This document shows positions 1 to 40,567 of a stretch of 40,567 bases of DNA, one piece after another. The notes below the pieces were generated by a model. It was not told the origin of the DNA, did no database searches, and saw only the letters and a list, made by a program, of their open reading frames with translations. This stretch comes from Methanobacteriota archaeon (lineage in GTDB: Archaea > Thermoplasmatota > Poseidoniia > Poseidoniales > Thalassarchaeaceae). Both the position numbers and the translations under genes were made by a program. The DNA is taken from assembly GCA_004195715.1 (NCBI GenBank), contig PSPX01000016.1, positions 1 to 40,567 on the forward strand, read 5' to 3'. Positions within the stretch are counted from its first letter, which is position 1. Each line of letters begins with the position of its first letter.

Positions 1-136
1 GAAGCTAGTATCGCCAGTGTCTAAAGGCATGATTCGTGTATTGATAATCTACACTTAGTCATTGGGACTGATGTAGCGGTAGCGATGGGTACCCTTCCGA
101 TTGAGCATGGCAGGAGTGCATTTTTTCCGCCTTTGA
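1..136. other. Window edge, no gene recognised
   Basis: No convincing coding region or RNA gene is visible here on either strand. Reading frames are interrupted by stops. A T-run at 121-126 lies on the plus strand just beyond the purH relic. The stretch is probably intergenic or the decayed edge of a neighbour outside the window. Confidence 0.4.
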
Positions 137-175
137 ATTCAGTGAAGGAAGAGTCAGGTGCCAGTGAACAGCATC
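137..175 (-). pseudogene. Relic of the purH 3' end
   Basis: This 39-base stretch matches the last codons of the intact purH at 882-920 in about 34 of 39 positions, and the first 19 bases (137-155) are identical. Read on the minus strand it gives M-L-F-T-G-T-stop-L-F-L-H-stop, against M-L-F-T-G-T-R-L-F-L-H-stop in the intact gene. Other differences are synonymous third-position changes or a Leu codon switch. It is therefore a diverged and now broken copy of the gene end. It lies just beyond the stop of the membrane-protein gene at 189-866. Together with the real purH end it brackets that gene, which suggests insertion of the gene behind purH with the old gene end left downstream. Confidence 0.8.
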
Positions 176-188
176 TATGAGAGGGAAA

Positions 189-866
189 TTATTCGATCTT
201 ATCGTCTTGCCACCATGGTTTATCTGGAGTCTCTACTGCCTTCTCTTGGTCTTCTTCCGAGTTGATCGGTGGTGGGGGCGGGGGTGGAATAATTGGTTCA
301 ATATATGTGCTCTTGTTCTCTTTGGTGAAAAACGACAGGAATCCCCCGACAACGAGAAGTAAGATTCCAACAAAACAACCGAATAATCCACCCATTAATA
401 CGAAGAATCCACCACCGTCGCTATCCTCTCGGATCATCACAGCCGCCTCACCTCCATTCTCATCGGTGAACTGCACTTCATAGGTTCCCGCATCGAACAT
501 ATCCTCTAGGTAAATCTCTCCGATGTATTCGTAACCCGGAATTGCCTTGCAAGGTTCATCCCATTCCTCACCATCCCATTTCTCACAACTCACGAAGTAC
601 ATTGCGGTGGCGTTCAGTACTTCGACGGACACATCAAATTCTTCGTCGTATATTCCGCTCTTCTTCACCCAGACGTAGTAGGTTGAGAACCCACTGAATT
701 CGCCCTCAAAAGTCGCTGGTGTTGTTCCCTCCCACATCAGAGTTCCACTCCACCCGCTGTCGGGTGTGATACCATCATCAATTGATGCCCCCATCCAAAC
801 TGCAACCGCTCCAAGAAGGAGCAGTATTGCTCCAATTCCCCTGATTGTATCAGCTACTTTGTGCAT
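189..866 (-). CDS. Two-anchor membrane protein, unknown function
   Basis: The protein has about 225 residues: an N-terminal hydrophobic helix, an extracytoplasmic domain of about 110 residues with two cysteines, a second hydrophobic helix rich in Gly/Leu/Val, and a short cytoplasmic tail with a seven-proline run. ATG at 866 is preferred because an AGAGGTGG-type ribosome site lies just upstream; GTG at 875 in the same frame is the alternative. It starts within 20 bases of the purH stop, so the two are probably cotranscribed. The layout, and both membrane segments in style, resemble the protein at 14835-15413, and I treat them as distant members of one family. The gene sits between two copies of the purH end and is probably a recent arrival. 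Function is unknown. Confidence 0.75.
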   Translation of the reverse strand: MHKVADTIRGIGAILLLLGAVAVWMGASIDDGITPDSGWSGTLMWEGTTPATFEGEFSGFSTYYVWVKKSGIYDEEFDVSVEVLNATAMYFVSCEKWDGEEWDEPCKAIPGYEYIGEIYLEDMFDAGTYEVQFTDENGGEAAVMIREDSDGGGFFVLMGGLFGCFVGILLLVVGGFLSFFTKENKSTYIEPIIPPPPPPPINSEEDQEKAVETPDKPWWQDDKIE

Positions 867-883
867 TTTATCCACCTCTGGAT

Positions 884-2467
884 TCAGTGAAGGAAGAGTC
901 TCGTTCCAGTGAACAACATCGCCATGCCGTGCTCGTTGGCTGCGTCTATCGACTCTTGATCCCTGATTGAGCCGCCGGGCTGGACAACTGTGCTGACTCC
1001 TATGTCGTTAGCTGCGTCGATTCCATCACGGAATGGGAAGAATGCGTCTGAGACCATCATAGAGCCATTTGCTCTCTCGCCCGCCCTGCGGGCTGCTATC
1101 TTGACGGCCTCGACCCTGCTGGTTTGACCCGGGCCGACCCCTACAGTAGCACAGCCAGTGGCTGTCCTAGAGATGAGGATGATGGCGTTCGACTTGACTT
1201 CTGCGAGTACCGCCGCGCCGAAGCATGCCAATGCCACCTCAGAAGTGTCTGCTTGCTTCTCAGTCACGCACTTGACATCGTTCCAATTGATTGCTGGCGG
1301 TCCTTGTACCTGGGCGAGCCAGCCACCGTCGAGCTGGCGCATCCTGACCTCGTCGGTTCGAGGTTTGATAGGGTCAAGAGTCAATAGTCGGCGATTCTTC
1401 TTGGCCGACAGAATCTCCAGTGCCCCGGGCTCGTAGCCGGGTGCTATCATGCACTCGAAGAAGTGGCCACCAATGGCCTCGGCGGTCACCTTCTCAACTG
1501 GCTTGGTGAAGGCTATGACACAACCGAAGGCGCTCTCTGGGTCACTTGCAAGAGCACTTTCCCAAGCTCTGATTTGGGTTTCGTCGACCGAGGCCCCGCA
1601 TGGGTTGGTGTGCTTGATCACTACGCATCCATGTTCAAAGTTAGAGCAGGTTGATACTATGGTTCGAGCAAGTCTGAGGGCGCCATCGAGGTCGAGATAG
1701 TTGTTGTAGGATAGTGGCTTGCCGCCATGCTGAACAGCTGCGGCGAGGCCCGAAGGCTCACCGACAGCTGGGTAGAAGGCTGCGGGTTGATGCGGGTTTT
1801 CTCCATAGCGCAGCTCTGTACCAGAGCCGGAGGAAACATGGATGCGGGAGGGTACATCACACTGGGCAAATCTGCTCTCAAGCTCGTTGGATACGGCAGC
1901 GTCGTAGGCTGCGGTGCTTTGGTATGCGGCGAGAGCGAGTGTTTGCCTAGTGGAGGGGTCGACTCCGGAGGGGTCGCCATTCAATTCTGAGAGCGAATTC
2001 AGTACACCAGAGTACTGCTCTGGATGTGTCAAGACGATGACGTCGGAATGGTTTTTGGCAGCGGAGCGGACCATGGTCGGCCCGCCGATGTCGATCATCT
2101 CGATGATTTCTGCATCACTGGCTGGCGGGTCGCGTGCGGCAGTCGCTTCGAACGGGTACAGGTTGACGCAGACTAGGTCGATGGTACCGTAGCCGAGTTC
2201 TGCGAGGGTTGTCATGTCGTCTTCTCTGTCGCGACGGACGAGAATGCCCCCGTGGACGGCCGGATGCAGTGTCTTGACGCGACCGTCAAACACCTCGGGG
2301 TGACCGGTCGCCTCGGATACATCGGTGACTTCGAGACCTGCGCTCCTCAGCGCGCGTGCTGTCCCCCCTGTGGAGAGAAGTTCCCAGCCCATCGCCGAGA
2401 GTGCTCTGCCGAGGTCCTCTATACCGGACTTCTCCCAAACGCTTAGCAGGGCGCGCGGTTGGGCCAT
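884..2467 (-). CDS. purH: Bifunctional AICAR transformylase/IMP cyclohydrolase PurH
   Basis: It catalyses the last two steps of IMP synthesis: formylation of AICAR by 10-formyl-THF, then ring closure. At 527 residues it has the full length of bacterial-type PurH. The N-terminal cyclohydrolase half has the DGRVKTLHPA segment (61-70). The transformylase half has LRYGENPHQ (219-227) and KHTNPCG (285-291), and the C-terminus has the family segment ending in DAANEHGMAMLFTG. The ATG at 2467 gives a normal N-terminus. A small membrane-protein gene follows almost immediately. The 3' end occurs a second time as a relic at 137-175. purQ and purL lie about 20 kb away in the same window. Confidence 0.97.
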   Translation of the reverse strand: MAQPRALLSVWEKSGIEDLGRALSAMGWELLSTGGTARALRSAGLEVTDVSEATGHPEVFDGRVKTLHPAVHGGILVRRDREDDMTTLAELGYGTIDLVCVNLYPFEATAARDPPASDAEIIEMIDIGGPTMVRSAAKNHSDVIVLTHPEQYSGVLNSLSELNGDPSGVDPSTRQTLALAAYQSTAAYDAAVSNELESRFAQCDVPSRIHVSSGSGTELRYGENPHQPAAFYPAVGEPSGLAAAVQHGGKPLSYNNYLDLDGALRLARTIVSTCSNFEHGCVVIKHTNPCGASVDETQIRAWESALASDPESAFGCVIAFTKPVEKVTAEAIGGHFFECMIAPGYEPGALEILSAKKNRRLLTLDPIKPRTDEVRMRQLDGGWLAQVQGPPAINWNDVKCVTEKQADTSEVALACFGAAVLAEVKSNAIILISRTATGCATVGVGPGQTSRVEAVKIAARRAGERANGSMMVSDAFFPFRDGIDAANDIGVSTVVQPGGSIRDQESIDAANEHGMAMLFTGTRLFLH

Positions 2468-2510
2468 AGCAGTGCGTTGGTGCGGCGGACTTGAAGGATT
2501 CGCGTGAGCC

Positions 2511-4082
2511 CTAGTCGCCCCTCGCAGAGATGACTTGGTCTATCCTGAGCATACTCATCGCGGTCTCGGTTGCTGACTCTAGACCGTCCTCGATAACAGC
2601 CCTCGGGTGCCAGACCCCGTCGGCCGACCCCACTCCTCCCTCAGGGGTGATTCCGACGAATCCTTCGTCCTCCCTCGCAGCGGCTCTGAGTTCGAGAATT
2701 CGGTCCAGTGCATCGCCGCCAGAGTTCTCGACTAGGGTCGCTGGAATTGTCTCGAGGGCGCGGGCATAGGCATCCATCGCCAGTCTAGCCCGGCCTGGTT
2801 CAACTTCGGAGGCCCGGCGCACCGCATGGGCCATGCGGGCGTGGATTGAGCCAGCGCCAGGTAGGAGTTCGTCGTCGGCAAGAGCCAATGAGGTCGCCCT
2901 TAGGGCATCATGCAGCCCTCGGATAATCTCCTCAGTGCCGGTCTCTCCGCTTCCGCCGACCTCGATGGTGACCACTCTTGGGTTGGAGCAGTCGTCGATT
3001 CTGATGATGTCCTCGACCTGATCTGAGGCCTCGCGGCGCTCCCAAACCAGCGAGCCACAAACTCCTAGATCCGCGGTCTCGATGTCGAGTACCGACTCGA
3101 CGATGTTGGCTCTGACTGCGTCTGCCGCGTTGCGAATCTCCGACTCGTCGAGTTCACCCACAGCGAGCACCTCGGCGTCTGCTAGATGGTGCAGGATGTC
3201 GCGATCCACCTCTCCCGCGCACAGAACCACGCCTGCCCCGCTGGCAATGATAGCGTCGGCAATCGTCTTCTTACGAGCTTGCTCAGAGTCGACGAACGAG
3301 TCGAGTTGGTCTGCGCTGGTAATCTGTATCTCGGCGTCACGGGTCATCGAGCGGATCTTCAAATCACCTCCGAGTACCGCCACCTTGGCGTCATTCAGCC
3401 GGTTAGGCAGACTATCCATCAGCACGCGGCGATTAACCACGATGCCTCGAATGAGTCGAGAGTCGTGTAGTCCACCGATGCCGGTCTTGAACATCGCCAC
3501 ATGCTCAGCGCCGGCGTCGTCGCGGTTGGAAGTGAGTATGCTCAGAGCGTCAGTTATGATAGGGGAGAAGTGGCTGAGTGCTGCTTCCGCGCCCTTGCCG
3601 CGCAATGCTGTCTCGGTAACCGCAGCAAGGCGGTCGTCACTCACATTGTGAGTGTCTTGGTCCATCTGCTCAACGGCTACAGCAAGCGCCGAGCGGTAGC
3701 CGTCGACTAGGGTCAATGGGTGCAGACCCTTACGCAGCAGGTTGCTAGCCTCTTGGAGAAGAGAACCACACAGCAGCATGGTAGTGGTTACTCCATCTCC
3801 ACACGCCTCCTCCTGGGAGTTGCCCATCGAGACCATCATCTTCGCAGCTGGGTGCTTGACCATCAACTCCGCGACGATCTTGGCTCCGTCGTTTGTGACA
3901 GCGGTGGTGCCGTCAGTCTTGTACAGCATCTTGTCGAGTCCTCGTGGCCCGAAAGTCGGCTTCAGGAGATCTGAGAAGATGCGGGCCGCGCTGATTAGCT
4001 TATCCTGAACATCAGTGCCACTAGTGACGTTGGTCTCTGGCTTGACGATTACGACCGGTGGCTTGCCCGCACTGTCGCTCAT
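2511..4082 (-). CDS. ths: Group II chaperonin (thermosome) subunit, divergent
   Basis: This is a subunit of the ATP-driven double-ring chaperonin that folds cytosolic proteins in archaea. It is 523 residues, with the equatorial start (TFGPRGLDKML near residue 45), the NDGAKI segment (64-69), HPAAKM (78-83), an apical domain in the middle, and a C-terminal equatorial part ending in SATETAMSMLRID. The usual GDGTT nucleotide motif reads GDGVTT (95-100), and the later GGGA-type segment reads GAGS. The acidic residue of the ALAD segment, which carries the catalytic Asp in related subunits, is kept. The protein is a clear family member but not a typical one, and it lacks a Gly-Met-rich tail. It is divergent from the gene at 4151, with 68 bases between them. 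Confidence 0.93.
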   Translation of the reverse strand: MSDSAGKPPVVIVKPETNVTSGTDVQDKLISAARIFSDLLKPTFGPRGLDKMLYKTDGTTAVTNDGAKIVAELMVKHPAAKMMVSMGNSQEEACGDGVTTTMLLCGSLLQEASNLLRKGLHPLTLVDGYRSALAVAVEQMDQDTHNVSDDRLAAVTETALRGKGAEAALSHFSPIITDALSILTSNRDDAGAEHVAMFKTGIGGLHDSRLIRGIVVNRRVLMDSLPNRLNDAKVAVLGGDLKIRSMTRDAEIQITSADQLDSFVDSEQARKKTIADAIIASGAGVVLCAGEVDRDILHHLADAEVLAVGELDESEIRNAADAVRANIVESVLDIETADLGVCGSLVWERREASDQVEDIIRIDDCSNPRVVTIEVGGSGETGTEEIIRGLHDALRATSLALADDELLPGAGSIHARMAHAVRRASEVEPGRARLAMDAYARALETIPATLVENSGGDALDRILELRAAAREDEGFVGITPEGGVGSADGVWHPRAVIEDGLESATETAMSMLRIDQVISARGD

Positions 4083-4150
4083 GGTTTCGGGCGACCCTAG
4101 GGGTCGCCAAGAATGCTTTGAGTCAGAAACCGCACCAAAGTGAAGGTAGA

Positions 4151-5140
4151 ATGGAGAATATCTATCCGAGTGAGGTGTCAGCCAGAGTCGTGTCCAGAAC
4201 CACTCTGGTGCTAGTTTTCATGCTACTCGTAGGGCCCTTCGTGGTGCTTGTCCCAGCAGCGTCAGGGCAACAGATCCTGCCAGACATCACCATCGAGTGT
4301 GTCGACAGTGTAGACATTGATGTGTCACCGGGGTCAAGCAGGACTGCAATGACGAGTTGTGAGCTTGAGAACAATTCAATGTGGTCAGAAGAGGTAAGTC
4401 TGGATATTGACTCGGAAGATTTGGATACGGCCGGACCGGAAAGCGTAACCATAGCAGCTGGTGAAACTCTGACGATTTCTATCGTGGTGTCTGCGAACCA
4501 AAATCAGGAAGCGGGTGATTATCTAGTCAACGTCTCGGCGGAGGTTACCTCAGCAGGAGGTGTTCCGATTCCTGGTATGGCTAGCGATGCCGACGAGATT
4601 GGAGTGACGATAGCCGAGTTCACCACCTGTGACCACACCATAGGGCAGGGCGGAGGCACTCTAGATGCCGGACAAATTATTTCATTCTCAATTTCAATAT
4701 CCTGCAATAGTAACACCGATTCGACGACAAAATACAACGCCCGAATGATAGACAAATCTGGTTCGTCCGCATGGCCCAGTGGGTTCGACGACCAGAGCCC
4801 ACAGTGTGATGTGCTGATTCCAGATGGCGGAACTTCTGCTAACTGCCAATTCCAGATTCTGACACCTTCCAACCTAGATTCCGCATGGGAAGGCTGTGTC
4901 GTTGTGCTTGAGGACGGTGCCTCGGTCCCGAAGTCTTGTCCAAGCTCAAATGTGGTGGATGTAAAGATTGAGCCGAAAAGTATCGGTATCGGTACCATCG
5001 ACCTTACCGGCAACAACTCAATCTTCGGTGAGTACTCAGACGAAGCCCCGATCATCATCGGCGGCGTTGCCGTGATTCTAGTAATGGCCATCATCGGCAT
5101 AGCCGTGTCGAGGCGCAGAAGGAGATTACTCGACGATTAG
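4151..5140 (+). CDS. Secreted protein with C-terminal membrane anchor
   Basis: The 329-residue protein has an N-terminal signal segment (hydrophobic TTLVLVFMLLVGPFVVLV, then an AASGQ cleavage-like site), a mostly beta-type extracellular region with six or more cysteines, and a C-terminal transmembrane helix followed by a basic RRRRR tail. The ATG at 4151 is chosen because GAAGGTAGA lies just upstream and because the longer frame from 4058 would run into the chaperonin gene. The middle resembles the immunoglobulin-like repeats common in archaeal surface proteins, but I recognise no named domain. It probably faces outward and is held by its C-terminal helix. It is convergent with the small gene at 5126-5452 and overlaps its end by 15 bases. 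Confidence 0.8.
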   Translation: MENIYPSEVSARVVSRTTLVLVFMLLVGPFVVLVPAASGQQILPDITIECVDSVDIDVSPGSSRTAMTSCELENNSMWSEEVSLDIDSEDLDTAGPESVTIAAGETLTISIVVSANQNQEAGDYLVNVSAEVTSAGGVPIPGMASDADEIGVTIAEFTTCDHTIGQGGGTLDAGQIISFSISISCNSNTDSTTKYNARMIDKSGSSAWPSGFDDQSPQCDVLIPDGGTSANCQFQILTPSNLDSAWEGCVVVLEDGASVPKSCPSSNVVDVKIEPKSIGIGTIDLTGNNSIFGEYSDEAPIIIGGVAVILVMAIIGIAVSRRRRRLLDD

Positions 5141-5452
5141 CAGGTGCCACCTGAAGGCCAGAGCGCAAATTAATGAGAGTGTGAATGACACTCCATCGGG
5201 CCATCCGAAAGAGGCTGTAAAAACGCTGTATTGGACCGCTGTGAGCACTAGTGTTGCAGCTGCATCCATCAGTGTGCTGCGCCCGAATCCAGAGTGGTTG
5301 GAGATGTGATGCCGGTTCTGTAACGCGACCACACTGAGAGCTAGTATGCCCACTACCAGTAGGTGTCCAACCCACCACCCAGCAGTTGCTCCAAACGCAT
5401 CTACGATGCTATCTTGAAAACCACCTAGGATTGGCGCAGCCATGTCGACCAT
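5126..5452 (-). CDS. Small integral membrane protein, unknown
   Basis: The 108-residue protein has about three hydrophobic segments: WWVGHLLVVGILALSVVAL, a middle stretch with TLVLTAVQ, and a C-terminal SFTLSLICALAFRWHLLIV. Charged and histidine residues sit in the loops, as expected for a real membrane protein. The start may be GTG/ATG at 5452 or ATG at 5443. The gene lies tail to tail with the secreted protein gene and head to head with the glycosyltransferase gene. No family is recognised. Confidence 0.6.
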   Translation of the reverse strand: MVDMAAPILGGFQDSIVDAFGATAGWWVGHLLVVGILALSVVALQNRHHISNHSGFGRSTLMDAAATLVLTAVQYSVFTASFGWPDGVSFTLSLICALAFRWHLLIVE

Positions 5453-5526
5453 GGGTATGCGAAAGGCAGACTGCTCTTGAATTAAATGACCGAAGCCCCT
5501 TATCGTGCCTACCCAAGCGTGGCTCT

Positions 5527-6762
5527 GTGAGCGAGCAGAGATGTCGACTGCTGGTGGTCAAAGCGGCGATGAGTGTCAACGGGGGCGCGGCGCGTGACCT
5601 GATGCGCAATCTGCCAAGCATAGCCGAGCGTTTTGAGGTCCGTTTTGCCTGCCTCAACCTGCTCGATTCACAGCGTCAATCTCTGCTGTCGAGCGGTATA
5701 CAGATCCTCGAGCCATTCTACCAGTGGGAGCCTAGAGAGGGGTTGCTGAATGAGATTACATCGGGTCAGGAACGTAGTGCTGCGGCCGCATGGAAGGAGC
5801 ACGAATCTGCACAGGCAGCCATAGAGTGGGCCGATGCGATCCATCTGACAGGAGGCAATGGATCAATGGAGTTTCCCACCTTCGTTCCAGCTGACAAGCC
5901 GCTGCATCTTCACTTCCTCGAATCAAAACCTGGCATCCACGATAATGTCAGCCACCTCAACCCCGATGGCAGCGGCAGCTGGCGGCCGGGTTTGATGCAC
6001 CTGCTACAGAGTCGTCAACGGACTAGGATTGAAAAGTCATTTCGCGGCTTCGCCGAGAATCAGAATTGGAGTGTCTCAGCGAACTCGGAGTTCTCGGCGC
6101 GCAACCTACATCGAATCTACGGCATCAAAGGAGGGGTGCTATACCCCTCAGTAGACCTCACTGAATTCAGCCGAGAGCCTTCGTTCGGCGAAGGCGCAGC
6201 ATTCGATGCGATGGGTCTTGGGGAGGTCGGTTCGTATGCTGTCACCGTTGGTAGGATGTCACGCTTCAAGGGCACCTACGAGGCCGTCGAACATCTAGTC
6301 GGAAGTGGTCTCGGGCTAGTGGTCATAGGAGGTGCCAAGGAGAGTGAGAATGCTGCATTGCGAGACTATGGAGATAGTCTCGGAGTGACAGTCAGGGTGT
6401 TGTCTGGCATAGACTCTGAATCGATGCGTGCTGTCATGCGCAACTCCGCCGCAATCATCGGTCTGGCTCACGGCGAAGCCTTCGGGCTGACTCCCATCGA
6501 GGCAATGGCTCTAGGCGCCCCCCCTGTCTTCGTCAACGAGGGTGGTTACACCGAGACCATAGTCGACCAATTCAATGGCAGACTGGTCGAGCGTGGAGAC
6601 GCCGAAGCCTGGCACAGGGCACTCGAACAGGCACGCGACCCAGGCACCCGAGAGCGTTGGGCGCGCAACGGACTCGCTCGCATCGAGGAGCTCGGTCTTA
6701 CCCCACAGGAGCATGCCAAGCAGTTGTACTCAATTGTCAACAGTGATGAACTCCAACAGTAA
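5527..6762 (+). CDS. Glycosyltransferase family 1/GT4
   Basis: The product is about 411 residues with the two-Rossmann (GT-B) layout of GT4 retaining glycosyltransferases, which move a sugar from a nucleotide donor. The N-terminal half opens with RLLVVKAAMSVNGGAARDL, the acceptor-side loop. The C-terminal half has TVGRMSRFKGTYEAVEHL and the donor-site E-x7-E region GEAFGLTPIEAMALGAP. The GTG at 5527 is chosen because it comes just before the first beta-strand; the frame extends back to 5386, but that part overlaps the divergent gene and is not protein-like. Sugar and acceptor cannot be read from sequence. Surface glycan or glycolipid synthesis is likely. Confidence 0.88.
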   Translation: MSEQRCRLLVVKAAMSVNGGAARDLMRNLPSIAERFEVRFACLNLLDSQRQSLLSSGIQILEPFYQWEPREGLLNEITSGQERSAAAAWKEHESAQAAIEWADAIHLTGGNGSMEFPTFVPADKPLHLHFLESKPGIHDNVSHLNPDGSGSWRPGLMHLLQSRQRTRIEKSFRGFAENQNWSVSANSEFSARNLHRIYGIKGGVLYPSVDLTEFSREPSFGEGAAFDAMGLGEVGSYAVTVGRMSRFKGTYEAVEHLVGSGLGLVVIGGAKESENAALRDYGDSLGVTVRVLSGIDSESMRAVMRNSAAIIGLAHGEAFGLTPIEAMALGAPPVFVNEGGYTETIVDQFNGRLVERGDAEAWHRALEQARDPGTRERWARNGLARIEELGLTPQEHAKQLYSIVNSDELQQ

Positions 6763-6772
6763 AGGTGGCTTG

Positions 6773-7690
6773 ATGGCGTATACTGATGTCACTGTGGAAG
6801 AGGCGTCATGGTTGCTGACAGCTGCTGGAGTGGCACCGTTGAGTAAGATACAGCCACTTACTGGGGGATGGGCCAATTCGAATTATTTGTTAACCCTCAA
6901 TGATGGCACACAGCTCGTTCTGAAGGTCTGGGATGAAAAGTCGCCGGATGAAGTGGAACTGGTAATCAAGCATACATGTTGGCTCGCGGATCACGGTGTG
7001 CCGACACCTGCCCCGTTGCTACTAGGGGAGAATAAATGGATGCTTGTCAAGGACAATCTGGCGTGGATGCTGATGCCGTATATCGACGGTGGGTGGCTGC
7101 CTTCAGATTCTTCATCACTTTACGAACTCGGCAAGACGCAGGCACAGTTGCATGAAGTTCCAATTCATGAGAGCATTCCCACCACGTTCGCGATAGGATA
7201 TGTCCTCTGGGAGAAGCTTGTCAAAGATGCGCGGAAAAAAGATTCAATGACGCCATTCCTACAAATGTTAGAGAAAGAGACACATCTTCTCAAGCAAAGA
7301 ATCCCGATGGATCTTCCCTGCGGCATCATCCATGGCGATCTGTACCCTGACAACGTGATTGGGCGGAAGGGGGAGGTTCTCGCCCTACTTGATTTTGAAG
7401 AAATCTGTATAGAATCGTTTGCGATGGATCTTGTGTCGACCTATGTTGGGTTTGGTTGGAAGGATGGTTTACCAGTTCCCGAATTATGGGATGCGTTGTT
7501 GGCCGGATACCAGTCAGTTCGGCCGTTGACAGATGCAGAACATGCAGCCCTTCCTGACTTGCATCGCTATGCGGTCCTAGCAGTCTCAGCCTGGCGCTAT
7601 TGGCAATTCGTGGTTAATGTGCCTGGAACAGAACACGCCAATCGATATCTGGAAATGGTCGATCGACTGGATAAATCGTTGCCATTCTGA
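6773..7690 (+). CDS. APH-family kinase, homoserine kinase type II-like
   Basis: This is a 305-residue small-molecule kinase of the aminoglycoside phosphotransferase fold. The catalytic loop is IIHGDLYPDNVIG near residue 185, and the metal-binding DFEE follows about 20 residues later. The N-terminal part has the LTGGWANSNYLL nucleotide loop seen in ThrB2-type homoserine kinases. Homoserine is a fair guess for the substrate, but other alcohols or choline-like substrates are possible. ATG at 6773 has a strong AAAGGTGG site just upstream and follows the glycosyltransferase by 10 bases. Right after the stop lies a second, diverged version of the C-terminal codons (7696 onward), so the gene appears to have been replaced or extended by a foreign allele. 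Confidence 0.8.
   Translation: MAYTDVTVEEASWLLTAAGVAPLSKIQPLTGGWANSNYLLTLNDGTQLVLKVWDEKSPDEVELVIKHTCWLADHGVPTPAPLLLGENKWMLVKDNLAWMLMPYIDGGWLPSDSSSLYELGKTQAQLHEVPIHESIPTTFAIGYVLWEKLVKDARKKDSMTPFLQMLEKETHLLKQRIPMDLPCGIIHGDLYPDNVIGRKGEVLALLDFEEICIESFAMDLVSTYVGFGWKDGLPVPELWDALLAGYQSVRPLTDAEHAALPDLHRYAVLAVSAWRYWQFVVNVPGTEHANRYLEMVDRLDKSLPF
7643..7669 (+). repeat. Kinase 3'-end repeat, copy in the live gene
   Basis: These 27 bases encode RYLEMVDRL near the kinase C-terminus. They match 7696-7722 in 21 of 27 positions, and all differences keep the same amino acids. This is a direct repeat with an offset of 53 bases. Confidence 0.8.
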
Positions 7691-7695
7691 TGGTT

Positions 7696-7755
7696 CGCTA
7701 CCTCGAAATGGTTGATAGACTTAGAATCAAGTTTGACTTCATGGGGGAAATTTGA
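7696..7755 (+). pseudogene. Relic of an alternative kinase 3' end
   Basis: Read in frame this stretch gives RYLEMVDRL, then RIKFDFMGEI and a stop. The first nine residues equal those near the end of the intact kinase, which finishes differently (DKSLPF). Six of 27 bases differ and all are silent. This is what the last codons of another allele of the same gene would look like. It begins five bases after the kinase stop and runs to the MOSC start codon. The relic is too short to function as a protein. Its GGGGGAAA segment probably serves as the ribosome site of the MOSC gene. Confidence 0.75.
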
Positions 7756-8238
7756 TTGAACGGAGTTGTCAATTCCGTGAATGTTCGAGGTGAGGGGGGC
7801 GTACCCAAACTACCAGTTAGGGCAGCAACTCTACGGCTAGATGGAGTTGAAGGGGATCACAACAGGTTCCGTACTGAGAGAAGGAATGGTGATCCGAAGC
7901 GAGCGATTTGTATTTTCTCTCTGGAAAGAATACATGATTTGCAGAGGGAGGGACATCCGATCGAAATAGGAACTACAGGTGAGAACCTGACCATCGAAGG
8001 CCTTGACTGGTCCGCTCTTGAAGTGGGAATGAAGTTCAAGGTTGGAGGAGCGACGATTGAATTAAGTGAGCCCTGTGCTCCTTGTAATGTGATTAGGGAA
8101 TCGTTCAAAGAACACAAATTCTCGAGAATTGATCACAGTTTGGAGATGGGTTGGTCGAGATGGCTTGCATCAGTAATCGACGAAGGTGTGGTTAGCTCTG
8201 GTGATTCTGTAAGCTTCGAATATCCGGGTCAATCTTGA
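7756..8238 (+). CDS. MOSC domain protein
   Basis: This 160-residue protein is essentially one MOSC domain, the sulfur-carrier fold of molybdenum-cofactor sulfurases and YiiM-like proteins. Recognised segments are GVEGDHNR near residue 35, FSLERI, GHPIEIGTTGENLTIEGLDW and the cysteine pair in SEPCAPCNVI near residue 112. In this family a conserved cysteine carries or binds sulfur, and detoxification of N-hydroxylated compounds is another known role. The start is TTG at 7756 with GGGGGAAA about six bases upstream; no ATG fits the domain better. It follows the kinase relic directly and probably shares its transcript. Confidence 0.85.
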   Translation: MNGVVNSVNVRGEGGVPKLPVRAATLRLDGVEGDHNRFRTERRNGDPKRAICIFSLERIHDLQREGHPIEIGTTGENLTIEGLDWSALEVGMKFKVGGATIELSEPCAPCNVIRESFKEHKFSRIDHSLEMGWSRWLASVIDEGVVSSGDSVSFEYPGQS

Positions 8239-8263
8239 AGAGGGGGACTCTAGAGGTGATGGC

Positions 8264-9130
8264 ATGATGATGAACAGTGGGGGACCTAAGATGGGTTTCA
8301 GAGCAAGAATAGGGCGTGGCTGGAGGGTAACCAAACTAGGGATGCATGTGGTCAGAGCCGACCCCGAACTCATGGCCTACATGCTGTTCTCAGGAATATT
8401 CTCAATTATCGCTGCAATTGCTCTTCTGGCGCTAACTGGTGGTCTAGGATTCTTCGCCGGAGGTGAAGAGGGTGCTGAGAGTGGAGTCTATGTGGGCGCT
8501 TTCCTCAGTTACATGGCAATAGCGATAATCACTGTATTCTGGAACGCGGCTATAATCGCAAGCGCCCATGAGAGACTGACTGCTGGGACAAATCCAAGTT
8601 TTTCCTATGGTATCAAGCAGGCTATGAAATGCCTGCCCCAGATTGTCATATGGGGGTTAATCTCAGGCACGGTTGGTTTGATTGTCACGGCCCTCCAAAG
8701 TATGCAACATTCGGACAATTTTGTAGTGAGTATATTTGGACACATTGCCTCCTTCATCGTACAGGTCGCTTGGTGGATTTCAACGTTCTTCGTCGTTCCA
8801 ATGATCGTATTGGATAATATTGGCGTTGGCGAGAGTATGTCGAAGAGTCCGGAACTGTTCAAGCAGACCTGGGGAGAGGATGTGGTTTCATCGACTGGAA
8901 CTGGAATAATCAACCTCTTGGTTTGTCTACTGATTGTGGTAATCTGTCTGCCACTGTTCGCACTGGGGGAAATTGGAATCGGGCTGGGAATCTTGGTTAT
9001 GTTCGCTGGCATAGCTGTCTCCGTTCTGTTCTTCAGTGCATGCGAAGCAGTGAATCGTGTCTCTTTGTACTACTTCGCCAAGACCGGGGAGTCGCCTCCT
9101 CTGGCCCAGAAGTACGGGCTCGATTTCTGA
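8264..9130 (+). CDS. Multi-pass membrane protein, DUF6159-like
   Basis: The 288-residue protein has about six hydrophobic segments: after an amphipathic N-terminus (ARIGRGWRVTKLGMHVVRADPEL), a pair near residues 40-100, a pair near 125-185, and a pair near 205-265. The N-terminal RxWxLxKxSxxVxxxDPEL style and the loop with KSPELFKQTWG resemble the DUF6159 family. The match is from memory of the pattern, so the family name is tentative. Starts at 8264, 8267, 8273 or 8291 are all possible, and a GAGGTGATGG site precedes the first. The gene lies 26 bases after MOSC. Function is unknown. Confidence 0.75.
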   Translation: MMMNSGGPKMGFRARIGRGWRVTKLGMHVVRADPELMAYMLFSGIFSIIAAIALLALTGGLGFFAGGEEGAESGVYVGAFLSYMAIAIITVFWNAAIIASAHERLTAGTNPSFSYGIKQAMKCLPQIVIWGLISGTVGLIVTALQSMQHSDNFVVSIFGHIASFIVQVAWWISTFFVVPMIVLDNIGVGESMSKSPELFKQTWGEDVVSSTGTGIINLLVCLLIVVICLPLFALGEIGIGLGILVMFAGIAVSVLFFSACEAVNRVSLYYFAKTGESPPLAQKYGLDF

Positions 9131-9150
9131 GTGGTGGCGCTTCGCCATTC

Positions 9151-9158
9151 TGATATAC
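9151..9158 (+). promoter_or_regulatory. TATA-like box of tRNA-Leu
   Basis: The TGATATAC-type sequence is centred about 28 bases upstream of the mature tRNA-Leu 5' end. This is the normal distance for an archaeal TATA box driving a tRNA. Confidence 0.5.
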
Positions 9159-9183
9159 GCCGGGTGTCTCGCTACTGCTCCAA

Positions 9184-9268
9184 GCAGAGGTACCCGAGTG
9201 GTCAAAGGGGCTGGGATGAGGTCCCAGTGCGTAGTGCTTCGCAGGTTCAAATCCTGTCCTCTGCACCA
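9184..9268 (+). tRNA. tRNA-Leu (anticodon GAG)
   Basis: The acceptor stem GCAGAGG pairs with CCTCTGC (9258-9264), followed by discriminator A and an encoded CCA. The anticodon stem CTGGG/CCCAG encloses the loop ATGAGGT, giving GAG, which reads CUC/CUU leucine codons. A long variable arm (TGCG...CGC) is present, as in class II leucine tRNAs. The T-arm carries TTCAAAT. No intron is seen. Confidence 0.96.
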
Positions 9269-9327
9269 CCTACTGCAATACGCGCTGCTGAGGCAGTTTC
9301 TTAGCGGTGTGCGGGAGAAAGACGTGT

Positions 9328-11142
9328 GTGAGCACCCGCTTCTACGCGCCGATTCTCGTCTGCATGATGCTGGTGGCGTCCGGGCTACCTAGCTCCGAGC
9401 AGGAGGAGATTGGGGGACTTGGAGACAGGCACTGGACCGACTCAAACGATGGCTATGGCCCAATTAACTACACCAGTGAGCACACTACTGCCACGATTAC
9501 TTCTGAAGGGAGAGGGGCGACACTCACTATGCCGGGCGGGCATGTCTACAATCGGCCTCTCCCCCTAGTCATCGCTCTGCATGGATACTCCAGTTCCGGA
9601 TCCTTCAACGCTTGGTGGATGAGCATGTATGAAAGTGTCCACGAGAATGAGCATTTGCTACTCACCCCAGACGGCTCTATGAACATCATAGGGATGAGAT
9701 TCTGGAATGCCACCGATGCATGTTGCAACTTATTTAACACTGAGGTGGATGATGTTGCCTTCCTCGAGGATCTGATTAACAAATCCGTCCAGAGTTACGG
9801 AGCGGACCCAGACGGAGTCGTGTTGATAGGTCACTCAAATGGGGCTTTCATGGGTCACAGAATGGCCTGCGATCGGGGAGGCTTGATTGAGTCGGTTGTG
9901 TCACTTAACGGAGCAACGTGGAATGATTTCTCCAATGACTGTCCCGATACTGGAAGACCGAATATACTCCATGTACATGGCACTGCAGACAGCACCATAC
10001 AGTACGATGGTGGAATGATGTTTGGAGGAGTGTATCCCTCTGCCCCCCAGTCGACTGCTTATTGGGCTGACAGGTCAGGGTGTGATGCGAGTTGGACAAA
10101 ACTCAGTAGCCTTGATCTGACCAACTCAGATGGGGTAGCTGAAACTGACAATCTCGAGCACCTGAACTGTACTGATGGGAATAGGGTGGCTCACTGGAGA
10201 ATCAATGATGGAAGTCATGCCCCCCTTCTGAATGATCAGGAATGGACGTATCAGACTCTAGGTTGGGCACTGGAGGACTTCTCACGTGACTCCGATGGAG
10301 ATGGTTACCGCGATGATGTGGACGCCTTCATCTACAACCCCAATGAGTGGGCAGATGCCGACGGGGATAATGTCGGAGACAATACGGATCAATGCAACAA
10401 CGACCCTACCGGCTGGATTGACAGTGATGGTGATGGGGTCTGTGTGCCCAGCGATGCCTTTCCCAATAATCCGAACGAGTGGGGGGATGCCGATGGCGAC
10501 GGTATTGGTGACCGTTCTGATGCTGACGACGATAACGATGGGGTTGCTGACTACTACGACGATTTTCCGCTGGACCCTACAGAGTGGGACGACACCGATG
10601 GTGACGGGGTGGGGGACAACGCCGATGACGATGACGATGGTGATGGTTGGGCGGATTCCCAAGATGCCTTTCCGCTGGACCCTTCGGAGCACTCCGACCT
10701 AGATGGTGACGGAGTGGGAGACAATGCCGATGATGATGATGATGGCGACGGCTGGTCTGATGAAGATGAGCTTGTTTGCCTGAGCGACCCCAGTGATGAC
10801 GAGGATGTCCCAGTGGACACCGATGAGGATTGGGAGTGCGACCTGTTTGACGGAGACGACGACGGAGATGGTGTCCCAGATAGCGAAGACCAATTCCCTC
10901 TTGATGCCTCTGAGTGGGTCGATTCCGATGGTGATGGAATAGGAGACAACTCCGATGCATTCCCTACAGATGGCACCGAATGGGAAGACTCGGACGGTGA
11001 TGGGGTGGGGGACAATTCCGATGTTTATCCCAATGACCCATATGAGTGGTTTGACTCTGATGAAGATGGAATAGGAGACAACTCCGATGCATTCCCTACA
11101 GATGGCACCGAATGGGCACAACACAGATCCGTTTCCTCTTGA
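9328..11142 (+). CDS. Secreted esterase with TSP3 stalk, frameshifted
   Basis: The N-terminus is a signal or lipoprotein-type leader. An alpha/beta-hydrolase domain of the LpqC/PHB-depolymerase/feruloyl-esterase type follows: LVIALHGYSSSG, the nucleophile elbow GHSNGAF, the Asp in HVHGTADS and the His in DGSHAP. From about residue 320 the protein consists of thrombospondin type 3 repeats (DSDGDGVGDN, DAFPxDxxEW), which bind calcium and form a stiff rod. GTG at 9328 is preferred over GTG at 9307. The frame ends at 11142 with an abnormal tail after TDGTEW. The next frame continues the same repeats to a C-terminal membrane anchor (11608), so the gene is split by a shift near 11116. The enzyme domain is intact but would lose its anchor. 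Confidence 0.85.
   Translation: MSTRFYAPILVCMMLVASGLPSSEQEEIGGLGDRHWTDSNDGYGPINYTSEHTTATITSEGRGATLTMPGGHVYNRPLPLVIALHGYSSSGSFNAWWMSMYESVHENEHLLLTPDGSMNIIGMRFWNATDACCNLFNTEVDDVAFLEDLINKSVQSYGADPDGVVLIGHSNGAFMGHRMACDRGGLIESVVSLNGATWNDFSNDCPDTGRPNILHVHGTADSTIQYDGGMMFGGVYPSAPQSTAYWADRSGCDASWTKLSSLDLTNSDGVAETDNLEHLNCTDGNRVAHWRINDGSHAPLLNDQEWTYQTLGWALEDFSRDSDGDGYRDDVDAFIYNPNEWADADGDNVGDNTDQCNNDPTGWIDSDGDGVCVPSDAFPNNPNEWGDADGDGIGDRSDADDDNDGVADYYDDFPLDPTEWDDTDGDGVGDNADDDDDGDGWADSQDAFPLDPSEHSDLDGDGVGDNADDDDDGDGWSDEDELVCLSDPSDDEDVPVDTDEDWECDLFDGDDDGDGVPDSEDQFPLDASEWVDSDGDGIGDNSDAFPTDGTEWEDSDGDGVGDNSDVYPNDPYEWFDSDEDGIGDNSDAFPTDGTEWAQHRSVSS
10933..10984 (+). repeat. 52-base exact repeat, copy A
   Basis: This segment (from GATGGAAT to GAATGGG) is identical to 11065-11116. 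It encodes one TSP3 unit, and its context stays in frame. Confidence 0.9.
11065..11116 (+). repeat. 52-base exact repeat, copy B
   Basis: It is identical to 10933-10984. The reading frame breaks immediately at its right end, where it abuts the 66-base tandem repeat. Confidence 0.9.
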
Positions 11143-11608
11143 TGCCTCTGAGTGGGTCGATTCCGATGGTGATGGGGTAGGAGACAACACAGATCCGTTT
11201 CCTCTTGATGCCTCTGAGTGGGTCGATTCCGATGGTGATGGGGTAGGAGACAACTCGGATGCATTCCCAGGAGACGCCAGCGAAACTGAGGACAACGACG
11301 GTGATGGAGTGGGAGACAACTCGGATGCCTATCCTCTTGATGCCTCTGAGTGGGTCGACACAGACGGTGATGGAGTGGGAGACAACTCGGATGCATTCCC
11401 TGGTGATGCAAGCGAGACCTTGGACACAGACGGTGATGGAGTGGGAGACAACTCGGATGCCTATCCTTACGATGCGACCTTGTGGGAGGATGAGTCCGAC
11501 CTAACGTTGAGTGTCCTGTTTGGCATAGTGGTAGTACTGCTCCTCACGATGGTCAACACTAACGCCACCCGACGTTGGTTGGGGTGGAAGCAACAAGATG
11601 ATGACTAG
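11087..11608 (+). pseudogene. Out-of-frame C-terminal part of the TSP3 esterase
   Basis: In the +1 frame relative to the esterase, this segment continues the TSP3 array (units with DPFPLDASEW, DAFPGDASE, DAYPLDASEW). It ends with a hydrophobic helix (LTLSVLFGIVVVLLLTMV) and a short basic tail, the natural anchor of the upstream protein. Real content begins near 11117; the upstream part of the frame is noise. It could be a true mutation, a slippage product that switches between anchored and released forms, or an assembly artefact in repeats. Confidence 0.75.
11123..11254 (+). repeat. Perfect 66-base tandem repeat (two copies)
   Basis: Positions 11123-11188 and 11189-11254 are identical. Each encodes 22 residues of the TSP3 stalk (TDPFPLDASEWVDSDGDG and following). 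Identity at the base level points to a very recent duplication or gene conversion. Confidence 0.92.
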
Positions 11609-11637
11609 TGAATGCTAAAGCCGGCTGCCCTGCGAAT
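11605..11637 (+). repeat. Direct repeat, upstream copy (gene end plus tRNA-upstream region)
   Basis: These 33 bases match 12567-12599 in 29 positions. The copy starts at the stop codon of the esterase frame and ends 18 bases before the start of the pseudouridine synthase. It contains a TGAATGCTAAAG element whose counterpart lies about 32 bases upstream of tRNA-Ala. Confidence 0.85.
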
Positions 11638-11655
11638 CAGGGCGAGGGGTCCAAT

Positions 11656-12558
11656 ATGGAATTCAATGTCGAAGAAGAGAGTTTTCTACTTCCTACATTG
11701 GCGTTGATGTTTCCCAAATCGACGAAAACCAAATTGAGGAAAATGCTGACAGAAGGTAGAGTATTGGTCAATGGAACACCCGTTTACAAGGCCAAAGAAT
11801 TGCTCGTTGGTGGCGATGAGGTACAGATTATCAATCACGCAGATGCGGTGAAAAAATCTCCACCCCCAAAGTCAAAAAAGCAATTTTCTAAATTGAAAAT
11901 TCTGTTCGAGGATAATTTTATTTTGGTCGTTGAAAAACCAGCAGGCCTACTTTCTGTCGCCACAGATAAGCTCGAGGATGATACCCTGCACAGTCGATGT
12001 GTGGATTATGTAAAGCACCAATCTGAGCGTGCATGGTGCCACATCGTGCATCGATTGGACCGCGATACATCTGGGGTCATGGTATTTGCTAAAAATCAGA
12101 AAATAAAAGAAAGGCTACAAACTCAATTTGCTCATCGTGATGTAGAACGGGTTTACCATGCTCTTGTGGAGGGTGGGCCTAAAAATTCTGAAGGAATAGA
12201 TTCATCTTGGCTTGTGGAAGACAAACATCTGCATGTTAAACGTGTCAAATCAACCTTCAAAGGATCGAAAGAATCCATCACGCATTGGCGAGTTGAAGAT
12301 CAAGATGAATTTGTATCTTTGATTGAAATCAAAATAGAGACCGGGCGCCGGCACCAAATACGAATGGCAATGCAATTTCTGGGCTGCCCGGTGGTCGGCG
12401 ACATTGTACATGGGGCTACAATGAACCCCCTCAACCGAATCTGTTTACATGCTACTGAGCTCGGTTTTTTGCATCCATCGAGCAATGAATTTGTGAGATA
12501 TGGTTCGAATGTGCCATTTGCAAATCGAGACAAAATAGATTTGAAACCTAAACAGTGA
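11656..12558 (+). CDS. RluA-family pseudouridine synthase with S4 domain
   Basis: It isomerises uridine to pseudouridine in RNA. The 300-residue protein has an N-terminal S4-type RNA-binding segment (KTKLRKMLTEGRVLVNG, residues about 23-40). The catalytic domain has the RluA motif HRLDRDTSGVMVFAKN near residue 133, including the catalytic Asp, plus EKPAGLLSV upstream and TGRRHQIRMAM near 230. ATG at 11656 has a GAGGGG site upstream; the frame opens at GTG 11608 within the repeat but that part is not protein-like. The gene is clearly more A/T-rich than its neighbours, and RluA-type enzymes are mainly bacterial. It is bracketed by a 33-base direct repeat and was probably acquired recently. The RNA target is unknown. 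Confidence 0.9.
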   Translation: MEFNVEEESFLLPTLALMFPKSTKTKLRKMLTEGRVLVNGTPVYKAKELLVGGDEVQIINHADAVKKSPPPKSKKQFSKLKILFEDNFILVVEKPAGLLSVATDKLEDDTLHSRCVDYVKHQSERAWCHIVHRLDRDTSGVMVFAKNQKIKERLQTQFAHRDVERVYHALVEGGPKNSEGIDSSWLVEDKHLHVKRVKSTFKGSKESITHWRVEDQDEFVSLIEIKIETGRRHQIRMAMQFLGCPVVGDIVHGATMNPLNRICLHATELGFLHPSSNEFVRYGSNVPFANRDKIDLKPKQ

Positions 12559-12566
12559 GAATGAGG

Positions 12567-12599
12567 CTAGTGAATACTAAAGCCGACCGTCCTGCGAAT
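12567..12599 (+). promoter_or_regulatory. Direct repeat, downstream copy; likely tRNA-Ala promoter region
   Basis: This is the partner of 11605-11637. It contains TGAATACTAAAG centred about 32 bases before the tRNA-Ala 5' end, a reasonable place for a weak archaeal TATA element. The repeat also keeps the CTAG that forms the stop codon of the upstream gene in the first copy, which suggests that this junction was once continuous. Confidence 0.65.
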
Positions 12600-12607
12600 T
12601 GAATTAG

Positions 12608-12684
12608 GGGCGTATAGATCAGCCTGGAAGATCGCTTCGTTCGCAACGAAGAGGCCGCGAGTTCAAATCTCGCTACGTCCACCA
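12608..12684 (+). tRNA. tRNA-Ala (anticodon CGC)
   Basis: The acceptor stem GGGCGTA pairs with TACGTCC and includes a G3-U70 wobble, the classic alanine identity element. The D-stem is GATC/GATC. The anticodon stem CTTCG/CGAAG holds the loop TTCGCAA, giving anticodon CGC for GCG codons. The T-stem GCGAG/CTCGC holds TTCAAAT. Discriminator A and CCA are encoded. The 3' end abuts the stop codon of the opposite-strand marC gene. Confidence 0.97.
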
Positions 12685-13311
12685 TCAAAGTCCGAGGTAC
12701 CAGCCCTCTAACCCATCGAAGAAGTACTGCACTGCGATGGTGACTGTGAGCAAGCCCATCACACGCGTGATTACCCTAGTGCTGTTCTCTCCTATGGCTT
12801 GCTGCATGTTGGAAACCGCATAGAATATCAGCATTGATACCAGCATAACCAGAAGGATTGCTCCTGCTACCATTGGTGCACTGTTGGTAGTTCCTAGGAG
12901 AATAATCAGACTAATCGAGCCAGGCCCAGCGAGCATTGGCATTCCTATGGGTACTAGTCCGAAATCAATTAATTCATCAGTTGAAATCTCGTCTCCTGAA
13001 GCAAGTGAGAATTGTTTCTTGGAGAGTTTTTGCCCTTCTTTGAGCATGTTGATTCCTGCTATACCGAGCATCAGACCGCCAGCAATACGGAGGCTGTAGA
13101 GTTCTATTCCCAAGTGATAAAGGAGGTCTTCTCCAGATACTAGGAAAACCGTCAGCACCACAGCAGCAAAGGTGCAAGCACGACGAGCTATTGTCCTCAA
13201 TTCACTTCTATCGAGTTCCTTTCCTAGAGTTAAGAAGAGTGCAAGTGAAGCGGGAGGGTTGACCACAACTAGGAGTGGGATGAAGACTAGTGTGAAGGCG
13301 GCGATATCCAT
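12685..13311 (-). CDS. marC: MarC family integral membrane protein
   Basis: The 208-residue protein has about six membrane segments. The N-terminus FIPLLVVVNPPASLALFLTL, the RTIARRACTFAAVVL stretch, the SLRIAGGLMLGIAGINML segment and the later GPGSISLIILLG are typical of the MarC (UPF0056) family, broadly six-helix proteins of unclear transport function. The old link to multiple antibiotic resistance in E. coli has not held up as a role. The start is ATG at 13311. The stop touches the tRNA-Ala 3' end on the other strand. It lies in the same direction as the small and HAD genes upstream and may be cotranscribed with them. Confidence 0.9.
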   Translation of the reverse strand: MDIAAFTLVFIPLLVVVNPPASLALFLTLGKELDRSELRTIARRACTFAAVVLTVFLVSGEDLLYHLGIELYSLRIAGGLMLGIAGINMLKEGQKLSKKQFSLASGDEISTDELIDFGLVPIGMPMLAGPGSISLIILLGTTNSAPMVAGAILLVMLVSMLIFYAVSNMQQAIGENSTRVITRVMGLLTVTIAVQYFFDGLEGWYLGL

Positions 13312-13337
13312 GAGCGGCCCGCCTAGCCCATCCTATT

Positions 13338-13472
13338 TCAAAGAGACTGGCCGAGGGATTCGTTTAGCAAGTGCAGGGTGGTGTCAACATCTTCCTTGGA
13401 GAGGGCCTTTCCGAGATGCGCTTCACGCTGCCTGAGAAGCTCGTCCAGCTGGATCCCTGAATCATTCGTCAT
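13338..13472 (-). CDS. Small 44-residue helical protein, hypothetical
   Basis: The ATG at 13472 overlaps the stop of the HAD gene (stop at 13462-13464) by 11 bases, and the frame ends at 13338. It fills the gap to marC almost exactly. The product starts MTNDSGIQLDELLRQREAHL and continues with a second helix-forming stretch containing SKEDVDTTLHLLNESL, acidic and amphipathic. Overlap with the upstream gene, lack of a competing frame and protein-like composition argue that it is real. No family is recognised. Translational coupling to the HAD gene is likely. Confidence 0.5.
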   Translation of the reverse strand: MTNDSGIQLDELLRQREAHLGKALSKEDVDTTLHLLNESLGQSL

Positions 13473-13908
13473 CGAAGACCTCGATCTCAACCTTGCGTTT
13501 GACGAGGTCGGTGAACCTTGAGGAGTAGCGGGTGGCGCGCACGACGTGGTTGTCTATCCAGTGGTAATTGCCGCCCCTAGGCTTGCCCATCAGCAGGGTG
13601 TGGTAGCGGAAGCCCTTCTCGGCCAGCCACACCTCGGTGACCTCGCGGTGATTCTCGGTCCTAGCCGTGAAGAAGCAGATTCGATGGCCCTCATCGTACC
13701 AGCCGTTGATTGTCTCGATGGCGTCCGGGTAGGCCTCGGCAATGGCCATCCTGTGGGCCTCCTCATTGGGAATGTCCTCGCCTATCGTGCCGTCGATATC
13801 GATGAGGTAGTTCTTCGTCTCCTCAGGCAGTCCCGGACTGACATTCTTGCCAGACTCGTCGGTCTTATCGACTAGGTCCATACCTGTAAGCGGTGCGAAA
13901 CCGTCCAT
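13462..13908 (-). CDS. HAD-superfamily phosphatase-like protein
   Basis: The product is 148 residues from ATG at 13908, which has a GGAACGAGG ribosome site; the longer frame to 14151 overlaps the divergent gene and is not protein-like. HAD motif I is YLIDIDGTIGEDIPNE, with the nucleophile Asp and the general acid Asp two residues on. Motif II lies in CFFTARTENHREVTEVWL. The region LLMGKPRGGNYHWIDNH supplies the motif III/IV Lys and Asp. Close relatives are small HAD proteins sometimes annotated without support as sugar-phosphate enzymes. The substrate is unknown. It overlaps the small gene at 13338-13472. Confidence 0.8.
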   Translation of the reverse strand: MDGFAPLTGMDLVDKTDESGKNVSPGLPEETKNYLIDIDGTIGEDIPNEEAHRMAIAEAYPDAIETINGWYDEGHRICFFTARTENHREVTEVWLAEKGFRYHTLLMGKPRGGNYHWIDNHVVRATRYSSRFTDLVKRKVEIEVFDDE

Positions 13909-13974
13909 AATGCCTCGTTCCTGAAATCCTGATTTAGGAAGTGGGTTCCCGGATTCCGAATCGTTCAAGAGAGG

Positions 13975-14790
13975 TTGGTCAGACGGCCTGCCGTGCCTGG
14001 AGCCTACGACAGAAGCCGTCGCGAGGCTGTTGTGAGGCGTGTTTCCCCCAATTTTGACAGAGCTCTGTCGAAGTACTTCGGCACCCAGACCCCCGATCCT
14101 GTGGCTGCTCAGGGCTCCCACGATGCGTACGTAATGGCCCTCCGGGCGCACGGCACGGATGTTGAGATCCTGGGCGCTTTAGATTCTCATCCTGACTGCT
14201 GTTTCGTCGAGGACTGTGCTGTGATGATTGATGGGGTTGCTCTGATTAGCAACCTAGGTGCGCCCAGCCGCAGGGGCGAGGAAGTGGCTGTGGCCAAGTA
14301 TCTCTCTGAGGGCTCTGATCTCCTCAGGATGCCGCAAGATGCGACCCTCGATGGAGGCGATGTCGTATTCTTCGACGACCGTTACCTGATTGGGCTGTCC
14401 ACGCGCACCAATCAGGCTGGAGCAGCCTTCCTGACTGAACAAGTCAAAGAGGAAGGTTTTGATGTGGAACTCATCGATATTCCATCCTCAACACTGCACC
14501 TCACCACCGTATGCTCTTCGCCCCGTGAGGGGACCTTGGTCGCAGCAGAGGGGCACCTGACTCAGGACCAGATAGGGCATCTAGCTGATGAAATATTGTG
14601 GGTCCCTAACTCAGATTCGTACGCGGCCAACACAATCGGCTACTCAGGTGACCGTGTAATCATCGCCGACGGATACGCCTCTACGAGGCAGATTATGCTG
14701 GATGCTGGTTTTTCGATAACAACTGTCGATATGGACGCTATCAGACAAGCCGATGGTTCTCTGACTTGCCTATCCGTATTCAACCGGTGA
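13975..14790 (+). CDS. Dimethylarginine dimethylaminohydrolase (DDAH)-like
   Basis: It belongs to the guanidino-group-modifying fold, in which DDAH hydrolyses methylated arginine to citrulline and a methylamine. Family segments are VVRRVSPNFDRAL near the N-terminus, the FVEDCAV substrate loop (FVED 77-80), DGGDVVF near 126, the catalytic His in STLHLTTVCS near 173, and the catalytic Cys265 in SLTCLSVFNR at the C-terminus. All key residues are present, so it should be active. Plain arginine or another guanidino compound could be the substrate. The start is uncertain: TTG at 13975 directly follows AGAGAGG, and GTG at 13990 is an alternative. It is divergent from the HAD gene. Confidence 0.87.
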   Translation: MVRRPAVPGAYDRSRREAVVRRVSPNFDRALSKYFGTQTPDPVAAQGSHDAYVMALRAHGTDVEILGALDSHPDCCFVEDCAVMIDGVALISNLGAPSRRGEEVAVAKYLSEGSDLLRMPQDATLDGGDVVFFDDRYLIGLSTRTNQAGAAFLTEQVKEEGFDVELIDIPSSTLHLTTVCSSPREGTLVAAEGHLTQDQIGHLADEILWVPNSDSYAANTIGYSGDRVIIADGYASTRQIMLDAGFSITTVDMDAIRQADGSLTCLSVFNR

Positions 14791-14834
14791 CGCAGTCCCA
14801 ACCATGAAGGGGACTAGCTCCTCACCAGTAACCC

Positions 14835-15413
14835 ATGCATGTAGCAGGAAAAGTGTTTCTTGGCCTCGGAGCCGTGTTTCTATTACTCGGAATCGTGATG
14901 GCTGGATTGGGTGGAAACGCCCTAGAAGAAGTAGGAGATGTTGATGTTGAAGAAAAGAGTCGTTGGAACGGTATGAATGGAGATTTCTACTACGATAATA
15001 CTGACGAAATAATGGTGTTCGTGAGAGACACCGTCAGGTGTGACGAGTTCACAGTGAAAATCACCAACGAGTCCGGTGAAGATGTGTGGAAGGCCGACGA
15101 ATGTACATCGGACGGGTCCATGCCTGCGGGTTATCAAGACGATCCGGGCGGTTGGTATCACATGGGGTCTTTCGGCTGGGATCAGACAGAAGGTGACCTG
15201 GAAATCGAAGCGAGCGATGAGGTTTACCTGTTGGGCTTGTGGGATGTCGTCGGAGAAGAACTCGGAGAGGCCGCTGGCGGAATTATGGGGATTCTGGGTG
15301 GAGTGGGTCTTTCCGGCTGTGGGGTCTGCTTCCTGCTTCTTGGAGGCATACTGGCCGTCGCCCTGAATGATCCCAAGGAAGCAACGCAGATGCAGCAACC
15401 TCCGTCGGTCTGA
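14835..15413 (+). CDS. Two-anchor membrane protein, unknown function
   Basis: The 192-residue protein is organised like the one at 189-866: an N-terminal helix (FLGLGAVFLLLGIVMAGLG), about 110 residues outside with two cysteines, a C-terminal helix preceded by a Gly-rich stretch (GIMGILGGVGLSGCGV), and a short tail. The outer part is acidic and rich in Trp/Gly/Asp. I infer a shared family with 189-866, but the outer domains are too diverged to be certain by eye. The next gene (M28 lipoprotein) starts 32 bases later and is probably cotranscribed. Confidence 0.75.
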   Translation: MHVAGKVFLGLGAVFLLLGIVMAGLGGNALEEVGDVDVEEKSRWNGMNGDFYYDNTDEIMVFVRDTVRCDEFTVKITNESGEDVWKADECTSDGSMPAGYQDDPGGWYHMGSFGWDQTEGDLEIEASDEVYLLGLWDVVGEELGEAAGGIMGILGGVGLSGCGVCFLLLGGILAVALNDPKEATQMQQPPSV

Positions 15414-15444
15414 CCGAGGCATTGAACACGAAGGCGTCGCTCGC

Positions 15445-17172
15445 ATGGGTGTGCGCTCGCGAAGTGGAATCGCCCTCCTGATGGCCGCCGTGATGGTCTC
15501 AGCGCCGCTCGGTGGCTGCTTATTCACTGAAGAAGAGGGTTCGGCGAGCGCATCCAGCCTGAGTGTGAGTCCTGAGGTCCTAGAGGCGGGTGTATTCCAG
15601 CAGGTCGAGTTAAGCGCCAAGGCCGCTATGTCAGTCTATGTCCCATATTTGGTCATCGACCCGGCAACTGGATTTGTGCAGAACTCGACCGTGATTGACC
15701 TCTTATCCGGATCAAGCGTTACTCTGGAAATGCTCGCTCCACCGAGGGTAGATAGTGTGTTGCTGGTGGTTGGGGATAAGGGGCGAGAGCATTGGCCGGC
15801 GCGTGACTCCAGCGAGTCCTGGATGAGTTGGTTGATGAGAGGAGGTGATGCTGGGAAAGATGGCAATGGTGTGATGCGCGTCACCCATGATGAAAACTCG
15901 ACATTGGATACTGTCAACCACAGTAGCGAGCGCGGTGGGCGTGTCTCGGTCAAGACCATTGATTCCCTCAGACCACAAACCACAGGGCTCGATCAGGGCG
16001 GTGCACATTCCAGTGGATTACTGCATGGTAGGATAGTGTATGACAGGCTGCACGAGATTACAGATCCCGGGCTGGCTCTCGACGTTGATGGTCGCTCTGG
16101 CTACTGGGACAGGTGGGCCGGCCAAGGCAATCCGGCCTACGAGGACGCGGCTCAATACCTCATTTCCGAACTAGATTCGTTCGGATTAGAGGTGATGACT
16201 CACCGCTTCGAGTTTACTGACATCTTCAACATCCAGAATCCCGAGGCGTACAATGTCTGTGCGTACAAGTGGGGCTCCGAATTACCAAATGAATGGTTGG
16301 TGTTCGGAGCTCACTTCGACATCGCACCGCCTGCCAACGCCGTCATACTCGATCCCCACACCACCGGCTCGAGAACATACGGCACCCGTGTGGGAGCCTA
16401 TGACAACACAGCTGGCACCTCGATGGTACTGGAGACTGCGAAGGTCCTAGCTGACTTTGAGTCCCGTCGAACGATGGTGTTCTGCCTGTGGTCTGGTGAG
16501 GAAGGAGGCAAGCGCGGTTCCGACTACTGGACCGAGTACTACGTGAAGGAAGACCACCCCGAGGTCACGGTCACGAATTACATCAATCTCGACATGGCAG
16601 GAGTGAACTGGCCCGGAGGGGGCGGGGCGCCGCACGGAGACCCTGATCCGCAAATCGATGAGGGTGGTTACCCGAAGGATTCTGAGATCTGGCCGATGCG
16701 AGTCTACATTGGTCCGGGGCCTAACCACGACAGTCTCGATCAGCCCGGGATGGTAGGGCTGTCTCAATGGATAGGAGGAGATGCACTCGGGCTCGAGGAA
16801 CAGATGGGGACGCTGGTCGGGGTGAACTACACGGCAGACACCTGGAAGACCGATGTCTGGCTGGACATGGACAGACCCGAGATTATTGTCTACGAGGATA
16901 CCACCGCGAGGAGTGACCATGCTAGCTTCCAAGATAATCTGGGAACGGTTACCGTTGGCTTCGGGGGGTTGGTAGACGGTTACTGGTGCTACCACCAGAC
17001 CTGTGACACTCTTGAGGAGATGGAAGATTGGATGGACACTACTGGAAAGGACTACGGAGAGGAGAACTCTGGTGTCTCGAATCTCGTAAACAGCCTCGAC
17101 ATGATCACTTGGTGGGCTCTGATGATATTCTTCCACTGCGACGAGAAGCCTGTGCTGAATGCTATTGAGTAA
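15445..17172 (+). CDS. Secreted M28 zinc aminopeptidase, lipoprotein
   Basis: The 575-residue exported peptidase begins with a signal peptide ending in a lipobox-like PLGGC (Cys25). After a linker domain of about 190 residues comes the M28 fold: VFGAHFD supplies the first zinc His and Asp, VGAYDNTAGTSM the bridging Asp, WSGEEGGKRGSDYW the catalytic and metal Glu pair, and NLDMAG the next Asp. The distal ligand is probably the His in RSDHASFQ. ATG at 15445 gives the signal peptide; the longer frame overlaps the upstream gene. A role in degrading peptides outside the cell fits a heterotrophic planktonic archaeon. Confidence 0.9.
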   Translation: MGVRSRSGIALLMAAVMVSAPLGGCLFTEEEGSASASSLSVSPEVLEAGVFQQVELSAKAAMSVYVPYLVIDPATGFVQNSTVIDLLSGSSVTLEMLAPPRVDSVLLVVGDKGREHWPARDSSESWMSWLMRGGDAGKDGNGVMRVTHDENSTLDTVNHSSERGGRVSVKTIDSLRPQTTGLDQGGAHSSGLLHGRIVYDRLHEITDPGLALDVDGRSGYWDRWAGQGNPAYEDAAQYLISELDSFGLEVMTHRFEFTDIFNIQNPEAYNVCAYKWGSELPNEWLVFGAHFDIAPPANAVILDPHTTGSRTYGTRVGAYDNTAGTSMVLETAKVLADFESRRTMVFCLWSGEEGGKRGSDYWTEYYVKEDHPEVTVTNYINLDMAGVNWPGGGGAPHGDPDPQIDEGGYPKDSEIWPMRVYIGPGPNHDSLDQPGMVGLSQWIGGDALGLEEQMGTLVGVNYTADTWKTDVWLDMDRPEIIVYEDTTARSDHASFQDNLGTVTVGFGGLVDGYWCYHQTCDTLEEMEDWMDTTGKDYGEENSGVSNLVNSLDMITWWALMIFFHCDEKPVLNAIE

Positions 17173-17193
17173 TCGAATAACTGCGGGCTTATT

Positions 17194-17208
17194 CCTATCA
17201 TTGATAGG
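17194..17208. promoter_or_regulatory. Perfect 15-base palindrome, likely operator
   Basis: CCTATCA-T-TGATAGG is a perfect inverted repeat with 7-base arms and one central base. It sits directly upstream of an A/T-rich TATA-like stretch (17213-17222) and 34 bases before the HTH gene start. This placement fits a dimeric regulator binding next to the basal promoter, possibly autoregulation. Confidence 0.5.
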
Positions 17209-17212
17209 CACA

Positions 17213-17222
17213 TTCAATAAAA
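17213..17222 (+). promoter_or_regulatory. TATA-like element of the HTH gene
   Basis: The stretch TTCAATAAAA is centred about 25 bases before the ATG at 17242, the spacing expected for a leaderless archaeal transcript. Confidence 0.45.
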
Positions 17223-17241
17223 TGGCAGTTTTCCACACTTC

Positions 17242-17532
17242 ATGGAACCCAGTAAACTCGCCACAATCGCCAAAATGCGTGCATTGGGCTACAGTCAGCG
17301 AGAGATTGCTGAAGAGATTGGTGTGAGCCAACCCTCTGTGGCCTACCAATTGCGCAAGCTCAAGCGAATGTCTGTCGAGGGATCGAGAGACGAATTGCTA
17401 TCGAGGATCCTGCTCGGCGGCTTCCTCGGTTCGCTCTCTGGCTCCGCCCTAGCAGGATTCCTGCGTTTCTCCAACACTAATGACGAGAAGGAATCTCCTC
17501 TAAGTCCCGACACCTTTGATGACGCCATCTAG
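17242..17532 (+). CDS. Membrane-tethered helix-turn-helix protein
   Basis: The 96-residue protein has an N-terminal HTH of the resolvase/Sigma-like type (KMRALGYSQREIAEEIGVSQ, then PSVAYQLRKLKR, residues about 10-45). A single hydrophobic, Gly-rich segment follows (ILLGGFLGSLSGSALAGFL, about 56-74), then an acidic tail. This is the layout of a transcription regulator anchored in the membrane. The gene is preceded by a perfect palindrome and a TATA-like element. Its last four bases overlap the end of the convergent M50 intramembrane protease gene, an obvious candidate to release it. The DNA target is inferred, not shown. Confidence 0.8.
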   Translation: MEPSKLATIAKMRALGYSQREIAEEIGVSQPSVAYQLRKLKRMSVEGSRDELLSRILLGGFLGSLSGSALAGFLRFSNTNDEKESPLSPDTFDDAI

Positions 17533-18365
17533 CCGAGGAGAGAGTTGAGATGTGTGAAGTTGAACCAAACTAGGCTGACACAGATTATCAACCATATCCA
17601 GAAGACTGGGATTGACCAAGTCCTGATTTTCTTTCCGTCCAACGGGCCAAAGGGAAGCATGTTGAACAGGGCGAGCACTGCATTCCCCCATAGCCATGGT
17701 TTGAGAATTACCTCACCCACAATAGGTTCTGCAGCACCGAGGAGGATTGCTATCAAGCCAAGAAACCATAGAGCCACATTGGTTACAGGCCCGGCCAAGG
17801 CAATCTTTCCAAATTGAGCACGGGTTGTATGGCCGGCGACCATCACAGCGCCGGGTGCCATGAATACGATGCCCAAAATCGCTGCAAGTAACACGCCAAA
17901 GCGAAGACCACTAGGTGATGCCCGAAACTCGGCCCAACAGCCATACTTGCGTGCTACCACCTTGTGGGCTATCTCATGCAGTAAGAAAGCGGGAGCGAGA
18001 GCGATGAGATAGACTACCCCCCCAAAGATGAATAGTTCGGGATAAGCCAAGGCACCACGGATGCCTTGGACAGACATGAAAGCTAGAGCCAAGGAGAGCG
18101 CAAGTGTTGCTTGTGTGAGGTGCTGGACCTCCGTCTTAGAAAAGTGCCAGATGGAGCCGGTGTGAACTGGTATGGGTCGGGCCTGTTCTTCGACTCCGAA
18201 TATCCTCATGAAGGGCGCGCCCGAGCCGGTCGCGTGGACCACTCGAATGTGCGGCTGGCGCCAGTTTCCATCATCGCGAGCTGCGCTATGACTGCCTGGA
18301 GAGGTCTTCTTGTCGAATGGGTCGTCATCGAGCCAGTGCGCCCTCGGGTCTCTGTCGCGGCTCAT
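17529..18365 (-). CDS. M50 family intramembrane metalloprotease (site-2 protease-like)
   Basis: The 278-residue membrane protein has a soluble N-terminal region of about 80 residues and about six membrane segments. The zinc site is LLHEIAHKVVARKYG (HEIAH 130-134), and the third ligand is in NMLPFGPLDGKKI (LDG about 242-244), both standard for M50 proteases. It cleaves substrates within the membrane. It overlaps the upstream zinc-ribbon gene by four bases (ATGA) and so is translationally coupled to it. The convergent neighbour encodes a membrane-tethered HTH protein, a plausible substrate. The start is ATG at 18365. Confidence 0.9.
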   Translation of the reverse strand: MSRDRDPRAHWLDDDPFDKKTSPGSHSAARDDGNWRQPHIRVVHATGSGAPFMRIFGVEEQARPIPVHTGSIWHFSKTEVQHLTQATLALSLALAFMSVQGIRGALAYPELFIFGGVVYLIALAPAFLLHEIAHKVVARKYGCWAEFRASPSGLRFGVLLAAILGIVFMAPGAVMVAGHTTRAQFGKIALAGPVTNVALWFLGLIAILLGAAEPIVGEVILKPWLWGNAVLALFNMLPFGPLDGKKIRTWSIPVFWIWLIICVSLVWFNFTHLNSLLG

Positions 18366-18931
18366 CCCTCATCCCCCTCCAGAAGTTTCTCGACCTCAGA
18401 GAGAAGTTCCTCCCATGTCGGCATGTGCTTGGGTCGCTCACCGGTAATTTTTGCCAGCATTTTCTCTCTCTGTTCTGCGCTGAGTTCCACATCGTGCCAC
18501 TCGTTGTTGTTGGCAACATCTCGAATTAAGGATCTTTGTTTCTTGTTCTTCTGTTTCTCGAACACAGCAATAATCTCCTCGATGGTCTTGGCTGGAGCCT
18601 TGCCCTGATGTGCATCGATGAGTGTGGAGTAATGAATCATCATCTCCCCGTGTGTTGAGTCCTCATTGTAATCAATTGGATTGGCTAGCATGGTCACGAA
18701 TTCTCTTGCCAGTCTATCGGCCTTAGATGTGGCCTGAGTCGACAGTCGTTCCCTCGTCTTCGCGTGTGACGCAATACACAAGCGACAGCGTTCCGAGCCG
18801 GCGACATCTGGCTCGTCGCAGCATAAGCAGCAGACGGCGAAACCCATCATGTTCATCGAGGACCGGGGTAGGCTCACGTGCTCCGCTCCGACTCGACCGT
18901 CATCAATCCTACTCACAGCCTGTGCATTCAT
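18362..18931 (-). CDS. Zinc-ribbon plus helical protein, unknown
   Basis: The 189-residue soluble protein starts at ATG 18931, since the longer frame overlaps the divergent MFS gene. Near residue 35 it has a compact four-or-more cysteine cluster, CCLCCDEPDVAGSERCRLC, which should bind zinc. The rest is helical and highly charged, with KADRLAREFVTMLANP, an EEIIAVFEKQKNKKQRS stretch and a C-terminal EELLSEVEKLLEGDEG. It may bind nucleic acid or protein. Its stop overlaps the M50 start (ATGA), so the pair should act together. No named family is recognised. Confidence 0.7.
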   Translation of the reverse strand: MNAQAVSRIDDGRVGAEHVSLPRSSMNMMGFAVCCLCCDEPDVAGSERCRLCIASHAKTRERLSTQATSKADRLAREFVTMLANPIDYNEDSTHGEMMIHYSTLIDAHQGKAPAKTIEEIIAVFEKQKNKKQRSLIRDVANNNEWHDVELSAEQREKMLAKITGERPKHMPTWEELLSEVEKLLEGDEG

Positions 18932-18955
18932 GAGTCGCCTGTTGTTGCATAGACC

Positions 18956-20521
18956 ATGGACGCGCAGACGGTGCACGAGCGACGATGGCAGATCCTCGCT
19001 GTGATGAGTCTGAGCCTAGTAATCACCCTGCTGAATAACGTCACTGTCAATGTGGCTCTGCCCGAGCTCTCGAAGGATCTGGGGGCGGACAACACCGAGC
19101 TCCAGTGGATTATGGATGCATACGTCGTGGTGTTTGGAGGAATGTTGCTGGTGATGGGGGCCGTTGGGGATCGTTTTGGTCGCAAACCGGCCCTGATGAT
19201 GGGTCTAGCAGTGGTGGGGCTGGTTTCCGCACTAACCGCCCAGTATGCCACGACATCTGATCACGTAATCGGTGCGAGGGCTCTAATGGGCCTGGGAGCG
19301 GCTCTGGTGATGCCTGCGACTCTGTCAATCATCGTCGTGGTGTTCCCTCCTGAGGAAAGAGGGAAGGCGGTCGGTATCTGGGTGGGCATGGCTGGGATAG
19401 GTGCGCCCATCGGCTTGCTGGTAGGGGGATGGGCGGTGGAAAACTACGACTGGAGGATGGTCTTCTGGATTAATCCCCCGTTAATTGCTCTGGCTATGGC
19501 TCTGGGTATGCTACTGGTGCCTAACTCCCGTGACGAGAAGGAGACGCCTTTGGATCCGGTTGGTGCGGTTCTCTCTGTCGGCGCTCTTGGTTCTATTCTG
19601 TACGCCATCATCGAAGGTCCGAGTTCCGGGTGGTCCAGCAATGGAGTCGTGGGCCTCGGTACACTAGGCCTGATTCTCGCTATTCTGTTCGTTCGTTGGG
19701 AGAGACGGACGGAGCACCCGATGTTGCCCATTGAATTCTTCCGGGACCGTGGATTCGCTCTAGGCCTAATCGCCATCAGTCTGGCCTTCTTCGTAATGTT
19801 CTCCTTCATGTTCACACAAATGCTTCACTTCCAGCTGGTGCGTGGCCACTCCGCGTTTGAGGCAGCCCTGCGCTTCCTGCCGTTGCCGCTTGGGTTGATG
19901 CCTGCCGCGGCGAACAGTGACCGACTCTGTGCGAAGTTTGGAAACAACAACGTGGTGGCCGTCGGGCTCACCCTAGTCGCCACAGCGATGCTAATCTTCA
20001 CGACTGTAGAGATAGGCACGGATTACCTCGTTCTGGGTCTAATCTTCTTCCTGACCGGGATGGGGATGGGGCTCACGATGGCACCGTCAACGACCATGGT
20101 GATGGATTCCATACCACATGACAAGGCCGGCGTGGGCAGTGCGACGAATGATGCGAGCAGGGAAGTTGGAGGAGCATTTGGAATAGCCATTGTCGGCAGC
20201 GTTCTCAACGAGATCTATCAGAATAAACTGGTGGTGCCCGGTGGTCTGGAGGAACATTCGGGGGTTGTCTCCGAGTCGTTTCCAGCGGCTATGCGGATAG
20301 GAGGAGAGTTACTTGCTCAAGGCAACACGCTTGGGGCCGAATTAATCGAGAATGCGAGATGGGCGTTCGTCGAGGGTATGACGGATGCCGCAGTGGCGCC
20401 CGCAATCGTGGCTCTGGTCACTGCCTACCTCGTCAAGAGGTACATGCCCAGTGGTTCGAGGCGAGAAGGTGGGGAGAGTTCAGTCCCACCAGTTGAGTCG
20501 GTCGGTGAAAACCTCTCCTGA
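18956..20521 (+). CDS. MFS transporter, DHA2 (EmrB/QacA) type
   Basis: This is a 521-residue proton-driven exporter with about 14 membrane segments. Motif A is GAVGDRFGRKPALM near residue 63, and motif C lies in GMAGIGAPIGLLVGG near 145. The N-terminal NNVTVNVALPELSKDLG and LQWIMDAYVV are hallmarks of the 14-helix drug:H+ antiporter-2 group. Substrates could be drugs, dyes or metabolites. ATG at 18956 is the natural start and lies 25 bases from the divergent zinc-ribbon start. Its 3' end overlaps the convergent PA14 gene by 42 bases. Confidence 0.92.
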   Translation: MDAQTVHERRWQILAVMSLSLVITLLNNVTVNVALPELSKDLGADNTELQWIMDAYVVVFGGMLLVMGAVGDRFGRKPALMMGLAVVGLVSALTAQYATTSDHVIGARALMGLGAALVMPATLSIIVVVFPPEERGKAVGIWVGMAGIGAPIGLLVGGWAVENYDWRMVFWINPPLIALAMALGMLLVPNSRDEKETPLDPVGAVLSVGALGSILYAIIEGPSSGWSSNGVVGLGTLGLILAILFVRWERRTEHPMLPIEFFRDRGFALGLIAISLAFFVMFSFMFTQMLHFQLVRGHSAFEAALRFLPLPLGLMPAAANSDRLCAKFGNNNVVAVGLTLVATAMLIFTTVEIGTDYLVLGLIFFLTGMGMGLTMAPSTTMVMDSIPHDKAGVGSATNDASREVGGAFGIAIVGSVLNEIYQNKLVVPGGLEEHSGVVSESFPAAMRIGGELLAQGNTLGAELIENARWAFVEGMTDAAVAPAIVALVTAYLVKRYMPSGSRREGGESSVPPVESVGENLS

Positions 20522-21583
20522 CTTGACTGCCTGCAGCACGACTGTTGAGGGTGTGTCCGGCTTAGTTGGAGAGAACACGGAACAGGGGACAATCTCGAAG
20601 GTGCCGTCGGGCTTCTTCCATCGCAATTTGGCCTTGGCCTGGCCGCCATTCTCGTAGTACTCCATTCTGAATTCGTAGATTTCTCCGGCCTCGAGCTCTG
20701 CGGTTGCCTGGTGCTTGCCGACCTGGTCGTACCACTCATCGATTAGAAGCTGGCCGTCTAACCACAGCCTGACGCCGTCGTCGTTGCTGGTCTCGAGAGT
20801 GTACGAGCCGGTCTCCCTAGGCAGCAGGAAGCCGGACCAACGGATGCTGAACTGGTCGCTGCCGACTCCGGAGGGTCCACCACCTCCCCAATTAGTGTCG
20901 ATGTTTGGGTCGACGCCGGAGACCTTGGGGTCCCCGGAGAGGTCCTTGTTGTCCCAAATCTCGGAGACCAGGCCGCCGCCGCAGTTGATCTGCACCACGG
21001 TCTCGGGCTGGGTGACCGCCTCGCTAGTTGAGTGGTTCCTCGCGCCCTCAGTGCCGTGGAAAATCAGGAAGAGTCCCCAGAACGGTCCTTGTAGTGCTAG
21101 AGCAGTCAGCATAAGCGCCGGTATGAATAGGGCCCAATACCACCCTTCCGGTTCCATCCCGATGCCGAACATGCCACCCCACCAAGTGAAGCAGGTGGAA
21201 CCCACGAAACAGAGCCAGAAGAGGAGCAAGCCGATGTGAGTCAGGTGTATACCGCCGATCTGCTCGGCCGCCCTCGCCTCGTTTGGCTTGCCCCAGAAAG
21301 CCCATGTGAAGAGAAGGGTCGAGTAGCACCAAGGGTAGAGGGCTATGCCGGTGAGGAGGATAGCGAGCTCGCCCCACCCCCAACCCGCGTAAGATGAGAG
21401 AGCTTGCTCCCACATCCAAGGTATCCCCCAGACAGTGAGGGCGAAGAGCATCCAAAACACCCCGATGAACATCGTAATGCAAGCTGCCACGAACAAACCA
21501 GAGTCAAACTTGGCGGCCTTGCTGACCTTGACGTATTCACCTGTTCCCCCCGAGGGTTTGGAGTCCTTGGAATAGGTTGACAC
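20480..21583 (-). CDS. Four-helix membrane protein with C-terminal PA14 domain
   Basis: The 367-residue protein has an N-terminal region with about four transmembrane helices, rich in Trp (residues about 28-185), followed by a PA14-type domain. The PA14 part includes FSIRWSGFLLPRETGSYTLE, then TSNDDGVRLWLDGQLLIDEW and a strand with YEFRMEYYENGGQAKAKLRW, a good match to the beta-barrel PA14 core that often binds carbohydrate. PA14 on a multi-helix membrane base is unusual, since it normally occurs in secreted enzymes and adhesins. The domain probably faces outward and binds surface sugars. It is convergent with the MFS gene. The purQ stop lies 36 bases upstream of its start. Confidence 0.83.
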   Translation of the reverse strand: MSTYSKDSKPSGGTGEYVKVSKAAKFDSGLFVAACITMFIGVFWMLFALTVWGIPWMWEQALSSYAGWGWGELAILLTGIALYPWCYSTLLFTWAFWGKPNEARAAEQIGGIHLTHIGLLLFWLCFVGSTCFTWWGGMFGIGMEPEGWYWALFIPALMLTALALQGPFWGLFLIFHGTEGARNHSTSEAVTQPETVVQINCGGGLVSEIWDNKDLSGDPKVSGVDPNIDTNWGGGGPSGVGSDQFSIRWSGFLLPRETGSYTLETSNDDGVRLWLDGQLLIDEWYDQVGKHQATAELEAGEIYEFRMEYYENGGQAKAKLRWKKPDGTFEIVPCSVFSPTKPDTPSTVVLQAVKSGEVFTDRLNWWD

Positions 21584-21619
21584 GAAATTATGGGGGGGGT
21601 TTGAGGATAAGGGATTATC

Positions 21620-22438
21620 CTACATTCTGGAAGCAGCGTACTCAACCGCGTTGTGGAAAATCGCCATGCCCTCGCCCTCACCGTGCTCGGTCTCCTCTCG
21701 TGTCCATGTTGCTCCCAACCAAGTAGAGTGGTTGGCCTCCGGGTGAGGCATGAGCCCGAACACGAGACCTGAGGGGTCACACACCCCGGCAATATTTCTC
21801 CAACTCTGGTTGGGTGAGACCGGGTATGGCAGGACCTCGTCGCTAGCTCCGGGGTATTCGGTGGAGGGATCGACGTAGCGGGCTACTAGCTGGCCGGTTT
21901 CGGCCCACTGATCGAGTAGATTGCGGTCGTCGGTTACGAACTTACCCTCCCCATGGCGAACAGGGACGCGCATGCGAGACACCCCTTTCGTCCAGATACA
22001 GGGACTGTCGGGGTCGAATTCGAGCGTGGCCCAGCGGTTCTCATAGTGCCCGCTATCATTGAGTGCAAGAGAAGCTGTCTGAGTTAGGCTGACTTCATCG
22101 TCGCCGGGAAGGAGTCCCATCTTGACCAAGACCTGAAAGCCATTGCAGATTCCTATCACTGGCTTGCCTGCCCTTACGAAGTCTCTGACCTGTTCTCTAA
22201 GGCCGAACCGCAGGCGGTTGCCCATCAAACGGCCGCTGCCAAGGTGATCGCCGAAGGAGAAGCCCCCGGGTACTGCCATGATGTGGTAGTCGTCGAGGCT
22301 GACTTCGCCGTTCACCAATCGATTGACGTGAATCTTGTCCGCCAAGGCCCCAGCCATCTCGAAGACTGCCATGGTCTCGGTCTCGCAGTTAATGCCAAAA
22401 CCGGAGATTACCGCAACCCTAGGTCTCGCAGACATCAC
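21620..22438 (-). CDS. purQ: FGAM synthase glutaminase subunit PurQ
   Basis: It is the glutamine amidotransferase of the fourth step of purine synthesis and feeds ammonia to PurL. The class I triad is present: the nucleophile Cys98 in VIGICNGFQVL, and the His-Glu pair in LMPHPEANHS near residue 239. GGFSFGDHLGSGRL near 58 is typical of PurQ. The start is ATG at 22438, three bases after the purL stop, so the two form an operon purL-purQ. At 272 residues it is slightly longer than the small PurQ of Gram-positive bacteria. Confidence 0.96.
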   Translation of the reverse strand: MMSARPRVAVISGFGINCETETMAVFEMAGALADKIHVNRLVNGEVSLDDYHIMAVPGGFSFGDHLGSGRLMGNRLRFGLREQVRDFVRAGKPVIGICNGFQVLVKMGLLPGDDEVSLTQTASLALNDSGHYENRWATLEFDPDSPCIWTKGVSRMRVPVRHGEGKFVTDDRNLLDQWAETGQLVARYVDPSTEYPGASDEVLPYPVSPNQSWRNIAGVCDPSGLVFGLMPHPEANHSTWLGATWTREETEHGEGEGMAIFHNAVEYAASRM

Positions 22439-22441
22439 GCA

Positions 22442-25400
22442 TCACCCCCCCAACGAGCCTTGCCAGGCCTTCTTCAACTCCGACATAGAGGCTTGCAGTG
22501 CCTCTGTATCGCCATAAGATACTGTGATTTCGTCGCCCACTTCCACTGTTCCCAATCTACTGCAAGAGTTACCCTTCATCGCAGCAGCAAAGGCATCGGA
22601 GTCTTCCGGAGACACGCTAACAAGAATTCTGCCGAGACTCTCACCGAACAGAGCCCCCCATTCGTCGAGGTGGTTGCAGTCTCTCTCAAGAGAGGATATG
22701 TCCGCGGACGCGCCTGAGTCTGATCCGAAGCAGCACTCAGCGAGGGCGACCGCGAGTCCTCCGTCACTGCAGTCATGGGCACTCGCAACTAGGCCTTCAG
22801 ACATTGCCGAGGTCAGAGCGCGGTACATTGCGAGGTTGCGCTCGGGATTGATGCGCGGCACCTCGCCGCCAATGCCCCCCGAACCTTCGTCGCGGAACAT
22901 ATAGGCAAGTTCGCTCGCACCGAGTTCTTGATGAGTTTCACCGAGAAGATAAATGTGGTCGCCCGGGCACTTGAAGTCGCTTGAAACTGCCTTGCGCACG
23001 TCGTTGTGATTACCAATCAAGCTGAACAGAATGGTGGGCGGGACGCTGATCTTCTCGCCGTGCATCGTGACATCATTTTTCATCGAGTCCTTGCCGCTGA
23101 TACACGGTAGTCTGTAGGCCCTGCAGACTTCGTCTATTGCTCGATTGGCACGCACTAACTGTGCAAGTTTGTAACGTCCGTCTGGTGTCTTAGTAGATTC
23201 CACAGAATCGGGCCAACAGAAGTTGTCCAATCCAGCTATCATCTCAAGATCAACTCCGACGCAGACTGCATTGCGCAGCGCCTCGTCAACACTTGCAGCA
23301 GCCATAGAATAGGCATCGATGTCCGAGTACCGAGGAGTGATTCCGTTCGAGATTACGGCCCCCTGAGTTCCGCCAAGTAGGGGTGCGATGACCGCAGCGT
23401 CTCCAGGAGCGTCGTGGTTGACACCACAGAACGGCTTGATGACTGTCTGTGCGATGACTTCGTGGTCATAGGAGCGGACCCAGGCCTCCTTACTCGCCAC
23501 GTTCGGTCTCGCCATCAACCGAGACAACACATCGCCCATACCTGTGGCAGACATTGAGGGTGGCCAGAATGGCTCGTGCTGGGGGGGTGTCCACTCTGAT
23601 TCGAGTTGCAACTGTGGGCAGCCGTCGTGCAAGAAGGAAATCGGTATGTGAGCTACCGGAGTATCGGCGAAGCGCACAACGAATGCTCCCGAATCAGTGA
23701 ATTCTCCAATGTTCGTAGCCTCAACCTCGTGGAGTAAAGCAAGAGTTTCGAATGCCTCACAGTCCTCCGGCCTTACGCCCACCGTCATGCGCTCTTGTGA
23801 CTCCGAAACTAGGATTTCCCACGGTGATAAACCGGCCTGTTTGAGGGGAACAACTTCCAGGTCTATCTCCGCTCCGTTGGTGAGTTCGGCCATCTCCCCC
23901 ACACTGCTAGACAGGCCGCCAGCTCCGTTGTCAGTGATAACCTGAATAATTCCAGTATCCCTCGCTTCGATGATCATATCAATCATCTTCTTCTGGGTAA
24001 TTGGGTCGCCAATTTGTACCGCAGAAGACGGGCTCTCTTCTGTCAGCTCGAGACTGGAGAAGGTGGCTCCGTGGATACCGTCGCTGCCAACTCTTCCTCC
24101 GACCATGTAGATGATATCACCCGAACTTGGAGTCTTGTCATGGCTCTCACGCCCATCGGAGAGCCGGCGAGGCATGATGCCGACGGTACCACAGTAGACC
24201 AGTGGCTTGCCGAGGTAGCGCTCATCGAAAACCATGGCTCCGTTGACTGTGGGGATACCTGACTCATTGCCTCCGGCGCGCACCCCAGCGTGGACCCCTC
24301 TGAATACCCGAGAAGGGTGGAACAGGCCGGGTGGTAGGTCTCCTGTGTAATCAGGTGGACCGAAGCAGAAAACATCGGTGTTGGCGATGGGGCGGGCGCC
24401 CAGCCCAGTCCCGAGGATGTCGCGGTTGACTCCAACTATCCCGGTTATTGCCCCCCCGAACGGATCCAAAGCACTCGGAGAATTGTGAGTCTCGGCCTTC
24501 ATGCACAGGCTCCACTCATCGTTCCAGGCGATTACGCCTGAATTGTCGTGAAATACGCTCAGAAGCCAATCGACCTCTTTCTGAATGTCCAATGTCGGGC
24601 TCACGATATGTGTCTTGAACAGTGAATCAATGACCGAAGATTCCCCTGTCACGTTGTCCTTGTGGTTGATCCTTGCTGCGAATATCTTGTGAGAGCAGTG
24701 CTCAGACCAAGTTTGCGCCAGACACTCAAGTTCAGCATCTGTAGGGGCTCCAGCGGGCAAACCAAGGCTCTCCCTCGCCACTCTGACTTCGGGGTCGCGA
24801 TAGTGCGCCTGAATGGCGTGCATCTCATTGAGATTGAGGGCGAGCAACCCTGTCTCACTAATCTCCTCCAACTGCTTGTCGCTCACCTCAAGGTCGACGA
24901 AAGCAGGCTCAGCGAAGACAGCGGGGGGTCTGTCGGGAAATCCCAGAGAAGGCCAACGAGCGGAGGCACAATCATCTGCTCCCGCAATAGCGCAGCGCTC
25001 AATCATTGGATTGTGAATCATAGCGGCAAGTTCGGAGGGATTGGTGCCTTCTGGAAGGCCCCAGAACATATAGGTCCGGCTTGTTGCAACTTGGGACTGA
25101 CCTGCCAATCTCGGGTATAGGGTGATGAGTCCGTCGAGGCCCGCCTGCCCGGCGTTATCCGTCACCCCGGGTTTGAACCCGACTTGGATGACAGCCTCAG
25201 GAGTATGGGGGAACAGGTCGTTGGAGTTCAACAAGGCCTCGTTGCTGGAACCTATCTCAATTACGGGGTCGGCGAACAGGTCGTACACCGATCTCTCAAC
25301 CTCATCCTGACTCATCTCAGCCTTGATCAGGTACCCGAGGTTGACTCGTACTCCTCCAACCTTGATTCCGTAATCGGCAGCCAACATAGTGGCCACGCTG

Positions 25401-25510
25401 TCGCCTCGGGCATCAGGCAACCCCTCCATATCCCGAGTAGTGACCTCGACCGCGTGAACGGTATCGCTTCCGCTCATGCGTACTATCGGCTGCCGCCCGT
25501 CCATGAACAA
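22442..25510 (-). CDS. purL: FGAM synthase PurL with fused N-terminal PurS
   Basis: It catalyses ATP-dependent conversion of FGAR to FGAM with ammonia from PurQ. The frame has 1022 residues, too long for small PurL. The first roughly 200 residues have PurS-like repeats (VEVTTRDMEGLPDARGDSV, then VGGVRVNLGYLIKAEM, and a second similar half). The PurL part contains TWSEHCSHKIF near residue 270, KAETHNSPSALDPFGGA near 345, DNGAGGLSSSVGEM and HDCSDGGLAVALAE. The start may be ATG at 25510, 25504 or 25477. The fused PurSL layout with a separate PurQ is intermediate between the three-protein and the single-chain forms. Confidence 0.95.
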   Translation of the reverse strand: MFMDGRQPIVRMSGSDTVHAVEVTTRDMEGLPDARGDSVATMLAADYGIKVGGVRVNLGYLIKAEMSQDEVERSVYDLFADPVIEIGSSNEALLNSNDLFPHTPEAVIQVGFKPGVTDNAGQAGLDGLITLYPRLAGQSQVATSRTYMFWGLPEGTNPSELAAMIHNPMIERCAIAGADDCASARWPSLGFPDRPPAVFAEPAFVDLEVSDKQLEEISETGLLALNLNEMHAIQAHYRDPEVRVARESLGLPAGAPTDAELECLAQTWSEHCSHKIFAARINHKDNVTGESSVIDSLFKTHIVSPTLDIQKEVDWLLSVFHDNSGVIAWNDEWSLCMKAETHNSPSALDPFGGAITGIVGVNRDILGTGLGARPIANTDVFCFGPPDYTGDLPPGLFHPSRVFRGVHAGVRAGGNESGIPTVNGAMVFDERYLGKPLVYCGTVGIMPRRLSDGRESHDKTPSSGDIIYMVGGRVGSDGIHGATFSSLELTEESPSSAVQIGDPITQKKMIDMIIEARDTGIIQVITDNGAGGLSSSVGEMAELTNGAEIDLEVVPLKQAGLSPWEILVSESQERMTVGVRPEDCEAFETLALLHEVEATNIGEFTDSGAFVVRFADTPVAHIPISFLHDGCPQLQLESEWTPPQHEPFWPPSMSATGMGDVLSRLMARPNVASKEAWVRSYDHEVIAQTVIKPFCGVNHDAPGDAAVIAPLLGGTQGAVISNGITPRYSDIDAYSMAAASVDEALRNAVCVGVDLEMIAGLDNFCWPDSVESTKTPDGRYKLAQLVRANRAIDEVCRAYRLPCISGKDSMKNDVTMHGEKISVPPTILFSLIGNHNDVRKAVSSDFKCPGDHIYLLGETHQELGASELAYMFRDEGSGGIGGEVPRINPERNLAMYRALTSAMSEGLVASAHDCSDGGLAVALAECCFGSDSGASADISSLERDCNHLDEWGALFGESLGRILVSVSPEDSDAFAAAMKGNSCSRLGTVEVGDEITVSYGDTEALQASMSELKKAWQGSLGG

Positions 25511-25587
25511 AGCGGCTCAGGCCGTAGGCCTGATTAGCCTGGCAGAAAGGGAAAGGCTTGAGAGAGGGTCGGCGGCGAGAGGGTTCG

Positions 25588-26382
25588 ATGCGAACCGAGG
25601 AGGTGTGGGGCGCTAGATGGCGGGCTTGTGCTCATCCTCTGTCTCATCGCTTCATGGAAACAGCTGCTGAGAAGGGAACATTGGTAGTACTAGCGGCCGA
25701 TCTTGCGACCACTGAAGAACTAGTGCGACTCATCCATCAAGTTGGCCCTCACATTGCTGCACTCAAGACTCATGTGGATATGGTCGAAGATTTCTCGCAA
25801 GAGTCATGGCGAGAAGTAGTAGATGCGGCTAAGTCACACGATTTGATGCTCTTCGAAGACCGTAAGTTCGCCGACATAGGCAAAGTCTCACAGACCCAGA
25901 TGGGAGGAATATACGACATCCGCTCTTGGGCCGACATCGTCACCGCCCACCGCGTCTCCGGACCGGATATTGTCGATGGTATCGCTGCGGGGTGGGATGA
26001 GGTACAGAGAATAGGAGGGGTGTTCCTCTTGGCGCAGATGTCGAGTAGGGGTAATCTGCTATCTGAGGGCTACACAGACGAAACAATCGTCACCGGAGCT
26101 GCTTCACCCCATGTACTCGGATACATCGGCAACGGCAGTTCACCGGACGAGATATCCTCTCTGAGAAAAAAGGTCGGCGAGGGCAAGATGATCTGGACGC
26201 CGGGGGTCAACCTATCAGCCGACGAAGGAGTCCTAGGGCAGCGCTACGGCCATCCATCGGATGCCATCAGGGCTGGTTCGGACGCGGTCATCGTGGGCAC
26301 GGGAATACATGGCTCGGACGACCCCGCTGCGGCGGCCAGGGCATACGCAGATGCGACTTGGACCGCCCTGCAATCAAGATGA
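25588..26382 (+). CDS. pyrF: Orotidine 5'-phosphate decarboxylase, eukaryote-like type
   Basis: It makes UMP from OMP, the last step of pyrimidine synthesis. The 264-residue protein has LKTHVDMVEDF near residue 62, the catalytic MLFEDRKFADIGK near 92, and GGIYDIRSWADIVTAHRVSGP. These are the signatures of the fungal/animal OMPDC group rather than the usual archaeal group (ADFKVADIP). ATG at 25588 is chosen because the region WRACAHPLSHRFMETAAEKGT matches the N-terminal helix of that group; ATG 25654 would delete it. Transfer from another lineage is a reasonable inference. Confidence 0.93.
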   Translation: MRTEEVWGARWRACAHPLSHRFMETAAEKGTLVVLAADLATTEELVRLIHQVGPHIAALKTHVDMVEDFSQESWREVVDAAKSHDLMLFEDRKFADIGKVSQTQMGGIYDIRSWADIVTAHRVSGPDIVDGIAAGWDEVQRIGGVFLLAQMSSRGNLLSEGYTDETIVTGAASPHVLGYIGNGSSPDEISSLRKKVGEGKMIWTPGVNLSADEGVLGQRYGHPSDAIRAGSDAVIVGTGIHGSDDPAAAARAYADATWTALQSR

Positions 26383-26393
26383 GAGAATGGCCT

Positions 26394-27053
26394 TCAGAAG
26401 GCGCTCAAATCAATGACTATGATGGGGTCGATATACTCCAAATAGACCCCCACTTGGGCGCCCACAGCGGCCAGAACAATGAGAATGAGAATCCTACGAC
26501 CCCATCCTCGCTTCTTAGCTGGCAGTTCCGGTTTGGATTCGAGGGAGTCTTCGGACGGCATCTCGACTGCTTCCAGCATCGGTGGCATCAACGGCGGCAT
26601 CGGCATGACTGGTGTCTCCGTCTCCTCTACCTCAGGGTAGAGTTCATCGAGATCGGCGAGACCCGGGGCAGGAGGTATTTCGCCCATCATCGTCTCCCAT
26701 TGTTCGTCAAACACCGACTGTGTGAGGGGGGTGACAAGAACACCGACGGCTCCTGTGGAGTAAGCGGCGTCCCGGGCCTTGGTAGTACCTGATCTGGAGG
26801 TAATAATGGCTATTCTCGCACTGTAATCAGTCTCGCGCATCTCAAGCGCTGCTATGTGACCGTTTATCGAAGGGATATCAAGGGCGAGGAACACCAAGTC
26901 GGGCTGCAATCTAACGTATTCGTCAACCGCTTTGTCACCGTCACCACAGAACTCAGTACGCCATCCTTGATGTTTCATGATACTGCGTATCCTGCCCTCA
27001 GTGGTGGCGTTGCCAACCACCACAAGCGCAAGTGGCTGCTCTTCGGTGGACAT
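26394..27053 (-). CDS. Degenerate receiver-domain protein with C-terminal membrane anchor
   Basis: The product is 219 residues from ATG 27053 (GTG at 27113 overlapping the ftsY stop is possible). Residues about 7-125 have the alternating beta/alpha pattern of response-regulator receivers. The phosphorylation residues are gone: the acidic pair is replaced in VVVGNATTEG, the phosphoacceptor position is Ala57 in PDLVFLALDIP, and the usual Lys before Pro is Thr in VLVTPLTQ. An acidic, Pro/Met-rich linker follows, then KKRGWGRR and one membrane helix (ILILIVLAAVGAQVGVYL). It cannot be a normal phosphorelay target. It sits last in the pfdA-ftsY operon, next to membrane targeting. Confidence 0.72.
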   Translation of the reverse strand: MSTEEQPLALVVVGNATTEGRIRSIMKHQGWRTEFCGDGDKAVDEYVRLQPDLVFLALDIPSINGHIAALEMRETDYSARIAIITSRSGTTKARDAAYSTGAVGVLVTPLTQSVFDEQWETMMGEIPPAPGLADLDELYPEVEETETPVMPMPPLMPPMLEAVEMPSEDSLESKPELPAKKRGWGRRILILIVLAAVGAQVGVYLEYIDPIIVIDLSAF

Positions 27054-27109
27054 CTTCACACCGACGTGCGGGTCGCGCTTCAAGAACGACGCGGTCGCTG
27101 GTCCGGACC

Positions 27110-28381
27110 TCACTCCAGAATAGAATCAATGAGCCATGCTGGGTCGAAGTCGATGAGATCGTCGTAACCTTGGCCGACGCCCGCCAGTACTATCGGTCGG
27201 CCTGTGGCGTGGGCGATCGAAAGAGCGGCCCCGCCTTTGGCATCGGTGTCGAGTTTGCAAAGAGCGGCTCCGTCAAATCTCAACATGCGTTGGAATTCGA
27301 CGGCCTGTGTGACCGCGTCGTTGCCCGCTAAGGCATCGGCCACAAAAATCACCAGATGGGGTTGTGTGACCCGATGGACCTTGCGTAATTCCTCCATCAG
27401 ATTGGTCTTGTTCTGCATCCTGCCTGCGGTATCGATGATTACAACGTCTTCTCCTCGCGCCCTCGCACTCTCTACAGCGTCTCGGGCAACTGCGGCTGCA
27501 TCACCTCCTCTTTGACTGCGAATACAACGTACACCGAGGCGTTCTGCGTGAATTGCAAGTTGATCGATTGCGCCGGCTCTGAAGGTGTCCGCGGCGGCCA
27601 ACACTACGCTGCGACCCTGTTGGGTCAATCTGTTAGCAATCTTTGCAGTAGTGGTCGTCTTTCCTGTACCATTGACACCGACCAACATGATAACTACCGG
27701 GGAACTGTCTTCCAAATGGGCGCTTACGGTCTTGTTAAAATCCCAGTATCCTGCTTCTAGGAGACGGAGCAAGGTGCTTCTGAGTGCTTCCTCGACAACT
27801 ACCTCAATCTTCTTGGTGGTGGAGATACGACTGCCTATGAGTGTCGCCTTGAGTGTATGAATGACATCCTCGACAGCACTTTGCGCCATATCAGATGACA
27901 GTAATTCCTCCTCAAGCTCCTCTAGAATCCTGTCCAACTTATCGCTGCTCATCACCACACGGCCGCCTGTCTTAGTGACTGAATCACCAAGGTTGATCTC
28001 GATCTCGACGGGCCCACTGGCGACAAGATCGTGTCCGGTAGTGCTCTGCATCGGATCCTTGGTTGTAGGTTTCTCTGACTCAGTGGGTCGCTCGGCCTTC
28101 TCCACGGATGCTGCTCGGCGGGCCTTCTTGCGTTCTTTACGACCGATCGGTTTGGCGAAAGGGTCCTCAGTAATCTCGTCAGAATCATCCCACTCTTCCT
28201 CAATTTCTAGAGTGGGTTTTGGGGTGGCTTCCTGGGGAGTTGGTCTAGCCTCTTCTAGGGCTTCTTTCAGACGCTTACCCTGCTCCACAGCCTCTTCTGC
28301 CTCGACGGAGTTTTCCTCAGCAGTGATTTCTTTCTCATCGGTTTTCTTGAAGCGTTTTTTGAAGCGATCGAACAGCCCCAT
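27110..28381 (-). CDS. ftsY: Signal recognition particle receptor FtsY
   Basis: It is the SRP GTPase receptor, which docks ribosome-SRP complexes at the membrane for co-translational insertion. The 423-residue protein has an acidic/basic A region of about 140 residues, an N-domain four-helix bundle, and the G domain: P-loop VGVNGTGKTTTTAK (235-242 core), DTFRAGAIDQL (265 on), DTAGRM (317-322), and KLDTDAKGGAALS (376 on). It starts with MGLFDRFKKRFKK, an amphipathic membrane-contact segment. The start at 28381 is nine bases after the pfdA stop, and the downstream gene follows immediately, giving an operon. Confidence 0.97.
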   Translation of the reverse strand: MGLFDRFKKRFKKTDEKEITAEENSVEAEEAVEQGKRLKEALEEARPTPQEATPKPTLEIEEEWDDSDEITEDPFAKPIGRKERKKARRAASVEKAERPTESEKPTTKDPMQSTTGHDLVASGPVEIEINLGDSVTKTGGRVVMSSDKLDRILEELEEELLSSDMAQSAVEDVIHTLKATLIGSRISTTKKIEVVVEEALRSTLLRLLEAGYWDFNKTVSAHLEDSSPVVIMLVGVNGTGKTTTTAKIANRLTQQGRSVVLAAADTFRAGAIDQLAIHAERLGVRCIRSQRGGDAAAVARDAVESARARGEDVVIIDTAGRMQNKTNLMEELRKVHRVTQPHLVIFVADALAGNDAVTQAVEFQRMLRFDGAALCKLDTDAKGGAALSIAHATGRPIVLAGVGQGYDDLIDFDPAWLIDSILE

Positions 28382-28390
28382 ATGCTCGCC

Positions 28391-28921
28391 TCAGTCATCT
28401 AGAGTGAGGTCGGTACCTCGCTTACGCCGCGCACGGCGGGGGGCGGGAGTACTGGGTGCCGGCTCTTCGGTAATTGTCTCTGGTTCCAAACCCTCTACGC
28501 TCTCATTGAACTTCTGTGCGAGGTCGACAGTAGAGTGTTCCAGTTCGTCGAACTCCGTCTTCATCCTCTCAATTATGGTGATTAGTTCATCGCTCCTCTT
28601 GGTGAGAATCTCGGCTGCCTCTTCTCTGGTACGCTCGGCCTGTACCCTGCTGCCGATATCCACTACAGCACCGCCATCTGCTGGGATGTCGGCCACTATC
28701 TGGACACCTGAGCCAAGAGGGATCATGGCTCCTTTGGCCCCTTCGTCGGGAATGGCCAACAGGGCCTCAATGGCTTGCATCTGCTCAACACGAATAGATT
28801 CTAGTTGACGTACCTGCTGCTCGATGGCCTGCATACGCTCGCGATTAACTTCGACCAGTTGGGCGATGTGTTGTAGCTCCTCGCGGTCGACTGCCATCAA
28901 GCCGCTCGTGATGCCCGACAC
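28391..28921 (-). CDS. pfdA: Prefoldin alpha subunit
   Basis: It is a subunit of the hexameric, jellyfish-shaped co-chaperone that hands unfolded proteins to the group II chaperonin. The 176-residue protein has two long coiled-coil helices (residues about 10-55 and 95-140) joined by the beta-hairpin stretch with AMIPLGSGVQIVADIP, the conserved alpha-subunit core. The tail is longer than usual and basic (PAPRRARRKRG). The start is GTG at 28921 or ATG at 28897. It heads the operon with ftsY and lies 18 bases after the stop of the APS kinase fusion gene, which may be in the same transcript. Confidence 0.92.
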   Translation of the reverse strand: MSGITSGLMAVDREELQHIAQLVEVNRERMQAIEQQVRQLESIRVEQMQAIEALLAIPDEGAKGAMIPLGSGVQIVADIPADGGAVVDIGSRVQAERTREEAAEILTKRSDELITIIERMKTEFDELEHSTVDLAQKFNESVEGLEPETITEEPAPSTPAPRRARRKRGTDLTLDD

Positions 28922-28939
28922 CCATGAAGCCGTCGGGGG

Positions 28940-29824
28940 TCATTCGCCGTCCCAGATTCCCTCTGCGATCATGAACTCCATGACCTTCGCGGACACGTTG
29001 GCGTGATTGCCTCCGCGTACTCCTGTCGCTGAGACCTTGAATACCTCGGCTGGAATGTCCTCCGCCTCACGTATCTCATAGCCGACCTTGCGGCCATACG
29101 AGACGGCTTCTATGTCTGGCATAATCCACGCCTCGACATCCTCACCTTGGTAGCGGTGTTCTATCATCCGTTTTCGCATCAGAGCCGAGTAGGGGTCCGA
29201 TTCAGATACAGGTGTGTCCCGAATACCTACAATCACGCGCTTACCTTGGTCGAGCTCTTGTTGAATGAGCCATTCGTGACCGACATGTAGCGGTTGCCAA
29301 CGCCCAGGTAGCAATACTCCCTTCGGTTTTTCGAATAAATGCGCCAACCGGTCGACTAAATCCTCGACGCCCTTACCATCTTCTCCACTTGAGTCAAGAG
29401 AAAAGTGAGCGCATTCTGGCTCGTCAAACGGGTCGGTTATTCCAGTAAAGTTGGAAATCTCTCCGCTTCGGGCCTTTGCGTACAGTCCCTTCGCATCACG
29501 CTTCTCACAGACCTCTAGAGAAGTGGAAACGTGTACCATCATAGCGTTTCCAGGGAGAATATCGAGGATCTTCAGACGGACATCCTCGTAAGGTGTGATG
29601 AAGGAGCATAGGACGTTTGTGTGCTTGGATATCATCTTGGCCATGCGAGCCACCCCTAGCAAGTGGCGCTCGCGGCCTTCACGACTGAAGTCGGTGTTTG
29701 AGAAGAAATCGCGTATGGTGTCGCCATCTAGCACTTCGCAACCGAAGCGCTCGGCCGCAGTCATGGCGATGGTTGTCTTACCTGCCCCTGAGAGGCCAGT
29801 TAGCCAGACTACACGATTGTCCAT
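28940..29824 (-). CDS. cysC: APS kinase fused to a HIGH-type nucleotidyltransferase
   Basis: The 294-residue protein has two parts. The N-terminal APS kinase (PAPS formation) shows P-loop GLSGAGKTT (10-18), VLDGDTIRDFF, FITPYEDVR, and KGLYAKARSGEISNFTGI near 112-129. The C-terminal domain (about 168-294) is a small nucleotidyltransferase with GRWQPLHVGHEWLI (HVGH 180-183) and VSATGVR (264-270), the HxGH and ISxTxxR signatures of the superfamily that includes NMN adenylyltransferase and ATP sulfurylase. Domain order matches animal PAPS synthetase, but the second domain is far smaller than ATP sulfurylase. Start ATG 29824 has an AGGTGG site; GTG 29833 is possible. The neighbours are sulfotransferases. 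Confidence 0.88.
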   Translation of the reverse strand: MDNRVVWLTGLSGAGKTTIAMTAAERFGCEVLDGDTIRDFFSNTDFSREGRERHLLGVARMAKMISKHTNVLCSFITPYEDVRLKILDILPGNAMMVHVSTSLEVCEKRDAKGLYAKARSGEISNFTGITDPFDEPECAHFSLDSSGEDGKGVEDLVDRLAHLFEKPKGVLLPGRWQPLHVGHEWLIQQELDQGKRVIVGIRDTPVSESDPYSALMRKRMIEHRYQGEDVEAWIMPDIEAVSYGRKVGYEIREAEDIPAEVFKVSATGVRGGNHANVSAKVMEFMIAEGIWDGE

Positions 29825-29860
29825 CAAAGCCACCTGAAATACGGCCGTGCCACAGTAGTT

Positions 29861-29870
29861 CCCTATATCA
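29861..29870 (-). promoter_or_regulatory. TATA-like box for the APS kinase fusion gene
   Basis: On the minus strand this reads TGATATAGGG and ends about 36 bases before the ATG at 29824. It forms a back-to-back promoter pair with 29893-29898. Confidence 0.45.
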
Positions 29871-29892
29871 CACCGCCGGGAGCGCGTACAAC

Positions 29893-29898
29893 CTATAT
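29893..29898 (+). promoter_or_regulatory. TATA-like box for the sulfotransferase gene
   Basis: CTATAT centred about 26-30 bases before the GTG/ATG starts at 29921-29927 fits an archaeal promoter with a very short leader. A GGAG ribosome-site sequence also lies just before the GTG. Confidence 0.5.
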
Positions 29899-29920
29899 CG
29901 TACGGGGGGCAGGAGTAGTT

Positions 29921-30817
29921 GTGTCGATGATGGAGAATTTGATGCCCGATGTAGGGGCTTTCCTGTTAGGAGCTCCGAAATCAGGGACTACTTGGTTGGC
30001 CAACGTGTTGGAGCAGCACCCCGGAATCTGTATTTCGAACCCGAAGGAGCCGAATGAGGTTGCGACACACAGAGGTACCTTCGGTAGAAATGTCGGTGAG
30101 CCAGATTGGGAGAGATATGCAGGCTGTTTCAAGGGAGAGGGGCTGAAGATGGACTGCTCGGTACACGCACTCGCCTGTCCGGTTGCTCCTAACAGAGTCG
30201 CCGAGCATTGGCCGGAAGCGCGATTTGTGGTCTGCCTGCGGGAGCCTGTAAGTCGAACTATCAGTCATTGGGGGATGGTGCTTGATACTGAAGAGGATGT
30301 GCAGAACGGTGCTGACTGGTCCGACTTCGCCTCAGCGTGGCGCGACCAGCGTTTGAGCTGCGACACCCTATACGGAGATTGTATGAGGAGGTGGTTGGAG
30401 TGTTTTCCCAGAGACCGTTTCCTATTGCTTGACTCGAAAAGAATGAGAGATGAGTCGAGTACTGTTCTGGCTGAGGTGGCAGAACACTTCGGTGTGGAGG
30501 CTTTCGACTTCGATCTGCATGAGGTGCATAATGCCAACACGGCCGACGACAGAAGACCTCTGACCTTCTTTGGAAGGGGATTTCGTTTGGTTGCCTCTAT
30601 GGTGCCTAAATTCTTGAAGGGCCCTTTAGTCTCAATGTTGCAAAAACGGGGTGTGAATATCTACAAAATGCCAGTTCTCAGCAAGGGACGTATGGCTAGG
30701 GAGATTCCAGATATCTCTGAGTTGAGTGCGTTGACTGAGGAGTTGCGGGCAGATCTTGAGTTGTTAGAAGCATTGACTGGATTCGATACCTCGGCCTGGA
30801 GAATTGAGAATTGGTAA
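29921..30817 (+). CDS. PAPS-dependent sulfotransferase
   Basis: It transfers sulfate from PAPS to an acceptor hydroxyl or amine. The 298-residue protein has the 5'-phosphosulfate loop FLLGAPKSGTTWLANVLEQH near residue 13 and the 3'-phosphate site RFVVCLREPVSRTISHW near residue 100. The remainder has the usual helical pattern, with DRFLLLDSKRM and a C-terminal segment where the acceptor site should be. The start may be GTG at 29921 or ATG at 29927/29930. The gene is divergent from the APS kinase fusion, so PAPS supply and use lie on a shared promoter region. The acceptor is unknown. Confidence 0.9.
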   Translation: MSMMENLMPDVGAFLLGAPKSGTTWLANVLEQHPGICISNPKEPNEVATHRGTFGRNVGEPDWERYAGCFKGEGLKMDCSVHALACPVAPNRVAEHWPEARFVVCLREPVSRTISHWGMVLDTEEDVQNGADWSDFASAWRDQRLSCDTLYGDCMRRWLECFPRDRFLLLDSKRMRDESSTVLAEVAEHFGVEAFDFDLHEVHNANTADDRRPLTFFGRGFRLVASMVPKFLKGPLVSMLQKRGVNIYKMPVLSKGRMAREIPDISELSALTEELRADLELLEALTGFDTSAWRIENW

Positions 30818-30821
30818 TTCG

Positions 30822-31943
30822 CTAATTCCACCAGTCTTCATCATCGGTTCCACAGTTACGAAGGGTTTCCTGTACGAAGTCGTCAACCATTTGCCATGGT
30901 TGATTTTCACCAGAGTTCCTCTCTACGTTCACTATTTCCTCTCTGATTATTTCATCTCCCAGTAGTTCCTTTATCGAAAGGTGGTCGTCCCCCCCTTTGT
31001 CCCCTAGGAAAGAAAATTCCAGTTGTCTTCCTTTCTCCTTTGTATCCTCAAGATAAATCAATTTGGAGTCCCCACCGAAACTGGATATAATTTCCAACAA
31101 TTCTGTTGTCGACCGTGCTTCAACCTCCTTCTCTTTAGTTCCGTCTATGAGTACTGAGAAAGTGCGAAATCCTCCCTCGAATTTTTTGGCCCGAGCATCT
31201 AATGCCTGAGAGATCGCGAGGGCCTCATCCATGTCCATTGAATCAAAGTTTTTCTTAATCCACGCAGACCTTGCCATGACTTGAAGCTCTATCGCCTCGG
31301 GACCAGAGTTCCAGCTGCCCTGGACTTGTCCACTAGCCCATACCACCGTCGAAACCAGTTTGTACCTCTTGTGGGAGTGTTCTGGGAGGGTCTTCTCGAA
31401 GGACCTCGCGGTGAAAAGGGCGAGGAGTGGGAGGAGGAGGCAGGTCGATGCACAGAGGAGATTGTACAGAACAAATTCGATTCCCATCATCTGAATCCAT
31501 GTATGAGTTATCAGAACAGCATCTGAGTGATCGTTTGGGTTCACGTACGCAGTCGTATTGGAACCCACGGGGTAGTCCTCAAGCCACTGGTGGGCCGCTC
31601 CGGAGGCGTAGAAATTCACGTACTTCTTTGAATATGAAGTGCTCTTATGTGTCTCACCATCAATCTGCCATTCGAAAAAGATAGTTGGATGGTAGCACCA
31701 CTCGCCACACCCAACGGTCTCATAGACCACTCCGGTGTCAAGAATCTTGGCGTCTTCTGCTTGCCATTTGGAGGTCTCCTGAGAGATCCCAGATGCGATG
31801 TTTACGGTGGTGAATATCAGAAATATTGTTGACCCAACTATGACCCATATCCTAGGCGCCCTGTTGAAAGCAAGGACTGAGAAGTGCAACGATGAGGCTT
31901 TCAAGACGATTCTCCAGAACCCATAAGGTCGTCTCTCAAACAA
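30822..31943 (-). CDS. DUF3592-like membrane protein
   Basis: The 373-residue protein has one membrane helix near residues 30-52 and a second pair near 160-185. Between them is a small beta-domain ending in YVNPNDHSDAVLI, the hallmark of DUF3592 proteins. The C-terminal 190 residues are cytoplasmic and helical/charged, with no family I recognise. Cysteines in VGCGEWCYHP suggest that the domain faces outward. Its stop lies four bases from the convergent sulfotransferase stop. Function is unknown. Confidence 0.75.
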   Translation of the reverse strand: MFERRPYGFWRIVLKASSLHFSVLAFNRAPRIWVIVGSTIFLIFTTVNIASGISQETSKWQAEDAKILDTGVVYETVGCGEWCYHPTIFFEWQIDGETHKSTSYSKKYVNFYASGAAHQWLEDYPVGSNTTAYVNPNDHSDAVLITHTWIQMMGIEFVLYNLLCASTCLLLPLLALFTARSFEKTLPEHSHKRYKLVSTVVWASGQVQGSWNSGPEAIELQVMARSAWIKKNFDSMDMDEALAISQALDARAKKFEGGFRTFSVLIDGTKEKEVEARSTTELLEIISSFGGDSKLIYLEDTKEKGRQLEFSFLGDKGGDDHLSIKELLGDEIIREEIVNVERNSGENQPWQMVDDFVQETLRNCGTDDEDWWN

Positions 31944-31972
31944 TGTATTGTATAGTTATCCACGGCATCAGA

Positions 31973-32773
31973 TTATTTCTGAGCCAAGACCCATTCAGTA
32001 ATCCACTTCTCGTCTGATGTGACCAGGAAGTATGGGTTCAGAATCTCGTCGACCAAATCGTAATCGAGTTTTTTTCCTTCTGGGCCGAGGACCTTTCCCC
32101 CAGCAGCCACTACTACGGCGTGAGCCGCGGCTATATCCCAACAGGATGTTGGACCGAAGCGGGGATACAAATCGGCCGATCCTTCTGCGACCACACATGC
32201 CTTCAGAGATGAGCCAAGACGAAGTAAGTCATACTTGCCTAGTGAGGCAGCGAATATTTCGTCCCTCTCTCCTCTGTGAGAGCCACTGGCCACTAGGCGT
32301 ACTGGTGCAGGAGGTGAGCTTGGACGAACCAACATCGGTCCTGAGCCAGAAGGTGCTCTGCGTTCTGCAGGTACACCGATTCCACCAAGCCATGTTGTGT
32401 TGGTTACTGGAGCATGAACGACGCCAAAAATTGGTTCCCAACGTCCCTCTCGATGAGCCATCATAGCGATGTTTACTGTGAACATACCATTTCTCTTGAT
32501 GAATTCCTTAGTCCCATCTAGTGGGTCGACTAGCCAACAAGATGGAGATGAGGTGGGGTCGCCTATTCGGCCTTCCTCGGAGACTATCGGGATGTTGTTG
32601 TCTATGTTCTTGAGGCCGGCTATTATGACCTCGTGGGCAGCTAGGTCGGCTTCAGTAAGTGGTGAGTCGTCGTCTTTCTTCGTGACTTTTACTGGTGAGG
32701 ATTTGTTGTAGACTTCCATTATCGCCTCGCCTGCTCGTAGTGCGATGGTGACTACTGCCTCGTGGTCGATCAT
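31973..32773 (-). CDS. cysQ: 3'(2'),5'-bisphosphate nucleotidase CysQ
   Basis: It hydrolyses PAP, the by-product of sulfotransferases, to AMP and phosphate. The 266-residue member of the inositol-monophosphatase fold has metal ligands in IPIVSEEG (EE 66-67), WLVDPLDGTKEFI (DPLDGT 83-88), the CysQ-type form of the family motif, and SCWDIAAAHAVV near 215. ATG at 32773 is preferred, with GGTG upstream, because it avoids overlap with the preceding gene; the frame extends to 32812. It lies between two sulfotransferase genes, which supports the PAP role. Confidence 0.9.
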   Translation of the reverse strand: MIDHEAVVTIALRAGEAIMEVYNKSSPVKVTKKDDDSPLTEADLAAHEVIIAGLKNIDNNIPIVSEEGRIGDPTSSPSCWLVDPLDGTKEFIKRNGMFTVNIAMMAHREGRWEPIFGVVHAPVTNTTWLGGIGVPAERRAPSGSGPMLVRPSSPPAPVRLVASGSHRGERDEIFAASLGKYDLLRLGSSLKACVVAEGSADLYPRFGPTSCWDIAAAHAVVVAAGGKVLGPEGKKLDYDLVDEILNPYFLVTSDEKWITEWVLAQK

Positions 32774-32786
32774 ACGAACACCGGAT

Positions 32787-33341
32787 TCAGTAATCCTGCA
32801 ATTCATCCGCATGGGACTCTAATCTACTTCGAGACTCCTCATCGAGATGGAACAAAAACGGGTCCTCATCACCGACGATGTTTTTCCAAGAGGACATCGT
32901 ACGAGCCCATATCTCCTCTCTGGAATTCCATTCCAACCATCGATCCACAAAGTCACAGTGCCTCTGGATCTTCTCATCTTCTGGTTCCATGCGACGGAGT
33001 ATAGCATTCGTCTGAGCGAGAAGGATTCCGAAGGGAGGATTCAATTTGTAGGTGGTGAAAGGATTGCGCTCCTGAACCACAGTGAGGTGCTCACGCCAGA
33101 GGCCTAACGTGGCATCATAGAAGCGACCGATTAGGAGAACGGTGAGAAGAACCGATGCACCAATGGCGAAAAGACCCCAATATGTAGTGGATATGCCTAG
33201 GAAAGTGCCAGAGAAGAACGGGCGCCAACGCACATAGGGCCAAATCAACAGCGTCAGGGTGGTGGTCCAGAATCCCATTGAGATGAGTGTCTGGCTCTGT
33301 TGAATCCGCCAATACTGCCGCATGAACCACTTCTTCATCAT
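32787..33341 (-). CDS. Membrane-associated protein, unknown
   Basis: The 184-residue protein has two hydrophobic helices near residues 18-36 and 52-72 (TLISMGFWTTTLTLLIW and GLFAIGASVLLTVLLIG) and a soluble C-terminal part of about 110 residues that is helical and acidic. It sits between the second sulfotransferase and cysQ on the same strand, 14 bases before the chosen cysQ start, so it is likely part of that operon. No family is recognised, but its position suggests a link to sulfation or surface assembly. Confidence 0.65.
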   Translation of the reverse strand: MMKKWFMRQYWRIQQSQTLISMGFWTTTLTLLIWPYVRWRPFFSGTFLGISTTYWGLFAIGASVLLTVLLIGRFYDATLGLWREHLTVVQERNPFTTYKLNPPFGILLAQTNAILRRMEPEDEKIQRHCDFVDRWLEWNSREEIWARTMSSWKNIVGDEDPFLFHLDEESRSRLESHADELQDY

Positions 33342-33407
33342 ACCTATCCTCCTGTGGGTCTCCTTTCACCGTTGCGCGTCTGGGTCTGATTGGATGGGGT
33401 TCTACCC

Positions 33408-34397
33408 TTACCCCACAATTAGGGATGGGTCGATGTATGAAGCGAGGTTATCTTGGAACTCGATCTCCTCTGCAAACGCTCTCTCGAGTTCACGGCGGGT
33501 TTCGTCATCTAAAACAGATGAATCTGTAGACACTGGTTTGAATCCAGGTGAACGGATAGGGTCAAGCACGGCTCGACGCAGCCTTTTGGTTGGAAGGAGA
33601 ATCTTGGCCATCCCTGAGAGGAATGAGGGGGGTGTGCGAAGTAACTTTGCCCAACCTGCAGGATTCATCCGGCCTCTCTCATTGTAACGAGGAAGTTTGG
33701 TGCCTTGTGGCATCTCATTGGTACCCAACCATGAGAGGATTTTGTTGGTCGTAGCCAGTGGGTCGGCGGCAATTGAAGATAGTGGGACTACTCTAACTCG
33801 CTCACCCAGCTCTCCGACCCAACGCAGGGTAGGTGCCTTCAGGCGGGGGAACTGGAGGAAGCTGTAGGTCTCAGGTATATCTTCGTCAGGGAGGAACGAT
33901 TGGTTTCGAGATAATTCGATCATAGTGGCCCGATCAGTGTCGTACTCCATCAACCTCTTGCGGTGTTCTTGATGCATACTAAGCATCAGGTCCACGGGAT
34001 GACGTAGGGTGATTATGACTCGAGCGTCTGGTAAATGCTCGGACACCGCTTCGAGTGCACGTTGGGAATAGAGGTGGAAGGTGGATTTATCCATCACCCA
34101 TTGGTGTTCATCGGCCCCATCGAGATCGGCCCTAGGAGCTAGGATGGCTGTCCCTTTGGGATGAATTGGTGATGTGGGAAACTCTGCCGGGCCGGCCATC
34201 AAGAAGTGGCTTTCATTCTTCCAAGGGTGATGTATCTCCTCATGTGAGGCCAGCCAATGCATCAATGAGGTGGTGCCAGTTTTCGGGCCGCCAATCAACA
34301 GTAGGTTTGGAGAGGGATGGAACCTATGCACTCTCTGACCTCCATAGGGACGATGTCGAGTGTGGCTTTGAACGCCGCGCTTGAGATAGGGTTTCAT
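33408..34397 (-). CDS. PAPS-dependent sulfotransferase, second paralog
   Basis: The 329-residue protein has the 5'-phosphosulfate loop NLLLIGGPKTGTTSLMHWLA near residue 32 and the 3'-phosphate site ARVIITLRHPVDLMLSMHQ near 124. Other regions differ strongly from the sulfotransferase at 29921, so the two probably act on different acceptors. The first 20 or so residues are basic and may be an extended N-terminus. Its start overlaps the stop of the upstream small gene (ATGA), a coupled pair. CysQ lies in the same direction two genes downstream. Confidence 0.88.
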   Translation of the reverse strand: MKPYLKRGVQSHTRHRPYGGQRVHRFHPSPNLLLIGGPKTGTTSLMHWLASHEEIHHPWKNESHFLMAGPAEFPTSPIHPKGTAILAPRADLDGADEHQWVMDKSTFHLYSQRALEAVSEHLPDARVIITLRHPVDLMLSMHQEHRKRLMEYDTDRATMIELSRNQSFLPDEDIPETYSFLQFPRLKAPTLRWVGELGERVRVVPLSSIAADPLATTNKILSWLGTNEMPQGTKLPRYNERGRMNPAGWAKLLRTPPSFLSGMAKILLPTKRLRRAVLDPIRSPGFKPVSTDSSVLDDETRRELERAFAEEIEFQDNLASYIDPSLIVG

Positions 34398-34753
34398 TCC
34401 TCTTCGGAAATGGTAGTGCCACGAAAGTGGGCAACTACGATCGGAGCGATAGAATCGGAAGGGGATATCTCTTCGAGGCTATCGATCAAGACGAAGCGTC
34501 GAGGTACGCCATGGCGGCTGCCGAAATTGGAGTATATGCGATGTCTAGCATCGTCCTCATCGAGGGCGACTAGGTCATGACTGAAGCCTTGCTGGCTCTT
34601 GCGGGCCTGAAAACTACCTATTGCCCGATACGCCTTCATCGCGCTGGCCACCTGAGGTCGTGATATAAACGCCACGAGACCGGTGGGTTGTACAACGCGG
34701 TGATACTGGTGTTGATTCCCCCTCAGCCCCTCAAGGTTCAATAGCAGGTCCAC
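34394..34753 (-). CDS. Small protein of unknown function coupled to a sulfotransferase
   Basis: The product is about 119 residues from GTG at 34753; upstream extension of the frame to 34921 lies over the divergent coiled-coil gene and is not protein-like. It opens with MDLLLNLEGLRGNQHQYHRV and has TGLVAFISRPQVASAMKAYRAIG, then RRFVLIDSLEEISPSDSIAPI near the end, which suggests an alpha/beta fold. The stop overlaps the sulfotransferase start by four bases. The start is only 19 bases from the divergent gene start at 34773. No family is recognised. Confidence 0.6.
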   Translation of the reverse strand: MDLLLNLEGLRGNQHQYHRVVQPTGLVAFISRPQVASAMKAYRAIGSFQARKSQQGFSHDLVALDEDDARHRIYSNFGSRHGVPRRFVLIDSLEEISPSDSIAPIVVAHFRGTTISEEE

Positions 34754-34772
34754 AAGATTGTTGTTGAGTGAA

Positions 34773-35252
34773 ATGACTGATAGTAACCCTCCACAGGGAC
34801 TCGGGGAAGAGGAAGGTCCGGATTTAGCCACACGCCTCTCGGATATGTCACCCGAGCGACTTGCTGAAGAAGTGATTTCGGTATGGGAGGAAGTGCTCAG
34901 AGTTGAAGGGGAATTGGCCACTGCACGACAACGCGGTCGTGCCCTGGAGATGGAGTTGGATGCGCGAGAGAGTTCTGGATCTAACAGAGCTAGGGTGGCT
35001 GAATTGGAAGAGGCTTTGCGAGTAGCGGATTCGAGGATTTCCCAGATGGAGGCACTGTTGGAGAATGAGCGTGTCCGCCGGGCCGATATTGAAGTAGGTG
35101 GTGAGAGGGGTCGATTGGTGGAACTGCAGGATGAAAATGCCCGCCTTCTGCGTTCAGAAGAGGAGCATGTGATGTTGATACTCGATATGGAGGCGCAGCT
35201 CGAGCGTTTAGTTGATGAAGTTGAAAATCTTAGGCGCGGTTCATCTCAGTGA
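34773..35252 (+). CDS. Coiled-coil protein, unknown
   Basis: The 159-residue protein starts at ATG 34773. From about residue 25 to the end it is continuous heptad-like coiled coil (LATARQRGRALEMELDARES, RVAELEEALRVADSRISQME, LVELQDENARLLRSEEEH), acidic overall, with no membrane segment. It may dimerise and act as a scaffold. It is convergent with the GGGPS gene and overlaps its end by 23 bases. No specific family is recognised; low-complexity coiled coils match many unrelated proteins. Confidence 0.7.
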   Translation: MTDSNPPQGLGEEEGPDLATRLSDMSPERLAEEVISVWEEVLRVEGELATARQRGRALEMELDARESSGSNRARVAELEEALRVADSRISQMEALLENERVRRADIEVGGERGRLVELQDENARLLRSEEEHVMLILDMEAQLERLVDEVENLRRGSSQ

Positions 35253-36069
35253 TGAGTTGGGACAATACTCGTTGGAGTTCGTCGGCGTCGTCGAACTCCT
35301 CGGCGAGATTTCCTGTGATAATCCAATCAGCACCGGCCTCCGCTGCCTTCCGGGCGGCGACACCGTCACGGATACCACCACCAACCACAAGAGTGAGTTT
35401 GCACGCCTCCTTAGCACTTCGAATTAGGTTCTCCCCCACTGGAGAGGCGGCCCCACTCCCTGCTTCGAGGTAGAACATGCTGAAACCGTATGATTCGGCT
35501 GCCATCGCATAGGATTTAACGCGATCTTCGTCATCGGGCTGAATGAGATCGGCTTGGCCTACCTGTCCTGCCTTCCCACCCGGTGCACAGATTAGATATC
35601 CCATCGGCAAAGGAGTCACGCCCGCCTCTCGAATGAAAGGGGCGCCGGCGACCTGTTCCTCGATTAGAAACCGGGGTGAGGTGCTGTTCATTAGCATCAT
35701 GAATGTAATTCCATCAGCGGCAGGGGAGAGGGCAGCAGCACCCTGTGGGAAGAGTATGATTGGTACTACCCACTCCTCTTCCTCAGAGGATGAATCTTGA
35801 CTAGAAGCCCATGTGACTAGTTCTAGAGCCTCCCGTATAGCGATGATTGTATCATGCACATTATCCATATCTGTGTCGGAAGATCCACCCACCAGCACCA
35901 TCCGACTACCGGCTGCTACAGCGGCAACACATCTCTTTGCGGCGACTTCTGGACTCTGGTCTACAGGGTCAATGAGGATGGCGTGACGGGTCGCTGTTCC
36001 AGGTTGGCAGACATACCTTAGGAGCCAGTCAGGCTTATCACTCACAAATGACCGTCCTGAGTTTCCCAT
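35230..36069 (-). CDS. Geranylgeranylglyceryl phosphate synthase
   Basis: It forms the first ether bond of archaeal membrane lipids, joining geranylgeranyl diphosphate to sn-glycerol 1-phosphate. The 279-residue TIM-barrel protein has HAILIDPVDQSPE near residue 29, VGGSSDTDMDNV near 60, ILFPQGAAALSPAADGITFM, MFYLEAGSGAASPV near 205, and VVGGGIRDGVAARKAAEAGADWIITGN near 235-265, the phosphate-binding loop set of the GGGP synthase family. Length and motifs are normal for the archaeal group. It lies just after the reductase-like fragment and ferredoxin on the same strand, probably one lipid operon. Confidence 0.94.
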   Translation of the reverse strand: MGNSGRSFVSDKPDWLLRYVCQPGTATRHAILIDPVDQSPEVAAKRCVAAVAAGSRMVLVGGSSDTDMDNVHDTIIAIREALELVTWASSQDSSSEEEEWVVPIILFPQGAAALSPAADGITFMMLMNSTSPRFLIEEQVAGAPFIREAGVTPLPMGYLICAPGGKAGQVGQADLIQPDDEDRVKSYAMAAESYGFSMFYLEAGSGAASPVGENLIRSAKEACKLTLVVGGGIRDGVAARKAAEAGADWIITGNLAEEFDDADELQRVLSQLITEMNRA

Positions 36070-36080
36070 CTAAATCGTTC

Positions 36081-36488
36081 TTATCGGAAATCATACAGCT
36101 CATCATACGAATCCACACCAGAACCGATAGACCCACCACCCCGAAAAGAGATTTCCTGGCGGTCCTCATCAATCTCGAGAATGGTAGTACGTAGAAGGAA
36201 TTGGCCCCCCCTAGAAGCCAATCGGATCGCGAGGATTTTTGTCAACCAGGAGTGTGCGGTTTTGGATGGGGTATCTTGATCAATCCCATTGGGAATCGTA
36301 CTATACCAGTTTTCAGGAATGGTCGCCAATGCCTGACTCAACACGATTTCCTCTGAGAATGGTATCTCTGGAAACCCAATCTCTGCTTCTTCTGTGTAGA
36401 TGGTTACATGAGCAGAGGGGGTTTCATCAAAAATAGAATGGGCACATTCTAAGGCCATTTTAGGTGACCCGAGAATTGCTACATCCAC
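36081..36488 (-). CDS. Truncated geranylgeranyl-reductase-like FAD domain
   Basis: The 135-residue protein starts at GTG 36488, overlapping the ferredoxin stop by one base. It has a Rossmann-like opening (MDVAILGSPKMALECAHSI) in which the GxGxxG loop of FAD enzymes is replaced by GSPKMA, then a second strand with TIYTEEAEIGFPEIPFSEE, similar to the EKRPEIGxPxxCGE region of geranylgeranyl reductases, and a helix-strand with WLTKILAIRLASRGGQFLLR. Full reductases have about 400 residues; this one stops after the first domain. It may be a decayed reductase or a small protein with a new role. The composition is A/T-rich. Assignment rests on weak resemblance. Confidence 0.5.
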   Translation of the reverse strand: MDVAILGSPKMALECAHSIFDETPSAHVTIYTEEAEIGFPEIPFSEEIVLSQALATIPENWYSTIPNGIDQDTPSKTAHSWLTKILAIRLASRGGQFLLRTTILEIDEDRQEISFRGGGSIGSGVDSYDELYDFR

Positions 36489-36703
36489 TAACTAACCACC
36501 CCAATAGAATTCTTCACAATATCTAATGCAAACACAGGACACGCTGGGATACAGAGCTTACAATGAGTACAAACCGGTTCATCTACATACACCATTACTC
36601 CTTCAAGATGAAGAGCGTCAACAGGGCATAGGGCTATGCAAGCTGCGCAGCCAAAACACCGATCTTCATCAACTTTGAAGACCGCGCCAATCAATCTGGA
36701 CAT
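36488..36703 (-). CDS. 2[4Fe-4S] ferredoxin
   Basis: The 71-residue ferredoxin has two cluster motifs, CFGCAACIALCP near residue 15 and CTHCKLCIPACP near 44, each with the four cysteines of a 4Fe-4S site, so it carries two low-potential clusters. ATG at 36703 is chosen; the frame begins at 36724 but lacks a better start. It lies directly upstream of a reductase-like fragment and GGGPS. In methanogens a ferredoxin supplies electrons to geranylgeranyl reductase, so a lipid-saturation role is a fair inference. Confidence 0.9.
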   Translation of the reverse strand: MSRLIGAVFKVDEDRCFGCAACIALCPVDALHLEGVMVYVDEPVCTHCKLCIPACPVFALDIVKNSIGVVS

Positions 36704-36724
36704 ATTATGTCGAGACGAAACCAC

Positions 36725-36955
36725 TTCCTAAAAGTGCCCCCACCCCTTCATTTCCATTGAAAGATAGATTTTAGATGATGATTCGATTTGAATATAGAAA
36801 TTTAATCATATTTCGATAGCCAATCGTAGGATGTAGCAGAAGTGAATTAATCATTCTTACAGATCTCATGAGTAGATACTGAAGTTGTTACTTTTCGACT
36901 GGAAATGAGAGGGATGGAGGGGTTGCCTGATGAAAGATGAGCGACACGGCCCCCT
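36725..36955. other. A/T-rich divergent intergenic region
   Basis: About 230 bases separate the ferredoxin and beta-CASP starts. The region is A/T-rich with several TATA-like words (for example around 36788-36805), as expected for two divergent promoters. No gene, tRNA or clear hairpin is seen. Two short ATG-led frames near 36930-36940 are out of frame with the downstream gene. Confidence 0.5.
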
Positions 36956-38263
36956 GTGGTCCTCTATACTCCTGGACATACCAGCACCTATCCGGACGAA
37001 CCGGTTGAGCGTGGTTTGAGAGCTTTCTTTCTCGGTGGTGGAGATGAAGTTGGGAATGTTGGTTGTATCTTGGAAGACTCTACTGGAACGCGTCTTCTAA
37101 TTGATTATGGATTAGCACCAACACGTCCTCCTAAATATCCTGCAGAATGTCCTAGTGTAGATCATGCAATTATTACTCACAGTCATATCGATCATATTGG
37201 AATGGCACCTTGGTTAGTAGGGCACCTTGGTACTAGATTACATGCAAGCCCACTTACTGCTGCCCTCTCAGAAGTTATGTGGAGGGATACCTACAAAGTT
37301 TCGAAGATTGAAGGCTATCCTTTAGCATGGGATAAACGAGATTTGGGGGAAGCATTGCAGGCTTGGACGACACACCAAATAGGTGATTGGTTTGAAATTG
37401 GAGCGTGGAAATGTAGGTTTCACCGGGCAGGGCATATCCCTGGTGCTGTAATGATTGAAATTGAGACACCAGAGTTACGTATACTTTGGACAGGAGATAT
37501 GGACACGAGAGCTAGTCCGAATACTCTAGGAGCTTTACCGGTTGAGTGTGATATATTATTCCTTGAGGGAACTTATGGGAACCGAATACATCCTCCTCGT
37601 ATAGAAGAGGAGCAACGTTTTGTCAAGAAAGTCCTCGAGGTAGTGGATCGAGGTGGGACCGCTCTTATCCCAGCATTCGCTTCTGGTCGCGGCCAGGATA
37701 TTCTTAGGATTCTCCGCAGAGAAGCCCCACGTTTAGAGGCACACTATCATGGGATGGGAACAAGAGTTACACAGATTTGGATGGAACATCCCGAATCAAT
37801 ACGGGAACCGAAACAGCTCGCTAAGACTTGGCGTTGGTGTCGACGTGTCTCAGGAAAATCCGACCGGCGTAAAGCCTTGGATGCAAATGTCATTGTGAGC
37901 ACAAGTGGAATGCTCGACGGCGGCCCTGCGATTTGGTATGCCAATAGACTCAGACACCATAGGGCCAATGCCATTCTTCTAACTGGGTATCAAGCAGAGG
38001 GTTCTGGAGGGCGGTTGCTCTTGGATGAAGGCAAATTGCGAATATTCGGTAACATCACCCCAATAGATCTCGAGGTCGAACAATTCTCTCTCTCAAACCA
38101 TGGGGGGCAGAATGAACTCGTTTCCTTCGCACGGGCGTGCGCACCGCGCCATGTTGTTATTTTTCATGCCGATCAGGATGGTAGAGAGGCACTTTCAGCC
38201 CAATTTACAGGGGAAATGAAGGTCCATCTTCCTATCAATAGAGTTGAGATACTCCTAGAATAA
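36956..38263 (+). CDS. Beta-CASP metallo-beta-lactamase RNase
   Basis: This is a 435-residue RNA-processing nuclease of the CPSF/RNase J superfamily. Metallo-beta-lactamase motifs are THSHIDHIG (74-82), FHRAGHIPGAV near 155 and WTGDMD near 174; the beta-CASP part has LFLEGTYGNR, ALIPAFASGRGQD near 232, VIVSTSGMLDGGPA near 312 and VVIFHADQDGR near 395, supplying motifs A-C. It lacks the N-terminal KH domains of the archaeal CPSF1 type, so it is closer to the shorter archaeal groups. The start is GTG 36956. The first half is more A/T-rich than the second. Leader-length and substrate details are unknown. Confidence 0.92.
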   Translation: MVLYTPGHTSTYPDEPVERGLRAFFLGGGDEVGNVGCILEDSTGTRLLIDYGLAPTRPPKYPAECPSVDHAIITHSHIDHIGMAPWLVGHLGTRLHASPLTAALSEVMWRDTYKVSKIEGYPLAWDKRDLGEALQAWTTHQIGDWFEIGAWKCRFHRAGHIPGAVMIEIETPELRILWTGDMDTRASPNTLGALPVECDILFLEGTYGNRIHPPRIEEEQRFVKKVLEVVDRGGTALIPAFASGRGQDILRILRREAPRLEAHYHGMGTRVTQIWMEHPESIREPKQLAKTWRWCRRVSGKSDRRKALDANVIVSTSGMLDGGPAIWYANRLRHHRANAILLTGYQAEGSGGRLLLDEGKLRIFGNITPIDLEVEQFSLSNHGGQNELVSFARACAPRHVVIFHADQDGREALSAQFTGEMKVHLPINRVEILLE

Positions 38264-38358
38264 CTCCCTTTTCCCTGCGAACCATTCATAGGCCGCTCGA
38301 AGCATGCCTCGGACTACCTAGGCGTGAGCTGTGGTATAGTAGAAAAATAGGTGAAAAA

Positions 38359-39798
38359 ATGGAAGCATTAGATAAACAATTTGGAGTGACAGAAGCGGGA
38401 ACTACTGTCGATGCAGAGATTAGGGCTGGGGTGACGACATTCTTGACAATGGCGTACATCCTTTTGGTTAACCCAGCCATGCTCTCGATCGCAGGAATTC
38501 CCTTCGATGACGCACTGTTTGCGACGGCAATTGCCGCCTTCGTAGGCTGTACGATAATGGGGCTTTACGCAAACTTACCGTTTGCATTAGCCCCTGGAAT
38601 GGGACTGAATGCGTACTTTACGTTCGCAGTGGTTCTCGGTATGGGCATATCTTGGCAGGTAGCCCTAGCCGCAGTGTTCGTTGAGGGAATTATATTCCTC
38701 TTGATGTCGATACCGGCTATCCCGGTAATCGGTGGATGGAGAACCATAATGATCAACTCAATCCCGACGGATTTGAAGATAGCCACGGGCGCCGGTATCG
38801 GCATGTTCCTGGCAATCATCGGTCTTCGAGAGATGGGTTGGATCCAAGACGACGGAGCCACCTTGGTCAATCTCGGGGCGACGGAGTCGTTCACCTACGA
38901 ACACGGAGCATTCATCGCCATGGTCTGCTTGATTTTGATAGCCGTGATGATGGCCCGCGGAATCAAGGGCGCAATCATCATCGGCATTGGACTAGCCTCG
39001 GTCTGGGGTTGGACGGTTGGAGCATACGACCCCTACAACGACTACATGGCCGGTGGTGCTGGGTTTGGCGCTGCCAATGCCTCCTGGCCTTCTGCCGCGT
39101 TCGGATTCGTGGGTTTGCCCGAGGAGTCTTTGTTTGCGGCCACAAGCGCGCTAGGCGACATCGGTGGTGATGTGGCACTTGGTGACTTCATACTAGTGAT
39201 GATTACCTTCCTGTTCGTCGACATCTTCGACACAGCTGGAACCCTCTACTCTGTGGGTCGCCAGGCTGGTTATGTCGATGAGAACGACGAGTTGATGAAT
39301 TCTGACGAGGCATTCGTGTCCGACGCTGCAGCAAGCATAGTTGGCGCACTCTGTGGAACCAGCACCACGACGACCTATATCGAGTCGGCTGCTGGTGTCG
39401 AAGAGGGAGGAAAGACAGGTCTTGTGGCGGTTACTGTGGGCGTCCTAATGCTCACCGGACTGTTCTTCTCAGATCTGTTCCAAGCCGTCCCGACATTCGC
39501 GGCCGCCTGCGCTCTGGTTATCATTGGCGCTCTGATGATGCGCCAAGCAGCGGACATCAATTGGGCCGACAAGGAAATGGCACTACCTGCTTTCTTGACC
39601 ATCTGTCTGATGCCGTTCACATATTCCATCGCGGATGGAATTGCATGGGGTATCATCAGCTATGTGGCCATCAAGCTCGGAATGGGCAAGATGGATGAGC
39701 TGAACCCAGTCATGTGGACACTGTTCGCATTGATGGCAATGTTCTACTTGGGACCCGGCGACCAATCGACGTTCCAGTACCTACTCGGTGGACTCTGA
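38359..39798 (+). CDS. AzgA/PbuG-type purine permease
   Basis: The 479-residue importer has about 12-14 membrane segments. The N-terminal TTVDAEIRAGVTTFLTMAYILLVNP is diagnostic of the AzgA-like group of hypoxanthine/guanine/adenine permeases. ALAPGMGLNAYFTF near residue 75, the LFVDIFDTAGTLYSVG segment near 290 and GALCGTSTTTTYIESAAGV near 330 are the conserved transport motifs. It imports nucleobases for salvage. ATG at 38359 has AGGTGAAAAA upstream. The apt gene follows 80 bases later in the same direction, so import and phosphoribosylation are adjacent. Confidence 0.94.
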   Translation: MEALDKQFGVTEAGTTVDAEIRAGVTTFLTMAYILLVNPAMLSIAGIPFDDALFATAIAAFVGCTIMGLYANLPFALAPGMGLNAYFTFAVVLGMGISWQVALAAVFVEGIIFLLMSIPAIPVIGGWRTIMINSIPTDLKIATGAGIGMFLAIIGLREMGWIQDDGATLVNLGATESFTYEHGAFIAMVCLILIAVMMARGIKGAIIIGIGLASVWGWTVGAYDPYNDYMAGGAGFGAANASWPSAAFGFVGLPEESLFAATSALGDIGGDVALGDFILVMITFLFVDIFDTAGTLYSVGRQAGYVDENDELMNSDEAFVSDAAASIVGALCGTSTTTTYIESAAGVEEGGKTGLVAVTVGVLMLTGLFFSDLFQAVPTFAAACALVIIGALMMRQAADINWADKEMALPAFLTICLMPFTYSIADGIAWGIISYVAIKLGMGKMDELNPVMWTLFALMAMFYLGPGDQSTFQYLLGGL

Positions 39799-39813
39799 GC
39801 GGGAATTACGTAA

Positions 39814-39853
39814 CGGGAAACCCGGGCCCAACGGCATAGCCTGAAGGCCCGGG
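39814..39853 (+). promoter_or_regulatory. G/C-rich competing hairpins between permease and apt
   Basis: CCCGGGCC (39821-39828) pairs with GGCCCGGG (39846-39853) across a 17-base loop. A second small hairpin, CGGG-AAA-CCCG (39814-39824), uses part of the same left arm, so the two exclude each other. No T-run follows, so it is not a standard terminator. It could be a transcript-end structure, an attenuator-like switch or an RNA-processing site for apt. Confidence 0.45.
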
Positions 39854-39878
39854 CCCCTCCTACAGCAAAGCGGGTAGC

Positions 39879-40421
39879 ATGTCTGACGAGTTACTCCAAA
39901 ACCTGAGAGGCGCCATTCGCACGGTGCCGGACTTCCCCTTAGAGGGGATTATGTTCCGGGACATCACCCCTGTGCTAAGCAATCCAAGCCTCATGTCAGG
40001 CATCATAGATATGTTCGCTCGTGATATGGAGGATCTGGGTTGGCGGCCCGAAGCGGTCGTCGGCCCAGAGGCCCGCGGCTTCATCTTCGGCCCCCTTCTG
40101 GCTAACCATCTAGGAATCGCATTCATCCCAGTTCGCAAACCAGGTAAATTACCAGCTGATACTATTCACGCCGAGTACAGCCTCGAGTACGGGTCTAACA
40201 GACTCGAGATGCATACTGATGCCCTACATCCCGGTCAGAAGGTTGTGATAGTAGACGATCTCTTGGCCACTGGTGGGACGGTGGGCGCCTGCATCGAACT
40301 ATGCGCTGCACAGGGTGCTGAAGTGCTAGGTTCACTGTTCGTCATCGAACTCTCCGGTCTCGGCGCTAGGAAAGCACTCTCACCTATCCCTATTCACGCC
40401 TTGATTGAGTTCCCGGCGTGA
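39879..40421 (+). CDS. apt: Adenine phosphoribosyltransferase
   Basis: It converts adenine and PRPP to AMP. The 180-residue protein has the usual APRT layout: DFPLEGIMFRDITPVL near residue 19, VVGPEARGFIFGPLLA near 60, and the PRPP-binding loop KVVIVDDLLATGGTVGA near 123, with the adjacent Asp-Asp pair. It is complete from ATG at 39879, with no long leader. It sits behind the purine permease, giving an import-plus-salvage pair that complements the purH/purL/purQ synthesis genes. Confidence 0.96.
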   Translation: MSDELLQNLRGAIRTVPDFPLEGIMFRDITPVLSNPSLMSGIIDMFARDMEDLGWRPEAVVGPEARGFIFGPLLANHLGIAFIPVRKPGKLPADTIHAEYSLEYGSNRLEMHTDALHPGQKVVIVDDLLATGGTVGACIELCAAQGAEVLGSLFVIELSGLGARKALSPIPIHALIEFPA

Positions 40422-40481
40422 TTATCCTAGCATCCCCCCGATTTCTTCAAAGGGAATCTGTGTTTGCATGAGGTGTTAGCC

Positions 40482-40567
40482 ATGGCGAAGACCCCACCTC
40501 CACCCCCTCCAAAGGCCAAGAAACCACCACCTCCACCACCACCCCCTCCAAAGGCCAAGAAAACGCC
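40482..40567 (+). CDS. Proline-rich protein, N-terminus only (cut by window end)
   Basis: ATG at 40482 opens a frame that runs off the window. It reads M-A-K-T, six prolines, KAKK, nine prolines, then KAKKT. The two blocks come from a direct repeat with a CCCCCTCCAAAGGCCAAGAA core. Such Pro/Lys linkers occur at the N-terminus of many unrelated proteins, and the function cannot be told from 28 codons. Confidence 0.6.
   Translation, partial: MAKTPPPPPPKAKKPPPPPPPPPKAKKT

Follow-up and report, generated by a model that had tools for sequence, protein, structure and literature searches.

An APS kinase fusion as a candidate self-contained PAPS synthase in a sulfation gene cluster of marine archaea

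The stretch of DNA analysed here (the window, 40,567 nucleotides, from a Thalassarchaeaceae-like member of Marine Group IIb) encodes an APS kinase fusion, two sulfotransferases (ST1 and ST2) and CysQ, all located between rpl18a and pfdA-ftsY. We propose that these genes form a dedicated sulfation module in which the fusion is a self-contained PAPS synthase and a glycan is the likeliest acceptor, a reading to which we assign a probability of about 0.64. The four gene types had been recognised in a preliminary description of the window, and profile matches (PF01583, PF13469 and the CysQ equivalog) confirm them. What is new is the identity of the fusion partner, a HIGH-motif nucleotidyltransferase. 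On the basis of comparative genomics we propose that this domain acts as an ATP sulfurylase that has so far gone unrecognised; the fusion would then suffice for PAPS synthesis.

Features of the sulfation cluster and its borders, with positions in the window
Feature	Position	Strand	Assignment
ftsY, signal recognition particle receptor	27110..28381	-	PF00448; downstream border
pfdA, prefoldin subunit	28391..28921	-	PF02996; downstream border of the slot
APS kinase fusion, 297 aa	28940..29833	-	PF01583 + PF01467; proposed self-contained PAPS synthase
Fusion C-terminal HIGH-motif nucleotidyltransferase, aa ~168-297	28943..29332	-	NMNAT-like by profile and fold
Sulfotransferase ST1	29921..30817	+	PF13469/PF00685; 5'-PSB APKSGTTWL, 3'-PB REPVSRTIS
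DUF3592 membrane protein	30822..31943	-	PF12158
CysQ, 3'(2'),5'-bisphosphate nucleotidase (PAP removal)	31973..32812	-	TIGR01331
184-aa membrane protein	32787..33341	-	Neighbour only
Sulfotransferase ST2	33408..34397	-	PF13469; 5'-PSB GPKTGTTSL, 3'-PB RHPVDLMLS
rpl18a (ribosomal L18Ae/LX)	34394..34639	-	PF01775; upstream border of the slot
Geranylgeranylglyceryl phosphate (GGGP) synthase	35230..36069	-	PF01884; conserved housekeeping neighbour

In the proposed pathway, the C-terminal HIGH domain of the fusion would convert sulfate and ATP to APS and pyrophosphate, replacing CysD/CysN, and the N-terminal APS kinase of the same polypeptide would convert APS to PAPS. ST1, ST2 and unlinked sulfotransferases would then pass the sulfuryl group on to an acceptor, for which glycan residues are the likeliest candidates, and CysQ would destroy the by-product PAP. 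The use of sulfate by the nucleotidyltransferase domain and a glycan as the acceptor are the two elements that we infer. Many Poseidoniales genomes carry the fusion and CysQ, in unchanged order, in the interval bounded by rpl18a and pfdA-ftsY, and ST1 and ST2 also recur at this slot, albeit more patchily. This recurrence of gene order in relatives, which the preliminary description had put forward as a check, indicates that the grouping is not due to chance.

The nucleotidyltransferase domain comprises 130 residues and is a relative of NMN adenylyltransferase (PF01467 CTP_transf_like, E 7e-5, aa 174-238) that carries the motifs GRWQPLHVGH, IRDT, YGRKVGY and SATGVR. The elements HxGH (PLHVGH) and (S/I)xTxxR (SATGVR) are invariant or nearly so in fusion relatives, and their occurrence in a Rossmann-like fold places the domain in the HIGH-motif superfamily. 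R205, within IRDT, is likewise invariant. A medium-confidence model (pLDDT 81) is matched by Foldseek to NMNAT/PPAT with a probability of 1.00, and the solved structures closest to the domain are those of NMN and phosphopantetheine adenylyltransferases rather than of ATP sulfurylase. Likewise, the fusion gives no PF01747 (Sat) match, and the characteristic Sat motif, QxRNPxHxxH, is absent when the sequence of the domain is read. The domain has its HIGH motif, a related fold and SxTxxR in common with archaeal NMN adenylyltransferase, but the fusion scores far below the cut-off of NCBIfam arch_NMN_Atrans (TIGR01527; 24.8 versus 181.2 bits), and this profile leaves the second half of the domain unmatched. 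A main role as a moonlighting NMNAT was rejected because, of 12 genomes searched with the NMNAT model (10 of them fusion-bearing), 11 carry a separate protein that outscores the fusion.

Conservation of the domain equals that of the entire fusion (mean column identity ~88%). Across genera the fusion retains 82% identity, where FtsY retains 63-67%. Fourfold sites, measured over the whole fusion, are saturated as they are in ftsY and cysQ, so this high identity reflects constraint, and recent horizontal spread was rejected as its cause.

The distribution of the fusion offers a further line of evidence on its function. Among the 148 genomes of the family (f1), the fusion is present in 52 and CysD-CysNC in 19, with no overlap (P about 1e-4 under independence, phylogeny ignored), and the CysD PP-loop subunit was found in none of the 52 fusion-bearing genomes. 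Exchange of the two systems also occurs within two genera (g3 and g9), and in all three genomes examined (G065, G190 and G054) CysD-CysNC occupies the fusion's own slot. An apparent fusion and CysD double in a genome of the sister family (G059) was rejected because the contig, which shares 98.4% identity with G044, is a contaminant. The search for an ATP sulfurylase elsewhere, called for in the preliminary description, yielded no Sat (PF01747) in the 194 genomes of the order and, within the family, recovered CysD-CysNC only in genomes without the fusion. For the known ATP sulfurylase families, and in draft genomes, no canonical enzyme is therefore present in the family except where CysD-CysNC replaces the fusion. 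By hypothesis the two systems have the same output, although the fusion has neither CysD nor the CysN GTPase, and a single gene of 0.9 kb replaces two of about 2.8 kb. Counting against the proposal, five genomes of another genus (g7) carry one sulfotransferase gene and no recognised PAPS source.

Relatives of the fusion are also present outside this family, among them the haloarchaeal fusion WP_227380946.1. Plasmid-borne haloarchaeal proteins are 37-38% identical over the full length and are encoded directly behind a sulfotransferase. These megaplasmid "cysC" genes of Haladaptatus, Natrinema, Halostagnicola and Halocatena specify the same fusion, annotated simply as adenylyl-sulfate kinase, although their neighbour is a YqcI/YcgG protein instead of CysQ and their sulfotransferase is of a different type. 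A Marine Group IIa (MGIIa) genome (G090) encodes the fusion next to an epimerase, a glycosyltransferase and two sulfotransferases. Shorter kinase-nucleotidyltransferase proteins from phages, one further contig (L068) and a nod-like region of Microvirga share the domain order and a YGRxVGY-like motif, but they are only 23-28% identical to the fusion and their kinase is shortened, lacking the KGLY/FTG region. The copies in L068 and Microvirga are near a sulfotransferase gene. Neither the full fusion nor its C-terminal domain, each scanned as a strict pattern, retrieved relatives from IMG/VR. Animal PAPS synthases (PAPSS1/2) offer a parallel, being single polypeptides with an N-terminal APS kinase and a C-terminal sulfate-activating domain (the latter proposed here for the fusion) that serve sulfotransferases. 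However, they exceed 600 amino acids, compared with 297 for the fusion, whose C terminus is not Sat but the small NMNAT-like HIGH domain.

An unlikely alternative is that the kinase makes PAPS while the nucleotidyltransferase domain serves in binding, regulation or some other adenylylation, and that APS is supplied from another locus, by an ATP sulfurylase belonging to an unrecognised family. The resemblance of the domain to NMNAT rather than Sat would be expected in this case, as would the Microvirga short protein, whose nucleotidyltransferase site is degenerate and whose gene is adjacent to NodP/NodQ. However, a domain with such a role would not readily account for the replacement of CysD and CysNC by the fusion in one step, for its separation from CysD throughout the 148 genomes or for the near invariance of its catalytic motifs. 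Moreover, the fusion travels with sulfotransferases in haloarchaea and MGIIa, where no CysD or CysN was seen adjoining it.

Accounts of sulfate activation generally name two types of ATP sulfurylase, Sat and CysDN. Our findings make it somewhat probable that a third class exists on the NMNAT side of the HIGH superfamily, unrelated to the other two at the family level, and that it forms part of a small, sulfation-tied PAPS synthase of marine and halophilic archaea with bacterial and phage relatives. In the open-access literature we found neither such a fusion nor an NMNAT-like ATP sulfurylase. If the proposal is correct, this third enzyme has been hidden under the annotation "adenylyl-sulfate kinase", and it would explain the supply of PAPS in sulfotransferase-bearing archaea that have no recognised ATP sulfurylase. 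Haloferax volcanii may be one such archaeon, as neither Sat nor CysD scored there in control searches and it sulfates its own glycans once given Halobacterium sulfotransferases (PMC11980604). The fusion would also be a compact enzyme with which to supply PAPS in vitro.

ST1 and ST2 both match PF13469 with E values of about 1e-12 (48.6 and 48.9 bits, cut-off 27), and both match PDB 3rnl (E 6e-11 and 2e-12, respectively) and, more weakly, heparan-sulfate sulfotransferases. Their 5'-PSB and 3'-PB motifs, read from the sequence and aligned to 3rnl and NDST, show that the PAPS-binding residues whose loss would have counted against the preliminary description are retained. The closest matches of each protein are its own orthologues from relatives, in agreement with the earlier view that the two are dissimilar. 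The first ATG of ST2 gives a 4-base overlap with the rpl18a stop.

Orthologues of ST1 and ST2 in relatives adjoin a predicted surface protein and glycosyltransferases of the GT2 and GT4 types. This arrangement favours a glycan over a lipid, and a glycan is the likeliest target that can be suggested from gene context. It is rather improbable that PAPS is made as proposed and passed instead to an archaeal lipid. Haloarchaea are known to have sulfated glycolipids, and GGGP synthase adjoins the slot in most of the relatives' loci (40 loci compared). However, this adjacency persists in genomes that have no slot sulfotransferases, and it is not evidence for sulfolipids. If the proposal is correct, sulfated glycans would be expected in archaea that are abundant in the ocean.

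The kinase domain of the fusion (aa 7-150) matches PF01583 APS_kinase with an E value of 8e-38 over aa 7-146, and translation probably begins at the ATG of aa 4 (29824), a start that relatives share. Its score of 130.3 bits exceeds the Pfam gathering score of 21.1, a loose threshold that FtsY also passes with 22.7 bits. Against the NCBIfam apsK equivalog_domain model (TIGR00455) it reaches 126.6 bits, below the cut-off of 138.7, and we class it as a divergent domain of the APS kinase family rather than an equivalog. This shortfall, together with an N-to-H change at residue 57, might be taken to mean that the fusion makes some other 3'-phosphorylated activated nucleotide instead of PAPS. A CysC-like CDP-phosphoramidate kinase is known from Campylobacter, and kinase-nucleotidyltransferase pairs produce nucleotide-activated groups in other pathways. 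We consider such a product highly improbable. The APS-kinase residues DGD, R41, F49, R54, KGLY and FTG are all kept, and the change at residue 57, the sole departure among the P-loop and APS-contacting residues checked, is shared with an archaeal APS kinase of solved structure (2yvu). The substitution of the fusion for CysD-CysNC and the company of CysQ and sulfotransferases also argue for PAPS.

CysQ itself exceeds its equivalog cut-off (TIGR01331, 237.1 versus 228.8 bits) and matches CysQ of PDB 3b8b with an E value of 3e-44. It is present in 65 family genomes, 64 of which also have either CysD or the fusion (Fisher p about 1e-32, without correction for the tree), and in the sole exception (G038) a contig end cuts the region off. 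Against the proposal, two genomes (G017 and G021) have the fusion and no CysQ.

Sulfite reductase (PF01077) was found in none of 109 family genomes, whereas the same search was positive in 11 of 14 control genomes. The earlier observation that no PAPS reductase is encoded at the locus extends to the family as a whole, where strong PF01507 matches are CysD only. These absences indicate that PAPS serves sulfation, not reduction. They largely refute the reading, now barely credible, that the genes serve assimilatory sulfate reduction, the heading under which Orellana et al. 2019 (PMC6864105) placed CysD, CysN and CysC in MGIIb while also naming sulfotransferases as a possible use; the view of MGIIb as a sulfate assimilator would be corrected if our proposal holds. 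The preliminary description had favoured modification of a surface molecule over sulfate assimilation alone. Its preference for sulfation gains from the missing reductases, the co-occurrence of the genes and the intact PAPS motifs, while the surface location is still something we infer.

Comparison with the genomes and loci of relatives indicates that the membrane proteins, previously listed within the cluster, do not belong to the sulfation system. The DUF3592 protein has no counterpart among the 40 relatives' loci and is probably an insertion, seen in this genome only, that lies outside the system. The 184-aa protein is present in 79 of the 109 family genomes, including genera without PAPS genes, and is a general family protein rather than a sulfation component. 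On these grounds a role for either protein as a sulfate transporter or flippase was rejected. In one genus (g2), an apparent in-frame TGA within the gene for the 184-aa protein was traced to alignments that had overrun an ordinary stop overlapping the next gene.

Our contig is C4 of a 1.45-Mb, 92% complete genome that, among named records, comes closest to Candidatus Thalassarchaeum and other genomes of Marine Group IIb (MGIIb). In the interval between rpl18a and pfdA-ftsY (hereafter the slot), the minus strand encodes a sulfotransferase (ST2), a 184-aa membrane protein, a CysQ-type PAP phosphatase, a DUF3592 membrane protein and an APS kinase fused to a nucleotidyltransferase (the fusion), and the plus strand encodes a second sulfotransferase (ST1). 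The preliminary description of a sulfation cluster is confirmed by clear profile matches for the APS kinase (E 8e-38), for ST1 and ST2 (E about 1e-12 each) and for CysQ, which scores above its equivalog cut-off. The fusion's kinase scores below the NCBIfam apsK cut-off, and the PF01583 cut-off is loose enough to catch FtsY too, so that matching the APS kinase profile says little about a control genome. Both sulfotransferases retain intact PAPS-binding loops and align to 3rnl and to heparan-sulfate sulfotransferases, in agreement with their assignment as PAPS-dependent enzymes.

Features of the sulfation slot, of other window regions and of related loci
Feature	Positions	Strand	Remarks
ftsY	27110-28381		border of slot, with pfdA
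pfdA	28391-28921		border of slot, with ftsY
Fusion	28940-29833	-	297 aa
ST1	29921-30817	+	sulfotransferase
DUF3592 protein	30822-31943	-	between CysQ and ST1
CysQ	31973-32812	-	PAP phosphatase
ST2	33408-34397	-	sulfotransferase
rpl18a	34394-34639		opposite border of slot
Interval corresponding to G144 sulfotransferase site	4058-8238		
Putative exchange site	4058-9130		
Esterase-like protein with repeats	9307-11142		
Following ORF	11087-11608		
Phage short fusion	L137 3989-4729		phage matches H1-H5; Stenotrophomonas, Xanthomonas
Microvirga lotononidis locus	L147 4232-9770		
Genus g7 sulfotransferase	L148 2745-3581		Sulfotransfer_3, E 2e-17
Genus g7 sulfotransferase	L149 3825-4667		Sulfotransfer_3

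The cluster is conserved across the group. Of 40 loci compared from relatives, most have the fusion, and in a few its place is taken by CysNC or a distant homologue. Several genera among them share the order GGGPS (geranylgeranylglyceryl phosphate synthase) - rpl18a - (ST2) - membrane protein - CysQ - (ST1) - PAPS-synthesis gene - pfdA - ftsY. The membrane proteins originally counted in the neighborhood are indeed present in the slot, but they fall outside the unit, which consists of the fusion, CysQ and the sulfotransferases, because the 184-aa protein is also present in genera without any PAPS gene and nothing equivalent to the DUF3592 protein is found in those 40 loci.

The proposal that this unit serves sulfation rather than assimilation is supported by searches beyond the window. 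Sulfite reductase is absent from all 109 genomes searched of the family (Thalassarchaeaceae-like genomes), the same search being positive in 11 of 14 control genomes, and no PAPS reductase-like matches other than CysD were found in the family. Reduction to sulfide by known enzymes is therefore ruled out. Orellana et al. listed CysD, CysN and CysC of MGIIb under ‘assimilatory sulfate reduction’ and also mentioned sulfotransferases (PMC6864105); of these two uses, the present counts favor the latter. Five genomes of genus g7 carry one sulfotransferase and no recognized PAPS source, and this enzyme may be of a type independent of PAPS or may be fed by a source of unrecognized kind. In loci L148 and L149 the g7 gene adjoins a GT4 glycosyltransferase gene, and these genomes lack the fusion, CysD and CysQ.

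PAPS synthesis requires APS, which in turn requires ATP sulfurylase. A wider search for this activity found no Sat in 194 genomes from the order and CysD in 19 of 148 family genomes, none of them among the 52 that carry the fusion (including fragments at contig ends); the probability that no genome would have both by chance is about 1e-4, uncorrected for phylogeny. CysD is a minority solution in MGIIb. The same 19 genomes hold a roughly 40%-identical APS kinase within a long reading frame, identified as CysN-CysC in the one tested (G065). Exchange between fusion and CysD is seen inside genera g3 and g9; three genomes (G065, G190 and G054) have CysD-CysNC at the position taken by the fusion elsewhere. 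An apparent fusion-CysD double in the sister family MGIIa (G059) was rejected because it stems from a contaminating contig of 4.7 kb that shares 98.4% identity with G044. Locus L064, contig C43 of G059, is an MGIIb contig apparently misbinned into this MGIIa genome.

CysQ, of use only where PAP arises, is present in 65 family genomes and in 64 of these is accompanied by the fusion or CysD (chance about 1e-32, uncorrected for phylogeny); in the remaining one (G038) the contig ends just before the expected place. CysQ was not found in G017 (L040) and G021 (L037), two records named Ca. Thalassarchaeum betae that keep the fusion and must remove PAP by other means.

Given the need for APS, the absence of Sat, the exclusion of CysD by the fusion and the tie of CysQ to either, the most economical interpretation is that the fusion contains an ATP sulfurylase and alone would do the work of CysD plus CysNC. 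It is probably a stand-alone PAPS synthase, wherein the nucleotidyltransferase, as an unrecognized ATP sulfurylase domain, would supply APS and the kinase would convert APS to PAPS. Haloferax volcanii sulfates glycans when given Halobacterium sulfotransferases (PMC11980604), and its control genome was negative for Sat and CysD in the same searches, which fits this idea without proving it.

The candidate domain (residues ~168-297) is a HIGH-motif nucleotidyltransferase matching PF01467. It resembles NMNAT, to which its first half bears a weak likeness, and not Sat; NMN adenylyltransferases are the predicted best structural neighbors of an AlphaFold model of the domain alone (medium confidence, pLDDT 81). 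Across 24 fusion sequences, the motifs GRWQPLHxGH, IRxT, PDI, YGRxVGY and SATxVR show little or no variation, and haloarchaeal homologues of 37-38% overall identity retain most of them. Between genera, the fusion has saturated fourfold-degenerate sites (identity about 0.3), yet its protein is still 82% identical, against 63-67% for FtsY; conservation is as high in the domain as over the full fusion. Judged from sequence, the nucleotidyltransferase is a working domain and no relic.

A scan of the genome collection with two short peptide patterns found full-length close homologues only in Poseidoniales. The same fusion occurs on nine haloarchaeal plasmids, labeled ‘adenylyl-sulfate kinase’ where annotated. 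In all four plasmids examined it lies downstream of a sulfotransferase, either directly or separated by a single small gene, and in three of them a YqcI/YcgG gene comes next. Stenotrophomonas and Xanthomonas phages carry a shorter cousin whose kinase is reduced; the substrate of this protein may differ, since the one annotated region viewed has NADAR and MazG-like genes nearby and no sulfotransferase. Another shorter cousin is encoded on an AT-rich contig whose origin is uncertain, next to a sulfotransferase and within a sugar-nucleotide locus. In Microvirga lotononidis, a cousin with a degenerate nucleotidyltransferase site (HESH, SPTAVQ) sits between a NodH-like sulfotransferase and NodP/NodQ, a nod locus by inspection. 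NodQ lacks an APS kinase domain here, for which the small protein may substitute.

Modification of a surface molecule, as suggested at the outset, is supported in that glycosyltransferase and polysaccharide genes adjoin the relevant genes in relatives; a glycan is thus the most likely acceptor, and we infer its surface location from the same neighbors. In G144, a close relative with no sulfotransferase in the slot, ST1 and ST2 orthologues lie in an interval bounded by a predicted surface protein and an APH-MOSC gene pair, where their neighbors are a Sulfotransfer_2 protein and a glycosyltransferase of the GT2 family; the corresponding window interval has a GT4 glycosyltransferase and no sulfotransferase. 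In genus g2, the fusion and a convergent CysQ border on what is by inspection a surface-polysaccharide locus, whose genes include those for an ABC-2 exporter and for UDP-sugar dehydrogenase-like proteins. In the MGIIa genome G090, the genes next to the fusion encode two sulfotransferases, a glycosyltransferase and an epimerase.

The wider window region of predicted surface protein, GT4 glycosyltransferase, APH, MOSC and DUF6159 genes appears to be a place where glycosylation genes are exchanged, because the equivalent interval in relatives holds sulfotransferases and other glycosyltransferases. Elsewhere in the window, a secreted esterase-like protein precedes a large number of Asp-rich repeats resembling thrombospondin type 3, an array that runs on into the following ORF.
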